Assembly: GCA_009779755.1 (NCBI GenBank)
Contig: WRDO01000004.1
Span: forward strand, 1 to 64,000
Source of the DNA: Defluviitaleaceae bacterium
Lineage (GTDB): Bacteria; Bacillota; Clostridia; Lachnospirales; WQUN01
Length of the DNA: 64,000 nt
Reading direction: 5' to 3'
The translations under genes were made by a program, and so were the position numbers. This document shows positions 1 through 64,000 of this stretch, in pieces. Under the pieces are notes generated by a model. The model had not been told where the DNA came from and did no database searches. It worked only from the letters and a program-made list of their open reading frames with translations. The stretch's first letter is position 1, and every line of letters starts with the position of its first letter.

Positions 1-1530
1 AGAACCGCTGTTACCGCCATTTGTCGTAATCCAATATGCTGAATTTGCGGCAAAGCCATTAATTTCAGCCGGTAATATTGTGCGATTTAATGTAAATGCG
101 CCACCGGCAGTAGTTACAGCCGTCGTTTCAGCTTGGACGCCCGTTGGAGCAGTACTTGAACCGCCTGCTGCCCATCCAGCATCTCTAATCCTTGCACGTA
201 TGGTATGCCCCGGTACTGCGCCGAGCGTTCCCGTAATGGTTAAACGATAGTCTACAATGCTGGGATTCGCAGCTAAATGTGCTTTAAGGAAATCAACAGA
301 AACAGCAATCCCGCCCGAATTATTGGTGCGTTCGGTGACAGAAATTGTCTTTGGGGTTGTTGTTGTGTTAACGGCTACGTTCGTCGCCGGAGGTATGCCG
401 CTTATTGGTCTAAGCACATGATGATTCGTTCCGCCACCAACTAGTATTAAATTCGGGTCATGTTGTAAATCGTAGATTATATTACCAATGGTAGATATAT
501 TTAAAGGTTGTACCTCAATAGGTTCATCAAATACAGGTACTTCCCAAACCCGCAACCCACTAACCACAACCGTATCACCCTCGGCAACATCCTTAAATTC
601 AATCGCCAAGTCGCCGGTTGCGTGTATCCAAGTCGCGAATATGTTTTCCTCCCAGTCGAACAGCTGCCACGTTTGCCCAAGCACCCGCACCTCGCCGTCG
701 CCGGAAATAATATAAGCGTCGAAATCAACCATGTATTCGACGCCCGTTATGGGATTAAAGGTGTCCTCCCCGGTCAAGCCGGTTTGCACGACCAATGTAA
801 TGTCGGTTTTTACCGCGGCGGGGGGTGCAGGGTCGCCGTCAAGGTCGTTATCGTCATCGACGTTTTCCTCCGGATATCCGGCGTCGCCGTTACCATCCGT
901 GAGGCATACATCGTTATCTTCATCATTATCAACGACGGGATATTCGTCGTTTGCTTCATCATTATCATCAATCGGATATTCGTCGGTTATTTCATCATTA
1001 TTATCAACCGGGTATTCATCGTTTACTTCATCATTATCATCATCGTTTTCTTCCGCGGGGTATTCGTTGTTATCTTCATCGTTATCTTCCGCAGGATGAT
1101 CTTCATCAGCGTCATCGCCATCATCCGCAGGGTATTCGTCGTTATCGGCGGCGTCCTCTTCGGGAGGTTCCGTCTCATTAGATGGGGACTCCCCCCCCCC
1201 CTCCTGTACGGGGGCGGCGGTGAGGCGCAGGGTGTTGCCCGTTACGGCCATTGCCACCCCGTCGGGGTTTAAAAGCCCGACGCCGGGTATGTAGCCGGGG
1301 CCGGTTATATATTGTTCGTGTTCTCCTTGGGCCAGTCTACCGAAGTCAAGCTCCCAAACGGGTACGGGTTCCGCCCATACGGGGGGTTCGTCGTTGCCGC
1401 CCATACCGAAGCCGTAAGCGATCAGGTTAAGGGGGGCTGTGTTTAAAAACAGCGCAAACGTAAGAAAAAACGGCAAAAATTTCTTCCTAAAGAAATTTAA
1501 AGCCGCTTTCGTGAAGTTGATACCCGTCAT
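1..1530 (-). CDS. Secreted protein with acidic repeat region (3' end outside window)
   Basis: The frame is open from the ATG at 1530 to the window edge, 510 codons without a stop, so only the N-terminal part is seen. The start has a good ribosome site (AAAGGAGC) 5-6 bases upstream. Residues 1-40 form a signal peptide: basic start, then a hydrophobic run (LPFFLTFALFLN). Residues of about 125-230 are a very acidic repeat rich in N-D-E-Y-P, probably a disordered spacer. After it comes beta-rich sequence with the look of extracellular sandwich domains. A run of 11 G lies just before the acidic region. The protein is probably exported and surface-held or secreted; its function is not recognised. 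It has its own likely promoter at 1573-1601. Confidence 0.8.
   Translation of the reverse strand, partial: MTGINFTKAALNFFRKKFLPFFLTFALFLNTAPLNLIAYGFGMGGNDEPPVWAEPVPVWELDFGRLAQGEHEQYITGPGYIPGVGLLNPDGVAMAVTGNTLRLTAAPVQEGGGESPSNETEPPEEDAADNDEYPADDGDDADEDHPAEDNDEDNNEYPAEENDDDNDEVNDEYPVDNNDEITDEYPIDDNDEANDEYPVVDNDEDNDVCLTDGNGDAGYPEENVDDDNDLDGDPAPPAAVKTDITLVVQTGLTGEDTFNPITGVEYMVDFDAYIISGDGEVRVLGQTWQLFDWEENIFATWIHATGDLAIEFKDVAEGDTVVVSGLRVWEVPVFDEPIEVQPLNISTIGNIIYDLQHDPNLILVGGGTNHHVLRPISGIPPATNVAVNTTTTPKTISVTERTNNSGGIAVSVDFLKAHLAANPSIVDYRLTITGTLGAVPGHTIRARIRDAGWAAGGSSTAPTGVQAETTAVTTAGGAFTLNRTILPAEINGFAANSAYWITTNGGNSGS
835..1155 (-). repeat. Degenerate acidic tandem repeat inside the secreted protein
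   Basis: On the minus strand the codons repeat with a period of roughly 11-13 residues around the core N-D-E-Y-P-x-D/E-(D/N)-N-D-E. At least five copies of the DEYP core are visible, and the units vary in length. Such regions change length easily between strains and normally act as stalks or cation-binding spacers. Confidence 0.75.
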
Positions 1531-1572
1531 TTTTTACTGCTCCTTTCGATCCAACAAAATTTTAGTTGTATA

Positions 1573-1601
1573 AATCTAACACAATCTGATTGAACATACA
1601 A
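1573..1601 (-). promoter_or_regulatory. Candidate sigma-A promoter of the secreted-protein gene
   Basis: On the minus strand TTGTAT (1596-1601) and TAGATT (1573-1578) are separated by 17 bp. The -10 is preceded by TGT, giving an extended -10. It lies about 45 bp upstream of the ATG at 1530. Confidence 0.5.
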
Positions 1602-1738
1602 CATATTTTTTGTTCGAATAACTAAAAAATTTATGAAAAATTTTATGTCGATTCCCAAATCGGGTATAAATTAAAATCACCAACGCAATGTAAATCCGAA
1701 CCGAATTAACATGCGAATCGACTTTACCTTTTACGAAG

Positions 1739-1767
1739 TTGGCGTTCACTTTAAAAGATGCTATGAT
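1739..1767 (+). promoter_or_regulatory. Candidate sigma-A promoter of the PIN-domain gene
   Basis: TTGGCG (1739-1744), a 17 bp spacer, and TATGAT (1762-1767). It lies about 70 bp upstream of the PIN gene start. Confidence 0.5.
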
Positions 1768-1837
1768 GCACCAAAAACGATATCAAAAAACAAGGAACGC
1801 ATGAAGGCATAACGTAAACTGGGAAAGGCTGATATAA

Positions 1838-2314
1838 ATGCGTGTACCCAAAGTGTATCTTGAAACGACTATGTTTAACTATTACTTCGACAAAGAACGC
1901 GACGCCCACGCCGATACCGTAAAATTTTTTGAGGAAATCAAAGCGGGGAAATACCAAGCCTTTACTTCCGTTTATGCCACGCGGGAATTAGAACAAGCCC
2001 CGATTGGGAAACAACAAAAAATGATGGGGTTAATAAATAAGTACGGCATTACGCTCCTTGATGAATCGCATGAAGCGGAAAATCTTGCTTCACTATATCA
2101 AGAACAAGGAATACTACCCAAAAAAAATTCAACCGATGCGTGCCATATAGCAATTGCGACAATCAATGATTTAGATATGATTTTAAGCCTAAACTTTGAG
2201 CATATCGTCAGAAAAAAGACATTGGTTATGACGGGACGTATTAATGCCGATTTGGGTTACAGACCCATAGAAATTTTTTCACCGATGGAGGTGGTTGACC
2301 GTGAAAACACTTGA
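1838..2314 (+). CDS. PIN-domain protein, probable VapC-like RNase toxin
   Basis: 158 residues, the usual size for a PIN toxin. It starts with the family's beta-strand plus acidic residue (VYLETTMFNYYFD). The middle has TRELE, and the C-terminal part has S-T-D-A-C-H-I-A-I-A followed by L-S-L-N-F-E-H. The spaced acidic residues (E10, D19, E58 region, D102) fit the metal-binding set of PIN nucleases. PIN toxins cleave RNA, often tRNA or rRNA. The next gene overlaps its 3' end and is probably the antitoxin, so the order is toxin first, opposite to classical vapBC. Function is inferred from fold and context. Confidence 0.75.
   Translation: MRVPKVYLETTMFNYYFDKERDAHADTVKFFEEIKAGKYQAFTSVYATRELEQAPIGKQQKMMGLINKYGITLLDESHEAENLASLYQEQGILPKKNSTDACHIAIATINDLDMILSLNFEHIVRKKTLVMTGRINADLGYRPIEIFSPMEVVDRENT
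2287..2294 (+). promoter_or_regulatory. Ribosome site that decides the antitoxin start
   Basis: GGAGGTGG at 2287-2294 lies directly against an in-frame TTG at 2295 but six bases before the GTG at 2301, so GTG 2301 is the better start. The site is inside the 3' end of the PIN gene, which suggests coupled translation. Confidence 0.65.
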
Positions 2315-2501
2315 ACATTATATGAATGACCCAAGTATTGTTCATTTGCAAATGCCGCTCCGTGAGGTTAAGGCAATACGGTTAATGATTTACGATGAAG
2401 AAAAAGACATGACACCCGATGAATTACGGGAACGTTATCGGAAGCATAAACAAAGGTTATATGATGAATTCGGCATAACCACCGTAGCATCCGCAAGATA
2501 A
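2301..2501 (+). CDS. Small protein, probable antitoxin of the PIN protein
   Basis: 66 residues from GTG 2301, overlapping the end of the PIN gene by 14 bases. It is charged and mostly helical (DELRERYRKHKQRLYDEFG), typical of a small antitoxin that binds its toxin by a C-terminal helix. No clear DNA-binding motif was found. The assignment as antitoxin rests on size, overlap with the PIN toxin and charge. Confidence 0.6.
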   Translation: MKTLEHYMNDPSIVHLQMPLREVKAIRLMIYDEEKDMTPDELRERYRKHKQRLYDEFGITTVASAR

Positions 2502-2528
2502 AAAGGACAAGTAAATAAACACCCACAC

Positions 2529-2567
2529 AAAAAGCGGCTCATTCAGAAAATGATTGAACCGTTTTTT
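2529..2567 (+). terminator. Candidate intrinsic terminator after the PIN pair
   Basis: AAAAAGCGG...CCGTTTTTT arms enclose a TCATT/AATGA inner stem with an internal loop. A run of six T follows. The outer A/T arms would also work on the other strand. Confidence 0.45.
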
Positions 2568-2580
2568 GCAATACCATAAA

Positions 2581-2589
2581 TGTTATAAT
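2581..2589 (+). promoter_or_regulatory. Extended -10 promoter of the amidohydrolase gene
   Basis: TGTTATAAT is a perfect extended -10 (TGn plus TATAAT) 22 bp before the ATG at 2612. No good -35 is visible. Confidence 0.5.
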
Positions 2590-2611
2590 ATACCAAAAGG
2601 AGCAGCGGTAA

Positions 2612-3349
2612 ATGAAAATCGGTTTAATCATACACATACCCCATGCATCCACGTTGATACCTGTGGAGTACAAATCGGGGTTCCTGCTTTCCGACGACGC
2701 GCTCGCGCGGGAGGTTTTATGGTCCGTCGATGCCTATTGCGACGAGTTGTTTGATGCGGGTATCGGCAAGCGGGTGGTCGCCGAATATAACCGGCTCGTA
2801 TGCGATCCGGAGCGTTTCCGGGACGATGCTTTGGAGGAAAACGCAAAGAAAGGGAACGGCTTCTTTTATACGAATACCCTGCGCGGTCTGCCGCTGCGCC
2901 GCGAAGACCCCGCGCTTAAGCATAAGGTGTTGACGCAAATCTATGACAAACACCATGAAAAATTAACCCGCGCGGTGGGTGAAGCGTTGCGCGAATTTGG
3001 ACGTTGCCTGATCATTGACGGGCATTCTTTTTCCGATGACCCGTACCTTGGGGAGGACCTGCCCGATTTTTGCATCGGTACGGACGCTTGCCACACGCCG
3101 CTTGCCTTGGCGGAAACGGCGGTTGATTTCCTGCGTTCGTTCGGTTATACCGTGGAGGTTAACCGCCCCTTCTCCGGTTCGATCGTCCCCATGGCTTACT
3201 ACGGTAAAGACAAACGCGTCACGACGTTGATGATCGAAGTAAACAAACGCCTTTACCTCGAAGGCGCCACCCTTACGAAATCAAAGGATTTTGATAAAAT
3301 TAGAAAAGTTTGTATTCAAACCATAAAAACCCTAATGGAGGCGATGTAA
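2612..3349 (+). CDS. N-formylglutamate amidohydrolase family protein
   Basis: 245 residues. The N-terminus IIHIPHAS is the family signature (HutG/PF05013). Other matches are ARE...VDAYCDELF, EYNRLVCDPERF, DGHSFSD and the late GSIVP...IEVNKRLY segment. Family members are zinc hydrolases that release formate from N-formylglutamate or cut related N-acyl amino acids; it should be cytoplasmic. No histidine-degradation genes are nearby, so the true substrate is open. The ribosome site is AAAGGAG. The last base of the TAA stop is the first base of the next ATG. Confidence 0.85.
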   Translation: MKIGLIIHIPHASTLIPVEYKSGFLLSDDALAREVLWSVDAYCDELFDAGIGKRVVAEYNRLVCDPERFRDDALEENAKKGNGFFYTNTLRGLPLRREDPALKHKVLTQIYDKHHEKLTRAVGEALREFGRCLIIDGHSFSDDPYLGEDLPDFCIGTDACHTPLALAETAVDFLRSFGYTVEVNRPFSGSIVPMAYYGKDKRVTTLMIEVNKRLYLEGATLTKSKDFDKIRKVCIQTIKTLMEAM

Positions 3350-3525
3350 TGTTTTACGTACCGGGTACCGTTGACCGCACCCCGAGAGCGGCGTTCTTTG
3401 TACCCTTTAAGGACGATTATTGGCACGATGATGCATTGTTTAATGCGCTTAATATTATTGAAAGGTTGATGGAATTTGGCAAGGGAATTTGTTATGACAC
3501 CCGTATTCGATCGACTTTGGATTGA
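3349..3525 (+). CDS. Small hypothetical protein coupled to the amidohydrolase
   Basis: 58 residues. The ATG overlaps the previous stop by one base (TAATG) and has GGAGG eight bases upstream, so translation is likely coupled. The protein is rich in aromatic and acidic residues (VPFKDDYWHDDALFNALNIIERL). Its 3' end overlaps the start of the RelE-like gene by 32 bases. It might be a third member of that module. No family recognised. Confidence 0.5.
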   Translation: MFYVPGTVDRTPRAAFFVPFKDDYWHDDALFNALNIIERLMEFGKGICYDTRIRSTLD

Positions 3526-3808
3526 ACAGGGGTTAAATGATGACGATTTGCGCGAACTGCAATCAAAATTGATTGTAAATCCTTTTGTTGGCGATATAAT
3601 GAAAGAAACGGGAGGTGCAAGAAAAACCCGTTTCGCACTTTCCAATACAGGAAAAAGTGGAGGGTTGCGTATCATATATTTGGATATTGCTCATGTCCAA
3701 AAATCGTTTTTATTATTATGCTATCCCAAAAGCAAGCAAGATGATTTAACCCCCGAGCAAAAATTGAAAATTAAACGGGCGGTCGAAGCATTAAAAGGAG
3801 CGTTATAA
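3494..3808 (+). CDS. RelE/HigB-type toxin
   Basis: 104 residues from ATG 3494, which has AAGGGA upstream; an earlier TTG at 3476 is less likely. The pattern is that of RelE/HigB toxins: a helical start (FDRLW), DDLRELQ, then GARKTRF, GGLRIIYLD, FLLLCYPKSKQDDLTPEQKLKIKRAVEAL. These toxins cut mRNA on the ribosome. The small gene two bases downstream is the likely antitoxin, so again the toxin comes first, as in higBA. Confidence 0.75.
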   Translation: MTPVFDRLWIEQGLNDDDLRELQSKLIVNPFVGDIMKETGGARKTRFALSNTGKSGGLRIIYLDIAHVQKSFLLLCYPKSKQDDLTPEQKLKIKRAVEALKGAL

Positions 3809-3809
3809 A

Positions 3810-4022
3810 ATGGACGATCATTTATTTAACGATTTAATCCAATCACTTGATGAAGCGTTGGCGTATACGCAAGGCGATGAAACAAAGGGGCGTTCCCAAT
3901 ATATTTCCTTGTCCGACGCGGAGTTGGAAAAACGCCGTTTATTATGGCAAAAAATTGACGGGCTTTCCGACTCCCGTATTAAAATGGTTGAAAGATATGT
4001 AGATGAATTGCTTCATGCTTGA
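3810..4022 (+). CDS. Probable antitoxin of the RelE/HigB-type toxin
   Basis: 70 residues starting one base after the toxin stop, with the ribosome site AAGGAG inside the toxin gene. It begins MDDHLFNDLIQSLDEAL and contains G-D-E, which resembles the N-terminal part of HigA-like antitoxins, but the usual helix-turn-helix that follows is not obvious. The 3' end overlaps the convergent helicase gene by 10 bases. Confidence 0.6.
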   Translation: MDDHLFNDLIQSLDEALAYTQGDETKGRSQYISLSDAELEKRRLLWQKIDGLSDSRIKMVERYVDELLHA

Positions 4023-6325
4023 TAATGCACGTTCTTCCAATGTACCGGGAACATATCCCGGTACTTTTTTGTGTTGAAGCGGCTGTCGATGAGCAGGACG
4101 ATGCCTTCGTCCTCTTCGGTGCGGATCACGCGGCCCGCGGCTTGCAGGACCTTGTTCATGCCGGGGTACACATAAGCGTAGTCGTAGCCTTGGCCGTTTT
4201 TCTCGTTGTAATAATCGCGGATTTGGTCGGTGCGATGGGTGATCATGGGGATACCCACGCTTACGATGATCGACCCGATCAGTCGGTCGCCCTTCAGGTC
4301 GATCCCTTCGGAAAACACGCCGCCCAATACGGTGAAGCCGACGAGGGTTTCCTCGTTATCGGCGTCGAATTGCTCCAGAAAGTCCTCACGGTCGTCCTCG
4401 GCCATGTTGCACTGCTGCACCAAGGTTTGGATATCGGGGTATTTATCATAAAATTTTAGGAACACTTCATTTAAATAGGCATAAGACGGGAAGAAGGCGA
4501 AATAATTACCCTTCCTTTTGCTGACGGTGGCGTAGATCGCGTCGGCGATGGGCTCGTAGCTGCGTTCGCGGTCGATGTATTTGGTGGAGATACCGCCGTG
4601 TACGGTGATGCGTTGCTTGGCGGGGTCGAAGGGCGACGGCAGGGATATGATGGGGTCTTCTTCGTTGCCGCCCAATATTTCGCGGTAATAACGCAGCGGG
4701 GTAAGCGTGGCGGAAAATAAAACGGAGGAAATTCCGAACGCCAGCCGCTCCGTGATGATGGCGGACGGGTCAAGGCAAAAAAGCGTTAAAATGACGTCTT
4801 TGTCCGCGACCTCAACCAACGTCGTAAAGCGTGCGTCATATAATTCCGATACGCCCAGGAACGCGTCCAGCTCAAAGTATAAGTCGAACAAGCCGCCGTA
4901 GATTTCGCCCGCTTCGTGCGTATTATTCTTATGCGCAGCCAGCCATTCCCCTATGGCGAGGCGGAGTGTGGTGAGCAGGGCCTTCAACACCATATCCTGC
5001 TCGCGGATGGCGCGGTTCTTTTCGTTTTCCTCCCGCAAGTCTTTCAGGTACGCGTCGATTTGTTTTAGTTCCCTGCGCACGTCGGAGGTGAGCGCGTCCC
5101 GCCCGCGTATTTGCCTGCGGATGCGGCTGATAATATTTTTACTCAACGTCGCCGTATACATATCGCGTACGCGGTCTGCCAAATTATGCGCTTCATCTAT
5201 AAGAAAGACGTACGCCCGCTCTTCGTTCTCCCGGTTAAAAAACCGCCGCAGGTACGCGCCGGGGTCGAACACATGGTTGTAATCGCCGATGACGAGGTCC
5301 GACCACAGGGACACATCGAGCGCGTATTCGTGCGGGCATACGCCGTGTTTCTGCGCGTATCGCTTGACTTCGTCGGGCGTGACCAAATCCTCGGCGTTGA
5401 TAAGCTCCCACAGGGCGTCGTTGACGCGGTCGTAATGGCCGCGCGCGTTGGCGCAAGCGTCGGGTGTGCAGTTGCGCTCGCTGTTGGGGCATATTTTTTC
5501 CTTCGCGCGGAGGGTGACCGACTTAAAACGCAGCCCCTTATCCGCCATGAGTTTGACCGCGTCCTGCGCGACGGTTCGGGTGACGGTCTTGGCGGTCAGG
5601 TAGAATATTTTTTCCGCGTGGCCTTCCCCCATCGCCTTAACCGTGGGGAACAAAGCCGAAAGCGTTTTACCGATGCCCGTGGGTGCGGCCGCGTACAGCT
5701 TCTTTTGCGCCAATATCGTGCGGTACGCCGCCACGGCGAATTCGCGCTGGCCCTTGCGGTAGGTTACAAACGGGAACGCCGCTTCCCTGATCGACGCGTT
5801 CCTCATTTCCAACCAATCAAGCTCAAATTTCAACCACACGCCGTACCGCCGAAGCAGGTCATGAAAAAAAGCATCCAATTCGGTTACGGAAAACCGCCAT
5901 TGATGCCTCCTGATTTCTTCGCTTTCCAGTTGGTAATACGTCAGTTGCACCGTCATATATTCCGGTTTTTCGCAAAGGGTTTGCGCATACATGTGTGCGT
6001 AGCATTTCGCTTGCCCCAAGTGCAACGTGTGCTGCTTGAAGATATAATCAAGCGGCAAGGTCGTCGTTTTGATTTCGTCGACCGTGATTTCGCCGTCACG
6101 GGTGATCACGCCATCGGCGCGCCCTTGTATGGTGACGGGAATGTCCGCGATCATAACTTCCAATTTGAGCGGGACTTCCCTTACATACCCCTCCCCCGCC
6201 GCCCGCTGGAGCTTACGGTGCGCGGCGGAGCCTTTGTACATGGCCGAAGCGTCGTTGAAGCGGCTGTCGATGTCACCGCATCGCAGAATCAAATCGACTA
6301 TCTTGTGTACAGAGCGCTTAACCAT
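4013..6325 (-). CDS. PD-(D/E)XK nuclease fused to XPD/DinG-type helicase
   Basis: 770 residues. The first ~165 form a RecB/Cas4-like nuclease: GRADG (D71), VDEIK (E84, K86) and H102/Q105 in a QAKCYAH segment. Then comes a superfamily 2 helicase: APTGIGKT (Walker A, ~214-221), a cysteine group in KICPNSERNCTPDAC and GVCPHE that fits a 4Fe-4S cluster, LIDEAHNL (DEAH box), VLFSATLTP and the late AAGRVIRTEED motif. Such proteins unwind DNA 5'-3' and act in repair. It overlaps the upstream gene by 28 bases in the same operon. The last codons contain the terminator of the opposite transcript. Confidence 0.88.
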   Translation of the reverse strand: MVKRSVHKIVDLILRCGDIDSRFNDASAMYKGSAAHRKLQRAAGEGYVREVPLKLEVMIADIPVTIQGRADGVITRDGEITVDEIKTTTLPLDYIFKQHTLHLGQAKCYAHMYAQTLCEKPEYMTVQLTYYQLESEEIRRHQWRFSVTELDAFFHDLLRRYGVWLKFELDWLEMRNASIREAAFPFVTYRKGQREFAVAAYRTILAQKKLYAAAPTGIGKTLSALFPTVKAMGEGHAEKIFYLTAKTVTRTVAQDAVKLMADKGLRFKSVTLRAKEKICPNSERNCTPDACANARGHYDRVNDALWELINAEDLVTPDEVKRYAQKHGVCPHEYALDVSLWSDLVIGDYNHVFDPGAYLRRFFNRENEERAYVFLIDEAHNLADRVRDMYTATLSKNIISRIRRQIRGRDALTSDVRRELKQIDAYLKDLREENEKNRAIREQDMVLKALLTTLRLAIGEWLAAHKNNTHEAGEIYGGLFDLYFELDAFLGVSELYDARFTTLVEVADKDVILTLFCLDPSAIITERLAFGISSVLFSATLTPLRYYREILGGNEEDPIISLPSPFDPAKQRITVHGGISTKYIDRERSYEPIADAIYATVSKRKGNYFAFFPSYAYLNEVFLKFYDKYPDIQTLVQQCNMAEDDREDFLEQFDADNEETLVGFTVLGGVFSEGIDLKGDRLIGSIIVSVGIPMITHRTDQIRDYYNEKNGQGYDYAYVYPGMNKVLQAAGRVIRTEEDEGIVLLIDSRFNTKKYRDMFPVHWKNVHYQA
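4042..4070 (+). terminator. Intrinsic terminator inside the convergent helicase gene
   Basis: GTACCGGGA, a 5-base loop, TCCCGGTAC, then six T. The stem is a perfect 9 bp. It ends the rightward toxin-antitoxin transcript although it lies within the last codons of the leftward helicase gene. Confidence 0.9.
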
Positions 6326-6855
6326 CTAACGGTTTCGTCCACGGCATATTTCATAACATTAAACAGGTATTCGTCGCTTCCTTTAAATATAACGTGCGCC
6401 GATTTCGTCCCCGCATTTTCGCGCCGCACGATTTCGCTTTTCTTTAACTTCAACGTTTCCAGCGATACCTTTTCCCCCGTACCTTGCAGGTACAGCGTGG
6501 GGATAAACGTATCCGTGTTCGGGTCCCTGCCGTGCGGCACGGTCACCACCGAAAACGCCAAGCCGTCCTCAAAGATATCGCTTGCATATACGGGTTCGCC
6601 CAACGAAAAAATACCGACCCTATCCGGATCGGTAAAATACCGCGGCTTTACCCATGCGGCCATTTCCGCCGGGTTCCCTTCGTGGAAAACCACAAAGCCT
6701 ATGTTTTGCTTATTGACCGCCACGCGCAACGCTTCCTCCACCCGCTTCGGCCAATGGCTTTCGCCCCGACCGTATGTGCTGACGATGATGGGGAGGCTTT
6801 CGGATTTTTTGTGCGGGAGGTAGACCGTACCCTTATTAAAATGGAAGTAATACAT
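6298..6855 (-). CDS. Hypothetical protein between regulator and helicase
   Basis: 185 residues from ATG 6855; no clear ribosome site, and the open frame runs further upstream to 6990, overlapping the regulator gene. ATG 6855 is chosen because it follows the regulator stop by 23 bases. The protein looks globular and mixed alpha/beta (VYLPHKKSESLPIIVSTYGR; GFVVFHEGNPAEMAAWVKPR). I recognise no family. Its position between a Mor-type regulator and a repair helicase suggests a DNA-related or stress role, which is inference only. Confidence 0.7.
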   Translation of the reverse strand: MYYFHFNKGTVYLPHKKSESLPIIVSTYGRGESHWPKRVEEALRVAVNKQNIGFVVFHEGNPAEMAAWVKPRYFTDPDRVGIFSLGEPVYASDIFEDGLAFSVVTVPHGRDPNTDTFIPTLYLQGTGEKVSLETLKLKKSEIVRRENAGTKSAHVIFKGSDEYLFNVMKYAVDETVRWLSALYTR

Positions 6856-6878
6856 GGGTACATTGTTGCAACACGCCG

Positions 6879-7157
6879 TTATTTTGTCAACATACGGCGC
6901 AAATGACGTTCGCTGATGCCGTACTTCCTTGTGAGGGTACGGTAATCGGAACCCTTTTCGTACTCCTTTGCCGCTTCCTTTGCCAAACATTGTATAAATA
7001 CCGTACGTTTTTGCGGTATGTAGACCGTGGTCCCGCCCAATGCGTCAATGATGTTGCATACCGCGTCGTAGCCGTATTGCTCCATGATTGTGTCAAAGGG
7101 TTCGGGGATGAGTGACGGATGGAGCATCGCGGCTTTGCGCAAAGTGGAATCTTTCAT
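6879..7157 (-). CDS. Mor-family helix-turn-helix regulator
   Basis: 92 residues from ATG 7157, which has AAAGGAGG six bases upstream; an upstream in-frame start at 7211 would lie inside the promoter. The segment IIDALGGTTVYIPQK followed by EYEKGSDYRTLTRKYGISERHLRRML is the Mor/C activator pattern: dimerisation strand, then a helix-turn-helix. It heads a three-gene leftward operon and may control it. Such small Mor-like genes are common in Clostridia and need not be phage-borne. Confidence 0.8.
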   Translation of the reverse strand: MKDSTLRKAAMLHPSLIPEPFDTIMEQYGYDAVCNIIDALGGTTVYIPQKRTVFIQCLAKEAAKEYEKGSDYRTLTRKYGISERHLRRMLTK

Positions 7158-7200
7158 GGCGGACAACCTCCTTTGAATAGAACATATAAACGCTTTGCAC

Positions 7201-7229
7201 ATTATATTCATTACGTGTATTCATGTCAA
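7201..7229 (-). promoter_or_regulatory. Consensus sigma-A promoter of the Mor-helicase operon
   Basis: On the minus strand TTGACA (7224-7229), exactly 17 bp, TATAAT (7201-7206). Both boxes are perfect. Start of transcription is expected near 7194. Confidence 0.9.
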
Positions 7230-7258
7230 CATTTATCGCTCGAACATATGCCCATTAT

Positions 7259-7287
7259 TTGACAGTCTCACGGCCTGCACTTAAAAT
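7259..7287 (+). promoter_or_regulatory. Sigma-A promoter of the HPr-like gene
   Basis: TTGACA (7259-7264), 17 bp, TAAAAT (7282-7287). It is back to back with the leftward promoter at 7201-7229. Confidence 0.85.
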
Positions 7288-7327
7288 GAAGGGAGCGACT
7301 TTCATCGCGTATAAAGGAGGGATTCGT

Positions 7328-7558
7328 ATGCAGTCGATCAACGTCCTGTTGGACACCGTGGAAAAGGTTAAAAACTTGGTGGCCATCCTCTCACCCATAG
7401 AAGGGGAATTTGACCTCGTATCGGACCGTTATGTTGTGGACGCAAAGTCAATCATGGGAATATTCAGCCTTAACATCTCCAAGCCCTTACGATTGGATAT
7501 CCACGACGAAGCCGCAGCGCAAAAGGTCTTGCCGCTGCTGGAGGAATACAAAGCGTAA
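7328..7558 (+). CDS. HPr-like protein lacking the active-site histidine
   Basis: 76 residues from ATG 7328, with AAAGGAGG upstream. The middle matches HPr well (RYVVDAKSIMGIFSLNIS, the region of the Ser46 regulatory helix). The N-terminal segment that normally holds His15 (GLHARPA) is replaced by VEKVKNLVAILSP. So it cannot carry phosphate from PTS enzyme I in the usual way. Histidine-less HPr paralogues of this kind are frequent in Clostridia; their role is unknown. Terminator follows 13 bases later. Confidence 0.8.
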   Translation: MQSINVLLDTVEKVKNLVAILSPIEGEFDLVSDRYVVDAKSIMGIFSLNISKPLRLDIHDEAAAQKVLPLLEEYKA

Positions 7559-7570
7559 GAAGCAACGCGG

Positions 7571-7594
7571 GATGGGGGAACCCATCCTTTTTTT
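7571..7594 (+). terminator. Intrinsic terminator after the HPr-like gene
   Basis: GATGGG, loop GGAA, CCCATC, then C and seven T. Confidence 0.88.
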
Positions 7595-7626
7595 ACGTAT
7601 TATGATCATTGGAGGTAGTAACGAAA

Positions 7627-8130
7627 ATGGCACTCTACGAAGCATGGAAACGCGTATCGATCGACTCCCAAAACCAACCCGTGAAGCACATTTGGGACGA
7701 TTACATGGCCAAGGAAAAAGTCGTGTACGCCAACATCTTAAAAAAGAAAATTACCCGCATCGAAGGCACGGTGACGAAGCTGGCGGAGGAGTTCCGCATG
7801 TTGCCCATGCATGTCGCGGCTTTCCTCGACGGCATACATGAAGCGGTGGACGGCGTACCCGAACCGCTTGACGGCGTAACGGAGGAAACCGAAATCGCCT
7901 TTGACATCGATTTCGCCCGCTTGTACAAGCAAATGGTGGCGTACAAAGCCGAAGAATTGTACAACCTGCCCGAGTGGGAAACGATCTTCACCCCCGAAGA
8001 GCAACGCAGCCTCTACACCGAACAAAAAAAATCCCACACCGTCGTACGCAACGACCCCAAAATCGGGCGTAACGACCCCTGCTCATGCAACAGCGGTAAA
8101 AAGTATAAAAAGTGCTGCGGCGCGGTTTAA
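7627..8130 (+). CDS. SEC-C zinc-motif protein
   Basis: 167 residues from ATG 7627, with GGAGG eleven bases upstream; a TTG at 7609 is a poorer start. The last ~20 residues are a SEC-C motif ([19 protein letters not shown]), a small zinc knuckle with C-x-C-x8-C-C, known from SecA where it binds SecB and ribosomes. The rest is helical and not recognised. The stop overlaps the next ATG by one base, so it heads the rightward operon. Confidence 0.8.
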
Positions 8131-9224
8131 TGCGCGTCGTAACGCCCGATAACGCAGGAATGGACGAAGCCGCCCGGTTGTTAAAGACAGGCGGCTTAGT
8201 TGCGGTTCCCACCGAAACGGTGTACGGGTTGGCGGCGGACGCTTTTAACGCCGAAGCCGTCGCGAGGATTTACGCGACCAAAGGCAGGCCCGCCGATAAC
8301 CCGCTTATATTACACGTAGCGGACAAATCGGATTTGGACAAACTGACGGATCATCTGCCCGATTACGCGCGTACGCTGGCCGATCGGTTTTGGCCGGGTC
8401 CCCTGACGCTCGTCGTACGTAAAAAACCGGACATTCTCCCGTGGCTCGGCGGCCATCCCGGCAACACCGTCAAAACGGTGGGCGTCCGTATGCCCAACCA
8501 CCCCGTAACGTTGGCGATCATTAAACGATCGGGCTCCATCATCGCCGCACCCAGCGCAAACAAAGCCGGTACCCCCAGCCCGACCCAAGCCGAGCATATA
8601 ACCAACGATTATAAGGATACCGCCCAATCCCCCGACTTACTGGTGGACGGCGGTACGCTTGAAGTGGGCATCGAATCGACTGTGGTGGATGCGACGGGGG
8701 ACAAGCCCGTTATCCTGCGCCCGGGCGCGATAACGGAGGAAATGATTCGGGAAGCGGTTGGCGCGGCGGTGATCGGGAAAGCGGCGAATGCTGAAACCCC
8801 TCCCCTTTCGCCCGGCACAAAATACCGCCACTACGCGCCGCTGGCCCCCATGACGCTCCTTTCCGGCACGGCGGAAGCCGTCGCTTCCTTTATCACCACA
8901 CAGATCGTTTCCGAAGTGGACGCACACATCGGTGTGCTGGCTTCGCCGCGGGTATTGGCCTGTATCAATAAAAACTGGCCTGTGATGGCGGTGCAAAGCG
9001 ATTCTTCTTACACGCCCGTCGTTACGTTTTTACCTTTGGGTGACCCGCATAACCTGCCCGATATCGCAAGGAACCTGTTCGCCAACCTGCGCAGGTTCGA
9101 CGAAAAGGGCGTGGATATTATTTTGGCCGAAGCCTTACCCGCCGAAGGTTTGGGTGTTGCCATCATGGACAGGATGACGAAAGCTGCGGAAGGGCGTTTT
9201 ATTCGGTTGGGGGTGACGGGGTGA
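8130..9224 (+). CDS. Threonylcarbamoyl-AMP synthase, long Sua5 form
   Basis: 364 residues from ATG 8130 (TAATG coupling). It makes threonylcarbamoyl-AMP from threonine, bicarbonate and ATP for the t6A modification of tRNAs reading ANN codons. The YrdC domain occupies ~1-205: VPTETVYGLAADA, KGRPADNPLILHV, FWPGPLTLV, PSANKAGTPSPT, then the ESTVVD...ILRPGAI end. A C-terminal Sua5 domain follows (TKYRHYAP...). The order sua5, protein phosphatase, upp recalls the ywlC-ywlE-upp region of Bacillus. Confidence 0.93.
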   Translation: MRVVTPDNAGMDEAARLLKTGGLVAVPTETVYGLAADAFNAEAVARIYATKGRPADNPLILHVADKSDLDKLTDHLPDYARTLADRFWPGPLTLVVRKKPDILPWLGGHPGNTVKTVGVRMPNHPVTLAIIKRSGSIIAAPSANKAGTPSPTQAEHITNDYKDTAQSPDLLVDGGTLEVGIESTVVDATGDKPVILRPGAITEEMIREAVGAAVIGKAANAETPPLSPGTKYRHYAPLAPMTLLSGTAEAVASFITTQIVSEVDAHIGVLASPRVLACINKNWPVMAVQSDSSYTPVVTFLPLGDPHNLPDIARNLFANLRRFDEKGVDIILAEALPAEGLGVAIMDRMTKAAEGRFIRLGVTG

Positions 9225-9670
9225 TCCTGTTCGTATGCACGGGTAATACCTGCCGCAGCCCGATGGCGGCGGTGATGGCAAGCAAATTGCTGGTTGAAGC
9301 GGGGCTTGACTATACGGTACGGTCGGCGGGTGTCTCCGCTTCACCCGAATGCAAGGCCAGCGCCCACGCTGTAACCGTCATGCGCGAGGAAGGGTGCGAC
9401 TTGCTTTCCCACCGCTCGCAGCGAGTGACGGGTGAATTGGTTTCGCAAGCGGATTTGGTGTTGGCCATGACGTCGGGGCACCGCGCGGCGGTCGTTTCCG
9501 CTTATCCTTTCGCCGCCGATAAGACCTTTGTTTTATGCGAATACGCCGAAAGCGGGAATAACATCTCCGACCCCTTCGGCGGGGATTACGGGACGTACCG
9601 CGAATGCGCTTCCCAAATCAAAACCCAACTGGAACGATGCATCAAAAAAATAAAAGAGACGGGGTTATGA
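9221..9670 (+). CDS. Low-molecular-weight protein phosphatase (YwlE-like)
   Basis: 149 residues starting at GTG 9221 in a GTGA overlap with sua5. The N-terminus FVCTGNTCRSPMA carries the C-x5-R catalytic loop, and the general acid Asp is in ISDPFGGD. Family members remove phosphate from Tyr or, in Bacillus YwlE, from phospho-arginine. Cytoplasmic. Confidence 0.92.
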   Translation: MILFVCTGNTCRSPMAAVMASKLLVEAGLDYTVRSAGVSASPECKASAHAVTVMREEGCDLLSHRSQRVTGELVSQADLVLAMTSGHRAAVVSAYPFAADKTFVLCEYAESGNNISDPFGGDYGTYRECASQIKTQLERCIKKIKETGL

Positions 9671-9671
9671 A

Positions 9672-10325
9672 ATGGACAATCCGGAAAAGGTACTCGAACA
9701 ACGCCTGCACATCGCCAAGCATCCGCTGGTGAAGTCGAAGATCACTCTGCTGCGCCAAAAAGACACAGGTAACCGCGAATTCCGCGAGTTGGTGAGTGAA
9801 ATTACTTCACTCCTTACTTATATCGCCACACGGGACCTACCCGTCGTACCCATGCAAGTGGAAACGCCCGTAGGTATAGCCAACGGCTGGCAATGCGAGC
9901 AAAAATTCGGCATCGTACCGATATTACGCGCGGGGCTCGGCATGGTGGAAAGCATTTCCCGCTTGCTTCCCACGGCGAAGATCGGCCACATCGGCATATA
10001 CCGCAACCCCGACACGTTGGACCCGGTGGATTACTATTGCAAGCTGCCGCCCGAAATCGAGGAGCGCGAAATCCTGCTGGTGGACCCGATGGTCGCCACG
10101 GGTAATACCGCGAATAAAAGCATCGATTACCTCAAGAAAGCGGGGGCTACGCAAATCAAGCTCCTGTGCCTGGTCGCCGCGCCCGAAGGCGTTAAGAAGA
10201 TATTACGCAACCACCCCGATATCGATATCTATACCGCGGCTTACGACGACGCTCCCCTTAACGACCACGGATACATCGTTCCGGGCTTGGGCGACGCGGG
10301 GGACCGTATCTTCGGCACGCGTTAA
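9672..10325 (+). CDS. upp: Uracil phosphoribosyltransferase
   Basis: 217 residues, family length about 210. It converts uracil and PRPP to UMP in pyrimidine salvage. Visible are the N-terminal HPLVKSKITLLRQKDTG, RAGLGM, the PRPP loop LLVDPMVATGNTA and the uracil-binding end YIVPGLGDAGDRIFGT. It starts one base after the phosphatase stop. Confidence 0.95.
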   Translation: MDNPEKVLEQRLHIAKHPLVKSKITLLRQKDTGNREFRELVSEITSLLTYIATRDLPVVPMQVETPVGIANGWQCEQKFGIVPILRAGLGMVESISRLLPTAKIGHIGIYRNPDTLDPVDYYCKLPPEIEEREILLVDPMVATGNTANKSIDYLKKAGATQIKLLCLVAAPEGVKKILRNHPDIDIYTAAYDDAPLNDHGYIVPGLGDAGDRIFGTR

Positions 10326-11306
10326 ATGTACCGCATTATCGTAAACCCCATCGCGGGGCGCGGACGCACACCCGAACGCTTGCGGTTGTTGACGGGCGAA
10401 TTCGATCGGATGGGTATCGCATACGATGTTTATACGACCCAATGCGTTATGGACGGCCAAACAAAAGCGCGTGAAATCTGCGAAACGACCCCCGATTGCC
10501 CCGGTATTATCGGCCTGGGCGGCGACGGTACGCTGCAGGAAATCGCGGACGGTATGTTCGCGGCGTTTAACGCAAAGGATTCACCCACGCAAAGGATACC
10601 CGTACCCTTGGGCGTATTCCCCGCGGGCAGCGGCAACGATTTCGTTATGTCTCTGTTAAACGGGAAGCCGAACGCGTTAAAACGGTATAAAAAGAACCGC
10701 ATTCCCGACGCCGCTCGTGTTTTCGCGCAGTCGATAAAAGAAAACCGTACGCGCACCGTTGACCTCATCACCGCCAACGGCGCGGCATACATGAACATAG
10801 GTAATTTGGGGCTGGATGCCCGCATCGTAAAAAACGCGTTCGCGCTGAAGGAACGTTGGGGGCGCTACGCATACGTGGCGGCGGTCTATAAAAGCATCGC
10901 GCGCCATTCCAACGTCCCCCTTACCATCGAAGTCAACGGCGAAAAGATCGACGACACGTTTACGCTTGTGGCGATATGCAACGGGCAATATTACGGCGGG
11001 GGTCTGCATATCTCGCCGATGGCGAAGATCGACGACGGCAAGATCACCCTATGCCTCGTGCGCGGCATGAGCCGCCCCAAGACGATGCTTATCTTCCCGT
11101 CCCTGATGATTGAGAAACACACGCACTTAAAAGCTGTCAGCTTTATGGAATGCGAGGAGGTAAGGATCACGTTGGGCGAACACGCCCTCCCCGGTGAAAC
11201 ACTTTGCCTCGACGGCAACCTGTACCCGTTGACGTGTGCGGGCCAAAACCCCGGGCAGACCTTCCTCTTTAAGATTCACCCGCAGGTTTTGGACGTTTTC
11301 GTATGA
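10326..11306 (+). CDS. Diacylglycerol kinase family lipid kinase
   Basis: 326 residues, directly after the upp stop. IVNPIAGRG, GGDGTLQEIADG (nucleotide loop) and PAGSGNDF are the YegS/DgkB/BmrU motifs, with a beta-sandwich C-terminal part. It phosphorylates diacylglycerol or a related lipid at the inner face of the membrane. Whether it is the essential DgkB cannot be told. Confidence 0.9.
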   Translation: MYRIIVNPIAGRGRTPERLRLLTGEFDRMGIAYDVYTTQCVMDGQTKAREICETTPDCPGIIGLGGDGTLQEIADGMFAAFNAKDSPTQRIPVPLGVFPAGSGNDFVMSLLNGKPNALKRYKKNRIPDAARVFAQSIKENRTRTVDLITANGAAYMNIGNLGLDARIVKNAFALKERWGRYAYVAAVYKSIARHSNVPLTIEVNGEKIDDTFTLVAICNGQYYGGGLHISPMAKIDDGKITLCLVRGMSRPKTMLIFPSLMIEKHTHLKAVSFMECEEVRITLGEHALPGETLCLDGNLYPLTCAGQNPGQTFLFKIHPQVLDVFV

Positions 11307-11935
11307 GCCAAAAGCATTACTTCATCGAAAACCCCGACCTGCCCGTTGACGAACGCGTATTGGAAATTAGTTTATTCGGCCATGACTTCCGCTTTACCAC
11401 GACCACCGGATTGTTTTCCTATGAAAGGATCGACGACGCCTCCCGCTTGTTGTTGGAAGTGATCCGATCCGCGTTGCCTCCCTTATCGGGTACATTGTTG
11501 GACTTGGGCTGCGGGTACGGGTTGTTGGGCATCGTTTTGGCCAAGGCGCACTCGGTCGGGTTACGGCTTACGATGTCGGACGTGAACCGCATCGCCTGTA
11601 CATACGCCGCAAGGAACGCGACCGCAAACGGCGTAACGGCGACAACGGTATGCTCCGACGGTTTTTCGGATATTAACGGCTGCTTCGACCACATCCTGTT
11701 AAACCCGCCGATACACGCGGGCAAGGAAACCATGTACCGCTTATACGCGGAATCCGCCACCCACCTTAACCCCGACGGTGCGCTCCACGTAGTAATACAA
11801 AAAAAACACGGCGCCGAAACCGCGGCCCGATTCCTGCGGCAGCACTTTACGGACGTACAAATTCCGCACAAACGCAAGGGCTTTTATGTTTTGCGTTGCG
11901 CTTTACAGGACGTGACCTTTGCGTTACCGTTATGA
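11303..11935 (+). CDS. RsmC-type class I methyltransferase
   Basis: 210 residues in ATGA overlap with the kinase. It has LLDLGCGYGLLGIVLA (SAM motif I), the acidic end of motif II (MSDVN) and NPPIHAGKE (motif IV, NPPx of N2-guanine/amine methyltransferases), as in small 16S rRNA methyltransferases and YbxB-like proteins. It probably methylates a guanine N2 in rRNA. Confidence 0.85.
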   Translation: MSQKHYFIENPDLPVDERVLEISLFGHDFRFTTTTGLFSYERIDDASRLLLEVIRSALPPLSGTLLDLGCGYGLLGIVLAKAHSVGLRLTMSDVNRIACTYAARNATANGVTATTVCSDGFSDINGCFDHILLNPPIHAGKETMYRLYAESATHLNPDGALHVVIQKKHGAETAARFLRQHFTDVQIPHKRKGFYVLRCALQDVTFALPL

Positions 11936-12605
11936 ACATAAGTATTTGATCAACCCGCAAACCGCCGCCGTCCTGCGCGGCCGTACCGTCGGTATCATGC
12001 GTCCCGACGAGTACGCGGACGAAAACGGCGGCTATACCGTCAACAATGTCTATTTGGACGACCGCTACGATACCTTTTACCAAGCCAAGCAGCTCGGCCA
12101 TTACAGCCGCGACAAGTACCGTCTTCGGTACTACAACGGCGATCTGTCATTTATTCGCTTGGAACGTAAGCATAAGGACAGTATGCTGAATTATAAGGAC
12201 ACGCTTCCGATTACATCCGCCCAATTTGAGCGGATGTCAAGCGGCGACTTCGAATTCATCCTTACCGAAAAAGCCCCCCTGTGGCAAAGGCTCGCCACGA
12301 TCTACCGTTTGCGCGGTTTGCGCCCCACGGCAGCCTTCACGTATCGGCGCGAAACGCTGACCTATAAACCGGGCAACGTACGCTTCACCTTCGACGGCCA
12401 CCCCAAACCTTTCCACAATTCACCCCCGGTCGATGGCAACCGGCAAGCCTACCCTTTATTGTTGGAGGTTAAATACACCGGTTTCCTCCCCGAAACCATA
12501 CGGCGTCTGCTTAACGGCTTACCGCTGGTGCATACCGAAATGTCGAAATACGCCATCGCCCGCGAACGGAATTATTGTCACACATTTAACCCCCCCGTCA
12601 TATGA
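11919..12605 (+). CDS. VTC-domain polyphosphate polymerase
   Basis: 228 residues. The start is TTG 11919: the next ATG at 11932 is out of frame, and the conserved Y-E-H-K-Y-L motif begins only four residues in. Also visible are VNNVYLDD, DKYRLRYYNG, FIRLERKHK, LEVKYTGFLP and the late SKY. VTC domains line a tunnel of basic residues and join ATP gamma-phosphates into polyphosphate. Bacterial copies often sit with a membrane partner, which is absent here. It overlaps the methyltransferase gene by 17 bases and ends the operon. Confidence 0.85.
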   Translation: MRYRYEHKYLINPQTAAVLRGRTVGIMRPDEYADENGGYTVNNVYLDDRYDTFYQAKQLGHYSRDKYRLRYYNGDLSFIRLERKHKDSMLNYKDTLPITSAQFERMSSGDFEFILTEKAPLWQRLATIYRLRGLRPTAAFTYRRETLTYKPGNVRFTFDGHPKPFHNSPPVDGNRQAYPLLLEVKYTGFLPETIRRLLNGLPLVHTEMSKYAIARERNYCHTFNPPVI

Positions 12606-12787
12606 TAAAAAAGGACGTGGGAAGCGTCCCCCGAAGCCCAATTCATCTCCCCCTACGGCAGAGTCACCTTTCGCAGCCCAAAAAGGAGGAAACCATAAGG
12701 CGGCATTTTATTTAAGCGAAAGGCCACCATACCGGGCGTACATAGAAGGCACGAAAGCAAACAACAAACAACATCCGTTCCATCAAA

Positions 12788-12814
12788 AAGGCCCCGTTCC
12801 ATTCGCGGGGCCTT
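12788..12814. terminator. GC-rich hairpin after the VTC gene
   Basis: AAGGCCCCG, 9-base loop, CGGGGCCTT. The A-run to its left gives a T-run on the minus strand; on the plus strand the T-run comes about 10 bases later. It probably ends the sua5-VTC operon. Confidence 0.65.
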
Positions 12815-12830
12815 ATGCATGGCATTTTTT

Positions 12831-12839
12831 TGGTATAAT
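12831..12839 (+). promoter_or_regulatory. Extended -10 promoter of deoC
   Basis: TGGTATAAT, 34 bp before the deoC ATG; no good -35 box. Confidence 0.55.
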
Positions 12840-12872
12840 ACCCAATAAAAACATAAGTTAGGAGCGTTCGCC

Positions 12873-13541
12873 ATGACCACCAAGGAAATCCTGTCCCACG
12901 TAGACCATACATTGCTGGGCGTAATAGCCACAACGCAGGATTATTTGAAGCTCTGCGACGAAGGTATGGCTTTTGGTGTCGCGTCGGTATGCGTGCCGCC
13001 TTCACGGGTTGGGTTATGCGTCAACCATCTCGCGGGTAAGTTAGCCGTGTGTACGGTCGTCGGCTTCCCCAACGGCTACGCCGACACCGAAACAAAGGCT
13101 TACGAAGCCGCCGCCGCCATCCGCGCGGGCGCGACCGAGATCGATATGGTCATCGACATCGGCAAGGCAAAGGAACACGACTACGAATCCATTTTGGCGG
13201 ACATAAAAAACGTACGCGCCGCCACGGGCACGCACATCCTAAAGGTCATCATCGAAACCGCTCTGCTCACACGGGAGGAAAAAATCGCCTTGTGTAAGGT
13301 TGTGGGCGATTCGGGCGCGGATTACATCAAGACATCCACGGGCTTTGCGTCAAGCGGCGCAACCTTCGAGGACGTTGCCCTTCTGCGCGAACATTCCCCC
13401 AACCATATAAAGGTAAAAGCCGCCGGAGGTATATCATCGCTGGAGGACGCATCGCTTTTTATCAAACTCGGCGCCGATCGGCTGGGTACGAGCCGAATCG
13501 TGAAAATTGTGCAGGGAATGAATGAAGGCAGCGGGTATTAA
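12873..13541 (+). CDS. deoC: Deoxyribose-phosphate aldolase
   Basis: 222 residues, usual length. It splits 2-deoxyribose 5-phosphate to glyceraldehyde 3-phosphate and acetaldehyde. Motifs: DHTLLG, VCTVVGFPNG, EIDMVIDIG, the ILKVIIETALL segment with the Schiff-base-network lysine, DYIKTSTGF and VKAAGGI (catalytic Lys in the KA-AGGI motif), ending LGTS. Ribosome site TAGGAG. It is a single gene; its stop is one base from the convergent EnvC-like stop. Confidence 0.95.
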   Translation: MTTKEILSHVDHTLLGVIATTQDYLKLCDEGMAFGVASVCVPPSRVGLCVNHLAGKLAVCTVVGFPNGYADTETKAYEAAAAIRAGATEIDMVIDIGKAKEHDYESILADIKNVRAATGTHILKVIIETALLTREEKIALCKVVGDSGADYIKTSTGFASSGATFEDVALLREHSPNHIKVKAAGGISSLEDASLFIKLGADRLGTSRIVKIVQGMNEGSGY

Positions 13542-13542
13542 C

Positions 13543-14745
13543 TTACCTCGGTAAATATCCTATGGGGTTAACGTGATTGCCGTTGCGCCGTACCTCGAAG
13601 TGCAAATGGGGTCCGGTGGAATTACCCGTGGAGCCGACGAACCCGATCACCTGTCCGGCGTGTACCTCTTGCCCTTCCGTTACCAGCAGGCGCGACAGAT
13701 GGGCATATCGTGTTTCATAATTGTTGGCGTGTTGTAACATGATCACCGTACCGTAACCGCCGTTCCATCCGGTAGCGGCACTGATAACGTACCCGTGCTG
13801 TACGGCAACAACCTCCGCACCCATGATACCGGTCCCGTGTATATCAATCCCCGTGTGGAACTGGATTTGCCTGCGGTTAAAGGGGTTGGGGCGGTTGCCG
13901 TACCCGCTGGAAATACTCCAAAACCCCGGTACCGGCCATAACATCGAACCGCCGGTCAAACGGGCGGCGCGCTCCGCCGCTTCCCGCTGTCTGCGTTCTG
14001 CTTCTGCAGCGGCGATACGCTCTTCCTCACGTGCGATTTGCTGAGCGACCGTACGCACTTGGGCTTGGTCGGCCGCCAGCATTTCTTCAAAGGTTTGGCG
14101 GTTAATCATCAGTGCGCCATGCCGTTCCTGCCATTGCTCCATCAAGAGTTCCAATTCGGCGGCGGTGCGTTCCAATTCAACCATCAATGATTTTAACGTA
14201 TTGGCCAGCCGAGCCGCATCCTCCACGATTACCAGATAACGTTCGTTCGCCTCTTCCAAGCGTTGGAGCATTCGTTGGTCCTGCCGAGTGATTTGCGTCA
14301 TCCATTCCATACGCAGCATAAAATCACGCACGCTTGTGGACTGCACGAGTACGTCCAAAAGGTTCGGTTGCCCGTGCTCGTGCAACGCGCGCAAACGGTC
14401 GTGTACGATAAGCTCCTGCGTATCGCGGTAGGTACGGGCGCTTTCCAATTCAAGGATGGATTGTTCGTACCGTTCCTCCACGATGGCGATATCCCCATCC
14501 AAGATGAGCATATCTTCCAGCAATTGCATCATTTCTTCGTCGATGCGGTCCATTTCCCGATCGGCCTCGTTGATTTGGCGGTTGGTGTCGGCGATGTTCC
14601 TTCTCGCTTCGTTGATATTACGTTGCAAGTAAGCGTGGTTGTTGCGCAACTCCTGCAGGTTCACCTGTGCTATGATCGAAAGCACAGGGACAAATATCGC
14701 CGCAATCATTGTAACCAATATTATTTTCTTAAATATATCCCGCAT
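13543..14745 (-). CDS. EnvC-like M23 murein hydrolase (activator) with coiled coil
   Basis: 400 residues: one N-terminal membrane/signal segment, a long coiled coil (~25-250), and a C-terminal LytM/M23 domain. The zinc ligands are visible in FHTGIDI and GPHLHFEVR with YAHLS between, so the domain may be active, unlike E. coli EnvC. It lies 13 bases after ftsX in the same direction. FtsEX is known to control such coiled-coil hydrolases from inside the cell, so these three likely form one cell-wall-cutting complex at division or sporulation. Confidence 0.9.
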   Translation of the reverse strand: MRDIFKKIILVTMIAAIFVPVLSIIAQVNLQELRNNHAYLQRNINEARRNIADTNRQINEADREMDRIDEEMMQLLEDMLILDGDIAIVEERYEQSILELESARTYRDTQELIVHDRLRALHEHGQPNLLDVLVQSTSVRDFMLRMEWMTQITRQDQRMLQRLEEANERYLVIVEDAARLANTLKSLMVELERTAAELELLMEQWQERHGALMINRQTFEEMLAADQAQVRTVAQQIAREEERIAAAEAERRQREAAERAARLTGGSMLWPVPGFWSISSGYGNRPNPFNRRQIQFHTGIDIHGTGIMGAEVVAVQHGYVISAATGWNGGYGTVIMLQHANNYETRYAHLSRLLVTEGQEVHAGQVIGFVGSTGNSTGPHLHFEVRRNGNHVNPIGYLPR

Positions 14746-14758
14746 ATGTACCCCCCGT

Positions 14759-15652
14759 TTAAACCTTTAAATACCTGCGCACCGAAGCAAACGAACCGAT
14801 AAGCCCGATTATACTACCCAACCCGACGGCGAGGGGTATCACGTACATGAATATATCCTCGCCCGGCATAAACTCGATAAAGTTGAGCCACGGTATGCCC
14901 GCGATGGCCTCCACCACACGTTCGTACCCAAAGCGGCACAATACCGCCGGTATCACCCCGCCGAAGAACCCGATGAGCAAGCCCTCGATAACAAACGGCC
15001 ACCGGATAAACCAATCCGTCGCGCCCACATACTTCATGATACCGATTTCCACCTGCCGCGTGGATACGGTGATGCGGATCGTGTTCATGATCAATACGAT
15101 CGATATCATCGCCAGTATCAAAATTAATATCAGCGACGTCACCCGCACGATGTCCCTTACGGTGGTCATGATCTCCGCCGCTTCGCTGAAGTCGCCGATA
15201 TTGGCGATTTCGGGCATTTCCGCCAAGGCGTTTTTTACTTCGTCGTGGTAGCGCAAGTCCCTCAATTCGATGATAAAGGAATGCCGCAGCGGATTGCTGT
15301 ACCGCAGGCTGTCAAAGCCCGCTACCCCGCCGGGCATACTGATGATCAAATCCTCCAAGGCGTCGTCCCGATGGATAAATTCGGTGCTCCTTACCTGCGG
15401 CAGCGATACGATACGCTGGTGCAGGGGGGTCATTTCCGCCGCGGGTAAGTCCTCGTCGATAAAGACCATGATGCTCAGGTTGTCTTCCAATTGGGACAAA
15501 AAAAATTCGATGTTCGCCGCAAGCAGGTAGAACAACGACACGATAAATATACAGCTCGCCACGGTTAGGATCGACGCGAAGCTCATCAAACGATTAACGA
15601 TCAGGGAACGGAACGCTTCCTTTACATAGTGGCGGATGGTCCTAGGCTTCAT
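14759..15652 (-). CDS. ftsX: Cell division protein FtsX
   Basis: 297 residues with four membrane segments and the outside loop between the first and second, typical of FtsX. N-terminus [20 protein letters not shown], middle [11 protein letters not shown], and the [19 protein letters not shown] coupling region, all family features. It works with FtsE and passes its signal through the membrane to a peptidoglycan hydrolase. It overlaps ftsE by 11 bases. Confidence 0.95.
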
Positions 15653-16325
15653 CGATATATCCGCCTTCCGCGTCGCGTACCAATTGGCCGTTGGATAACG
15701 CGATCACGCGCTTTTGCATTGCGTCCACGATGTCGTGCGCATGGGTGGCCATGACGATGGTCGTACCCAAGTCGTTGATATCCTCCAGCAGGGTCATGAT
15801 TTCCCACGCGGTGTCGGGGTCGAGGTTACCCGTAGGTTCGTCCGCCACCAAAAGCGGTGGGCGGTTTACGATGGCACGCGCCAAGGCTGTGCGCTGCTGT
15901 TCGCCGCCGGAAAGCTGGTTGGGATAGGACTTCGCCTTCTTGGAAAGCCCGACAAGGTTAAGCACTTGCGGTACGGCGCGGCGGATTTCCCGCGGGGTGG
16001 CTTCCACGATTTTCATGGCGAAGGCGACGTTTTCGTAAACGGTTTTGTTCTTTAACAACCGGAAATCTTGGAAAACGACCCCCATCAAACGTCGGTAATA
16101 CGGCAGGTGGCGGCGCTTGATGCGGCTTATGTCCTGTTCATCTACGTATATACGACCGGAAGTCAGCTCCGTTTCCTTCAGCAAAAGGCGCACCAGCGAC
16201 GTTTTACCCGACCCGCTGGAACCCACCACGAACACGAATTCCCCGCGTTCGATGCTCAGGTTTAGATTCAGCAAACCCTTTTCGCCGTTTTCATACACCT
16301 TGGTCGCGTTTACGAAATCGATCAT
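15642..16325 (-). CDS. ftsE: Cell division ATP-binding protein FtsE
   Basis: 227 residues. Walker [11 protein letters not shown]-loop VFQDFRLL, signature LSGGEQQR, Walker [13 protein letters not shown] and the H-loop MATHAHDI. The FRLL after the Q-loop is typical of FtsE. It binds ATP and drives FtsX. Confidence 0.96.
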
Positions 16326-16326
16326 G

Positions 16327-17418
16327 CTAAAATTGCTGCCCTTCCCGGTATTGCATGTATTTGTTGACCATGAGCGTGATCTTAAACGTGATCGCGTCCG
16401 AAAACTTGCGCAGATCCAACCGCGTCAGTTTTTGCAACTTATCCAAGCGGTACACGAGCGTATTACGGTGGATATAAAGCTCCCTCGCCGTTTCCGATAC
16501 GTTCAAGTCATTCTCGAAGAACTTCGTAACGGTAGTAAACATCTCTTCGTCGATATCGTCAATGGAAAAGCCTTGCAGCATCTCATTGATGAAGATGCGG
16601 CACAACGGCAGCGGAAGTTGGTAAATCAATCGGCCGATGCCCAAATGCTCATAATTAACGATTTGCTTGTCGGCCTCGAATATTTTGCCCACTTCCTGCG
16701 CGAGACGCGCCTCTTTAAAAGAAGACGAAACATTCTTCAGGTCGGTTACGACCGCGCCGATGGAAACGAATACCTTCGTCATGTTTTCGGTGGTGAGCGT
16801 GTCCACGACGTTCTTTGCGATCCTTTCGATTTCGGCCGTGGAGTCGCGTTCGGAAAGTTCCTTTACGAGGATAATGCTGTTTTCGTCCACGGCGGTGACG
16901 AAGTCCTTGTGCTTGTCGGGGAAGATGCCGCGTACGATTTCGACCGCGCCCATATCGGTATCAATCGCCGTGTGAATCAAATAGACAACCCGGCGTACGG
17001 TGTTCTCCAGCCTCAGCTTCTTCGCGCGGCTGTAGATATCCACCAACAACAGGTTGTCCAACAGTAGGTTCTTGATAAAGTTGTCCCGGTCAAAACGTTC
17101 CTTATAAGCCAGCATCAGGCTTTGTATATGGAAGGCGGCCACCTTACCCATTCGGTAGGTATCCTCGTCCTCCCCGTGTATGAGCACCACGTATTCCGTA
17201 ATGCCGTTGTCGATCACCTTGAAATATTGGTTGCTTTGTATCAGCTGGTTCTCCGCGGGTGAATTGATAAAGCTGTCCACCAGCGGCGCGAGCCCTTGGT
17301 GCATGTTTATCTCCGTGCTGGCGGCCACCTTGCCTTCCCGGTCGGTTACGGTGATATCCTTACGGGTGATTTGCTTTAGGCCGTCCACCGCACCTTGCAA
17401 AATCTGGTTGGTAATCAT
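16327..17418 (-). CDS. CdaR/PucR-type transcription regulator
   Basis: 363 residues from ATG 17418 with GGAGGGG six bases upstream; the longer frame from 17463 covers the promoter. The N-terminal ~135 residues match the sugar-diacid-recognition domain of CdaR (QILQGAVDGL...GKVAAST). The C-terminus is the PucR helix-turn-helix: LNVSETARELYIHRNTLVYRLDKL. It sits one base upstream of ftsE and probably shares its transcript; its ligand is unknown. Confidence 0.87.
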   Translation of the reverse strand: MITNQILQGAVDGLKQITRKDITVTDREGKVAASTEINMHQGLAPLVDSFINSPAENQLIQSNQYFKVIDNGITEYVVLIHGEDEDTYRMGKVAAFHIQSLMLAYKERFDRDNFIKNLLLDNLLLVDIYSRAKKLRLENTVRRVVYLIHTAIDTDMGAVEIVRGIFPDKHKDFVTAVDENSIILVKELSERDSTAEIERIAKNVVDTLTTENMTKVFVSIGAVVTDLKNVSSSFKEARLAQEVGKIFEADKQIVNYEHLGIGRLIYQLPLPLCRIFINEMLQGFSIDDIDEEMFTTVTKFFENDLNVSETARELYIHRNTLVYRLDKLQKLTRLDLRKFSDAITFKITLMVNKYMQYREGQQF

Positions 17419-17453
17419 ACTAACCCCTCCACGTATTCGCCATAATCCCCGCC

Positions 17454-17462
17454 ATTCTAACA
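17454..17462 (-). promoter_or_regulatory. Extended -10 promoter before the CdaR-type gene
   Basis: TGTTAGAAT on the minus strand, 36 bp before ATG 17418. The -35 is weak. Confidence 0.4.
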
Positions 17463-17522
17463 CTGTGTACGGGTTATTACCAGTTTTTTATGCGTAGGGG
17501 TTTTTTAGTTTCATTTATTCGT

Positions 17523-18632
17523 CTATTTCATTTCATATATCTTTTGCAACGCCTTAACCGCCTCAACCCTGTCCTCTTCCTCGTCTTCATCCGCGAAGAT
17601 AAAATCCTGCACCTGCCGATACCCGAACTTCAGCAGGATCATTTCTTTTATATAGTTCTTTTCCGTGCCGTTTGCGATGGCGGACACGTCCATATATTCC
17701 GCCGCGCCCTTGTAATACGCGGGAATCAAACGCTCGCACAGCTCCTCGAATTCGTCGAAGCCGTAGTCGTCGGCGATCAGGCTTGCAAGGTCCTCGCCGA
17801 GGTAACCCCAACCGGAGGTATCCCAATCGATCAGGCGGATATTGCCTTCGTCGTGGAATATGTTTTCTATCCAATAATCCCTGTGGCACAACACGACGGG
17901 CAAACGGCCGATACCTTCGAAAAACGCGTCCATGTTATCGTCGATGTCGTAAAACATTTGTTTTAAGTGCTGCGGGATTTTGCAAAAGTCGGTGCGCAGG
18001 TAGGTGTATTCGTAGGCTTCACCCTCCTGCAGCTTTACCGTGCCGTCGCGCAGCTGTTGTTTTTGTTCGTCCGTCAGCTCGCTGTATTCGGAAAGGTGCG
18101 CTTCGAGGTTGTGGCTCAACGTATGCCACTGCTCGTAATCCCTGCGCAAGTACCCCACGTCGCCGAAGTTGGCGGGCTTAACCGACGCGTCGGGCTGCGT
18201 AAATAACTTACCTTGGAAGCGCCCGATTTCGTACGCGGCCTTTTCCATCATATCCATGGTCAAGTCCTTGCCCGACGCACCCTCCGCGTATTCCATCCAG
18301 AGTTGGATTTCGTCCTCGGCTTCATTCATTTCGGCGTGATAACAAGTCGGCGGGCGGAAGGTTTCGAAACAATTTTCGCCGAAGCCGGAATTGTATAAGT
18401 CGTACTCCCTGCGCCACGAAAGCGGGTCGCCGGGGCGTTCCCATTTCTTTTGCGTCTTCCACACGACTTTGTAAGGTAATAAATCGCCCGCTGCGATTTC
18501 AACCTCGCCCTTCACCAGCCTGACGTCGCCCAGCGTGCCGCCTTGCAGCTCGCTTTCATTAAAAGAAGCGCGGATAACCTCCGCGCCTGTTTTTTTACCT
18601 AAAACCTTGTACAGCGTTTCTTCCTTAACCAT
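17523..18632 (-). CDS. Aminoglycoside phosphotransferase-fold kinase (CotS-like)
   Basis: 369 residues with the APH/choline kinase core: VVLCHRDYWIENIF (catalytic HxD...N) and IRLIDWDTSGWG (metal Asp). The size and acidic style match the spore-coat CotS/YutH-like group more than resistance enzymes. Start ATG overlaps the dnaB stop (TAATG), so it is co-transcribed with rplI and dnaB. Substrate unknown. Confidence 0.78.
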   Translation of the reverse strand: MVKEETLYKVLGKKTGAEVIRASFNESELQGGTLGDVRLVKGEVEIAAGDLLPYKVVWKTQKKWERPGDPLSWRREYDLYNSGFGENCFETFRPPTCYHAEMNEAEDEIQLWMEYAEGASGKDLTMDMMEKAAYEIGRFQGKLFTQPDASVKPANFGDVGYLRRDYEQWHTLSHNLEAHLSEYSELTDEQKQQLRDGTVKLQEGEAYEYTYLRTDFCKIPQHLKQMFYDIDDNMDAFFEGIGRLPVVLCHRDYWIENIFHDEGNIRLIDWDTSGWGYLGEDLASLIADDYGFDEFEELCERLIPAYYKGAAEYMDVSAIANGTEKNYIKEMILLKFGYRQVQDFIFADEDEEEDRVEAVKALQKIYEMK

Positions 18633-19975
18633 TACATCGATCCTCTCATCATGTTAATGAATTTTGTGTATGCTCCCAAGAAGGTCAGTTCGACCGTACC
18701 CGTGGGGCCGTTGCGTTGCTTGGCGATGATCACTTCCGCATGGTTTTTTTTCAGGGTTTCGGGGTTGTAGTATTCGTCGCGGTACAGAAAGGCGACCACG
18801 TCCGCGTCCTGCTCAATCGCGCCCGATTCGCGCAGGTCGCTTAACATGGGGCGGCGGTCCTTACGTGCCTCCACCGCACGGGAAAGCTGCGCCGCCACCA
18901 CGACGGGTACGCTTAACTCCTTCGCCATCGCCTTTAGCGAACGCGAAATTTCGGAGATTTCCAATTGACGGGATTCGGGGCGCGCGCCCGCCGCGGACGA
19001 CATGAGTTGCAAATAATCGACGATAACCAAGCCGAGTTTTTTTTCGGTTTTAAGGCGGCGGCATTTGGCGCGCATTTCCGTTATCGAAATCCCCGCGGTA
19101 TCGTCTATGTACAGGGGTGCGGCGGAGAGTCTGGGTATCGCTTCCGATACCTTGTCCCAATCGTCGCCTTCCAATTGCCCCGTACGCAGGCGCTGCGAAT
19201 CCACCATACCTTCCGCGCTTAACAAGCGGATGCCCAATTGCGCGGCGGACATTTCCAACGAAAAAATCGCCGTGGGTACGCCATCGCGCACCGCAGCGTT
19301 ATGCGCGACACTTAACAGAAAAGCCGTCTTTCCCATCGAAGGACGCGACCCGACCAAGATCAAATCTGCGGGCTGCAGTCCCGCCAGCTTACGGTCGATA
19401 TCCACAAACCCCGTAGGCACACCCGTTACCGCGCCTTGGGTTTGGTAGAGTTGCTCCAGTTTATCCAGCGTTTCCGCTATGACATAACTCATGGATGTGA
19501 AATCCCGGTTCGTATTACGCTGGGATATGTCGAAAATGCTTTTTTCCGCGTGTTCCAACAGCGCGTCAAGGCTTTCACGCGGGTCGTAACCCGATGCGAG
19601 TATTTGACCTGACGCTTTGATGAGCTGCCGCAGGATCGATTTATCCGCCACGATTTGCGCGTGCTGCCTGATATTGGCGGACGTATAGTACGTCCCCGCC
19701 AAGCGTACCACCATATCGCGCCCGCCGATTTGTTCAAGCAAGCCTTTTTCGGAGAGCTTGTCGCTTAAGGTCAGCACATCGACGGCGATACCCTTTGAAA
19801 ACAATTCCACCATCGTTTCGAACAGCGATTGGTTGGCGGGGGAATAGAAGTCCGAGCCGTTCACCACTTCGCAGGACACGGAAATAGCCTCGCGGTCAAA
19901 GAGCATACTGGCGAGTACGGCTTGTTCAGCGTCCAAATCGTGCGGGGGGATTCGCGGGATATTAGTTTCGGGCAT
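18632..19975 (-). CDS. dnaB: Replicative DNA helicase DnaB
   Basis: 447 residues, normal length. N-terminal domain PPHDLDAEQAVLASML (primase-binding), then the RecA core: PTGFVDIDRKLAGLQPADLILVGSRPSMGKTAF (Walker A), FSLEMS, LVIVDYLQLM (Walker B) and SDLRESGAIEQDADVV. It unwinds DNA at the fork. Directly after rplI, the common Bacillota order. Confidence 0.97.
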   Translation of the reverse strand: MPETNIPRIPPHDLDAEQAVLASMLFDREAISVSCEVVNGSDFYSPANQSLFETMVELFSKGIAVDVLTLSDKLSEKGLLEQIGGRDMVVRLAGTYYTSANIRQHAQIVADKSILRQLIKASGQILASGYDPRESLDALLEHAEKSIFDISQRNTNRDFTSMSYVIAETLDKLEQLYQTQGAVTGVPTGFVDIDRKLAGLQPADLILVGSRPSMGKTAFLLSVAHNAAVRDGVPTAIFSLEMSAAQLGIRLLSAEGMVDSQRLRTGQLEGDDWDKVSEAIPRLSAAPLYIDDTAGISITEMRAKCRRLKTEKKLGLVIVDYLQLMSSAAGARPESRQLEISEISRSLKAMAKELSVPVVVAAQLSRAVEARKDRRPMLSDLRESGAIEQDADVVAFLYRDEYYNPETLKKNHAEVIIAKQRNGPTGTVELTFLGAYTKFINMMRGSM

Positions 19976-19976
19976 T

Positions 19977-20423
19977 TTATTCTCCCGTTACTTCGAAATG
20001 CAGGGGAACGGTCACTTCCGCGTGTAATTTGACCGTGGCGGTATATTCGCCGATGGATTTGACCGGTTGGGGGAGTACGATCTTCTTTTTATCCACCTCG
20101 ATGTGTTTTTGGGATTGCAAGGCTTCGGCCAATTCTTTATTCGATACGGAACCGAACATCTTACCCTTGTCGCCGACCTTTACCTTTAGCGTGAGCTTGA
20201 CGTCTTTAATCCTATCCGCTATGGCTTGCGCGGCGGCGACTTCGGTTTGGTGTTTGTTCGCGATGCGTTCCCGCTGTTTTTCAAGATTATTGAGATTGGC
20301 TTTGGTGGCTTCGACCGCCAGCTTCTTGGGGAGGAGAAAGTTAACCGCATGACCATCCGCGGCGTTGATGATTTGACCCTTCTTACCTACGCCCTTAACG
20401 TCCTCCAATAAGATAACCTTCAT
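19977..20423 (-). CDS. rplI: 50S ribosomal protein L9
   Basis: 148 residues from ATG 20423 (MKVILLEDV), with AAAGGAGC upstream; the frame opens earlier but that part is not L9. The N-terminal domain [16 protein letters not shown] and the long linker helix are clear. L9 binds 23S rRNA and stabilises the L1 stalk side. Confidence 0.97.
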
Positions 20424-20452
20424 GGGATTCGCTCCTTTCGGATTAGGACGCG

Positions 20453-20461
20453 AGTATAACA
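20453..20461 (-). promoter_or_regulatory. Extended -10 promoter of rplI-dnaB
   Basis: TGTTATACT on the minus strand, 30 bp before the rplI ATG; -35 weak (GTGTTG at 17 bp). Confidence 0.5.
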
Positions 20462-20523
20462 TATATTCCTTTCTTCAACACGTACAAAAAACGGGGTTGT
20501 CTAGCCTGTTCTGAAAATAATTT

Positions 20524-21726
20524 TTAATCCCATATTATTAAACCATTGTCTAATCTAACGATACTGTCAAATCTTCCGTTTTGAAGAATATCATCGCGTA
20601 AACTTGCACGCATATACAGAAATTCACCGGCAACATATACATAACCGACCGATTCAGAGAGGGGTTCGCCGCCGCCTTTTAATACCATTTCCCCTTGGCT
20701 GTTAAATTCAAATAAATCAGGATTAAAATTTCCTTCATTCATTTGTTTATACGTGACCCCAATCAAATTGCCGTCCCTGTCAAAAAATTCGTTCAACGCT
20801 TCATACAATGTCACAATATCGCCTGTTTCCACAGATAAACGATTGATAACGTGGTATGGTCCGTTTTCGTTTTCGCTGATACCCATATAATAAAGATAGC
20901 CGTCTGTGTAATTGAAGAAGTCGCCGCCCTTCAAAATTACGCCTTTGTTGCCGCCGTCCAAGTCCATGCGGCGAAATTCTCCTTCATTGTACGCCCAATA
21001 ATATAAACCGCTGTCGTCAACAGACACATTTGCAACAAATGTATCATCAAGGATTGTTTCTTCTCCTGTTTCAATATTATATACGCCGAGCTGACCCGCA
21101 CCAAGAAAAATCATACCCTTGTAATAATACATAAGTGACGCTTCCGAAAAAAGCAAAGTCATATTACTGCCATCAAGGTCTGCGCGGTATATATGAGAAG
21201 CGTTTGTTTCGTCGCGTTTATCAAAATAAATGCTGCTTTCCGCAACATACAGACTGCCGCAATATCCGTCAACAAGTTTTGTTTCTTCCGTGCCATCGGT
21301 ACGGATTCTATAAATCGGATTAAACTCCGGATAATCAAGGAAATAAACCCAACCGTCAAGGACGTTTATATTATGCCCTACGCGGTCACTTATTTTTGAT
21401 TTATCCGTACCGTCCGGCTTGGCTCTATACAGCTTCCAACCGTCACTTTGGCTTCGATAATAAATATATCCGTCGCCACCGTCACATAAAAGACCACCGG
21501 CGCTGATATTTCCGCCGGAAAATCCGAGTTGTTCTACCTGTTCAATCGGTGGTTTTGTGGTGTCCTCAACCGGATTAATAATGTCTTCAGCCGGATTATT
21601 TGTATCTTCAATTAAATTAATGGTGTCTTCGACCGGATTAATGGTACCTTCAACCGGATTTTTTCCACACCCAACAATCACAATGCAGAGTAACACAGCT
21701 AATAAAAATACAAAAAATCTCTTCAT
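20524..21726 (-). CDS. Lipoprotein with DUF5050-type beta propeller
   Basis: 400 residues. Lipobox IVIVGC at the end of a hydrophobic signal. Then a 7-residue linker repeat (~22-58) and a propeller whose blades repeat the pattern G-x-I-Y-Y-R...D-G-T-x-x-x-K-L (for example YIYYRSQSDGWKLYRAKPDGTDKSKI), as in DUF5050 proteins. It should be anchored outside the membrane. It has its own promoter and appears richer in A and T than its neighbours, which may mean later arrival. Function unknown. Confidence 0.85.
   Translation of the reverse strand: MKRFFVFLLAVLLCIVIVGCGKNPVEGTINPVEDTINLIEDTNNPAEDIINPVEDTTKPPIEQVEQLGFSGGNISAGGLLCDGGDGYIYYRSQSDGWKLYRAKPDGTDKSKISDRVGHNINVLDGWVYFLDYPEFNPIYRIRTDGTEETKLVDGYCGSLYVAESSIYFDKRDETNASHIYRADLDGSNMTLLFSEASLMYYYKGMIFLGAGQLGVYNIETGEETILDDTFVANVSVDDSGLYYWAYNEGEFRRMDLDGGNKGVILKGGDFFNYTDGYLYYMGISENENGPYHVINRLSVETGDIVTLYEALNEFFDRDGNLIGVTYKQMNEGNFNPDLFEFNSQGEMVLKGGGEPLSESVGYVYVAGEFLYMRASLRDDILQNGRFDSIVRLDNGLIIWD
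21549..21662 (-). repeat. Five 21-bp tandem repeats coding the lipoprotein linker
   Basis: Five imperfect units of NPVEDTI (NPVEGTI, NPVEDTI, NLIEDTN, NPAEDII, NPVEDTT) directly follow the lipid-bearing cysteine. They form a spacer between membrane and propeller. Confidence 0.85.
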
Positions 21727-21777
21727 TTTAATAACGCTCCTAAGTTCCTAAGATACAACAAATATTTGAATATACAT

Positions 21778-21806
21778 ATTATTCTAAAACATGTCTCGAC
21801 TTTCAA
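21778..21806 (-). promoter_or_regulatory. Candidate promoter of the propeller lipoprotein
   Basis: TTGAAA (21801-21806), 17 bp, AATAAT (21778-21783) on the minus strand. Confidence 0.45.
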
Positions 21807-21878
21807 TGTGTAATATTTGGAAATGCGGTATGGGGTGGAACGAACGCATCTTTGTCGGAATATGTCCGCAAGTTTTAA

Positions 21879-21907
21879 TTGCCCATTATTTTCCAGTATG
21901 CTATATT
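21879..21907 (+). promoter_or_regulatory. Sigma-A promoter of the noc/parB gene
   Basis: TTGCCC (21879-21884), 17 bp, TATATT (21902-21907), 42 bp before the ATG. Confidence 0.6.
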
Positions 21908-21948
21908 TCCATAAAATAACAAATCAACGGAAAGTGAGGGAACATACT

Positions 21949-22758
21949 ATGTCAAACAACGAAATATTGCATCTTTCGCTGGACGAGGTTAGGCCCAATC
22001 CTTATCAACCGCGGCGTTTTTTCGACCCGGCACGGTTGGAGGAACTGGCCGCATCCATACGCGCTTACGGGGTGCTGCAGCCCATCAGCGTACGTCAAAT
22101 CGCGGACGGGTATGAACTGATAGCCGGTGAACGCCGCTTGCGCGCCTGCCGCCTTGCGGGGCACGCGATTATCCCCGCCATCGTGGTGGATATGGGCGAA
22201 ATGGATTCCGCCGTGTTGGCGATGATCGAAAACCTTCAACGGCAGGACCTCCATTTCTTCGAGGAAGCGGAAGGGTTCGCCAACCTTATGGCCGATTACG
22301 GCTTCACGCAGGAAGCCCTCGCCGTACGCGTAGGCAAGACGCAATCCACCGTCGCCAACAAGATACGTATACTTAAACTTTCCGATAACATCCGCGAACG
22401 GATCGTGGAAAGCGGGCTGACCGAACGCCACGCACGGGCGTTATTAAAACTTAAAAACGAAGCCGACCAATCGGAAGCGCTCCAAAGAATCGTCAACCGT
22501 GAGCTTAACGTCCGCAAAACCGAGGACCTCATCGAGACGATGCTGGACGATAATGCCAAAACAGGGCGCAATACTATTTTCGTCCCTTTTATCCGTGACA
22601 TCCGTATCCTGACGAATTCAATAAAAGAAAGCCTCGAAACGGTGCGCCACTCGGGTATCGATTCGAAGTTCGACATGGAGCAAACCGAAACGGGCTGTGA
22701 AATACGCATTACCTTGGATTACGAAAAAAAGGGCTTAAAACGAGCGATGGGGCAATAA
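21949..22758 (+). CDS. ParB/Noc-family DNA-binding CTPase
   Basis: 269 residues from ATG 21949 (GAGGG upstream); the longer frame from 21817 covers the promoter. It has NPYQPRR, the CTP-binding motif GERRLRA, AMIENLQRQDLHFFEEAEG, a helix-turn-helix (TQEALAVRVGKTQSTVANKIRIL) and the GLTERHARALL segment. The protein loads on a 16-bp parS or NBS site and slides as a CTP clamp. No parA is next to it, so nucleoid occlusion (Noc) is as likely as segregation. Confidence 0.9.
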   Translation: MSNNEILHLSLDEVRPNPYQPRRFFDPARLEELAASIRAYGVLQPISVRQIADGYELIAGERRLRACRLAGHAIIPAIVVDMGEMDSAVLAMIENLQRQDLHFFEEAEGFANLMADYGFTQEALAVRVGKTQSTVANKIRILKLSDNIRERIVESGLTERHARALLKLKNEADQSEALQRIVNRELNVRKTEDLIETMLDDNAKTGRNTIFVPFIRDIRILTNSIKESLETVRHSGIDSKFDMEQTETGCEIRITLDYEKKGLKRAMGQ

Positions 22759-22759
22759 C

Positions 22760-23580
22760 CTACGCTATACCCAACACCGCTAAACGCTCCTTAAGAAATT
22801 CCGCCGCTAATTTGATATCCGCCTCGGGCGTGTCGCCGCATTCGCGTTCGATCGTAAGGAAGCCGTCAAACCCGATTTCATGCAGCGCCTTCAAGTATCC
22901 GTCCCATTTAACGCCGCCTTGCCCTAACGGAAGCTCCTGCCATTTCAACGGATTCGCCGAGACTTGGATACCGTCCTTCGCATGGGTATGCACGATGTAG
23001 TTACGCAAAGTGAATACGCCCGCTACGGGGTCGTCGTTTTTTACCATTACCAAGTTGGCGGGGTCGTAATTGACGCGTACGCCCAAAGCACCCAAGCTGT
23101 CAAGGAATTCCCCTAAAACGACGGCGGTTTCGGGCCCCGTTTCCACGGCGAAGTACGACCCGATGGAATCGGCGTACAACGCCAGCTCACGGCAGGCTTC
23201 GCGCATGATTTTTTTGGTTTCGTTTTCCTCGACGGGGACGGTCCCGATATGGGTGGTTACGATGTTGCATTCCAACCTTTTCGCCAAGTCGAGGATGCGT
23301 TTGGATTCCTCGATGAGGATGGGGTTGGTTTCACGGTTTTCAAAGCCGTGGCTTATGGCGTCGGGTGAGGAGATAAGGTCCCGCAAATGGCCGAAAACAC
23401 CATACCGTGGGATTTAACCCTGTCCAGCCATTCCTTGACGGTGGCGTCGGTCATATTTTTCGGAGCGAGCTCCCCCGATACCGCGTAGGCTTGGATACCT
23501 TCGCAGCCCAATGACGCCGCACGTTTTACCGCTTCCTTTAAGTCAATCGCAAAACTTTCCAACATACAGCCGATTTTCAT
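22760..23580 (-). pseudogene. Frameshifted TIM-barrel sugar-phosphate isomerase/epimerase
   Basis: Two frames together make one AP-endonuclease-2-fold protein of about 272 residues. The N-terminal part runs from ATG 23580 (MKIGCMLESFAIDLKEAVKR) to FSAICG, then goes out of frame; the rest (DLISSPDAISHGF... to 22760) continues one frame over. The break is at the short C-run 23380-23382: one extra base there would restore the gene. Metal-binding residues remain in VETGPE, NYDPANL, VHTHAKDG and TIERE. It is either a real frameshift or a base-calling error. The intact gene at 51007-51816 belongs to the same family. Confidence 0.8.
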
Positions 23581-23641
23581 TAAGTGCCTCCCGCGTTTTT
23601 TTGCATACTAACACGCGAATACCCTATAAACAATAGATTTG

Positions 23642-23654
23642 TGTGATATACTCG
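23642..23654 (+). promoter_or_regulatory. Possible extended -10 promoter of the DUF4097-type gene
   Basis: TGATATACT lies near 23645-23653, about 40 bp before the ATG at 23691. No clear -35. Confidence 0.3.
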
Positions 23655-23690
23655 TATATATAAATAAATGCACGAGAGGAAGAAAATTCG

Positions 23691-24965
23691 ATGCAAAATG
23701 AAAAATTGATGATCCTTAAAATGTTGGAGGACGGAAAAATTACCGCAACGGAGGCTTCAAGGTTATTGCAATCGGTGGACGCGGGTATTTCCCCTTCCGC
23801 ACCCCATCCCCTACCCCCGCCACCGCCGCGTATCCCGTCCGCTCCTTACGATTCACGCGATCGCGACCCGCGCCAGAACAGCCCTTCGGGTACCCGACCC
23901 GCTCCCCGTGCGGGGAGCACGCTCGACGATTTGGGCAAGCGGTTCGAAAGTTTCGCCAAGGATATGGAACCCAAGCTCCAAAAATTTACCGAAGTCGTGG
24001 CGGAAAAGATCACCGCCGGGGCGGATATGCTGTCCAAGGCGTTTACGGGTGACCCGCATCCCCCGTCACACAGCCACCACGGTACGTCGGGTGGCTACCA
24101 TACGCATACCTCCCAACAAACCCATACATCAAGACCCGCGTCCGCCCCGCCGTCGGTAACCGCACCCGGCGGCATGACGGAAAGGAACATCGAGATAGGC
24201 GTTGCCCCGGGTTTTAACGAATTGGCCCTTTCGGGTATCAACGGCGATCTGCGTATCAAGGGTTATAACGGCGATAAGATAACGGCCCGCATTTCCTACA
24301 GGGCAAAGCGAGCCGGAGCGGAGATCGACCTGATGAAATTAGGCAACAAGTATCAACTAAAATATGAGCCGGAGGATTTCGAACGTGTGGTTATCGACGC
24401 TTACGTGCCTGAGCGTGCCTTCAGCGTAATCAAATTGGACGGCGTCAATACGCACATGGATATATCCTCCCTTTCGGCCAACGACTTGCGTGTGTCCAAC
24501 GCCAACGGCAACCTGCGCCTTTCCGGTATATCGGCGACGAATATCACCGCAGAAAGCAGCGCGGGGCGGTTTATCGTCTCCAACATCGTCGCCGACTCCG
24601 CTTCGTTCGAAAACGTGACCGGTACCGTCGAAGCGGACGAACTCGACATCGCTAAGCTCGCCCTCACCAATTACAACGGGCCGCTGTCCCTGCTTATGTC
24701 CACCTTCGCGCGGCATTCCGATTATTTGTGGAGCATCGAGACCGGCAACGCCAAGCTCAACATAAACCTCCCCACCCTGCCCGACCTGGGTTACCACATC
24801 AAGGCGCACGCCGCCATGGGTGAGATTCGGCTCGGCTTGACGGGCTTACAATTCCTCATCAACGACCCCACGCTGGCGGAAGCGCGCTCCACCCATTTCG
24901 ACCACGCACCCAAAAAGGTAAAGATGGCGGTGGAAACTTCAAACGCGCCGCTGGTAATCAATTAA
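23691..24965 (+). CDS. DUF4097-type beta-repeat protein with YvlB-like N-terminus
   Basis: 424 residues. The N-terminal 30 (KLMILKMLEDGKITATEASRLLQSVD) are the short helical domain found at the front of YvlB/LiaX-like proteins. A proline- and histidine-rich linker follows (~35-165), then a repeated beta region with G-I-N-G-D-L-R, D-L-R-V-S-N-A-N-G-N-L-R-L-S-G, typical of DUF4097/adhesin-like right-handed helices. No signal peptide. In other Bacillota such proteins belong to cell-envelope stress responses. Ribosome site GAGAGGAAG. Confidence 0.8.
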   Translation: MQNEKLMILKMLEDGKITATEASRLLQSVDAGISPSAPHPLPPPPPRIPSAPYDSRDRDPRQNSPSGTRPAPRAGSTLDDLGKRFESFAKDMEPKLQKFTEVVAEKITAGADMLSKAFTGDPHPPSHSHHGTSGGYHTHTSQQTHTSRPASAPPSVTAPGGMTERNIEIGVAPGFNELALSGINGDLRIKGYNGDKITARISYRAKRAGAEIDLMKLGNKYQLKYEPEDFERVVIDAYVPERAFSVIKLDGVNTHMDISSLSANDLRVSNANGNLRLSGISATNITAESSAGRFIVSNIVADSASFENVTGTVEADELDIAKLALTNYNGPLSLLMSTFARHSDYLWSIETGNAKLNINLPTLPDLGYHIKAHAAMGEIRLGLTGLQFLINDPTLAEARSTHFDHAPKKVKMAVETSNAPLVIN

Positions 24966-24979
24966 CAGCATAAAAAACC

Positions 24980-25016
24980 AAGGCACTCCGACGTATTTTA
25001 CGGAGTGCCTTTTTTA
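24980..25016. terminator. Bidirectional intrinsic terminator
   Basis: AAGGCACTCCG, 10-base loop, CGGAGTGCCTT, followed by T-runs on both strands. It closes the DUF4097-type gene from the left and the spoIVA fragment from the right. Confidence 0.92.
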
Positions 25017-25030
25017 TTATATAAAACGTG

Positions 25031-25285
25031 CTACAGCATGATGCAGATTAACCCACCCGAGCCTTCGTTGATGATTTTTTGCAACGTTTCTTGGAATTTC
25101 ATTTGCGCTGTCTCAGGCATTCTAAACAACTTGTTTTGCAAGCCATCCCGCACCATGTCGTGCATAGACTTGCCAAACATATTCAATTCCCAAATACGCG
25201 CAGGGTCCTCGCCCATCTCCTCGTTGATGTAAGCGATCAAATCCTTCGATTGCGTTTCCGAACCGACGAGTGGGGATATTTCGGT
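25031..25285 (-). pseudogene. spoIVA: 3' part of spoIVA (last ~84 codons) cut off from its 5' part
   Basis: The codons after the recombination junction encode the end of SpoIVA through its own stop and are followed by a terminator. SpoIVA is a coat-basement ATPase of about 490 residues needed for spores; its conserved last strand region is intact here. The front ~400 codons are not in this window on either strand. If the element leaves in the mother cell, the gene can be rebuilt; otherwise it is dead. Confidence 0.88.
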
Positions 25286-26974
25286 TTGACTATACATTAT
25301 GAAATGCTCTGCCACATCACGCTTGGCGAAGGTTGCGATGGTGCATGGTATGGTGTTGCCCAACTTCATTTCGATTTGGATTTTCATTTCCGTTTTTTTG
25401 CTGCCTTGGAGAATTGTGACGGATTCCAACATCGCTTGTGCCACATGGAGTGTGGGGGATATTTCGTCTATATCTTCATGCGAAAGTGCAGGGGGCATAT
25501 CTTCCGCCGATAAAGTGGCAAAAAAATCTTTAACTTTTGACTGTTTTGCGGCTGTTGTGCTGACGGTTTTCTTTTCTTCTTTAAGTCGGGCAATTTCCAT
25601 GTTGCATTTTTCTGTTTCTGCTTTTAAACGATTGTTTTTTTCAAGATATTCAGTTTTGTCTATTTCATTTTCAGTATATAACTCTAACAACAAGTTTTGC
25701 TTGTTCTTTATTTTTTGAATCGCAGTTACTATTTTTGCGATTTCACTTGCATAATCAAACGCATCACGGCTGTCGGCTTTTTCGTACATGGCCAACAATT
25801 CGTCCACGCTTGCCGTATATATTTCCCTGTTGGATAACAAATCGTTGCCGATATGTTCCAATACAGCATCTAAGTCGCAGGTATATAAATGAGGGGTAGC
25901 ACAAGCCACCCTACCCTTTGCAAGATACTCCTTGCAACACCAACTTTCCGCAGGAATTTTACGGTCTTTCCACACTTTGCGGTAATGATGAGTGCCGTGT
26001 TCTTCACAAACAATTTTACCGCTGTACGGCGTTTGAGGAACGGTGCCGCGCCCCTTGCTTGCAAATTTTGATGTACGTACAGCTAAAATGGTATTAGCCC
26101 GTTCCCACAAATCTTCGGACACAATAGCGGGGATTTCTTCCGATTTATATAGGATTCTGTCTTCAAGAGCAGTCTTGACCTTCTTCTGCTCACGGTAGTC
26201 GTTGCTCTCTGTAATATGGCCGTGGTAGTAACCTTTGTACTTTGGGTTGGATAAAATACCTTTTAAACAACCCGGGTTAATTTCGCTGCCCGATTGGTTG
26301 CGGTAACCTTTTTCATGTAAGACACGTGCCAGCGTTCGGAAACCATACTTGTCCTGTGCATACAATCCATACAAGTCACGAATAAACTTTGCTTCATTTT
26401 CATCAATAACAAGTTTTCCCTTAGATTTTTTATATCCGTACATATTATCCTGCCCAAGCACCTTTCCCGCTTTATGTGCTTGTTTCATTCCGAACTTTAC
26501 ACGTTCGGAAAGACGACGAAGCTCGTCCTGCGCCAAAGAAGCCATAATCGTAAGCCGCAGTTCCGAATCAGAATACAGCGTACATATATTATCCGCTTGG
26601 AAAAACACACCTACATTGCTTGCAAGTAACCGGCGTGTGTATTGAATGCTATCCAGCGTATCACGCGCAAAGCGGCTGATTTCCTTAGTTATTAATAAAT
26701 CAAATTTGCTCAATTCGCCATCGGCAACCATACGTTTAAAATCGTCACGCTTTTTCACGCTTGCACCAGATAATCCTTCATCCACATAACCGCCTACAAA
26801 AGTCCAATTCACTGTTGACTTTATGAATTCATCAAAATATGCAATTTGATTATCCAAAGAGTTCAACTGCACATCAGAATCAGACGACACACGGGCATAA
26901 TACGCCACACGAAGGGGCAAATCATATATGGACTTGCCTTGTCCGAGCAGTTTTCGCATTTTTATTAATTCCAT
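25031..26974 (-). CDS. Large serine recombinase fused in frame to SpoIVA C-terminus
   Basis: 647 residues. Residues 1-~175 are a resolvase domain with the nucleophile in YYARVSSDS and later LLITKEISRFARDT. Then a recombinase domain (KAGKVLGQDNMYGYKK...), a zinc ribbon (VCEEHG, WCCKE, ACATP) and a coiled coil (~440-510). From about residue 564 (TEISPLVG) to the end (IINEGSGGLICIML) it is the C-terminus of SpoIVA, the spore-coat ATPase: QSKDL, DPARIW, MFGKS, EGL-like RDGLQNKL, RMPE and QETL all align with Bacillus SpoIVA. This is what one end of an element inserted in spoIVA looks like. Confidence 0.92.
   Translation of the reverse strand: MELIKMRKLLGQGKSIYDLPLRVAYYARVSSDSDVQLNSLDNQIAYFDEFIKSTVNWTFVGGYVDEGLSGASVKKRDDFKRMVADGELSKFDLLITKEISRFARDTLDSIQYTRRLLASNVGVFFQADNICTLYSDSELRLTIMASLAQDELRRLSERVKFGMKQAHKAGKVLGQDNMYGYKKSKGKLVIDENEAKFIRDLYGLYAQDKYGFRTLARVLHEKGYRNQSGSEINPGCLKGILSNPKYKGYYHGHITESNDYREQKKVKTALEDRILYKSEEIPAIVSEDLWERANTILAVRTSKFASKGRGTVPQTPYSGKIVCEEHGTHHYRKVWKDRKIPAESWCCKEYLAKGRVACATPHLYTCDLDAVLEHIGNDLLSNREIYTASVDELLAMYEKADSRDAFDYASEIAKIVTAIQKIKNKQNLLLELYTENEIDKTEYLEKNNRLKAETEKCNMEIARLKEEKKTVSTTAAKQSKVKDFFATLSAEDMPPALSHEDIDEISPTLHVAQAMLESVTILQGSKKTEMKIQIEMKLGNTIPCTIATFAKRDVAEHFIMYSQTEISPLVGSETQSKDLIAYINEEMGEDPARIWELNMFGKSMHDMVRDGLQNKLFRMPETAQMKFQETLQKIINEGSGGLICIML
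25262..25300. other. Probable recombination junction (att site) within spoIVA
   Basis: The change from recombinase-type to SpoIVA-type protein falls at codons S-Q|T-E-I-S near 25285. In intact SpoIVA proteins a V-Q/E-T/S-E motif stands here, so the shared core may be around CAAACCGAAATATCC (minus strand, about 25274-25288). Exact limits cannot be set from one end. Confidence 0.55.
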
Positions 26975-26983
26975 AATTCACAC

Positions 26984-27187
26984 CTACCTCCCGTCAAAAT
27001 TGTAGCGCGCTTCGGCTACTTTGTCAGGTGCGAAGCAGGATATTTTTTTATGTATCTCATCCCGTGCAAATTCGTACATTGCTTTTGTAATCAGCTTTGC
27101 CGCATAGGCTTTTTCATTAGCGTACTGTTGCCAATGTGCAAAAACGAGGTCGTTTGTTTCGCACGAAGGTATGGTAATTTTAACCAT
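26984..27187 (-). CDS. Small protein next to the recombinase (SHOCT-like)
   Basis: 67 residues from ATG 27187, with AGAGGTGG upstream; the frame could start at 27229 but that has no good site. It ends nine bases before the recombinase ATG, so both share a transcript. The middle, NEKAYAAKLITKAMYEFARDEIHKKI, has the short two-helix look of SHOCT-type motifs. Other elements keep a small directionality factor near the recombinase; this gene is a candidate for that by position only. Confidence 0.65.
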   Translation of the reverse strand: MVKITIPSCETNDLVFAHWQQYANEKAYAAKLITKAMYEFARDEIHKKISCFAPDKVAEARYNFDGR

Positions 27188-27332
27188 AGTACCACCTCTG
27201 AATATGTTTATGCTTGGCTCATTTTTCATAGCACCAATGGTTTTGTCGCTTTTTAGTATGAATCATCTCCTTTGCTTAACGCCCGCTGTTACCAACGGTC
27301 ACGCTTGCCCGTTTAGATTTTTTAGGCAATAA

Positions 27333-27374
27333 AAAACCACCTTTCATAGCGATTTTTCGCTGAGCGGTGGTTTT
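27333..27374 (-). terminator. Terminator or attenuator hairpin before the recombinase operon
   Basis: AAAACCACC and GGTGGTTTT arms with an inner AGCGA/TCGCT stem. On the minus strand six T follow, so it should stop leftward transcripts coming from the HipA-like operon or from a promoter near 27495. Confidence 0.75.
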
Positions 27375-27509
27375 GTTGTTTCTTTGAATTTAAACTGCAT
27401 ACAGTGTTTGTGGGTGTCCTTGGTTTTTGTAAACGGTTGGCTCGCCTGCCAATCTTCCACAAATACATTCTAACACGGTAAAAACGAGAAAAATTATAAT
27501 GTTTCGGGC

Positions 27510-27540
27510 AAAACTTAGAATATCTTAGGTAAAACTTAGA
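27510..27540. repeat. Helically phased CTTAG iterons
   Basis: AAAACTTAGA occurs at 27510-27519 and 27531-27540, exactly 21 bp apart; a third CTTAG lies between them (27524-27528). Spacing of 10 and 11 bp puts all three on one face of the helix, as in protein-binding iterons. Confidence 0.6.
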
Positions 27541-27649
27541 AAATTTGATTATAAAAATATATAATACAAATTATAAGTTTATAATCGTCTGTCTATGTTA
27601 TATAAATATAAATTTTTGTTTACCATGTTTTCTATATCAATAAAAATCT

Positions 27650-28282
27650 TTACTTATTTAATTCATAAAGCAGATTCCCACGAATTTTTCCAAATACATC
27701 ACTTGCGACCGAAACTAAATCTTCAAACGTAAATCCTTCCTCAAGTTCTACATGATGATGTACTTTTATATGCTCCACAATAACACGCCGAATCTCAATA
27801 TTTATATTTCTTGTCGGTTCGTTAACTCCTCCCCAATCGTGGTACGGAGATAGATGGATAAATGCGCATCCAATATCATAAATCGGGGTTGCCCAATCCA
27901 AAAGCAACTGCCCCGTCAAGTATTGAACCATTGTACGGTCAGAAATTAAATCTTTTTCACCACGCCATCTCTGTCCTTTCATAAATTGTTGTAATAACTG
28001 TTTTTTTATTGGTTCACTTTGAACCTTGAAATAGCAAAGTCGAAACAACGAATCCAACTCCATGCGAATTATAGACCCAACGAGTGAATAGATGCGTTCA
28101 TTTAGCAACCATTGAAGTGCTTTTTCATTTTCGTCAGAACGCTTCTTTATAGCTTCATAAAACGATTTTGTCATGTTCATATACCCTACTCCACCACCAA
28201 ATAAAGATGAATCTTTTATTCCAACCAATTTCGCAACTTGTTTCCATTTCGCTTCATTGCTTTCTTTATATGTATCGTTCAC
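27650..28282 (-). CDS. Hypothetical protein downstream of HipA-like gene
   Basis: 210 residues from GTG 28282, 21 bases after the HipA-like stop. Mostly helical, with MTKSFYEAIKKRSDENEKALQWLLNERIYSLVGSIIRMELDSLFRLCYF and a conserved-looking FIHLSPYHDW. It vaguely recalls helical proteins of the DUF5677/Abi type, but I cannot place it. The operon with a HipA-like kinase suggests a defence or toxin-related role (inference). Confidence 0.7.
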   Translation of the reverse strand: MNDTYKESNEAKWKQVAKLVGIKDSSLFGGGVGYMNMTKSFYEAIKKRSDENEKALQWLLNERIYSLVGSIIRMELDSLFRLCYFKVQSEPIKKQLLQQFMKGQRWRGEKDLISDRTMVQYLTGQLLLDWATPIYDIGCAFIHLSPYHDWGGVNEPTRNINIEIRRVIVEHIKVHHHVELEEGFTFEDLVSVASDVFGKIRGNLLYELNK

Positions 28283-28303
28283 AAGGCCCTATTTCACGCA
28301 TTC

Positions 28304-29359
28304 TTATTTTAACAATTCCTTGATTCGTGCTTGAAATTCCACAAATCGTTCTTTTGGAATATATTTTTTTATTTCACCGAAATCCACATTATTTATTTTA
28401 TTTACAATATCATCATGATTCTTGATAAACCGCTTTGACCAATCATCAAGCGTTAGTAGTGAGCTTCTCCCTTTTGTTGCGTGGCTAACACCCATAAAAT
28501 GTTCGTTGAACGCAATATTGTGGTCGTAGCATGGCGCAAGGGATATAAATTCAAAGGTCTTTGCATCGTACAACACGCCTGTGTTCTCATCGTGCATATC
28601 GGGGTTGCCAATTAGATAATTAAAAATGTACATACGCTCGATTTGTTCGGTTATATCTTTTCTACCCATTTTTACAAATTCATTATAAATCTCGTCGTCG
28701 GTATCAAAATACCGTTTCAATTCTGCCGCATGAACAAGTGATACTTCATCATTAGTAAACAATTCGATATTCACAAAATCGCCATCCAGTTCACATTTTG
28801 CAACAGATATACCGATTTGCTTACCGAACAAGTACGCAGGGTATTCCAACACTGCATCTTCACGCAATTTCACAAGATTTTTACCTATTATAGCTTTGGT
28901 AAAAAAGCCTTTTGTGGTAAATAAAGAGGTATGCCCTTTGAGCAATTCAACGGGATTGTCCATTTTGCCTGTAAGAGCATAAAGGCTTAATTCACGGCTT
29001 TTATCACGCAATGAATTTAATTCACTCCATGTATGATTCGTGTCCGATGTTTTAATCCAAAAGTTGTCCGTAAACGAAATCCCCGAACTGTCTTTTATCA
29101 TTTTATCACGGTCACGCCCGACTTTTCGCGCGATATACACCATATTCATATAGGTACGCTGTGCGTTGTCAATGCGGTTTGTTATCCATTCAAAGGCATC
29201 AACAGGACGGATGGGGTTAAGGTTCCTGAATGCAAAGGGCAGATATTTTGATTCATAAACCGTAACCGTATCTGCTTTTCTATCAAATAACACCACAGGC
29301 GTTTCTTCATACATTATGGTATATTTCGATACTTTTCCGTTGCCGTTATTTTCTACCAT
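28304..29359 (-). CDS. HipA-like kinase-fold protein
   Basis: 351 residues, ribosome site AAGGAGAG. The C-terminal half has IFNYLIGNPDMHDENTG (the N-x-D-x-H-x-x-N catalytic loop of HipA) and LAPCYDHN (metal-binding Asp), and ends in a helical bundle. The N-terminal part is unlike HipA of E. coli and no HipB-type repressor gene is adjacent. HipA proteins phosphorylate targets such as Glu-tRNA synthetase and cause growth arrest. Here it is probably cargo of the mobile element. Confidence 0.75.
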   Translation of the reverse strand: MVENNGNGKVSKYTIMYEETPVVLFDRKADTVTVYESKYLPFAFRNLNPIRPVDAFEWITNRIDNAQRTYMNMVYIARKVGRDRDKMIKDSSGISFTDNFWIKTSDTNHTWSELNSLRDKSRELSLYALTGKMDNPVELLKGHTSLFTTKGFFTKAIIGKNLVKLREDAVLEYPAYLFGKQIGISVAKCELDGDFVNIELFTNDEVSLVHAAELKRYFDTDDEIYNEFVKMGRKDITEQIERMYIFNYLIGNPDMHDENTGVLYDAKTFEFISLAPCYDHNIAFNEHFMGVSHATKGRSSLLTLDDWSKRFIKNHDDIVNKINNVDFGEIKKYIPKERFVEFQARIKELLK

Positions 29360-29398
29360 TGGCGTACTCTCCTTATTTTCATATCATCAACAATGCGC

Positions 29399-29703
29399 TT
29401 ATACCCTATAATACATTTGACTTTTGCTTTTTGGCTTATTTGGGTTTGTCATTTTAACAAGACCAAGATTTAACATGGGCTTAATTACTGTAGAGCGAAA
29501 ATGTTCATCGGATTTTATACCGCAAAAATCTTTCTGTTCCAATTTTCCGCGAAGATGCGGTCTTTTTCAATAATGATTCGTGCCATATATCCTCGGCTAT
29601 ATTCCCTATGAACAAGAACATTGCTCACAAGTTCACGCGCAATCCATGAACACACACTAACACGTTGATTATCCACAAGGAAGAATCGGTTTAAAATAAT
29701 TTT
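29399..29703 (-). pseudogene. Remnant of an AlbA/AAA_4-type putative regulator
   Basis: Two reading frames on the minus strand give parts of one known protein type (COG2865). The first reads WIARELVSNVLVHREYSRGYMARIIIEKDRIFAENWNR; after a frameshift near 29518 comes KSDEHFRSTVIKPMLNLGLVKMTNPNKPKSKSQMYY, a winged-helix end. The front of the gene is missing and the piece ends against the fucosidase stop. So the gene was truncated where the recombinase module meets the glycan locus. Confidence 0.75.
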
Positions 29704-29706
29704 TCA

Positions 29707-31026
29707 TCATACAACCCGAAAACCCAGCGGGAAATGGTCGGGTGTAATATTTTTGAAGGATACCGCCAAATCCTGATCTTGCGCGGCAAAACTTAATTTT
29801 TTCCCATCCATGGATTGCATGGAATCGGCTTTACCACCCAACCCCTTAACGATTATTGTACTGTCCCCGGCGGGAACGTTGTCTAAAAAGACAAATAACG
29901 CTTTTTCTTTTTTCGTAAAATATATATCAACACCATTTTCTGTTTTTTCGTGTTGACGTTCATAGGGGCGCGTACCGTAGATTCCATCCCCGTGTGCGTC
30001 TAACCATTCCCCCAGGGCGAGCAATCGGCTTTCTTGCTCCTTTGGTATCGTTCCGTCCGCCTTCGGGCCAATGTTGATGAGCAGGTTCCCGTTTTTTGCT
30101 ACCGTATCTAATAATAATGAAACCAATTTATGATGGGAAAGCAAATGTGTTTCGTTTTCCTGAGCGTTGTAGCCAAAGGAAAGTCCTATGCCCCGCGTAT
30201 TTTCCCACTTATTTTTATAATCGCTTTCCCCGGCTTGATACTCCCTAAGGGTATAATCCTGCCACAGGCCGCTCCAGCGGTCGTTCACCAACCCCCCGGG
30301 GACGGCATTGTAATAATACGCAAACAGTTTTATCAAATCATCGCGGCCTTTTTCCGGCCATCCGATATCGTTCCATAATATATCCGGTTTAAACAGGTTT
30401 ACCAATTCCATGAATTGGTTGTAAGCATAATCGGCGTAAGCGTAGGTACAATTTTCGTGAGCGTTTGTGTCATTGTCTTTGGTTATGGGCGAATAAGTGA
30501 AGCGCCAGTCAAGCAAACCGGAATAATAAACGCCAAAGCGGATACCTTCTTCACGCACGGCCGCTGCCAGTTCGCCCACGATATCGCGTTTGGGCCCTTG
30601 CCGCATGGTGGTGTAATCCGTAAAACGGCTGTTCCACAAACAAAGTCCGTCGTGGTGTTTGGTGACGGGGACGATGTATTTTGCCCCTATTTTTTTTAAC
30701 AACGCGGCCCATGCCTTGGGGTCCCACTTTTCCGCTTTCCACATATCAAGAAAGCCTTCATACGGAAAGTCCGTGCCGTAGGTTTCCGCGTGGTGTTCAT
30801 AAGTGGGACTGCCCTTAATCCGCAGTGAGTTCATGTACCATTCGGCATAGGGGTTGTTCTTCAGCCAATCAAAACCGGCCGGCGCGCCTCCCAGTTCGTA
30901 GTTGGGCGTGGCCCAAGCCGGGACGGAATACATCCCCCAATGAATAAAAATACCGAGTTTCGCGTCTTCAAACCACGCAGGCACAGTATGCTTTGAAATG
31001 GATTCCAACGTCGTTTTATAATACAT
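29707..31026 (-). CDS. GH29 alpha-L-fucosidase
   Basis: 439 residues from ATG 31026; ATG 31032 sits directly on the GGAGG and is less likely. Family motifs: KLGIFIHWGMYSVPAW, KYIVPVTKHHDGLCLW, RDIVGELA, GVYYSGLLDW and ILWNDIGWP with the nucleophile Asp. NGNLLINIGPKADGTIP is also typical. No signal peptide, so it acts inside the cell and releases L-fucose from imported oligosaccharides. Overlaps the upstream GH38 gene by 11 bases. Confidence 0.93.
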   Translation of the reverse strand: MYYKTTLESISKHTVPAWFEDAKLGIFIHWGMYSVPAWATPNYELGGAPAGFDWLKNNPYAEWYMNSLRIKGSPTYEHHAETYGTDFPYEGFLDMWKAEKWDPKAWAALLKKIGAKYIVPVTKHHDGLCLWNSRFTDYTTMRQGPKRDIVGELAAAVREEGIRFGVYYSGLLDWRFTYSPITKDNDTNAHENCTYAYADYAYNQFMELVNLFKPDILWNDIGWPEKGRDDLIKLFAYYYNAVPGGLVNDRWSGLWQDYTLREYQAGESDYKNKWENTRGIGLSFGYNAQENETHLLSHHKLVSLLLDTVAKNGNLLINIGPKADGTIPKEQESRLLALGEWLDAHGDGIYGTRPYERQHEKTENGVDIYFTKKEKALFVFLDNVPAGDSTIIVKGLGGKADSMQSMDGKKLSFAAQDQDLAVSFKNITPDHFPLGFRVV

Positions 31027-33502
31027 ATTCATCCTCCATCATCCCAACCATTTTACAATCGGTTGCCGTTATACGATATGTGCCTACTTCAAAGGCATTT
31101 AACGTTACTTGCTGTGTTACGTTAAGGGGTGAACATCGGATTACACATACGGCGGTTTTTTCCGCGTGGTTAAAAAGCCGCAATATATATCCGTTGCCGT
31201 CTTCCGCCATTTTCAATGCGGTAGCTTCAACGGATGGGTCTCCCGAAATTTCCATCGCGTTGGTAACGGGCGTTATGTCGCCCTTGGGAGAAAACGATAA
31301 GCAATACGGCGGTTGGTTTAACAAAACCGCGTCTGACAGGGTTTTATCCCGTAAACAATCCATAACATTACCCGTTATCCGAAAGCCGTATACCCGTTCG
31401 CCTTGGTCGATATAAGGCGAAAAACGGTCTTGCGGCATGGTTTCCCTTCCCTCCATTTGCAGCGCCGTGTATGCGGGGGAACGCAGCAAAGTCAGGTATA
31501 ATATGCCGTTCATCCAAGAAGAGCCATATATGCCGCTGTTTGCGACGGAAAACCCTTTTTCGCTGTTTTCAACCGATATATACCTTTGGGAAACGTTTTC
31601 ACGGCCGTTGTCGGGCATAACCTCCCGCCCGAAAGCGACTTCCCCGCTGCACACAGCATTGCTGAAAACCGTTGGGAGTTTAAGTTTTAACATTTTTTTC
31701 TTTTCCGCGTTTTGCAAACGTACCTCCACATCAAAGGTTGTACCTTCCTTCGGCAGCAGGTACCGCATCACGGCAAATGAATGGTTGCAACCGAAAACGG
31801 ATTCTACAACGGTTCGAACGTCACCGTCCTCGATAACCCGCACGGAGGGAATGTATTCATTATCAATTCCCGAAAAAGCGGAGCCATTTTCGGGCGATAA
31901 CAACGTAAAGACACCGACTTGTTTACGCGTTTCAATCGAGCTCATGCCCCAAGGGTCCTCCGTATCCGTAAACACGCCGATTTCAAAGGCGTTTTCCTTC
32001 CATAATGAACTTCCGTCAACAACAAACCGATCGACCCAACCCGTTTGTGCGTTTATCGCCAATTCCATCCACCCGTTATTAAAAATAAGGAAACCGTCCG
32101 TTTCTTTTAGTTTTACTTTTGGTTTTTCGGGCAGCGTTTCCAATTTGCATGAAAAGAAACCTACGGAGGCGGGGGAAAGGGAAGCGCGAAAAATTACCCG
32201 CTTGCGCCATTGGAAGGGAGCATGGCTTGATTCCTTTTCTATTTGGGTAGGAAGGGCGCGGCCGTTATGGTACACCGTTGCGTTTACAAAAACCGGGTCA
32301 AGGTTAAAATCCGGCAAATTAAATTCGCAGCTTATTATACCTTCAACCGTACGGGGATGTGGGTTGTATACGATTATGGGAATTTCGTTCTTCGCTACAG
32401 GGGGTAAACATTCCGCCAGTTTATAAAAAGCCCGCGTACGTACGCGGGATAAAATTTCCAACCCGTGATACATCCCCCGAATCGCACTTTCCTCTACAGC
32501 CTCTATTGAAGTACCCGGCAAGGTATCATGAAATTGCGCGGTCATCATATCAACCAAAACGTCATCCAGTTCTTGTTTCGGGTAATCCATTCCCAACAAA
32601 TGGGCATGGACGCACATCTTTTCCGTCATAAAGAAATTATTTTCCAAGCGGCGATACAATTGCTTTATTTTGATTTGGCTGGTGTAGCATCCCGGAAAAC
32701 GCGGATTCAAATCGCCCCGATGTTCGGGCAAGCCCCCTTTTTCTTTTAATTCCTTGAAATATTGTTCCAACGTGGAATGGACGATAACGTCTCCTTTGGC
32801 GGCGGCTTCCGCCATCAGGGTTTTTATGTTTTCCAAATCAATGCGAGATGGTCCGCCCCCATGGTTGCCTACCCCCCATAAACATATGCCCAAGCCGTTG
32901 TCCGGCGTATCGTTCCAAACCTCGTTTATTTTACGGGTTGCGTTACCCAACTGCGAATTGTATCCGTTTAACACACGCCGTGCCATGATTTTACTGCCGT
33001 CATAACCTACCCAAATAAATGCCTCCGCAGGAAGCGGGCAAGCCGCCGGGTCATCGGGACGCCAGCATATATAACTATCGTAACCGGATTTTGACAGGAT
33101 TTGCACCAACCCGCGGGAATGGCCGAATGAATCGAAGTTCATGGCTGTGGTAGGGATAACGCCGAAATGTTCTTTAAAATATTTCCTGCCGAACAATGCC
33201 TGCCGTATAAACGCTTCACCGCAAGGCATGTTGCAATCGGGTTGGTTAAACCAACCACCCATGATATGCCACCTCCCTTCAGCCACCAACCGCTGGATTT
33301 TACAAAACAGCGTCGGCTCGTATTCGGAAACCCACCGATACAACTGCGCTTCGTTGTGACAGAAGACATAGCCTTCATATTCCTCGCAAAAAATCGCCGC
33401 TTGCCGGTAAGTGGAAATCGCTTCGGCAGCCCCTTCCTCCCATTCCCATTGCCAAACCGGGTCGATATGGGCATTCGAAATTAAATGAATTTTTTTATTC
33501 AT
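31016..33502 (-). CDS. GH38 alpha-mannosidase-like enzyme (828 aa)
   Basis: 828 residues. HLISNAHIDPVWQW carries the zinc His and Asp; MNFDSFGHSRGL has the nucleophile Asp; HDTLPGTSIEAVEES is the late zinc region. A long beta-rich C-terminal part follows. GH38 enzymes cut alpha-mannosides; this shorter type may be an exo-enzyme with broad linkage range. No signal peptide. First gene of a leftward operon with the fucosidase, from a promoter that shares an operator with the opposite URO-D-like gene. Confidence 0.9.
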   Translation of the reverse strand: MNKKIHLISNAHIDPVWQWEWEEGAAEAISTYRQAAIFCEEYEGYVFCHNEAQLYRWVSEYEPTLFCKIQRLVAEGRWHIMGGWFNQPDCNMPCGEAFIRQALFGRKYFKEHFGVIPTTAMNFDSFGHSRGLVQILSKSGYDSYICWRPDDPAACPLPAEAFIWVGYDGSKIMARRVLNGYNSQLGNATRKINEVWNDTPDNGLGICLWGVGNHGGGPSRIDLENIKTLMAEAAAKGDVIVHSTLEQYFKELKEKGGLPEHRGDLNPRFPGCYTSQIKIKQLYRRLENNFFMTEKMCVHAHLLGMDYPKQELDDVLVDMMTAQFHDTLPGTSIEAVEESAIRGMYHGLEILSRVRTRAFYKLAECLPPVAKNEIPIIVYNPHPRTVEGIISCEFNLPDFNLDPVFVNATVYHNGRALPTQIEKESSHAPFQWRKRVIFRASLSPASVGFFSCKLETLPEKPKVKLKETDGFLIFNNGWMELAINAQTGWVDRFVVDGSSLWKENAFEIGVFTDTEDPWGMSSIETRKQVGVFTLLSPENGSAFSGIDNEYIPSVRVIEDGDVRTVVESVFGCNHSFAVMRYLLPKEGTTFDVEVRLQNAEKKKMLKLKLPTVFSNAVCSGEVAFGREVMPDNGRENVSQRYISVENSEKGFSVANSGIYGSSWMNGILYLTLLRSPAYTALQMEGRETMPQDRFSPYIDQGERVYGFRITGNVMDCLRDKTLSDAVLLNQPPYCLSFSPKGDITPVTNAMEISGDPSVEATALKMAEDGNGYILRLFNHAEKTAVCVIRCSPLNVTQQVTLNAFEVGTYRITATDCKMVGMMEDEYVL

Positions 33503-33522
33503 CGTAATCCCCCGTCATTATT

Positions 33523-33550
33523 TTGTAATGCAATTGTAATATGATACAAT
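33523..33550 (+). promoter_or_regulatory. Candidate promoter of the URO-D-like gene
   Basis: TTGTAA (33523-33528), 16 bp, TACAAT (33545-33550). Confidence 0.5.
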
Positions 33551-33551
33551 T
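33532..33551. promoter_or_regulatory. Palindromic operator between divergent glycan genes
   Basis: AATTGTA and TACAATT form a perfect 7-bp inverted repeat with a 6-bp centre. It covers both opposed -10 boxes, so a dimeric regulator bound here would block both genes. Confidence 0.65.
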
Positions 33552-33561
33552 AAACAGGCAA
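33533..33561 (-). promoter_or_regulatory. Candidate promoter of the GH38-fucosidase operon
   Basis: TTGCCT (33556-33561), 17 bp, TACAAT (33533-33538) on the minus strand. Confidence 0.55.
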
Positions 33562-33590
33562 GTAATACCAATTATGAAGGGGAAAAAACA

Positions 33591-34559
33591 GTGACGAATC
33601 GGGAGCACTTTAAAACAATATTGGAACGACGGAGCGACCGTTGCGGTTTTTGGCACGGAATGCCCCACGAAGAAAGCAAAACGGCCCTATATTCCTATTT
33701 TAACGTTAAGAATAACGAAGAATTGGGTCAAAAATTGAACGATACCTTTGATTGGATATGCGTTGATTTATATAAAGATGCCTTTGACCTAAGCCAAGGC
33801 AGCGCTTTCATACATTGCGAGGATGCCAAAGAAGTCGAACGCTTCCCTTGGCCGGACATTAAATATTGTTGTTTCGACGGCGCGGAGAAGGCCGTAAATG
33901 CGTCCCTTGCCCGCGGGAAAGCAATACTTTCCGGTTCATGGGGACATTTTTTTCATATCTTAGCGGGTTACTTCGGTATGGAGAATTATTTTATTAAAAT
34001 GCATACCGACCCTGATGTGGTGTTGGCAGTTACGGAACATGTGGCAAACTTTTTCTTGCAAGTAAATGAACGATGGTTCGATATAATAGGCGACCGTATG
34101 GATGCTCTCTTTTTTGGAAACGACTTCGGCAGCCAATTGGATTTATTAATATCTCCTCAAATGTTTGATAAGTTCGTAATGCCGTACTTTCGGCGGTTTA
34201 CCCAACAAGCAAAAAACCGCGGGTACAAAGTGGTTTTGCATTCATGCGGCGCAATCGACAAAGTAATCCCCCGTTTGATTGATGCCGGGGTTGACGCTTT
34301 GCACCCCATCCAAGCCAAAGCACGCGGTATGGACGCCGAAAGCCTTGCAAAAAAATACAACGGGAAAATCGTTTTTATCGGCGGCGTTGACACGCAGGAA
34401 TTGCTACCTTTCAAGTCACCCCTCGAAGTACGTGAGGAGGTGAAGCGGATAAAGGATTTATTCGGCCCCAATTTTATCGTTTCACCCAGCCATGAGGCGC
34501 TGTTACCCAATGTACCGCCGGAAAATATTGAGGCTATGGCGGATGAGGCGTTTAAATAA
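33591..34559 (+). CDS. Uroporphyrinogen decarboxylase-superfamily protein
   Basis: 322 residues from GTG 33591 (AAGGGG upstream). The C-terminal half is clear URO-D fold: VVLHSCGAIDKVIPRLIDAGVDALHPIQ, KIVFIGGVDTQELL, and the end SPSHEALLPNVPPENIEAM. H-S-C matches the H-x-C of zinc methyltransferases (MtaA group), but the matching later cysteine is not seen. Such proteins are common in sugar loci of Clostridia and are not heme enzymes there. Real reaction unknown. Its stop is one base from the convergent GH38 stop. Confidence 0.85.
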   Translation: MTNREHFKTILERRSDRCGFWHGMPHEESKTALYSYFNVKNNEELGQKLNDTFDWICVDLYKDAFDLSQGSAFIHCEDAKEVERFPWPDIKYCCFDGAEKAVNASLARGKAILSGSWGHFFHILAGYFGMENYFIKMHTDPDVVLAVTEHVANFFLQVNERWFDIIGDRMDALFFGNDFGSQLDLLISPQMFDKFVMPYFRRFTQQAKNRGYKVVLHSCGAIDKVIPRLIDAGVDALHPIQAKARGMDAESLAKKYNGKIVFIGGVDTQELLPFKSPLEVREEVKRIKDLFGPNFIVSPSHEALLPNVPPENIEAMADEAFK

Positions 34560-34560
34560 A

Positions 34561-37500
34561 CTACACTACCCTAACCGTCACGATTTCATAGGGGGACAAC
34601 GTTAATGTTATTTTCTTTCCGTCATATTCGACGGGTTTTATTGGGGACTCCATCATGTCGGTAATCTCCGCGCGGCTGCCGGAAATATCGGTAGTTATAT
34701 CTGTTGTCACGCTTCCGCCGTATGCGTCATAAGCACGCAAAATACATCCTTCACCGTCTTCGGCTTCCTTAACGGCTTCAATAATAATGCCGTCCTTTTC
34801 GGTTTCAAACCACGAATGGGCGAACTTGCCGTTCTGCGATTCTTCCGATAACGGAATGGCCGCCAAAGGTGCGTTCACACCATACCCGGCTTCCATGACT
34901 TTACCCTCGCGCCAATCCCCGCCGTGGGGATATAGGCTGTAACGGAAGTTATGGCTCCCCCTGTCGCTGACGGGATCGGGATAAACGGGTGCTTTCAAAA
35001 GGGTTAAGCGTATCACATTGTCGCGGACATCGCAGCCGTATTTACAATCGTTAAGCAAAGCAACGCCAAAGCCAAACTCCGAAAGGTCGGCCCATTTGTG
35101 GGCGCATACCTCAAATTTTGCCCTGTCCCAAGAAGTGGAACGGTGGGTGGAACGGGAAATTGTGCCGAAGGGGATATCATACGTAGCATTACGCGCCCGT
35201 ACGGAAACCGGGAAGGATACCTTCAACAATTTTTCACATTCACGCCATTCCACTTGGGTGTCAAAATCTATTCGATGGATATCGTTGTAAAAAATGATAT
35301 GCTGTGTGATTTCGGAGTCCAGCACGCTTTGGCGGCATTTGACAACGGTGCGTGATGCGTTTTGCTCCACCGTTTCCAAGCTGATGAGCTTACAAGCGTG
35401 GGTGTATTCGTAATCCTCGTAGGAGCTGATGATATCCCAAGCGGAATATTTACCGGGCCTGTCCTCAAATATTTGGAAGCGGTTGGCTGCGCCCCCGGTT
35501 ATGATTTCACGGCCATACACTTTATCGTAAAGGGATGAAATATTTCCGTTTACGTCAAATTGAACACGGAAATGGTTGGTTTCTATAAAGGGAAGCGAAT
35601 TTGAAGCGGCACTGGCAGTTTCCGGAACAGTTTGATTCATAACGGCTTCTGTTTCGATGGGTTTTATTTCATATACTTTATAACCCATCGGCGGCACATC
35701 CACGGCGGCGAAGCACACCTTCGTCACCCCGTTTTCCACGGAACATACGGTGTGCAATATTTCACCGTCCTTTTTATCCACTGCGGATACATGGGAATGG
35801 GGCGTCGGAAGCGTCACTTCCACCCAATCCGTTCTGGCGAAGGAAAGGGTATTAAAAACCGCGAACAAATCCTTGCCGCCGGGAAGTGACTGGACGATAA
35901 CGGACAAGCATTCCGTTTTAACACCATTGATAATTGCAAACATTTCATCGTAAAGCGCAATGGCATCACCCGCCGCTTCCGTGACATGGGATCCGGGGAG
36001 GATATCGTGGAATTGGTTTACCATCAGGTTTTTCCAAGCAAGGTCAAGCCGTTCTTTCATTGACGCGCCGCCCAAGGATTTTGCCACGACAGAATAAAAT
36101 TCGGCATCCCGCAAACCAAATTCTCCTTGGCGGTTGGCTTTTTTTATTTGCCCTTTGGTTGTATAGGTGCCGCGGTGGGTTTCCAAATACAATTCATCCT
36201 GCCATACGGGCAAACCTTGTGATTTTGTTTCCAGCCTTTCAAAGAAGCGCGTCAGCGTGTCGAACTCCAATTCGGGTAAACCGGGCAAACCGCGAAGGCG
36301 GGTCATTCTGGCAACCATGTCACGGGTCGCGCCGCCGCCGCCATCGGCTAAGCCAAATTGGTAAAAGCCTTCGCCCGTGAGGGTGCGTTGTTTATTTTTA
36401 TCCCATGCCTCCCATATTTTTTTAGGCTCGGCGGAAGAAACGAAATGGGTACCGGGGAAATAAGTAAGTACACGGGAGCCATCCGGCCCTTCCCACCAAA
36501 ATTGGCTGTAAGGGAATTCGTTGGTGTCGTTCCAAATGGATAATTTAATCGTGGACATATATTTAACGCCCGATTTAACCAAAAGCTGCGGAATCGTCCA
36601 CATACACCCAAATACATCGGGTACCCAGCAGATTTGCGGGTCAATACCGAATTCTTGTTGATAGTATTTCTTACCCCACATGATTTGACGGATAACCGAT
36701 TCCCCCGAAATCAAATTGCAATCGGGCTCTACATAAAACGCGCCTACCGGTTCCCAAGAGCCTTCTTTGATCTTCTTCTTCACCGCGTCATAAGCCACAG
36801 GAAATTGTATCCGCAAATCTTCGTATAATTTTCCCTGGCTTTGGGAAAAAATAAACTCCGGAAATTCATCTATGTTGCGTACCATATTCATGGCGGTGCG
36901 CGGGTTTTTACGGACATACTCCTTGTAAGGCCACAAATATACCAAGTCAAGGTGGGATTGGCCGATAAGGGCGAGTTTGCCCGGTCGTTTAAATTCGGTG
37001 TTTGTGTAAATTTTTTCCTTGATATAGGCCACCGCCGCCGGAACACCGGACTTGAAGCCTTCAAAATCCTTCGCGGCATAATTAACCAATTTTAGCGCGG
37101 CTTGTAAATTATCCAAAATAAAAGATTTGTATTCTTCGTCTTCGGAAGCGTTTGCCACGTCATAAAGAGCCCAACAGTAATAATACAAATCCTCGATGGT
37201 CTTATCGATTTGGATGATTTCCGCTTTTTGGAAAACATGATGCACCCGAATGTCTTGACGGAAGGCGTCATAAGGGGCGTTCCTGACGGAAACCTCCAAT
37301 GCGATGTCCAATTGTTCGCCGGGTTTAAAATATCTGTCCAAATTAGCGATTTTCCTGTCAAAGTCTACGCCTTGGTGGGGTGTGCCGTTTATACACAGCA
37401 AGCCTTCGCCACCGAAGTCCAGTTCGATAAACACCTGCGCTTCCTCCAGGGGTTCCGGCATAAACGCGGTGCTTTTAAACATACCTGTCATTTCCGGCCC

Positions 37501-37728
37501 GCCCCACAATACGCCGGGGGCGATATCCTCCCAATCATGCAGGTACGTGTAATTCCCATGGCTGTGATATTCGCATAACCTGAACTGCCAACCGTTTATG
37601 GTTGTACGTTGCCGTAACATCTTTTCTTCCAAAACGTCTATATAATATTTTAATTCATCCGCTTTGGAGTATGCTTTGCGGGGGTTGGGGTCCAATCGGT
37701 ATAAAATTTGCAATGAATCTTCTCTCAT
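34561..37728 (-). CDS. GH38 alpha-mannosidase (1055 aa)
   Basis: 1055 residues, the length of the long bacterial/vacuolar type. After an N-terminal ~240-residue domain come GQSHLDLVYLWPYKE (zinc His and Asp), CWVPDVFGCMW (nucleophile Asp), GLADGGGGATRDM and NQFHDILPGSHV. C-terminal beta domains follow. Starts at ATG 37728 with AAAAGGAG. No signal peptide. The upstream leftward AllA-like gene is 26 bases away, so the two form an operon. It is clearly a different subfamily from the 828-residue enzyme. Confidence 0.94.
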   Translation of the reverse strand: MREDSLQILYRLDPNPRKAYSKADELKYYIDVLEEKMLRQRTTINGWQFRLCEYHSHGNYTYLHDWEDIAPGVLWGGPEMTGMFKSTAFMPEPLEEAQVFIELDFGGEGLLCINGTPHQGVDFDRKIANLDRYFKPGEQLDIALEVSVRNAPYDAFRQDIRVHHVFQKAEIIQIDKTIEDLYYYCWALYDVANASEDEEYKSFILDNLQAALKLVNYAAKDFEGFKSGVPAAVAYIKEKIYTNTEFKRPGKLALIGQSHLDLVYLWPYKEYVRKNPRTAMNMVRNIDEFPEFIFSQSQGKLYEDLRIQFPVAYDAVKKKIKEGSWEPVGAFYVEPDCNLISGESVIRQIMWGKKYYQQEFGIDPQICWVPDVFGCMWTIPQLLVKSGVKYMSTIKLSIWNDTNEFPYSQFWWEGPDGSRVLTYFPGTHFVSSAEPKKIWEAWDKNKQRTLTGEGFYQFGLADGGGGATRDMVARMTRLRGLPGLPELEFDTLTRFFERLETKSQGLPVWQDELYLETHRGTYTTKGQIKKANRQGEFGLRDAEFYSVVAKSLGGASMKERLDLAWKNLMVNQFHDILPGSHVTEAAGDAIALYDEMFAIINGVKTECLSVIVQSLPGGKDLFAVFNTLSFARTDWVEVTLPTPHSHVSAVDKKDGEILHTVCSVENGVTKVCFAAVDVPPMGYKVYEIKPIETEAVMNQTVPETASAASNSLPFIETNHFRVQFDVNGNISSLYDKVYGREIITGGAANRFQIFEDRPGKYSAWDIISSYEDYEYTHACKLISLETVEQNASRTVVKCRQSVLDSEITQHIIFYNDIHRIDFDTQVEWRECEKLLKVSFPVSVRARNATYDIPFGTISRSTHRSTSWDRAKFEVCAHKWADLSEFGFGVALLNDCKYGCDVRDNVIRLTLLKAPVYPDPVSDRGSHNFRYSLYPHGGDWREGKVMEAGYGVNAPLAAIPLSEESQNGKFAHSWFETEKDGIIIEAVKEAEDGEGCILRAYDAYGGSVTTDITTDISGSRAEITDMMESPIKPVEYDGKKITLTLSPYEIVTVRVV

Positions 37729-37754
37729 GACGGTCTCCTTTTATATGGGATTGC

Positions 37755-38192
37755 TTACAACGTTACACACAACCGTACGCCGTTGGGGAAGTCCCTGTTT
37801 TCGGAAGTTTCCGGTGGCACTTCCGAATTTTCTACCACTTTAATCATCGCTTCGTCTGACAGGGCCATTACCTGATGCCACACCCCTTCATTAAGACAAA
37901 CGGGTTTATCCAATAAAAATATTTGATAATCGTCGGGATTTTCCGGGGCGGCGACAATTAAAATCGAAGTGCCGGACAGGGGTTCATGGGTTTCCTTCGA
38001 ATAAAGATGCCGCTCAAGATAGGGTGCGACACCTTTTTTCAAGGCTAAAATCCCCACGGCCCATCCCGTGGCGGCTGCCGATACCACTACTGCAAAATCC
38101 CTGCCGGTAGGAATGGGGAAGTCATGTTCCAACAGTACGCCAAAAGGCGCAAAGGCATCACGACTGAGTGTTTGAAGCAGGAAATCCTTCAT
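37755..38192 (-). CDS. Ureidoglycolate lyase-like cupin
   Basis: 145 residues from ATG 38192 with AGGAGGG upstream; the frame opens earlier without a site. FAPFGVLLE, WAVGILALKKGVAPYLERH, LSGTSILIVAAPE, FLLDKPVCLNEGVWHQVMAL match the AllA/DUF4867-type cupin. AllA splits ureidoglycolate, but no purine-breakdown genes are here; members near sugar genes likely act on another small hydroxy acid or sugar derivative. Confidence 0.65.
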   Translation of the reverse strand: MKDFLLQTLSRDAFAPFGVLLEHDFPIPTGRDFAVVVSAAATGWAVGILALKKGVAPYLERHLYSKETHEPLSGTSILIVAAPENPDDYQIFLLDKPVCLNEGVWHQVMALSDEAMIKVVENSEVPPETSENRDFPNGVRLCVTL

Positions 38193-38223
38193 ACTTTCCC
38201 TCCTAATTATTACAAACGTGTAA

Positions 38224-38245
38224 TATGCAACTACATTTGTGCATA
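38224..38245. promoter_or_regulatory. Inverted repeat between AllA-like and SBP operons
   Basis: TATGCA (38224-38229) and TGCATA (38240-38245) with a 10-bp centre, in the divergent gap. Possible operator. Confidence 0.4.
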
Positions 38246-38258
38246 ATGGAATAATAGA

Positions 38259-38288
38259 TTGACTTTTTTCACGACTTATTTGTATAAT
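38259..38288 (+). promoter_or_regulatory. Sigma-A promoter of the eight-gene transport operon
   Basis: TTGACT (38259-38264), 18 bp, TATAAT (38283-38288), 60 bp before the ATG at 38348. An imperfect TTGT/ACAA palindrome overlaps the -10. Confidence 0.75.
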
Positions 38289-38347
38289 ATAACAATTCAT
38301 GTTCGAGAGCAATGACTTTTTTTGTATATAAAGGCAGGGTTGTGTAT

Positions 38348-41251
38348 ATGAAAGAAGGAAGAATATATACAAAGTTACTGCGTGCAGTCGCGTTTTTATT
38401 GTGTTCTATTTTATTGGCTTCCTACATAACTGTGCCGTCTAATGCCGCCGAAGAGGATTCCGGCTATTTTACCGTACCCGAATTTGATATTTTGGCTCCG
38501 CCGCCCGGGGTTATGGGTTTTGAATCGGGTGGTTTTTATGATTATTTTTTCCGTCATCAAGATAAACCCATGGGAAACGAACGCATTGAATTATTCGCAC
38601 CGGAAGATATGCTGGTAGAAGGCAGATACGGCACGGTAATCGATACCTATCTGGAATGGGAAATTGAGGTAGCCGAAAGCGGACGGTTTCATATTCTGAT
38701 CAATTACTTCCCGTTGCCGGGTACGGGGCGGGACATTGAAATGCGCCTGTACCACAACGGTGAAATATCTTATAACGAGCTTCGCGTGTTCCAATTACCG
38801 CGCATATGGGTGGATGAACGCAACGAAAGCGGTACGTTCGTCACCGACAGTATCGGCAATGATATACGCCCGCCGCAAATTGAGCGGCCCCGATGGGTAG
38901 AACGCTGGGTGTCTGACAGCATGGGGTTGTTCGCTGACCCGTTTTTCTTATATTTGGAAGCGGGGAAACATACCATCCGCATCGTGTCGGTGCGTGAACA
39001 AGCCGTAGTCCATTCCGTTGTGCTTGCCGCAAAGCCGGCGCCGCCAACCCACGCGCAATACATGCGGGACAACGGCGACGCTTCATTTATAAACGGGAAA
39101 AGTATCATGTTCCTCGCCCAGGACGCATACGAAAAAAATTCGTCGCAACTTGCACCCACATCCGATACCTCCGACGCGGGCACAACCCCGCAAAGTCCGC
39201 GTAATATACGGTTAAATACCATCGGCCGCTTTACCTGGTGGCAAAACGGGCAATCCATATCATGGCAGGTACCCGATGATGTGGAGGACGGGTTCTATCA
39301 ACTTGCCTTCCGCTTCCGTCAGGAACTGGGCGACAACAGTTCATTTTCCTATCGTAACCTGTATGTTAACAGTAAAATCCCGTTTGAGGAAGCGCGTAAC
39401 ATCGCCTTCCCTTTTACGACGCGATGGCAGGTAATCCATTTGGCCGGGGGCCTTCCGATTCGCTTACAGGCCGGGGATATCATCACGCTGGAAGCCACTA
39501 CGGGCGAGGCGCAACATCTGTTATTGCAAACACACCGCACCGTGCGTTCCCTTTCGGCGATGTACAGGCAAATTATCCGTGTGACCACACCCAACCCGGA
39601 TCGCTTCCGGGATTATAACATCCAGCGTGAAATCCCGACGCTTGTGGATGACATGCGTTTATTGCAACAGGAGGTACACGGCATTGCGGAAGAACTTATA
39701 CGGATAAACCATGGGCAAACCAGTTCCCAATCCGTAAATTTGGATTTGCTGGCGGATATGCTGGGGCGTTTTGCGGCTTCGCCGCATATCCTGCCTGAAA
39801 ATTTGCAAAGTTTCAAAACGCGTTTGGACAGTATGGCATCGTTAATATTTTGGTTTAACGCACAGCCGTTGGAATTGGATGTCGGGTTCATTTTATCCGC
39901 CGATATGCCTTTACCGCCCGCTCGCCCCGGTTTTTTTACGCGTATTTGGTTCGGTATATTACGGTTGTATTATTCCTTCCGAATGGATTACCGTGACATT
40001 ACCTTTATCGATGATGAACGGGAGAGCGATGCCGCATTACGTGTATGGGTTTCCACGGGCCGAGACCAGGCGCAGATTATCAACCGTTTGATAACCGACG
40101 ATTTCACCGCGCTTACGGGTATACCCGTCATCGTGCAGCAGGTGCTTGCGGGTGAACCGATTTTGCAATCTATCATGTCCGGACGCGCACCGGATGTTGT
40201 GCTGATGCAGGGCCCGCAGCAAATCATAAACTTAGCCATACGCGGCGCGGTGATGGACTTGAACCGTTTGGGACTAAACGATGAAATCCGCGATCGGTTC
40301 TTCCCGTCGTCGTGGACGGAGTTTTCCTATCGCGGACGGGTTTACGCCATTCCCGAAACAAAGGGCTTTAACATGATGTTTTACCGGCGCGACATACTCA
40401 CCGACATGGGGCTTGAACCACCGCAAACATGGGATGAATTCTACCGTTTGCTGAAAATATTGCAGGGTTATAACCTTTCGGTGGGAATGCCCGAAATGGA
40501 TGCGGGCCAACCGGGTATATCGGCGGGTATCGGATACTTCCATACATTTTTATTCCAACGCGGCGGGTCAATATTCAACGAAGACTTAACGCGCACGATG
40601 TTTGATACACCCGTCGCCATGGAAGCCTTTGAGGAATGGGTGGATTTGTATCGCCTTTTCGGCATTGAACAGGATATAAATTTCTTCAACCGTATGCGCT
40701 CGGGCGAAACGCCGTTGGGCATTACGGGAATCACCGCATACAACATGTTGGCCGGCGCCGCGCCGGAACTTGCGGGGCTTTGGGATTTTGCCCCCATACC
40801 CGGCATATTGCGTGAAGACGGCGTAATAGACCGCTCCACTTCGGTAGGCGGTACGGGTGCGATTATTCTAAGCCTTGCGGAAGAACGCGGATTGGCGGAT
40901 GAAGCCTTCCAATTTATTACGTGGTGGACATCAGCGGAGATACAATCCGCTTACGGATTGGAAATAGAATCCATGTACGGTGTAGTCGGGCGGTATTACC
41001 CGGCTAACATCGAAGCCTTTCGCCGCATCGGCTGGACGGCGGCGGAAGAGGAAACCATCATGGCCCAATGGGAATGGACGCAGGGTATACCCCTTGTACC
41101 CGCTACCTATATCATCGCGCGTAACTTGACCTCTGCGCTGCGCTTGTCGGTGGATGATACCTATTCGCCGCGCCGTGCATTAAATATCTTTAACCGAGAC
41201 ATCAACTTTGAAATTGAACGGCGGCGCATAGAGTTTGACCGGATTAATTAA
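38348..41251 (+). CDS. Giant solute-binding protein with N-terminal beta domains
   Basis: 967 residues from ATG 38348. Signal peptide (LLRAVAFLLCSILLASYI...SNAA). Residues ~35-420 are two beta-rich regions that look like carbohydrate-binding jelly rolls (WEIEVAESGRFHILINYFPL; HTIRIVSV). A helical linker (~430-560) follows. Residues ~575-950 are a family-1 sugar-binding protein: VWVSTGRDQAQIINRLI, PDVVLMQGP, GRVYAIPETKGFNMMFYRRDIL, PQTWDEFYRLL. So one protein may both grip a glycan and feed the permeases. No lipobox; it may be held by the signal segment. Confidence 0.87.
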   Translation: MKEGRIYTKLLRAVAFLLCSILLASYITVPSNAAEEDSGYFTVPEFDILAPPPGVMGFESGGFYDYFFRHQDKPMGNERIELFAPEDMLVEGRYGTVIDTYLEWEIEVAESGRFHILINYFPLPGTGRDIEMRLYHNGEISYNELRVFQLPRIWVDERNESGTFVTDSIGNDIRPPQIERPRWVERWVSDSMGLFADPFFLYLEAGKHTIRIVSVREQAVVHSVVLAAKPAPPTHAQYMRDNGDASFINGKSIMFLAQDAYEKNSSQLAPTSDTSDAGTTPQSPRNIRLNTIGRFTWWQNGQSISWQVPDDVEDGFYQLAFRFRQELGDNSSFSYRNLYVNSKIPFEEARNIAFPFTTRWQVIHLAGGLPIRLQAGDIITLEATTGEAQHLLLQTHRTVRSLSAMYRQIIRVTTPNPDRFRDYNIQREIPTLVDDMRLLQQEVHGIAEELIRINHGQTSSQSVNLDLLADMLGRFAASPHILPENLQSFKTRLDSMASLIFWFNAQPLELDVGFILSADMPLPPARPGFFTRIWFGILRLYYSFRMDYRDITFIDDERESDAALRVWVSTGRDQAQIINRLITDDFTALTGIPVIVQQVLAGEPILQSIMSGRAPDVVLMQGPQQIINLAIRGAVMDLNRLGLNDEIRDRFFPSSWTEFSYRGRVYAIPETKGFNMMFYRRDILTDMGLEPPQTWDEFYRLLKILQGYNLSVGMPEMDAGQPGISAGIGYFHTFLFQRGGSIFNEDLTRTMFDTPVAMEAFEEWVDLYRLFGIEQDINFFNRMRSGETPLGITGITAYNMLAGAAPELAGLWDFAPIPGILREDGVIDRSTSVGGTGAIILSLAEERGLADEAFQFITWWTSAEIQSAYGLEIESMYGVVGRYYPANIEAFRRIGWTAAEEETIMAQWEWTQGIPLVPATYIIARNLTSALRLSVDDTYSPRRALNIFNRDINFEIERRRIEFDRIN

Positions 41252-41267
41252 ATAAACGAGGTTGACT

Positions 41268-42215
41268 ATGTTTGAATCATCGGCCAAAACAAAACGCAAA
41301 CCCATGAGCGCAGCGCGAAAACGGGAAATCTTTAAGAATTGGGTTCCCATGTATGTGATGTTGTTGCCGTTTCTTATCCTGTATTTTTTATTTATGTTTT
41401 TGCCCATCATGGGGGGCGCGGTACTCAGTCTAACGGATTTTAACGGTTTGCAATTCCCTGCTTTTGTGGGTACGGGAAATTTTTCGCGCCTGTTTTTGCG
41501 CGACCCCGTGTTTTTGATTGCGTTACGTAATACGTTATTTTTGGCATTAATAACCGGGCCTTCGGGTGTAATCATCAGCTTTCTTGTCGCGTGGCTGATA
41601 CGGGAACTGCACCGCCCGCTGCGCCTTGTTTTTGCAACATTAATGTACCTACCCGCTTTAACAGGTGCGGCCACCTTCGCCACAGTCATGCGTTTTATAT
41701 TCGCCGCCGACAGCCACGGGTTAATCAATTCATTTTTAATGCGTACGAATATATTAATCGATCCCATCAACTGGGTGGGTGACGCGAACTGGACGATGAC
41801 CACGGTGGTGATTGTAAGCCTTTGGACTTCGTTCGGTATCGGCTTTCTTGCATTTATGGCGGGGTTGGCGAAACTGGATAAAGCCTATTACGAAGCGGCG
41901 GCCATCGACGGTATGCGCAACCGTATGCAGGAATTGTATTACGTAACCCTGCCGCAAATGGGGCCGCAGCTCTTGTTCGGTGCGGTTATGTCTATTGCGG
42001 GGGCTTTTACCGTGGGCTTGATAAGCGAACAAATGACGGGTAACCCCAGCGTAGCGTATTCAACGCATACATTGATGCTCCATATGCAGGAGGTAGGCAC
42101 GCAACGCTTTGAAATGGGTTACGCAGCAGCGGTTTCGATTGTCATGTTTGTTATGATGCAGATTACATGGAGTTTAATCAAGCGTATGCTCAAGCGGTTT
42201 AACGCCGGTAATTAA
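41268..42215 (+). CDS. Sugar ABC permease, MalF/LplB type (first pair)
   Basis: 315 residues, six membrane segments. The EAA loop is YYEAAAIDGMRNRMQELYYVTLPQM, the site that touches the ATPase. ATG 41268 is preferred to TTG 41262 because of GAGG spacing. It lies 16 bases after the binding-protein gene and works with the next permease. Confidence 0.92.
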   Translation: MFESSAKTKRKPMSAARKREIFKNWVPMYVMLLPFLILYFLFMFLPIMGGAVLSLTDFNGLQFPAFVGTGNFSRLFLRDPVFLIALRNTLFLALITGPSGVIISFLVAWLIRELHRPLRLVFATLMYLPALTGAATFATVMRFIFAADSHGLINSFLMRTNILIDPINWVGDANWTMTTVVIVSLWTSFGIGFLAFMAGLAKLDKAYYEAAAIDGMRNRMQELYYVTLPQMGPQLLFGAVMSIAGAFTVGLISEQMTGNPSVAYSTHTLMLHMQEVGTQRFEMGYAAAVSIVMFVMMQITWSLIKRMLKRFNAGN

Positions 42216-42238
42216 CCGTTACGAGGGGATAGTGTCAA

Positions 42239-43126
42239 ATGGTGAATCCGTTTAAATTAATCGGAAGATATCGTCGCATAAAACGCGAAGTTCGCTTCTC
42301 CCGCTCGACAGGCGGGACGATTGGCATTATCATTTTTCTTTTGTTTTTGGGGACGCTTATGTTCGTACCGTTTTATTTGATGATTGTCAATTCGTTGAAA
42401 CCCATTGACGAATTTTTTTATTGGCCGCCTCGTTTATATGTCATTAACCCCACGACAAACAGTTTCCGCGTGGTTTTTCGTATTTTAGATACATGGATGG
42501 TGCCCTTTTCACGTTTTATCTTTAATTCGGTGTTCGTAACCACGATGGGGATGGTACTGGGGATTTGTATCGCAGCCCTGGCGGCGTACCCGTTGGCAAA
42601 GGCGAAAGTCCCCGGTATGAAATTCATCACCGCCGTTGTGGTGGGGACGTTATTGTTTTCCAATTCCTCTACGGATTTTGTACGGTTTATCATCATGTCG
42701 CAGTTCGGCATGATAGACACGTACTGGGCATTAATTATACCGACTTTGTCCGGCGTGGTTCTGGTATTCCTGCTGCGCCAATTTATCGAAGCCACCATAC
42801 CCGATGAAATACTGGAAGCGGCGCGTATAGACGGCGGCAGCGAATTTGCGATTTTATTTCAGATTGTCATACCCATGATAAAACCGGCGGTAATGACCGC
42901 CGTTGTCGTAACCTTTCCGGTATTGTGGAGTACCCACGGTTCCGGTGTGTATTCGGAAAACCTGCGTACCTTACCGTCGGTACTGGCGCAGATAGGTTTG
43001 GGCGGCACCGCGATGCAAGGACCCGCCGCCGCCGTAGGGGTTATCATCATGGTACCCAGCCTATTTATTTTCCTATATTCGCAACGCTCGTTGATGCAAA
43101 CCATGTCTTATTCGGGTATTAAGTAG
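42239..43126 (+). CDS. Sugar ABC permease, MalG type (first pair)
   Basis: 295 residues with six membrane segments; EAA loop ILEAARIDGGSEFAILFQIVIPMIKPA. N-terminal GTLMFVPFYLMIVNSLKP is typical of the MalG group. Partner of the upstream permease; gap 23 bases. Confidence 0.92.
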   Translation: MVNPFKLIGRYRRIKREVRFSRSTGGTIGIIIFLLFLGTLMFVPFYLMIVNSLKPIDEFFYWPPRLYVINPTTNSFRVVFRILDTWMVPFSRFIFNSVFVTTMGMVLGICIAALAAYPLAKAKVPGMKFITAVVVGTLLFSNSSTDFVRFIIMSQFGMIDTYWALIIPTLSGVVLVFLLRQFIEATIPDEILEAARIDGGSEFAILFQIVIPMIKPAVMTAVVVTFPVLWSTHGSGVYSENLRTLPSVLAQIGLGGTAMQGPAAAVGVIIMVPSLFIFLYSQRSLMQTMSYSGIK

Positions 43127-43140
43127 GAAGGGAGGCACGC

Positions 43141-45243
43141 ATGGAAATCATTAAAAAGGCATTGTTTGTTTTTATTGCATTATTAATGCTCATGTCTCCC
43201 GCAACAGTGTTGGCTTCCCACTTTGCGCCGTACCATGTGTACGGTTACAACAGCCGCGGTACGCCTACGCCCGTACCCGTTGGGTATGTGCCCCACCGTG
43301 TGTTTAACGCACACGCCTTAGGTTTAGACCGTGACTTTGAAGGCTTGACTGATATTTTTTATGACCAACGCGGGCAAATATATATTTTAGACGGTTTGGG
43401 ATCGCGGATTATCGTGACGGATACGGATCTTAATTTAATCCGCGCCATTGATTATTTTACGGCAACGGACGGCAGCACCGTTACTTTTGCGTCGGCGCAA
43501 GGGATATTCGTTGACACGGACGGCACCATTTATATCGCCGATACGCAAAGCCGCCGTTTAATTATCGGCAACCCCGACGGAACGTTGCGGCAGATAATCA
43601 CCCGCCCTGACCACGCGTTGCAGGATACCAACATGCCCTTTGACGTAAACGCCGTGTTGGTGGATTGGGACGGTATCATCTATGCGGTGGCAAGCAGTAT
43701 CAATTTAGGGATTTTCAGATTTAATCCGCAGGGTGAGTTTTTACATTTTTGGGGCCCGAACGAAGTACCCGACTGGGGTATCGCCATCGTTAATTATATC
43801 CGCCGCAGGTTCTTCCTTACCGAAACGCAAATTCAATTCCTTTCGGACGTAACGCCGGTCAGCGTGCGCAATTTTACGATGGACGCCAACGGTTTTGTTT
43901 ATACGGTTTCGCCGTTCCGTTCCTATTCATTTTTTGATAATACCGTCCGCAGGCTAAACTTCCTTGGGGAAAACGTATTGCATGACCAATCCCATTTCGG
44001 TGATTATTTCTTTTATGACTACCACCCCGATATGCGGCCTGATTTTATTGATGTGGCGATCGACGACGCGGGTTTTGTCAACTTGGTGGCCCGTAATAAC
44101 GGCCGTGTATACCAATTTACGCCGGATGGATATTTGATCACGGTATTCGGCACAATCGGCGACCAACGGGGTACCTTTGATACGCCGTCGGCCATTGTTA
44201 CCGTAGGCGACCGCGTTTACGTTACCGACGAACGGAAAAATCTCATTTATGAATTTATCCCTACCGATTATATTTTATTGTACCGAGAAGCGATGGTGAT
44301 GCTGGACCGCTTTGAACTGGAAGCGTCCCGGGAGTTATGGAACGAAATATTAGCCAGAAACTCAAACAGCACCGCCGCGTATTGGGCCTTGGGACAAATC
44401 GCCGATATGCAGGGCGATTACAGGCTTGCGATGGACCACTTCCTCTCCATCGGGTCAATCTATAATTATTCACTTGCGTTCAGCGAATACCGCCAGATAT
44501 TTATGGAGGAAAATTGGCTTTTGGTCATGCTGGTGTTCGTACTGTTGGTTGTCATGTTGTTTGTTATCGGCTATGTATGGGGCAAGTTATCGGCCCCGCA
44601 GGAGGGCAGCCCGTATACCCGTATGGAATCGAAATACTTGTTCCCTTTATACGTGCTGACGCATCCCACCGATGGTTTTTCCCAATTTAAATACCGAAAA
44701 CACCAATCCTATATTTGGGTAGCGGCGATCGTATTCGCTTGGTTTGTCGCGCAAACGATGTACTTTTTCTTCCTGGGCCCCGCGTTTAATTTTAACGTTA
44801 CCGCGGAATATTACAGCTTGGTGATTACCCTATTGCGTACCGTGGGTTTATTTACCATGTTTGTCGTCGCCAATTGGTGCATATGCTCGCTTCTGGACGG
44901 GGAAGGAACCTTTTCGGAAATCGTGACCACGACGGCTTATGCCCTTATACCCTATGTGGCTTCTATTTTCATTAATATTGCGATTTCGCAGGTTTTGACG
45001 ATAGACGAATGGATATTTATGAATATGGTAACGATTATCGGGTTTGTATGGTCCGGGATATTGTTATTTTGCGGTATTTACGCCATACACGATTATTCGT
45101 TTCCAAAAACGTTTCTATCCATCATTTTATCTGTGCTGGGTATGATTATCATGCTTTTCATCGGTATTCTTTTCGTAGGGTTGTTGCAGCAGGTATGGAG
45201 CTTCGGCATTTCCGTTTACCGGGAATCGTTGACGCGATTTTAA
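43141..45243 (+). CDS. NHL-repeat propeller fused to YIP1 membrane domain
   Basis: 700 residues, ribosome site GGGAGG. A signal segment is followed by an extracellular propeller (~60-385) with NHL-type blades such as GIFVDTDGTIYIADTQSRRLIIGNPDGTLRQI. Then a TPR-like helical stretch (SRELWNEILARNSNSTAAYWALGQIA), one membrane segment (~460-482), and a C-terminal YIP1 domain of about five membrane segments. Such proteins occur beside DUF5696 and sugar transporters in Clostridia and Paenibacillus. A role as outside glycan sensor or transporter scaffold is inference. Confidence 0.83.
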   Translation: MEIIKKALFVFIALLMLMSPATVLASHFAPYHVYGYNSRGTPTPVPVGYVPHRVFNAHALGLDRDFEGLTDIFYDQRGQIYILDGLGSRIIVTDTDLNLIRAIDYFTATDGSTVTFASAQGIFVDTDGTIYIADTQSRRLIIGNPDGTLRQIITRPDHALQDTNMPFDVNAVLVDWDGIIYAVASSINLGIFRFNPQGEFLHFWGPNEVPDWGIAIVNYIRRRFFLTETQIQFLSDVTPVSVRNFTMDANGFVYTVSPFRSYSFFDNTVRRLNFLGENVLHDQSHFGDYFFYDYHPDMRPDFIDVAIDDAGFVNLVARNNGRVYQFTPDGYLITVFGTIGDQRGTFDTPSAIVTVGDRVYVTDERKNLIYEFIPTDYILLYREAMVMLDRFELEASRELWNEILARNSNSTAAYWALGQIADMQGDYRLAMDHFLSIGSIYNYSLAFSEYRQIFMEENWLLVMLVFVLLVVMLFVIGYVWGKLSAPQEGSPYTRMESKYLFPLYVLTHPTDGFSQFKYRKHQSYIWVAAIVFAWFVAQTMYFFFLGPAFNFNVTAEYYSLVITLLRTVGLFTMFVVANWCICSLLDGEGTFSEIVTTTAYALIPYVASIFINIAISQVLTIDEWIFMNMVTIIGFVWSGILLFCGIYAIHDYSFPKTFLSIILSVLGMIIMLFIGILFVGLLQQVWSFGISVYRESLTRF

Positions 45244-45255
45244 GGGGGTGAGCGT

Positions 45256-47562
45256 ATGAAGCGGTTTTGTGTTTTGATTTTGATGCTGTTGTTGCTGACG
45301 GGTTGCGCTCATGCGGCTTATGTTCCTGCGCAAAGGTCGGCAACATTGCCGCCTACCCGTACGGATATACCCGATTTTTCTGAGGGTCCGGCATTCCCCG
45401 TGCAGTACGGCGTGACGGACAGTACCAACCCTGCCATGCTGGTCAATTATGTTGAAGTGACCCGCACACCCTGGCTGGTCATGTATGCGGATATGACGAT
45501 GGGAGCGTTTGCGATTAAAAATATAGAAACCGATTATATTTGGTATTCCGTACCGCCGGATATATTGCTTGATGAAACCACACGCGGGGCTGCCAGGCTA
45601 AACTTGCAATCCCAAATGATTATCAACTTTATTTTCCGTCAGGATGCCAACACCACGGTTGTGCCGCGCACATCCAATTCGCAATCGGGCGTGGTAAACC
45701 AGCACAACGTTACGGTGAACTTAATAGAAAACGGTATACGAGTGGAATTTTTCTTCGAATTGACGGGTTTCAGGATTCCCGTCGAATACCGCATTATCGA
45801 CGATTTTTTTGAAGCGATGATAGATGTGGCGAATATTGACGAAGGGGAGCTGTGCTACCTGCTCGGTATTAACCTGCTGCCTTCCTTCGGCGCGGGTAAT
45901 TTGGAAGATGAAGGATATTTATTTATCCCTGACGGCAGCGGCGTATTGGTCCCGTTTAATATGAATTTCCAAATGACTTCACCCTATGAAGAAATGGTTT
46001 ATGGCCGTGATTACGCTGTGGTGGACGATGAAATGCCCCCGCGCAGGCAAAATATCCACATGCCCGTATTTGGTACGTTGCGCGATAATCAAGCGTTGAT
46101 GGGTGTCATTACCGAGGGCGACGGCGCGGCTTCCATTCTGTTGGTAAACGGGAATGCGTCTATGGGGTACAACGCGGTAAGTACCCGCATGATTTTTCGC
46201 CATTCGGGGCGTGTGCAATCGTTGTTTATGGAAATAAACGGCAACTTCCCCACCATTACGCAGGTTTCCCACGCACCTAACCATATGGAACGGTATACCG
46301 TGCGTTATTATTTCTTATCGGGGGATGAAGCCGATTATGTGGGTATGGCCCACCGTTACCGCGGCTTTTTAATAAACGAGCGGGGACTTGTCCGCAATCC
46401 GCAAAGCCCTGCTTTGGCGTTGGAACTTTACGGAAGCATTGATATCGTGGCAAACCGTTTGGGGTTTATGTATAACCGCGACGTACCCCTCACCACATAC
46501 CGGCAAGCCGTTGATATCGTGGAAATGCTGCGGGCGTTGGGTATTCATCATATAACGTTACGTTATGTGGGCTGGGATACGGAAGGCACGTTAAACCGCC
46601 GTTTACCCAACCGCGCAAACCCAACGCGTATATTAGGCGGACGGCGCGATTTTAACGATATGCTTACGTTTTTCCAAAACGAAGGGATTGCCTATTATTT
46701 TGAAACCGACCCCATACGTTTCAGAAGCGGAGGGGGGAGGGTACAATTCCGCCGTGATGCGGCGCGTTCCCCGCACAGGATACCCGCGCAAATCCACGGA
46801 TATGATTTGGTTACGCATACGCCGCGTTTATGGTTGGAACCCTACCGTTTGGTCAGTCCCACCGTGCTAACCACAACCGCAACACGTTTTGCCGACAATT
46901 TTAACCGTTTGGGGGCGACGGGAATTTCACCGGGTATATTCGGAGAAATGTTATATTCGGATTATTCGGAAAGCGGAGGGGTTTTCCGTTCCCATACAAC
47001 GGATATATATGAAGGAATCCTCTCCCATTATCGTGACTTAGGGCTTCGCATCGCTACTTCCGGTGCCAATGTATATACCGTACCATTTGCTGAGCGGATA
47101 TTTGGCGCACCTGTATATTCCAGCGCTTTTGATATTTTTGGCTTGGATGTGCCCTTTTACCAGATTGTGTTTCAAGGATGGGTAACGATGACCGCCCCGG
47201 CCATGATGCAATCCACCCGCCCCGAAATTACTTTCCTCAAGACTGTGGAAACAGGCATGGAATTGCTGTACACCGGAATGTATGCGGAACCGGACACATT
47301 ATTATTTACCCGTTTCGATCATTTGTTCAGCTCCACCGTGTCCCTTTGGGCGGCGCGTGCGGCAGCACAGGTCGCCCGTTACACCCCGTTGCAACAAGTA
47401 ATTTATAATCAAGAAATTATTCAACACACACGCGTTGCCCCCGGTGTTTCCTTAACGGTTTTCGAAAACGGGATACATGTGCTGGTCAATTTTACAGATT
47501 ACGATACGGTATATCAGAACCATACCGTACCCGCGTTAGACTTTAATTGGTGGAAGGGGTAG
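45256..47562 (+). CDS. DUF5696 lipoprotein, glycosidase-like
   Basis: 768 residues. Signal with lipobox LLLTGC. A beta-sandwich front (~50-370) is followed by a barrel-like part (HHITLRYVGWDTEGTLNR; GIAYYFETDPI; GISPGIFGEMLYSDY; SGANVYTVPFAER; FQIVFQGW) and a short end. The layout recalls GH101/GH129-clan enzymes. It should stand on the outer face and may trim the glycan before import. Catalytic residues cannot be named safely. Confidence 0.78.
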   Translation: MKRFCVLILMLLLLTGCAHAAYVPAQRSATLPPTRTDIPDFSEGPAFPVQYGVTDSTNPAMLVNYVEVTRTPWLVMYADMTMGAFAIKNIETDYIWYSVPPDILLDETTRGAARLNLQSQMIINFIFRQDANTTVVPRTSNSQSGVVNQHNVTVNLIENGIRVEFFFELTGFRIPVEYRIIDDFFEAMIDVANIDEGELCYLLGINLLPSFGAGNLEDEGYLFIPDGSGVLVPFNMNFQMTSPYEEMVYGRDYAVVDDEMPPRRQNIHMPVFGTLRDNQALMGVITEGDGAASILLVNGNASMGYNAVSTRMIFRHSGRVQSLFMEINGNFPTITQVSHAPNHMERYTVRYYFLSGDEADYVGMAHRYRGFLINERGLVRNPQSPALALELYGSIDIVANRLGFMYNRDVPLTTYRQAVDIVEMLRALGIHHITLRYVGWDTEGTLNRRLPNRANPTRILGGRRDFNDMLTFFQNEGIAYYFETDPIRFRSGGGRVQFRRDAARSPHRIPAQIHGYDLVTHTPRLWLEPYRLVSPTVLTTTATRFADNFNRLGATGISPGIFGEMLYSDYSESGGVFRSHTTDIYEGILSHYRDLGLRIATSGANVYTVPFAERIFGAPVYSSAFDIFGLDVPFYQIVFQGWVTMTAPAMMQSTRPEITFLKTVETGMELLYTGMYAEPDTLLFTRFDHLFSSTVSLWAARAAAQVARYTPLQQVIYNQEIIQHTRVAPGVSLTVFENGIHVLVNFTDYDTVYQNHTVPALDFNWWKG

Positions 47563-47566
47563 GCAT

Positions 47567-48472
47567 ATGGTGTCAAAGAAATGGCGTTTATCTTTGGCAG
47601 GCCGCCAGGCATGGGCGGGCAGGATGTTTTTGATGCCTTTTTACATCGGTTTTGTTGCGTTTTTTGCCTATCCTTTATTCCAAAGTTTTATGTTGGTATT
47701 CCAGGGTAATGTGATGCCGCGTATAGGCGGTTACGACGCTGAATTTGTGGGTATGGCTAATTTAATCCATATTTTTACCGTTGACCTTAATTTTACGCAT
47801 AATATGATGACGACGACAGGGCAGGTATTATGGCAAATACCGGTGGTATTGGTTGCCAGCATTTTTATCGCGCTGCTGTTAAACACGAAATTTAGGGGAC
47901 GTACCTTTGTACGTGCCGTATTCTTTTTACCGGTAATTATCGTAACGGGTGCGGTTATCAACATTATGAACGCGGATTCCACCGCCGCCGCCGCTTTATC
48001 GGGGGATGTCGTTGCGGCCGGGCAAATTGAATACACATCAGGTATTGAGGAATTCTTGTTTTCATTAGGGTTACCCATTAACTTTACGGGCCGTATGATT
48101 ATTATTGCGAATTCCATGTACAACATGCTTTGGATGACGGGCGTACAGGTAATTATCCTGCTCGCGGGCCTTCAAAGCATTTCACCCGCGTTATATGAAG
48201 CATCTGCCATTGAAGGGGCAACACCGTGGGAAAACTTTTTTAAGATAACCTTACCCATGATGATGCCCATCATCGCCGTGACCACCGTGTATACCATTGT
48301 GGATTCTTTTATGGACAGCAACAACACGGTGATGAACCAAATATTACATAACGCGAGGGCGTTTAACATTACGATGGCCGCGGCTATGGCGTGGACATAC
48401 ATGGTCATTATCGCCGTTGTTTTAAGCGTTATATTTATTATGTTTGCGCTCGCAAACAGAAAGTTAAACTAA
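47567..48472 (+). CDS. Sugar ABC permease, MalF type (second pair)
   Basis: 301 residues, six membrane segments, EAA loop LYEASAIEGATPWENFFKITLPMMMPI. GGAAGGGG ribosome site; gap of four bases after the DUF5696 gene. Distinct from the first MalF-type permease, with a larger outside loop near residues 130-165. Confidence 0.91.
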   Translation: MVSKKWRLSLAGRQAWAGRMFLMPFYIGFVAFFAYPLFQSFMLVFQGNVMPRIGGYDAEFVGMANLIHIFTVDLNFTHNMMTTTGQVLWQIPVVLVASIFIALLLNTKFRGRTFVRAVFFLPVIIVTGAVINIMNADSTAAAALSGDVVAAGQIEYTSGIEEFLFSLGLPINFTGRMIIIANSMYNMLWMTGVQVIILLAGLQSISPALYEASAIEGATPWENFFKITLPMMMPIIAVTTVYTIVDSFMDSNNTVMNQILHNARAFNITMAAAMAWTYMVIIAVVLSVIFIMFALANRKLN

Positions 48473-48476
48473 TTAC

Positions 48477-48487
48477 AAAGGGGGTGA
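48477..48487 (+). promoter_or_regulatory. Ribosome site fixing a TTG start
   Basis: AAAGGGGGTGA is placed correctly for TTG 48493 and too close for GTG 48484; no ATG is available nearby. Confidence 0.65.
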
Positions 48488-48492
48488 ATCAT

Positions 48493-49446
48493 TTGACTGC
48501 TGACCGAGCGAAAATTTTGGGGAATAAAACAGCCGGTATAATCCTTAAAATATTACGGACATTTTTTATCATAGGGTTGTGTTACATTTTCCTGTTTCCC
48601 CTGTATTATTTTTTGGTTACGGCGTTCCAGGACCCATTGACTGCCAGAAACCATGTAGTCGTGTGGATTCCCTCGCACCTTACGCTGGATAACATACGTT
48701 TGGCAATGGATTTAATGAACTTCCAAACCGCATTGGTGCAAACCCTTATGGTTACGGTATTTACTACGTTGGGTTTGTTGGTGTCATGTTCCTTGGCGGG
48801 GTATGGGTTCGCCCGGTTTGAATTCCGTGAAAAAAAACTCGTTTTTATATTCGTTATACTAATGATTATTGTTCCTCCCCAAACCATCATGATTCCTTCG
48901 TTTATCAATTTCATTAATTTTGACTTTTTGGGTATTATGCGACTCACCCATTGGCTGGGGTTAACAGAAAACCCCTCTGTCAGCCTGTTGCGAAATGTTT
49001 GGGTGTTTATATTACCTTCCATATTTGCCATGGGGATACGTGCGGGGTTGTTCATATTCATATTCCGCCAGTTCTTTACCAACCTGCCGAAAGAATTGGA
49101 AGAAGCCGCGCGCATTGACGGATGCGGGGCGATAAAAACGTACTTTCGCGTAATCGTACCCCTCACGGGACCGGCATTTATAACGGTTATGTTATTTTCA
49201 TTGGTGTGGCACTGGAACGACAGCTATGTTTCCGGATTATTATTAGATGGCCAAACAATGGCCGGGCAATTAAACCGATTATTTTCGACGTTTACCGCTA
49301 ACATTGCCCACGTGTATAATATGATGGAAATGCGCGGCGGATTGGCGGCAGGTTCGCTCCTGATGATTTCACCCATGTTGGTTTTATATATCTTTTTGCA
49401 ACGATATTTTACCGAAAGTATAGAACGTGCGGGAATTGTAGGATAA
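48493..49446 (+). CDS. Sugar ABC permease, MalG type (second pair)
   Basis: 317 residues from TTG 48493. Six membrane segments; EAA loop LEEAARIDGCGAIKTYFRVIVPLTGPA. It pairs with the permease just upstream (gap 20 bases). Confidence 0.91.
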   Translation: MTADRAKILGNKTAGIILKILRTFFIIGLCYIFLFPLYYFLVTAFQDPLTARNHVVVWIPSHLTLDNIRLAMDLMNFQTALVQTLMVTVFTTLGLLVSCSLAGYGFARFEFREKKLVFIFVILMIIVPPQTIMIPSFINFINFDFLGIMRLTHWLGLTENPSVSLLRNVWVFILPSIFAMGIRAGLFIFIFRQFFTNLPKELEEAARIDGCGAIKTYFRVIVPLTGPAFITVMLFSLVWHWNDSYVSGLLLDGQTMAGQLNRLFSTFTANIAHVYNMMEMRGGLAAGSLLMISPMLVLYIFLQRYFTESIERAGIVG

Positions 49447-49523
49447 TATATGTTCATAACGGCGCTAAGCAATAAAATATAGGGCAAAAGCCCGGCGCAA
49501 AAAAAGAAAGAGGAGAGATTAAC

Positions 49524-50909
49524 ATGAGAAGGAAAACGAAACTGGCATTCATTGTCATGGCATTGTTGGCGATTGCGTTGACATTTGCCGCATGTAACCG
49601 CGGAGGCAATGACCCGTCGCCGTCACCGACACCTGCCGGGAACCAAGGGGCAACAACGCCAAGCCAAAACAATGACCCCGGCACTACCGGCGGAACCGAC
49701 CCCGCACCCCCTACCCGCAACAGCACGCTTGACGGATTGGATTTCGGCGGTGCGACGATCCGTATCGGCGTAGCGTGGGAAGACCCCGGTTACATGGCCA
49801 TGATCCCCTATTTCGAGCAGCGTTTTAACGCACGCGTCGAATATGTAGTATACGGCTGGGACGACAATGAATACCTGATCGCGCAAGGTATGGCCGGAAA
49901 CGCCATCGACATCGTATTCGGGCACCATTTATTCTTCCCGGGTATTGCCGCTTCCGGTGCGGTCATTCCCCTTGATGAACACATTTTACCCGGCGACTGG
50001 GCTGTACCCGGCGTACCCGGCGGTCTTTCCACCGGTTCAAGTGCTCCCTTTATGTGGGAAAACCGTACGTATTTTGTAGGCAGTTCCCGTTCCAACCAAA
50101 AACAAGCGTTATTCTACAACAAACTTTTGTTCCAAGAAGCCGGACTGGAAGACCCGTTTGAACTGTACCTTGCCGGGCAGTGGACGTGGGATCGTTTCTT
50201 GCAAATGTCTGCCCAAGTAACAGACCCCGCGAACGGTATCCACTTCGCTGCCATGCTTAACCGTATCGGTGAATGGTGGGGCTTTACGGGTGTGTACCCC
50301 ATTATTTTTGTTGATGGTGTACCCACGTCGAACATTGACAGCCCCGCATTCTTTGCATCGGTTGAATCATACCGTGATATGGTTTTCGGTTCACGCGCGG
50401 TCAGCCACCCTTATGGTGACGAATCACTCTTGTATGACGGTTCGGTATTTATGGCTCGCCAAATTTCCGAAGCATTTATTAACTACAGAAATGGTGCGGA
50501 GGGTTCATCCGCATTCGCTATGAACTCCGCAAACATGGGTATGGTTCCCGTTCCCATTCACCCCCTTAACACAGTCGGTTATCCCGGCATGGCTGCTATG
50601 GCTTGGGGTGCGGGCTTTGGAACGCAACATCCCGAAGCCGCCATCGCATGGGCACTGTTGGAAGGCGAAAGGGTAAAGGGTATTTTCCCCAGCCAACAAC
50701 ACGAGGATGTATTTGAAAATATTTGGAACAACTCCATTATTTCTTCCCATCCCGCGGGCTTCTCCGATTCGGAAGGCAACGGCTTAGGCTCCATTATCAA
50801 TCCCATATTTGAAGTAGCCGCACAAGGCGGTGACATCGCATCCGCCATCGCTGCCGCCCGCCCGGGTATGGAAAGGTTGATTGCAGACACGATAGCCATG
50901 GGCCGGTAA
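49524..50909 (+). CDS. Extracellular sugar-binding lipoprotein
   Basis: 461 residues. Signal with lipobox LTFAAC, then a Ser/Pro/Thr-rich linker (~28-66) and a family-1 binding domain: ATIRIGVAWEDPGYM, IDIVFGHHLF, NRTYFVGSSRSNQKQALFYNKLLFQEAGLEDP, TWDRFL. It should serve the second permease pair. The 77-base gap before it contains a small GGGC/GCCC hairpin that may protect the separate binding-protein message. Ribosome site AGAGGAGAG. Confidence 0.92.
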   Translation: MRRKTKLAFIVMALLAIALTFAACNRGGNDPSPSPTPAGNQGATTPSQNNDPGTTGGTDPAPPTRNSTLDGLDFGGATIRIGVAWEDPGYMAMIPYFEQRFNARVEYVVYGWDDNEYLIAQGMAGNAIDIVFGHHLFFPGIAASGAVIPLDEHILPGDWAVPGVPGGLSTGSSAPFMWENRTYFVGSSRSNQKQALFYNKLLFQEAGLEDPFELYLAGQWTWDRFLQMSAQVTDPANGIHFAAMLNRIGEWWGFTGVYPIIFVDGVPTSNIDSPAFFASVESYRDMVFGSRAVSHPYGDESLLYDGSVFMARQISEAFINYRNGAEGSSAFAMNSANMGMVPVPIHPLNTVGYPGMAAMAWGAGFGTQHPEAAIAWALLEGERVKGIFPSQQHEDVFENIWNNSIISSHPAGFSDSEGNGLGSIINPIFEVAAQGGDIASAIAAARPGMERLIADTIAMGR

Positions 50910-50947
50910 TTGTAATTGGTATAAGGCAAAATAATTAAACAACAACG

Positions 50948-50984
50948 AAGGGGCTGTTTCGCTAAGCGATTCAGCCCCTTTTAT
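50948..50984 (+). terminator. Terminator of the transport operon
   Basis: AAGGGGCTG and CAGCCCCTT with an inner TCGCT/AGCGA stem, followed by four T. Confidence 0.85.
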
Positions 50985-51006
50985 GAAACCCTTTAGGAGG
51001 AGTCAT

Positions 51007-51816
51007 ATGAAAATCGGTGTTACGTTACATTATGACGAATATTTACCGAATAATTTTAAATGGTGTACGGATAATGGTATTTTTACATGCCAGCTTTCGG
51101 TAGGTACGGATAAACTGACGGATGAAACCGCTGACCATATCAATGAACTGTGCCGGGCAAACAAAATGGAAATTACCGCTTTGGTGGGTTGCTGGAGCGG
51201 ACCCGGCGAATGGAATTTTACCGCGGGACCGTTGACGTTGGGTATCGTGCCGGCGGCGTATCGCTTTAACCGTATGCGGGAATTAATGGCTTGCGCTCGT
51301 TTTGCGCCCAAAGTGCAGGTACGTGACGTTTGTACGCATATGGGTTTTATTCCCGAAAACCCCTGCGATGCGCTGTATGGTGAAGTGGTGGCTGCGATTC
51401 GTTATTTGGCCCATTATTACAAAGACTTCGGTCTACGGCTTAACATGGAAACCGGACAGGAAACGCCCATCGTTTTACTCCGCGTGATAAACGACGTAGG
51501 AACGGGTAATTTGGGTATTAATTTTGACCCAGCCAATTTCCTGATGTATGGGAAAGCCAACCCCATCGACGCGGTAAAAATGCTGGGCCCGTATATCAAC
51601 GGCGTACACGCGAAGGATGGCGAATACCCCACAAACGGCGCGGAATTGGGTAAAGAAAAGCCCCTCGGTGAGGGGCGTGTTGGAATTCAATCCTTTGTGC
51701 AGGCGATAAAGGACGTCGGTTATAAAGGCGCGATAACGATTGAACGCGAAATTTCGGGCGAGCAACAAAAAATAGATATGTTAGCCGCGAAAGCGTTGTT
51801 GGAAAAATTATTGTAG
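51007..51816 (+). CDS. TIM-barrel sugar-phosphate isomerase/epimerase
   Basis: 269 residues from ATG 51007 (AGGAGG upstream). AP-endonuclease-2 fold with metal residues in LNMETGQE (Glu), NFDPANF (Asp), VHAKDGEY (His) and TIERE (Glu). Members isomerise sugars or their keto acids. It stands just after the transport terminator, so its expression may be lower or separate. The 3' end overlaps the convergent GH gene by nine bases. Confidence 0.85.
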   Translation: MKIGVTLHYDEYLPNNFKWCTDNGIFTCQLSVGTDKLTDETADHINELCRANKMEITALVGCWSGPGEWNFTAGPLTLGIVPAAYRFNRMRELMACARFAPKVQVRDVCTHMGFIPENPCDALYGEVVAAIRYLAHYYKDFGLRLNMETGQETPIVLLRVINDVGTGNLGINFDPANFLMYGKANPIDAVKMLGPYINGVHAKDGEYPTNGAELGKEKPLGEGRVGIQSFVQAIKDVGYKGAITIEREISGEQQKIDMLAAKALLEKLL

Positions 51817-54342
51817 TTCAAACGTTATTTTCACCGGGGTCATGGGGGGGAGTTGCAAGACAATCGTATCACCGTCAATATGGGCGGCGTTGTTAAGCAA
51901 TTCCCCTTCGCCTTCCGGCGTTAATGTTACGGCACGGATTTTTTCCGTTGCGATACTTGGTTTGGGATAGACCGCGGTGATTTCTTCAAATGCATACGCC
52001 AAGTATACCCCCGGTGTATTGCCCGGTACAAACGTGGTGAAGTTTTGCCCGATGATTTTACCGTCTACCACGACTTGATAGGTTTCGTCGGCGAAATTAA
52101 CGGCTACATGGGAATTATCTTTATAATCCGCGCGCGCTTTTGTCCCGTTCTGCGTAAAAGCGGTCATAAATTTATCATACAACTTCATCGCGGGTATATT
52201 TTGGATGTAAAAACGGCTCATGCACAACGGGCCGGTAATATCCTCTTCATAAAAAACCTGTCCGCCTACAAGCAAACCCCACAATATATCGCGCTTGGTG
52301 CGGCTGGGCGCGGAATATCCGATAATACCGTGATAAACCATATGGGTAAGGGGGATGAAACGGTCGCCGGGGATAAACACTTCCTTCGTATCCATTCGGG
52401 TATGCAACGCGAAGCCGATATGACCCGTACCGGGGTGATTGAGCATTTCGCTGGTGATGTCAATGCCGTATTTATTCCATTCAGCCACAACCTGCATTTT
52501 TGCCCGGTGGGAATCCTCCGCTGATGATGGGCATTCGGGGTTAAAATCATAACGGCAGATTTCCGCGGTCAGCACATCCAAGTGATAACTGTCGCGCAAG
52601 GGCAAGAGGTCCGTCATCCTTTTCACACGTTCAGCCAACGCGCCGCTTTCGGCAAGGGAACGGAAGCCCACCATGTAAGTCGGGCCCGCAGGCCACACCC
52701 ATCCGTGCCATTTTTCACCGCGTGCGTCCAAAGCGGCATGGGGATAATCAGCCAAATGCCGTACAGAAATATCGTCAAAATTATCATGCAAACCGGAATA
52801 GGCGTTATGTTCACGGATGTCTTCCAAGCATTTTGCCAAATCTGCCAAAGAACCGCAGCGTTCGTCCGTATCAAAGGGGTGAGGGTAAGCGTCGTCAAAC
52901 CCGCCTATCTGGAAGCCCGTGATATAAATAACCTGCTTAGTGTGGTCTGTCATGTTGGCGAAACCTTTCACATTGTTTGCGATATCGGCGAAGGTGACGT
53001 ATCTAAATAAGTTTTGCGTAGTGCCGTAGGTATCGGAAGTACGGTAATGGTCCGCAGGCTTGGGCCCCCAAGTGGAAAGCTGTTTGTAAAAATAGCAGTC
53101 GCGGTACAAATCACGGGCATAATTGGGTTTTACGCCACGGCGCAGCAAACGTGCGGCGATCGTCCAATCCGGTACCTCCCCTGCCGTATCGCATAATTCT
53201 AAGGTAAATACGGGAGGCGAAACCACAGGGATGCCCGGGCGGTTTCCTTCGGCGGGTATGCGGCAAACAATCGTGCCGCCCACGAACCCGCGTTTTTCTT
53301 TGTTGACTTCGTACACACCGGTACTGAGCCAACTGTCCAAATGCGTGCTTTCCACGATGAACAAACGGGTTTTATCATATAAAACGGCGGCGTTACGCAC
53401 ATCGTACGGGCGGTCAAAATAAATCGGCGCGGCTTCACTTATGGGGATTAAACGCCCGCCGCCGTAAAAATCCACCAAATACCCGTCCGACATTTCCATC
53501 AGCGTGGGGTATTTTACGCAGAGTAATTCGTAGCCCGCATTTTCCGCCACATCAAATACTTCCACATGCAACAACCTGCCTTGCAAAAACAAACGTAGAT
53601 TAAACGAAGCAGCCTGTTCGCCATCTATTACTAATTTGTTATGGAAAACCGCTTCCGTTTCGGTTTGCTTGATTAACGTATAGGGCGCGTCACTTCCCGT
53701 TAAAATAAAATATTTATCATCCGCCATACGTTTTATGCGTATTTCGGGGGAGGCATAACGGAAGGGTACGCCGTCAATCGCTATAATACGCGGTACATCA
53801 CGGGCTAACGTAGTGGTGATTAAACCGGTTAAATTTATTAAATCCGGTTGCGCGTTCTGCACGGGTACGATTGATTTTTCAAATGGAAAGGAAACTGTGA
53901 CGGGCTTCATATTTTCAAATACCCAGGGCCGCCCGAAGTTCCAGCTTACGTTGGTTACGCCTACTTCATATGCCGTAACCGTACCGTGGCCGGGTACGGT
54001 AAAAGGTGCCGGCATATCGTTTTCGTCCCACATCCTGATGTTAAGGTGGAAAGTCCCCGACCATGCGGAATGTACTTCCCAACGCAGGGTAACGGCGGTT
54101 TCGGTACCCGACTCCCATAACGCGGTTACGGGGAAAGGTTCTGCCGTAACGCGGTGGTTATATTGCTTGTTGTCCAGTTTACGTTGGTGACCGTAGCGCA
54201 TATCCATCGAAAAATAGTATCGCCCCAGTGCGGGGGCACAACCGTTGTTGTACATGTGAAGCGTAACAAACAACGTTTCCCCCGGGTTGATGTAATTGTG
54301 GCTGATGTTTGTACCTGTCAGTACGGGATGAAAATTTTGCAT
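51808..54342 (-). CDS. GH101/GH129-like glycoside hydrolase, cytoplasmic
   Basis: 844 residues from ATG 54342 with AGGAGG upstream. A beta-rich front (~1-150), a beta-supersandwich (~170-400) and a barrel (~420-720) with LHDNFDDIS, YHLDVLTAE (probable nucleophile Asp) and GIDITSEM (probable acid/base Glu) in the order seen in GH101 and GH129 alpha-N-acetylgalactosaminidases. A small beta end follows. No signal peptide. The family call is by pattern; an uncharacterised sister family is possible. Confidence 0.65.
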   Translation of the reverse strand: MQNFHPVLTGTNISHNYINPGETLFVTLHMYNNGCAPALGRYYFSMDMRYGHQRKLDNKQYNHRVTAEPFPVTALWESGTETAVTLRWEVHSAWSGTFHLNIRMWDENDMPAPFTVPGHGTVTAYEVGVTNVSWNFGRPWVFENMKPVTVSFPFEKSIVPVQNAQPDLINLTGLITTTLARDVPRIIAIDGVPFRYASPEIRIKRMADDKYFILTGSDAPYTLIKQTETEAVFHNKLVIDGEQAASFNLRLFLQGRLLHVEVFDVAENAGYELLCVKYPTLMEMSDGYLVDFYGGGRLIPISEAAPIYFDRPYDVRNAAVLYDKTRLFIVESTHLDSWLSTGVYEVNKEKRGFVGGTIVCRIPAEGNRPGIPVVSPPVFTLELCDTAGEVPDWTIAARLLRRGVKPNYARDLYRDCYFYKQLSTWGPKPADHYRTSDTYGTTQNLFRYVTFADIANNVKGFANMTDHTKQVIYITGFQIGGFDDAYPHPFDTDERCGSLADLAKCLEDIREHNAYSGLHDNFDDISVRHLADYPHAALDARGEKWHGWVWPAGPTYMVGFRSLAESGALAERVKRMTDLLPLRDSYHLDVLTAEICRYDFNPECPSSAEDSHRAKMQVVAEWNKYGIDITSEMLNHPGTGHIGFALHTRMDTKEVFIPGDRFIPLTHMVYHGIIGYSAPSRTKRDILWGLLVGGQVFYEEDITGPLCMSRFYIQNIPAMKLYDKFMTAFTQNGTKARADYKDNSHVAVNFADETYQVVVDGKIIGQNFTTFVPGNTPGVYLAYAFEEITAVYPKPSIATEKIRAVTLTPEGEGELLNNAAHIDGDTIVLQLPPMTPVKITFELQ

Positions 54343-54371
54343 GATACCCTCCTGTATGAATAAAATATGTT

Positions 54372-55301
54372 TTATAATAAAACGTTTTCCGGACAATGTA
54401 ATGCGAGCAAGGCGTTTTTCGCATCAGAAATATCGCGGTCATGGGGTACCCAATCCGGATTGGCGTTATCCGGTTGCCCCAATTGTTTGCTTTTCGAACT
54501 GCCATAAGGGTGATAAGGGATTAAATAAATTCCGGCGCATCGGTTAAGCGAATGGTAAACCGACGCGATGCCCCGGTAATGTTCGGGATTTGTATTTATG
54601 TTTTTAATTAAAATGCAACGCAACGCAATCACCGCGTTTTTTTTGTTAAATAAATGTAAGTTATGCAAAATCCTTTCATTTCCAACCCCCGTATAATCGC
54701 GGTGTTTTTCATTATTTGTTATTTTATAATCCCATAAAAATAAATCCGTTAATTCAATTAATTCGTTCAAGCAATCGTTATCCGCGTTATCCGTATCAAA
54801 ATACCCGGAGGTATCGATGGCGGCGGAATATCCCAACCCTTTAACGCGGCGCAATATATCCAAGCAACCGTTTAAATAAAGCAAGGGTTCCCCGCCTGAT
54901 ATCGTAACCCCTCCCGACGTACCGTAAAATTTTTCATCCTTGCCAATCACGTCCATAATCTCATCCACGGTCATTTGTATACCGACGGCTTTAATTGCCG
55001 TTGCCGGGCAAACCCCCGCACACATCAGGCAACTTTTACAATGTTTCGCGTTATAAACATGAATGCCGTCTTTGTTAAAAAAATGCGCTTTATTGTTGCA
55101 AACGTTTACACAAACGCCGCAATGCATACAATTTTGTTCGATGTATAAAATTTCCGGTTGTTTACTTAATGTTTCCGGGTTATGACACCAGAGGCAACGC
55201 AAGGGACATCCTTTTAGGAATACCGTGGTGCGTATCCCCGGGCCGTCTTGGGTGCTGAAACGTTGGATTTCCGTTACGGGTAATTTTATACCCGCCGTCA
55301 T
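54372..55301 (-). CDS. Glycyl radical enzyme activase (radical SAM)
   Basis: 309 residues. GCPLRCLWCHNPE holds the CxxxCxxC that binds the SAM cluster; two further ferredoxin-type clusters are in CMHCGVCVNVC and CKSCLMCAGVCP; SGGEPLL binds SAM. It makes the glycine radical on the enzyme encoded just upstream, whose stop it overlaps by four bases (ATGA). Confidence 0.95.
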   Translation of the reverse strand: MTAGIKLPVTEIQRFSTQDGPGIRTTVFLKGCPLRCLWCHNPETLSKQPEILYIEQNCMHCGVCVNVCNNKAHFFNKDGIHVYNAKHCKSCLMCAGVCPATAIKAVGIQMTVDEIMDVIGKDEKFYGTSGGVTISGGEPLLYLNGCLDILRRVKGLGYSAAIDTSGYFDTDNADNDCLNELIELTDLFLWDYKITNNEKHRDYTGVGNERILHNLHLFNKKNAVIALRCILIKNINTNPEHYRGIASVYHSLNRCAGIYLIPYHPYGSSKSKQLGQPDNANPDWVPHDRDISDAKNALLALHCPENVLL

Positions 55302-57457
55302 ACCGTACGTTGCGCGGTTCGTTCAATAATCATTTTTTGCCAGGTTTTATCGAGGGTGACGAAACGCGCGTTCCAACCGGATATGCGTACGCTCAGGGTT
55401 TTGTAATCCTCGGGGTGTTCCTGTGCCAAGCGTAAGATTTCCGCATCCATCATATCCGTTTGCATAAAGAATCCCCCCAGCGCGACAAATCCCTCCACAA
55501 GGGATATAAGCGCGTGTACGCCGTTTTTCCCCGTTACCGCCGAAGGGTGCAGCTTTAAATCCAACGCGGAGCCATTGGATAATTTACGGTGATTGGCCTT
55601 GCAATAGGATTTTATAACGGCGGTGGCCCCTTGTGTGTCCGTTGAGGGGGTGGGCGAAAGGTTACCGCTCAGTATTTCACCGCGTTTACGGCCGAAGGGG
55701 ACCGCGGCGCGATAAGGTGCCCATTCGATTTGCCTTCCGAACGTACTGACTCCGGGTGGGAATTGTACAGGGCATTTGCCTTTGTACCGTAAAACAATAT
55801 CCGCGAAATCATTGAGTATCCGTGTTGTAAATACGTCCGCTTCATCGTTATCATTGCCGAAATAATCATATTTATTAAGCGCGTATTGCCGCAATTCCTC
55901 ATTGCCTTCCCAATTGTCCTGCAAAATTTGCATGAGTTGGGGAAATGTCACCTTTCTTTCTTCAAAAACCAATTTTTGTATGGCAAACAAACTGTTTCCT
56001 ACATCCGGTGCGCCTCCGATATGGGGGGATACCATCACATAGGTGCTTCCGCCATGCAAATACGAACGCCCCGATGCCAAGCATCCTTCGGAAAATAACG
56101 AAACCGCCGAACAAGGCACCATAGGGGGCCAAAGCCAGTCGTATTTACCGTCGGTATCCGTCCGCCATACCCAGGGGATGTCAGGCCCCCCTCCGGTAAA
56201 ATGGATTGTCATGTTTGTATATATTTCCGCTATCTTATTTTCCATTGCTTTTAAAAACGCATCGTACAATTCATCAATATTTTCGTAACAAGCGGGGTCA
56301 TTTGAAAGCCGCAACGTATTTTCCAACAATAATTGCAACGCATCGAATGGGACATAGGAAAACCGCGTTTTGCCCGGCATAATAACTTCCCAGCAACCAT
56401 CGTTGGCAAAACACCGCGCTTCTTCCAATGTATAGCCGTTGTCCGCCAGCGCGCCGATGATTAAGGATTCGTTATACACGGCCACTACGCCGCCGCCGTG
56501 CCGTATCACTTCCGCCATTTTTATTAATAACGCTTTGGGTGTTTTCGCATTAACGCGCACCGCAATCGGGAAATCGCTGATACCCAGCTCCTCCACGATC
56601 TCCAATACCAAATAGGTGACGGTGTTGGTGATTTCGTTACCATTTTTATCCACGCCTGCCAATACGATGTTTTGATAATGCTGTGCGTCGCCTCCGTAGA
56701 TTTCGGGCTTGCTTTGTATCCATTCGCAACCTTTAATAAAAAACGAGGCCAAAATCTCCCGCGCACTTTCCGGGGTTTGCAAGCCTCGTTTTATATCCTG
56801 TTCCAAATACGGGCCCAGCATTTCGTCGATGCGCCCGATACCCGACCAATTCCCGCACAACCGCGTAAATGCGAAGGTAAACCACAAACTCTGTACCGCT
56901 TCATAAAAATTCAACGCGGGCTGAAACGGAACGCGGGACAATATTTCCGCAATGTCGGGTCGGGTACAGCCCAATGCGGCAATATAACGTTTGTGCCAAA
57001 TCCGCATGGCACGGATCGCGTTTCCCATACCCTTTAGTTCGGGATTATCAGGGGATGATGCATATGCGTTATTGATTTTTGCTTCGATGGCATCCATTCC
57101 TTCATATAACACACGGTCGAAACCCAACGTCATATGGCTCACGCTGACCCATAAAGGTTCGCCGTTATACATCGCCGGAACAAAATGCTTCACCGCCAAG
57201 CCGCAGGTCGCCGCCCCGCTGACGGCTTCGTGCGGGCAAATGCGTATGGGTGCTTCGCTTGCGATTTTTATTAAAGCCAAGTCATATTGTTCTTGTTTGG
57301 AAAGCAGACCGAAATCGGGTACATCGTCCATATGCACCCCACCAAAAGCCATAACCTCATCGCCGTATTTGCCCTGCAACGATTCCCAAGCGAAAAGGCG
57401 CGTTTCTTCCCGCAGGCGTATGGGGCGGCCTTCGGGTAATACGGAATGGAACCGCAT
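55298..57457 (-). CDS. Glycyl radical enzyme of unknown substrate
   Basis: 719 residues from ATG 57457; TTG 57502 is possible. The thiyl Cys is in FANDGCWEVIMPGKT, and the C-terminal glycine loop is VRISGWNARFVTLDK (Gly of SGW). The usual G-C-V-E is G-C-W-E and R-V-S-G-Y is R-I-S-G-W. These enzymes do radical dehydrations, C-C, C-N or C-S cleavages. The place in a glycan locus and the Trp next to the Cys separate it from choline, glycerol, hydroxyproline and pyruvate enzymes known to me. It is likely a sugar- or polyol-acting lyase or dehydratase (inference). Confidence 0.9.
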   Translation of the reverse strand: MRFHSVLPEGRPIRLREETRLFAWESLQGKYGDEVMAFGGVHMDDVPDFGLLSKQEQYDLALIKIASEAPIRICPHEAVSGAATCGLAVKHFVPAMYNGEPLWVSVSHMTLGFDRVLYEGMDAIEAKINNAYASSPDNPELKGMGNAIRAMRIWHKRYIAALGCTRPDIAEILSRVPFQPALNFYEAVQSLWFTFAFTRLCGNWSGIGRIDEMLGPYLEQDIKRGLQTPESAREILASFFIKGCEWIQSKPEIYGGDAQHYQNIVLAGVDKNGNEITNTVTYLVLEIVEELGISDFPIAVRVNAKTPKALLIKMAEVIRHGGGVVAVYNESLIIGALADNGYTLEEARCFANDGCWEVIMPGKTRFSYVPFDALQLLLENTLRLSNDPACYENIDELYDAFLKAMENKIAEIYTNMTIHFTGGGPDIPWVWRTDTDGKYDWLWPPMVPCSAVSLFSEGCLASGRSYLHGGSTYVMVSPHIGGAPDVGNSLFAIQKLVFEERKVTFPQLMQILQDNWEGNEELRQYALNKYDYFGNDNDEADVFTTRILNDFADIVLRYKGKCPVQFPPGVSTFGRQIEWAPYRAAVPFGRKRGEILSGNLSPTPSTDTQGATAVIKSYCKANHRKLSNGSALDLKLHPSAVTGKNGVHALISLVEGFVALGGFFMQTDMMDAEILRLAQEHPEDYKTLSVRISGWNARFVTLDKTWQKMIIERTAQRTV

Positions 57458-57462
57458 ACCGT

Positions 57463-58488
57463 TTAACCCCGTTCCGAGGCGATTCCCCGTAATGTTTCGC
57501 AAAACCGTATGGCTTCGTCACGGTTTTCGGCGGAGCAATTAAGAACGACGTGGGCGTTTTGCGGGTAGTGCATAATCCATGAAGGGTCAGGCGCGCCGTT
57601 ACCGCACCAGTAATGCATCATGGCCGTTTTTTCCGCGAATTCATGATATGCGCGTTGCGTCACGACCGTTGGTTGCACGAAGTTGAGCATACGAAGCCCC
57701 TCGATCTTCTTAAAATTTTCCCATTGGTGCGTGGCATGGGCACAACAATGCATACCTATGCCGCCGTATCTTACACTCATGCGGTTTAACGCCCCCAAAC
57801 AAAATTCCTTAAATTGGGCGGGGCCGAATGCCCCCACTTCATCTTCGGAAACGGTAAACCCCCCATCCATAAAAAAATCGGGGTAGTGGGAAATATATTC
57901 CGTACCAAATTCTTTAAACCATGCGTCCAAGAACTTACAAAGTACGTTTTCCGTCATTTCTGTCAGCGCGTTTATCGCGTTGGGTTCCTCCAGCATAGCC
58001 ATAAAAAAATCGCCCTTTTCCCACATGAGTGCGGCGATATCCAAGGGACTTTGTATGTCCGGTAAATGCAAAACGGCATCATCCCCGTTTCGTTGGCGTA
58101 ATAACCTGCCCAATTCAAATGTCTTGCCCAACACACCGTCGTAGATATCCGGTTCGCGCAGGGAGGCCACTTCGGCGGCAGATGAAATCATGGGTAGCGC
58201 AAAGGGCATGTTGTCACCCGAATAGTGAACCTTGCAACCAAACGCCTCCGCGAATAATTCCGTACCTGTATAAGGATTTAAGGCAGGGATTCTATCATCG
58301 TGGAGCCATAAAGCGTGTTCCGATTGACGTTGATACGATTCCGATGCCCAGTCCAAACGTTTGTTAAAATTTTCCGGATAGGGCCAAGGACGGTTTGGCA
58401 ATGGGTAGTCGATAAGTACAAGGGTTTTTACATTTGATGATAAATCATAGAATTTACGCCATTGGTTTTTGCGTTCGTTAATGTCCAT
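57463..58488 (-). CDS. URO-D/MtaA-superfamily protein beside the radical enzyme
   Basis: 341 residues from ATG 58488. C-terminal half has FFMDGGFTVSEDEVGAFGPAQFKEFCLG, GIGMHCCAHATHQWENF and VVLNCSAEN. H-C-C (as H-x-C) plus the later Cys fit the H-x-C-x(n)-C zinc site of MtaA/MtbA methyltransferases, unlike true uroporphyrinogen decarboxylase. It leads the leftward operon with the radical enzyme and its activase, so it may act on the same substrate or product. Reaction unknown. Confidence 0.82.
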   Translation of the reverse strand: MDINERKNQWRKFYDLSSNVKTLVLIDYPLPNRPWPYPENFNKRLDWASESYQRQSEHALWLHDDRIPALNPYTGTELFAEAFGCKVHYSGDNMPFALPMISSAAEVASLREPDIYDGVLGKTFELGRLLRQRNGDDAVLHLPDIQSPLDIAALMWEKGDFFMAMLEEPNAINALTEMTENVLCKFLDAWFKEFGTEYISHYPDFFMDGGFTVSEDEVGAFGPAQFKEFCLGALNRMSVRYGGIGMHCCAHATHQWENFKKIEGLRMLNFVQPTVVTQRAYHEFAEKTAMMHYWCGNGAPDPSWIMHYPQNAHVVLNCSAENRDEAIRFCETLRGIASERG

Positions 58489-58550
58489 GATAAATAACCC
58501 CAAACGGCTCAAAGGCCTATATTTTTGCTTTATTATTTTACCTTTATACT

Positions 58551-58579
58551 TTGACAATGTAAATCGGTGAAACTATAAT
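58551..58579 (+). promoter_or_regulatory. Perfect sigma-A promoter of the adaptor-permease operon
   Basis: TTGACA (58551-58556), 17 bp, TATAAT (58574-58579). The message would have a leader of about 60 bases. Confidence 0.92.
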
Positions 58580-58648
58580 AAACGGGTCATTCTTGCGTTT
58601 AATACAAATTAAACATGAATTTTATATAAACGCGGGAGGGGGTCCGAC

Positions 58649-59635
58649 ATGAAAACCGTTTTATTATTATTCGGTTTTTTATTTTTATCGGGATGCGCGT
58701 TGTTGCCCGCAGAAGAAGCCCCTGCAGCGTTGCCCGCGCTTGTACCGTCACAAATACGTGCTTACCAAACGGCGGAAGTGGTGCGGGGCGATATACAACG
58801 CTTTACAAACCTCGTTGCGGTAAACGTACCGGCACGCGAGGAAAGGTTATATTTTTCCGTTGACGGATGGACGGTGCTGGCCGTTAACGTCTCCTTGGGG
58901 GATGTGGTAACGGCAGGAGATATAATCGCGGAATTATATCGCCCGGAAATAGGACGTCAATTAAAATCCGCTTTACGTGAAGAAGAATATATTTTATTGT
59001 CCCTTTCCCAATTAAACGCAAGCCATGACAATTATACGCGTGAACGTGAAGCGCTGGAATCACAACTATATATCATACATATGCGGTTGGCTTATTTAAA
59101 CCGCCAAGAAGAAATGCGGTTTGTGCAAGCGGGTATGGATGGTGTTGTTACCTATGCCCTCCATTTTTTATATGGGATGGGTTCGGATACATCTCACCCT
59201 GTGGCAATCATCGCAGACATTGGGCTGCATGTGTTTCGGGTGCAGGGATCGGGTGCGCGAAACCTGCATCCGGGCAAGTCATATCCATTACATTTTCGAA
59301 ATGAATCGTACGACGCGTTGGTAATTGACGCGGATGCCTTTGGCATCGTACGCCCTGAAACGGGGGGAGCAGATGACGCTTTCCTTATCATCACCGACGA
59401 AAACCCTCCCATTTTATCCGCCCAAGACACCGCAACGGTGCAAGTAGTAGCGGAAGAAGCCTTAGATACCGTCATTATCCCGCTTTCCGCTTTGCGCAGA
59501 ACCAGTACCCGGACGTTTGTGTATGTGTTGGAAGATGAATTACGTATTGCGCGTGACGTTGATGTGGGAATTATCGGTAACGACATTGTTGAAATCGTCG
59601 GCGGCCTTATTATAGGGGAGCGGGTGGTTACATGA
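58649..59635 (+). CDS. HlyD/MacA-type adaptor lipoprotein 1
   Basis: 328 residues. Signal with lipobox FLSGC. The biotinyl-lipoyl half (DGWTVLAVNVSLGDVVTAGDIIAELYRPE), a short helical hairpin (~105-155), the second lipoyl half (AGMDGVVTYALHF) and beta-barrel ends are in the MacA order. In monoderm bacteria such adaptors sit on the outer face and work with an FtsX/MacB-type permease. Ribosome site GGGAGGGGG. Overlaps the next gene by four bases (ATGA). Confidence 0.85.
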   Translation: MKTVLLLFGFLFLSGCALLPAEEAPAALPALVPSQIRAYQTAEVVRGDIQRFTNLVAVNVPAREERLYFSVDGWTVLAVNVSLGDVVTAGDIIAELYRPEIGRQLKSALREEEYILLSLSQLNASHDNYTREREALESQLYIIHMRLAYLNRQEEMRFVQAGMDGVVTYALHFLYGMGSDTSHPVAIIADIGLHVFRVQGSGARNLHPGKSYPLHFRNESYDALVIDADAFGIVRPETGGADDAFLIITDENPPILSAQDTATVQVVAEEALDTVIIPLSALRRTSTRTFVYVLEDELRIARDVDVGIIGNDIVEIVGGLIIGERVVT

Positions 59636-60633
59636 TGCGAAAAATATTATTTTTCGTATATACGGCTTTGCTTGTTTCCTTAACGTTGTTTGTTACGGCA
59701 TGTTCATCGGGCGAAGAACAATCGAAACAATCAATTCCGCAATTAATCCAACCTGTAACGGTCAGTGTTAACACCGCTTTTGTGGATAAGGGTCCCGTTG
59801 TTTATGTTGAAAGACACGAAGGCATAACACGTTTACAATCCCAACCGTTAAATTTCGGTGGTATTGGTGAAAATTTTTCCGCGTTTTACGTGTTTTCGGG
59901 GGAACGGGTTACTGCCGGGCAATTATTGGCGCGTTTGGATTGCAAACATTTATCACATGAAATCGAATACCTTACGGAAAAAATTGCCTATCTAAACGCT
60001 TTAACGGTTACCGATGCAGACTCACGCGAGCGGCATAATTTAACGTTACGCCATGCGATCGAAGATTTAAACGAATTATTGCAACGGCTGGAGGCTTACG
60101 CGCTTCATGCGCCTTTCGACGGGATAATTACCCTTACGGCGGACATACAATCGGGCCAATGGCTAACGCCGTGGGAAACCGTTTTATATATTGCCGCCGA
60201 ACAGGAAGTCTTTATCGAATATATGGGAGGAAGATTACAGGTTCCCCCACCCGCGCAAACCCTCCGCGCCGAAGTGATTACAGGGGAGATTGATGGGGTA
60301 ATCCATACATTACAACAGGTACCGATAACAAGGGAAAAACGTGCCGAATACGCCGCACGGGGGCAAAGCGTACCCATTCGTTTTACCGTGCCGGGCGTTA
60401 ATTTACGTTTGGGTGCATTTGTTTCCATTATGCTTTATACCCATCGCGTTGATGAAACATTGCGCATTCCCATTAATGCGTTGTTCAACGGCCCTGACGG
60501 AGAAACCTTCGTTTACAGGATAATAAACGGCGTACAAGTCCATACGCCGTTTATTGTGGGCGTACGAACACCCGTTTTTGCGGAAGTGTTGGAACACTTG
60601 GCGGAAGGGGATGAGGTTTTTGTCAGGCCATAA
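59632..60633 (+). CDS. HlyD/MacA-type adaptor lipoprotein 2
   Basis: 333 residues, lipobox LFVTAC. Lipoyl halves FSAFYVFSGERVTAGQLLARLD and APFDGIITLTADIQSGQWL flank a helical hairpin. Barrel domain with PIRFTVPGVNLRLGAFVSIML. Same fold as its neighbours but only weakly alike in sequence, so the three are old duplicates or separate parts of one complex. Confidence 0.85.
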   Translation: MMRKILFFVYTALLVSLTLFVTACSSGEEQSKQSIPQLIQPVTVSVNTAFVDKGPVVYVERHEGITRLQSQPLNFGGIGENFSAFYVFSGERVTAGQLLARLDCKHLSHEIEYLTEKIAYLNALTVTDADSRERHNLTLRHAIEDLNELLQRLEAYALHAPFDGIITLTADIQSGQWLTPWETVLYIAAEQEVFIEYMGGRLQVPPPAQTLRAEVITGEIDGVIHTLQQVPITREKRAEYAARGQSVPIRFTVPGVNLRLGAFVSIMLYTHRVDETLRIPINALFNGPDGETFVYRIINGVQVHTPFIVGVRTPVFAEVLEHLAEGDEVFVRP

Positions 60634-61600
60634 GAAAACCTGTTTTATTTACATTGTTTTATTATTATCGTTAAGCGCATGTTCAAGCGCATCCGCGTTT
60701 AATCGGGCGCTTGATTCCGATGCCCTTTACAATGAAGGTATTTTAATACCGTTTAACCCTGCGGAAGCCGTAACGCTTTCGTACGAAACCGTAACCGTGT
60801 TACGTGATGACTTAATCCGCCAAATGAACATCGCGGCAACGCCGTTTTATCCGTTTCAAAGTCATTTATACTTTCCGCACGGCGGCGGGTATTTCTCGGG
60901 TGCTTTTGTTAATGCGGGTCAGCGGGTGCAGGAAGGAGATGTGCTTGCTATCCTCACCTTTCCGCCGGAACTGTTGGAAATCGAACGGTTACAATTAATA
61001 TATCAAATCGAATATATATACAACGGGAAAAATGAAGTATTGGAGCAACAACTGGCAATGGTTGAAAATAAGCTGGCCGGACTTAAAATTGTCGCTCCCT
61101 TTGACGGATTGGTCACTTTTGCGCACAACGCCGCACCGGGCACGTTTTTTTCGGGGGTACCGCCGATCTTTGCGATAGCAAACGAAAGTACCGTTCTTTT
61201 TTTTGCGGATGCGTCGCCTTTGCATATACGATTCGGGGATGTTTTAACCCTACAGGTTATCGGGGGCGATCCGTTTGAAGCACGGGTGATTAATGACCCG
61301 ATTGTTTCCGGTAATCATTACACGCAAGCGCGTTTTTGGCTTGCGCCATGTGATTTATTTATTGGAACATCGGCGCACGGGGCAAATTTTTATATAGATC
61401 TATCTTATGCAATCGCTGAAAATACGCTTGTGCTGCCGCAAAGAGCCGTACAATCCGATGGGGTGGGGATGCGGCATTTCGTGCAATTATATGAAAACGG
61501 CCATACCACGAAACGGTATGTAATTATCGGTGCCGTCGAAGGCAGCACGGCACAAATCCTTTCCGGCCTTGATGAAGGGCAAAAGGTGGCGTTGCCATGA
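60611..61600 (+). CDS. HlyD/MacA-type adaptor lipoprotein 3
   Basis: 329 residues from ATG 60611, inside the end of the previous gene (23-base overlap); TTG 60620 is an alternative with better ribosome spacing. Lipobox SLSAC. Lipoyl halves GAFVNAGQRVQEGDVLAIL and VAPFDGLVTFAHNAAPGTFF flank a short hairpin. It overlaps the permease start by four bases. Confidence 0.83.
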   Translation: MRFLSGHKKTCFIYIVLLLSLSACSSASAFNRALDSDALYNEGILIPFNPAEAVTLSYETVTVLRDDLIRQMNIAATPFYPFQSHLYFPHGGGYFSGAFVNAGQRVQEGDVLAILTFPPELLEIERLQLIYQIEYIYNGKNEVLEQQLAMVENKLAGLKIVAPFDGLVTFAHNAAPGTFFSGVPPIFAIANESTVLFFADASPLHIRFGDVLTLQVIGGDPFEARVINDPIVSGNHYTQARFWLAPCDLFIGTSAHGANFYIDLSYAIAENTLVLPQRAVQSDGVGMRHFVQLYENGHTTKRYVIIGAVEGSTAQILSGLDEGQKVALP

Positions 61601-64000
61601 TAATATTTTTGTTGCGTAAAATGTGGCGGAACAAATGGATGGTACTTTCATTGCTGTTGGGTAATATTTTATTGATTGGGATAGTATCAGCCACGCCTTT
61701 GTATACCACGGCTACCATGCAACGTATTTTGCAGCAGGAAATACGCAATTATCAACGCGAACACGACAGGATACCAACGGTACTTGAGTTGGATTATTTA
61801 TTTAATGTAGTGGCCCCCACGCTCAGAATGGATACATATCAAAACACGCGCGATATTTATTGGAGGGAAACCGTCGACGCCTTCGGCGTAACGCAAACGG
61901 CGGAAATAAAATTGTATTCCCTAAACAACTGGCAATTTATCCCTTACATCGCGCGGGAGGAACGGCCGCACATACGCCGGTTGGAATTCATAACGCCGGA
62001 GGATTTACATTTGCATGTAACATTGCTGCAGGGGCGCTTTCCGGCGGATGAAATACAAGGAGAAAATATAATTGAAGCCATCATTACGCCGGCCGCATCG
62101 TCACGGCATAACATTCTCATGGGTGAATTGCTGGAAATATTAAATGTAGATGACCCGGAGGGAACGTTATTCGTACAAATCGTTGGCTTTTACGAACCGG
62201 CGGAAGGTTCGGAAATATTTTGGGCGACGGTTCCCTTCACGCCGATAAACGGTTTAATAGGTTCCGCAGCGCTGGTCCGTGACGCGTTGTTTCCGCGTTA
62301 TATTGTCGATTACAACATCCGCGCGCATTGGATTTCGGTGTTGGATGCAAGGGGTATACGTGCACTTAACGCGGAACATTACATACGAACCGCCGCGTAT
62401 TTTATCGAACGTTTTAATTCATCATCGTGGGTTTGGCGCTTTAATGAAAACTTTACGAAGATTATCGAAAGCTACATTTCCGACGTGGATAACCTTCCCG
62501 TGCTGCTATGGATGTTGCAAATACCCGTGTATGTGTTACTCGCGTTTTTTATCTTTATGGTGAGCCGTCAAATAATCTTGTCGGAGCGCGGCGATATAGC
62601 GATTTTAAAAAGCCGCGGTGCAAGCCGCGGGCAAGTTGTCGTTATGTATGTTTTACAAGGTATTATCATCGGTGCGGTTTCATTAACGCCGGGTTTAACG
62701 CTGGGTTGGGGTATGTGCCGGGTATTGGGGGCATCCGGCGGATTTTTGCAATGGGTGCAACGCGAAGCCTTGCAAATTGAAATAACCCGTGAAGCGATTA
62801 TATATGCCGCGACGGCTGTCGTCATTTCATTCATTACCATGCTTGCGCCGGTTATATCCTTTACACGTACGGATATTATCGGATATAAACGCCGCCATTC
62901 GGGCAAGCAAAAAAATGTTTTTTGGCAGCGTTATTTTTTGGATATTTTATGCCTTGGTTTAGCGGTATATGGAATATACATTTTCCGCACGTCGGAAATT
63001 ACGGTTGGTGACCCGTTATTATTTGCGGGTTCATCTTTATTTATTATAGGTTTTGGTTTGGTGTGTTTACGTTTTTATCCATGGATTATCAAATCTGTAT
63101 ATTTTATCGGGCGGCGATTATGGCCGCCGTCTGTATATGCGTCGTTTATACGAATGATTCGTTCCCGCTGCGAGGAACAATTCATTATGATCTTTTTGGT
63201 TTTTACATTGGCGGCGGGGGTTTTTGGTGCGCAAGCCGCAAGGACCATAAACTTAAACAACGAACGGCATATCCATTATTTGGGGGGTGCGGATTTAGTT
63301 TTCCGTGAACATTGGCGGTACACGGCATTGCTTGAACCCGGTGGTCCCGGAGGGGGGAATGTGCTGAACATACGATACATCGAACCGGATTTTGACCGGT
63401 TCACACAATTTGACGAAGTTGAAGCCGTTACCCAAGTCAAACGTTCGGAAATAACGATACGCGCACGTAATTCCGTTGTAAGCCATGTACAGTTGATGGC
63501 GGTTGATACGTACGGTTTCGGGCATGTGGCATGGTTTCGGGACGATTTATTACCCGCACATATGAATCATTTTCTAAACGTTTTGGCGGCGCGTCCCAAC
63601 GGCGTTTTGCTAAGCGATAATTTCAGAACGCGGTTGGGTTACCGATTACGTGACGAAATTACGTTGCTTAGTCATAACGGAGCGGACATGCGTGCCGTCG
63701 TTTTGGGTTTTGTTGATTATTGGCCGGGGTTCGCTCCGACACAGCGCGTCCTTTCGCCCGCCGGCGAATGGTTAATGGAAGAACAATATCTTGCGGTAGC
63801 AAACATCGGCCGCGTACAGCAAGCATGGGGAATTATGCCGTACCAAATTTGGATGCGCACGCAAAGCGAATCCAACCGTTTCTTTTATGAATATTTGAAC
63901 CGGGAAAACGTACGGCTGGATGAATTTAACGATGTGAAGGGTCTATTGGTGCAAAGCCGCTCAAACCCCGTTTTGCAAGGTATTAACGGAATACTGACCG
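61597..64000 (+). CDS. FtsX-like ABC permease (3' end outside window)
   Basis: 801 codons are open from ATG 61597 to the window edge with no stop. An N-terminal membrane anchor (KWMVLSLLLGNILLIGIVSA), a long outside domain (~35-300), then membrane segments around SRQIILSERGDIAILKSRGASRGQVVVMYVLQG, the FtsX/MacB coupling motif, and a second anchor (FIMIFLVFTLAAGVFGAQAA) starting a second repeat. So it is a two-repeat permease of the LolC/MacB or bacitracin type of perhaps 1000 residues or more. Its ATPase is expected downstream. Confidence 0.88.
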   Translation, partial: MIIFLLRKMWRNKWMVLSLLLGNILLIGIVSATPLYTTATMQRILQQEIRNYQREHDRIPTVLELDYLFNVVAPTLRMDTYQNTRDIYWRETVDAFGVTQTAEIKLYSLNNWQFIPYIAREERPHIRRLEFITPEDLHLHVTLLQGRFPADEIQGENIIEAIITPAASSRHNILMGELLEILNVDDPEGTLFVQIVGFYEPAEGSEIFWATVPFTPINGLIGSAALVRDALFPRYIVDYNIRAHWISVLDARGIRALNAEHYIRTAAYFIERFNSSSWVWRFNENFTKIIESYISDVDNLPVLLWMLQIPVYVLLAFFIFMVSRQIILSERGDIAILKSRGASRGQVVVMYVLQGIIIGAVSLTPGLTLGWGMCRVLGASGGFLQWVQREALQIEITREAIIYAATAVVISFITMLAPVISFTRTDIIGYKRRHSGKQKNVFWQRYFLDILCLGLAVYGIYIFRTSEITVGDPLLFAGSSLFIIGFGLVCLRFYPWIIKSVYFIGRRLWPPSVYASFIRMIRSRCEEQFIMIFLVFTLAAGVFGAQAARTINLNNERHIHYLGGADLVFREHWRYTALLEPGGPGGGNVLNIRYIEPDFDRFTQFDEVEAVTQVKRSEITIRARNSVVSHVQLMAVDTYGFGHVAWFRDDLLPAHMNHFLNVLAARPNGVLLSDNFRTRLGYRLRDEITLLSHNGADMRAVVLGFVDYWPGFAPTQRVLSPAGEWLMEEQYLAVANIGRVQQAWGIMPYQIWMRTQSESNRFFYEYLNRENVRLDEFNDVKGLLVQSRSNPVLQGINGILT

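Follow-up and report, generated by a model that had tools for sequence, protein, structure and literature searches.

SpoIVA is the protein that starts spore-coat assembly and drives its first step. In the genome of an uncultured Defluviitaleaceae bacterium (GCA_009779755.1; 3.10 Mb in 91 contigs; G000 below), the gene of a large serine recombinase (LSR) reads in frame into the end of spoIVA. This arrangement raises the question of where the rest of spoIVA lies and whether an uninterrupted gene can be regained from its parts. The stretch of DNA analysed, called the window here, comprises positions 1-64000 of contig C4 (WRDO01000004.1). Two elements, termed A and B, interrupt the gene and extend past this 64-kb window; the corresponding elements of other genomes are called A-type or B-type by their insertion site within spoIVA.

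Pieces of spoIVA and ends of the elements

The features of the locus are as follows.

17523-24965: downstream flank of spoIVA, in synteny with the G004 locus, where the gene is intact (same order, 80-93% protein identity)
24971-25010, minus strand: intrinsic terminator 3' of the spoIVA stop, read from the sequence as a perfect 10-bp inverted repeat (hairpin) with a T run
25031-25285, minus strand: 3' piece of spoIVA with SpoIVA_C domain and natural stop (PF20439, TIGR02836, junction DNA), beginning at the A core ACCGAA (25285-25280)
25280-25285, minus strand: attR core of element A, ACCGA(R), common to both ends of A elements and holding the symmetry centre; predicted central dinucleotide GA at 25282-25281
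25286-26974, minus strand: LSR of element A as an in-frame fusion to spoIVA (Resolvase, Recombinase and zinc-ribbon domains; alignment of fused homologues)
26984-27229, minus strand: small ORF just upstream of LSR A, candidate directionality factor, conserved in A elements and with SHOCT-like relatives in B elements
about C4:25283-76534 (51.3 kb; window part 25283-64000): element A, from att sites and gene content
C4:76555-78204: LSR of element B, adjoining the middle piece of spoIVA
about C4:76560-114650 (38.1 kb): element B, from att sites

The 647-aa ORF at 25031-26974 (minus strand) begins with serine recombinase domains (Pfam Resolvase, residues 24-171, E 6e-28; Recombinase, residues 192-298, E 1e-15) and continues in frame into a complete SpoIVA_C domain. 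Residues 572-647 cover the whole Pfam model PF20439 (E 9e-34), and the C-terminal end matches positions 401-492 of the 492 positions of TIGR02836. A sequence-only reading of this locus had proposed such a fusion, followed by the natural spoIVA stop and a terminator, and these features were confirmed, with the stop at 25031-25033 and the 10-bp hairpin and T run at 25010-24971. The search that it suggested for the first ~400 codons of spoIVA was also successful. The N piece (first ~406 codons) is located at C4:114649-115872, 89 kb from the C piece; its break falls on an attachment site, and rejoining keeps the frame. The sole SpoIVA ATPase match found in G000 by profile search (C4:115141-115857, minus strand) belongs to this piece and lies in a 420-aa ORF that ends early. 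N and C pieces share one contig and one strand and stand in the correct order and orientation. Profile searches yielded one SpoIVA_C match and one SpoIVA ATPase match and no intact spoIVA in G000, so that neither of the outcomes named as contrary to the sequence-only reading (an intact spoIVA elsewhere, or no SpoIVA match in the last 84 residues) was found.

Because the N junction resembled that of a B-type relative (G054) and the C junction that of an A-type relative (G014), a middle piece was predicted, and a six-frame search of the contig then found it: ten codons (HLIKADIETE) at C4:76532-76561 (minus strand), with a B-type arm before and an A-type arm after. Joining the three pieces at the cores produced a SpoIVA of 499 aa in which neither joint has an indel compared with intact homologues, and SIHLIKADIETEISPLVG, which spans both joints, is identical in the intact protein of G004. 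The earlier proposal of a skin-like element that splits spoIVA thus stood as regards the split and its restorability, but not as regards one element: two are present in tandem, totalling 89 kb, at sites ~24 bp (eight codons) apart in the uninterrupted gene. The extent first given, 25031-29703, was too small, as A reaches C4:76.53 kb and B reaches C4:114.65 kb, and confinement to that interval is ruled out by the middle piece. We likewise rejected a single 89-kb element, since the N and C junctions have no common core in the right frame and a middle piece is present. Joining N and C pieces directly at the candidate cores ATAAT or TCAAAC would either delete two codons or shift the frame of SpoIVA.

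The core is ACCGA in element A and lies around CAT in element B. In both, the LSR gene adjoins the C-proximal end and has a small partner ORF on its upstream side. In A and B elements alike, the two attP arms form an imperfect inverted repeat, whose symmetry centre, scored against shuffled controls, fell inside the shared core in 10/10 elements: on the GA of ACCGA(G) in 6/6 A elements and on the CA of the CAT core in 4/4 B elements. Taken individually, the symmetry was significant against shuffles in eight of the ten, the exceptions being the A elements of G000 (p=0.07) and G069 (p=0.18).

An empty site was found in G004, a genome of the same genus whose SpoIVA N part is 96% identical. Its spoIVA is intact and adjoins both G000 flanks, namely the downstream flank listed above and, on the other side, orthologues of the genes from C4:115963 onward. 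The locus of G000 shows these features of a skin-like element: a mother-cell gene interrupted without an intact copy, an LSR beside the att site, a shared core with exact restoration of the frame, and an empty site. Directly upstream of the intact spoIVA of G005 (L045:11478-18327) lies a 62-84% identical copy of the sugar transport cluster of element B (C4:88805-95734). About 100 bp after the intact spoIVA of G019 there is a B-type LSR (L062:11108-12133) that is 78% identical over its N-terminal 305 residues and cut off beyond them, an apparent relic.

Recurrence and fate of the split gene

Within the family, spoIVA is split in at least six genomes (G000, G002, G013, G014, G035, G036). In G061, a candidate B-type split, the contig ends at the spoIVA break. 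Scanning a genome collection with the A LSR (>=60% identity) revealed five loci in metagenome-assembled genomes (MAGs), three of Defluviitaleaceae and two of Oscillospiraceae. All five are in-frame fusions to SpoIVA at the same codons, which makes 7/7 with G000 and G002. The MAG isolate names of these A-type loci match a series that we take to be from termite guts. Compact elements of 7-20 kb occupy the G000 sites in relatives. That of G014 (8.2 kb) has ends that share ACCGAG and an LSR fused to SpoIVA as in G000; that of G054 (6.9 kb) has ends that share TATACATAT, is inserted eight codons upstream of the A site, and its LSR is unfused.

Rejoining was exact and in frame in 9/9 split N/C pairs (G000; A type in G002, G014, G035, G069 and G394; B type in G036, G054 and G169), with no stop or frameshift in any piece. 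An assembly chimera, i.e. unrelated DNA joined in contig C4, might be suspected, since the G000 assembly has 91 contigs and those of its named relatives are MAGs. We consider this extremely improbable, because independent assemblies repeatedly show the exact cores, the symmetrical arms and the in-frame rejoining, and the N and C parts of spoIVA are on one contig each in G014, G035, G069 and G054 as well.

The LSRs of G000 and G069 are 82.7% identical and sisters in the tree (100/99), with SpoIVA proteins 69.1% identical, whereas for G000 and G014 the LSRs are 70.7% and the SpoIVA proteins 78.7% identical. The disagreement of the LSR tree with the host tree, and LSRs of G000 and G069 that are closer than their SpoIVA proteins, indicate that the element moves, and the elements do so between families. 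A viral origin was considered and rejected: a scan of viral contigs gave LSRs of at most 42% identity, none with SpoIVA sequence.

B-type LSRs located in spoIVA or next to it form a moderately supported group. They cannot be regarded as exclusively spoIVA-specific, since a neighbouring sister clade at 55-58% identity (L121-L125) is located elsewhere; several of its members have a SHOCT-like partner ORF upstream. In G169 (C165, L113) the B-type LSR adjoins the N piece and is convergent with it, and in G000 it adjoins the C piece. A more distant member of the A clade, in G015 (L110:834-2480), is not in spoIVA; this LSR keeps a ..YSETEI.. motif where the others cross into SpoIVA, and other integrase genes surround it.

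A further sporulation gene of G000 is interrupted. In sigK, a ~7.4-kb element with its own LSR (C3:37976-39625) is inserted ~15 codons before the end of the gene (C3:37963-45971; L118, L119). The sigK ends share TTATGT, and rejoining gives RSYVSRIEKKAL, so that this gene is restorable too. The LSR elements seen in G000 thus target mother-cell genes, spoIVA twice and sigK once.

These observations bear on the idea that the insertions are dead, i.e. that the lineage no longer sporulates and A and B are never excised. Loss of sporulation is conceivable in this family: a SpoIVA N part was present in 29/38 genomes and missing in 9/38. The named relatives of G000 are MAGs, and no isolate is known to sporulate. 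We nevertheless regard dead insertions as very improbable. Pieces free of stops and frameshifts in nine split genes argue against them, as do full-length sigE, sigF and sigG in G000, a sigK split in the same restorable way, and full-length recombinases in both elements. The dN/dS of the SpoIVA N part between G000 and G004 is low (0.03) and points the same way, although the insertions may postdate that divergence.

Cargo of the elements

Element A carries genes for a HipA-like protein, glycoside hydrolases, sugar ABC transporters and pyruvate formate-lyase-like proteins, and element B a 2-oxo acid dehydrogenase operon with lipoate genes. Together the two elements of G000 hold GH38, GH10 and GH101-like genes, sugar ABC transporters and a pyruvate formate-lyase-like pair. 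Among the cargo scanned, part of the ORFs (20 cargo ORFs against Pfam; ten proteins against PHROGs, namely recombinase B and nine cargo ORFs, of which one was among those 20), no phage structural or lysis genes were recognised, the matches being integrase and generic ones only. In relatives, Gabija pairs occur in the elements or their neighbourhoods (G014, G069), as do a type II methyltransferase and restriction genes of types III and I. GajA/GajB pairs lie within A elements of two families (L041, L057), where spoIVA elements take the form of defence islands. The 51-kb and 38-kb cargo of G000 and the Gabija and restriction systems of relatives suggest that the site may offer metabolic and defence islands a protected place.

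Part of the 89 kb may be host chromosome trapped between att sites by a rearrangement rather than imported DNA. This variant would be compatible with two excisable elements; we consider it possible but on the doubtful side. Two genes of element B (78445-81431) have orthologues ~6 kb beyond spoIVA in G004, and G001 and G003 have the dehydrogenase operon of B at another place, as would be expected of trapped host DNA. On the other hand, the A cargo at 29707-49700 matched four congeneric genomes only weakly and over short stretches, and the elements at the same sites in relatives are compact.

Proposed excision, the fused recombinase and known systems

We conclude that A and B are very likely two independent skin-like elements in tandem in spoIVA, excised in the mother cell to restore the gene. 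The gene pieces, cores, attP arms, in-frame rejoining, empty site and recurrence are observed; from this anatomy and by analogy with known elements, we infer that excision is developmental. In the mother cell, during sporulation, the LSRs would act on attL and attR together with a directionality factor, which might be the small SHOCT-like protein. Recombination of these sites would release A and B as circles and make spoIVA whole again ahead of the construction of the coat basement layer. In the forespore, the interrupted gene would be retained, so that the elements are inherited, and the separate LSR element would do likewise for sigK. Since coat assembly begins with SpoIVA, reconstitution of its gene would have to come early, at an earlier stage than sigK-dependent genes would require. 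If this is true, three excisions per spore would be required (two in spoIVA, one in sigK), and we know of no mother cell that is more dependent on rearrangement. As the mother cell does not survive, elements of this kind may face little constraint on their growth. The tandem pair means that two LSRs independently chose neighbouring sites within the same few codons, so that it can be tested by comparison why such elements favour mother-cell genes.

Alternatively, excision may be unregulated, with spoIVA a harmless harbour from which the elements are lost at random, so that only cells without both sporulate, or with a stress trigger. SP-beta and skinCd are known to have constitutive recombinases (PMC5595907), and a scan for sigma-E-like promoters upstream of the LSRs gave nothing above shuffles. 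Such a scheme is improbable, however, as both independent elements would have to leave, and two LSR targets in spoIVA and one in sigK fit mother-cell control better.

Known intervening elements need a directionality factor (PMC5025042, PMC5595907). The small ORF that precedes the LSR in A and B elements has a conserved N..IT..MY..A pattern and a weak similarity to SHOCT; from its position and conservation, we guess that it may be this factor.

The attP of element A lies inside its LSR gene, and the integrated protein consequently ends in 84 SpoIVA residues; the circle form is predicted to end in a tail encoded by the attL arm (TEV..YKMKV..). The frame is open in 7/7 A-type LSRs at spoIVA, despite in-frame linker differences of tens of residues. 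Tentatively, element A might thus act as an integration-state switch that swaps the C-terminal tail of its own LSR for the 84-residue SpoIVA C-terminal domain, with the fused form, made only when integrated, specialised for mother-cell excision or controlled by SpoIVA interactions, and the unfused form of the circle for integration. We think this rather unlikely, and as the arm is also likely recombinase-binding DNA, its conservation alone is no proof of a role in the protein.

Interrupted sporulation genes described in the literature are sigK, spsM, spoVFB, spoVR, gerE and yabG (PMC6957869, PMC10747680). The sequence-only reading took spoIVA for an undescribed target, and in agreement with this, no report of it as an interrupted gene was found in the open-licence journal literature; it may have been reported elsewhere. 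Like A and B, skin in sigK of Bacillus subtilis and Clostridioides difficile is a serine-recombinase element that splits a mother-cell gene, which precise excision rejoins (PMC5025042). In contrast to skin, A and B target spoIVA, a sigma-E-class structural gene, they form a tandem pair, no phage genes were recognised in their scanned cargo, and LSR A is fused to the host gene. The gin element in gerE of Bacillus cereus ATCC10987 is likewise a non-phage intervening element with a serine recombinase; it has a separate directionality factor, a 9-bp core and an imperfect inverted-repeat attachment site (PMC5595907). A and B differ from it in the gene interrupted; they are two elements of independent specificity, separated by eight codons, and each has an LSR of its own at its att site. 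SP-beta in spsM, vfbin in spoVFB and yin in yabG also interrupt sporulation genes and excise (PMC4191935, PMC10747680), but they are prophages or prophage-like and single, and spoIVA is not among the targets listed in that literature.

Outside sporulation, the best NCBIfam match of LSR A is CcrC of the staphylococcal SCC (CcrA/B/C), which are also non-phage cassettes that can be stacked at one site. LSR A scores 125 bits against a Ccr cut-off of 900, however, and its target is spoIVA, restorably disrupted, rather than rlmH; element A is thus not an SCC. The nearest analogue of LSR A is the integration-dependent immunity of mycobacteriophage BPs, in which attP lies in a phage gene and integration alters the C-terminus of the protein (PMC4557955). 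Whereas the BPs repressor is shortened, LSR A itself would gain an 84-residue host domain. Compared with these systems, spoIVA as target, two independent tandem elements in one gene, replacement of the LSR C-terminus by a SpoIVA domain on integration, and non-phage cargo (sugar metabolism in G000, anti-phage defence in relatives) are new.
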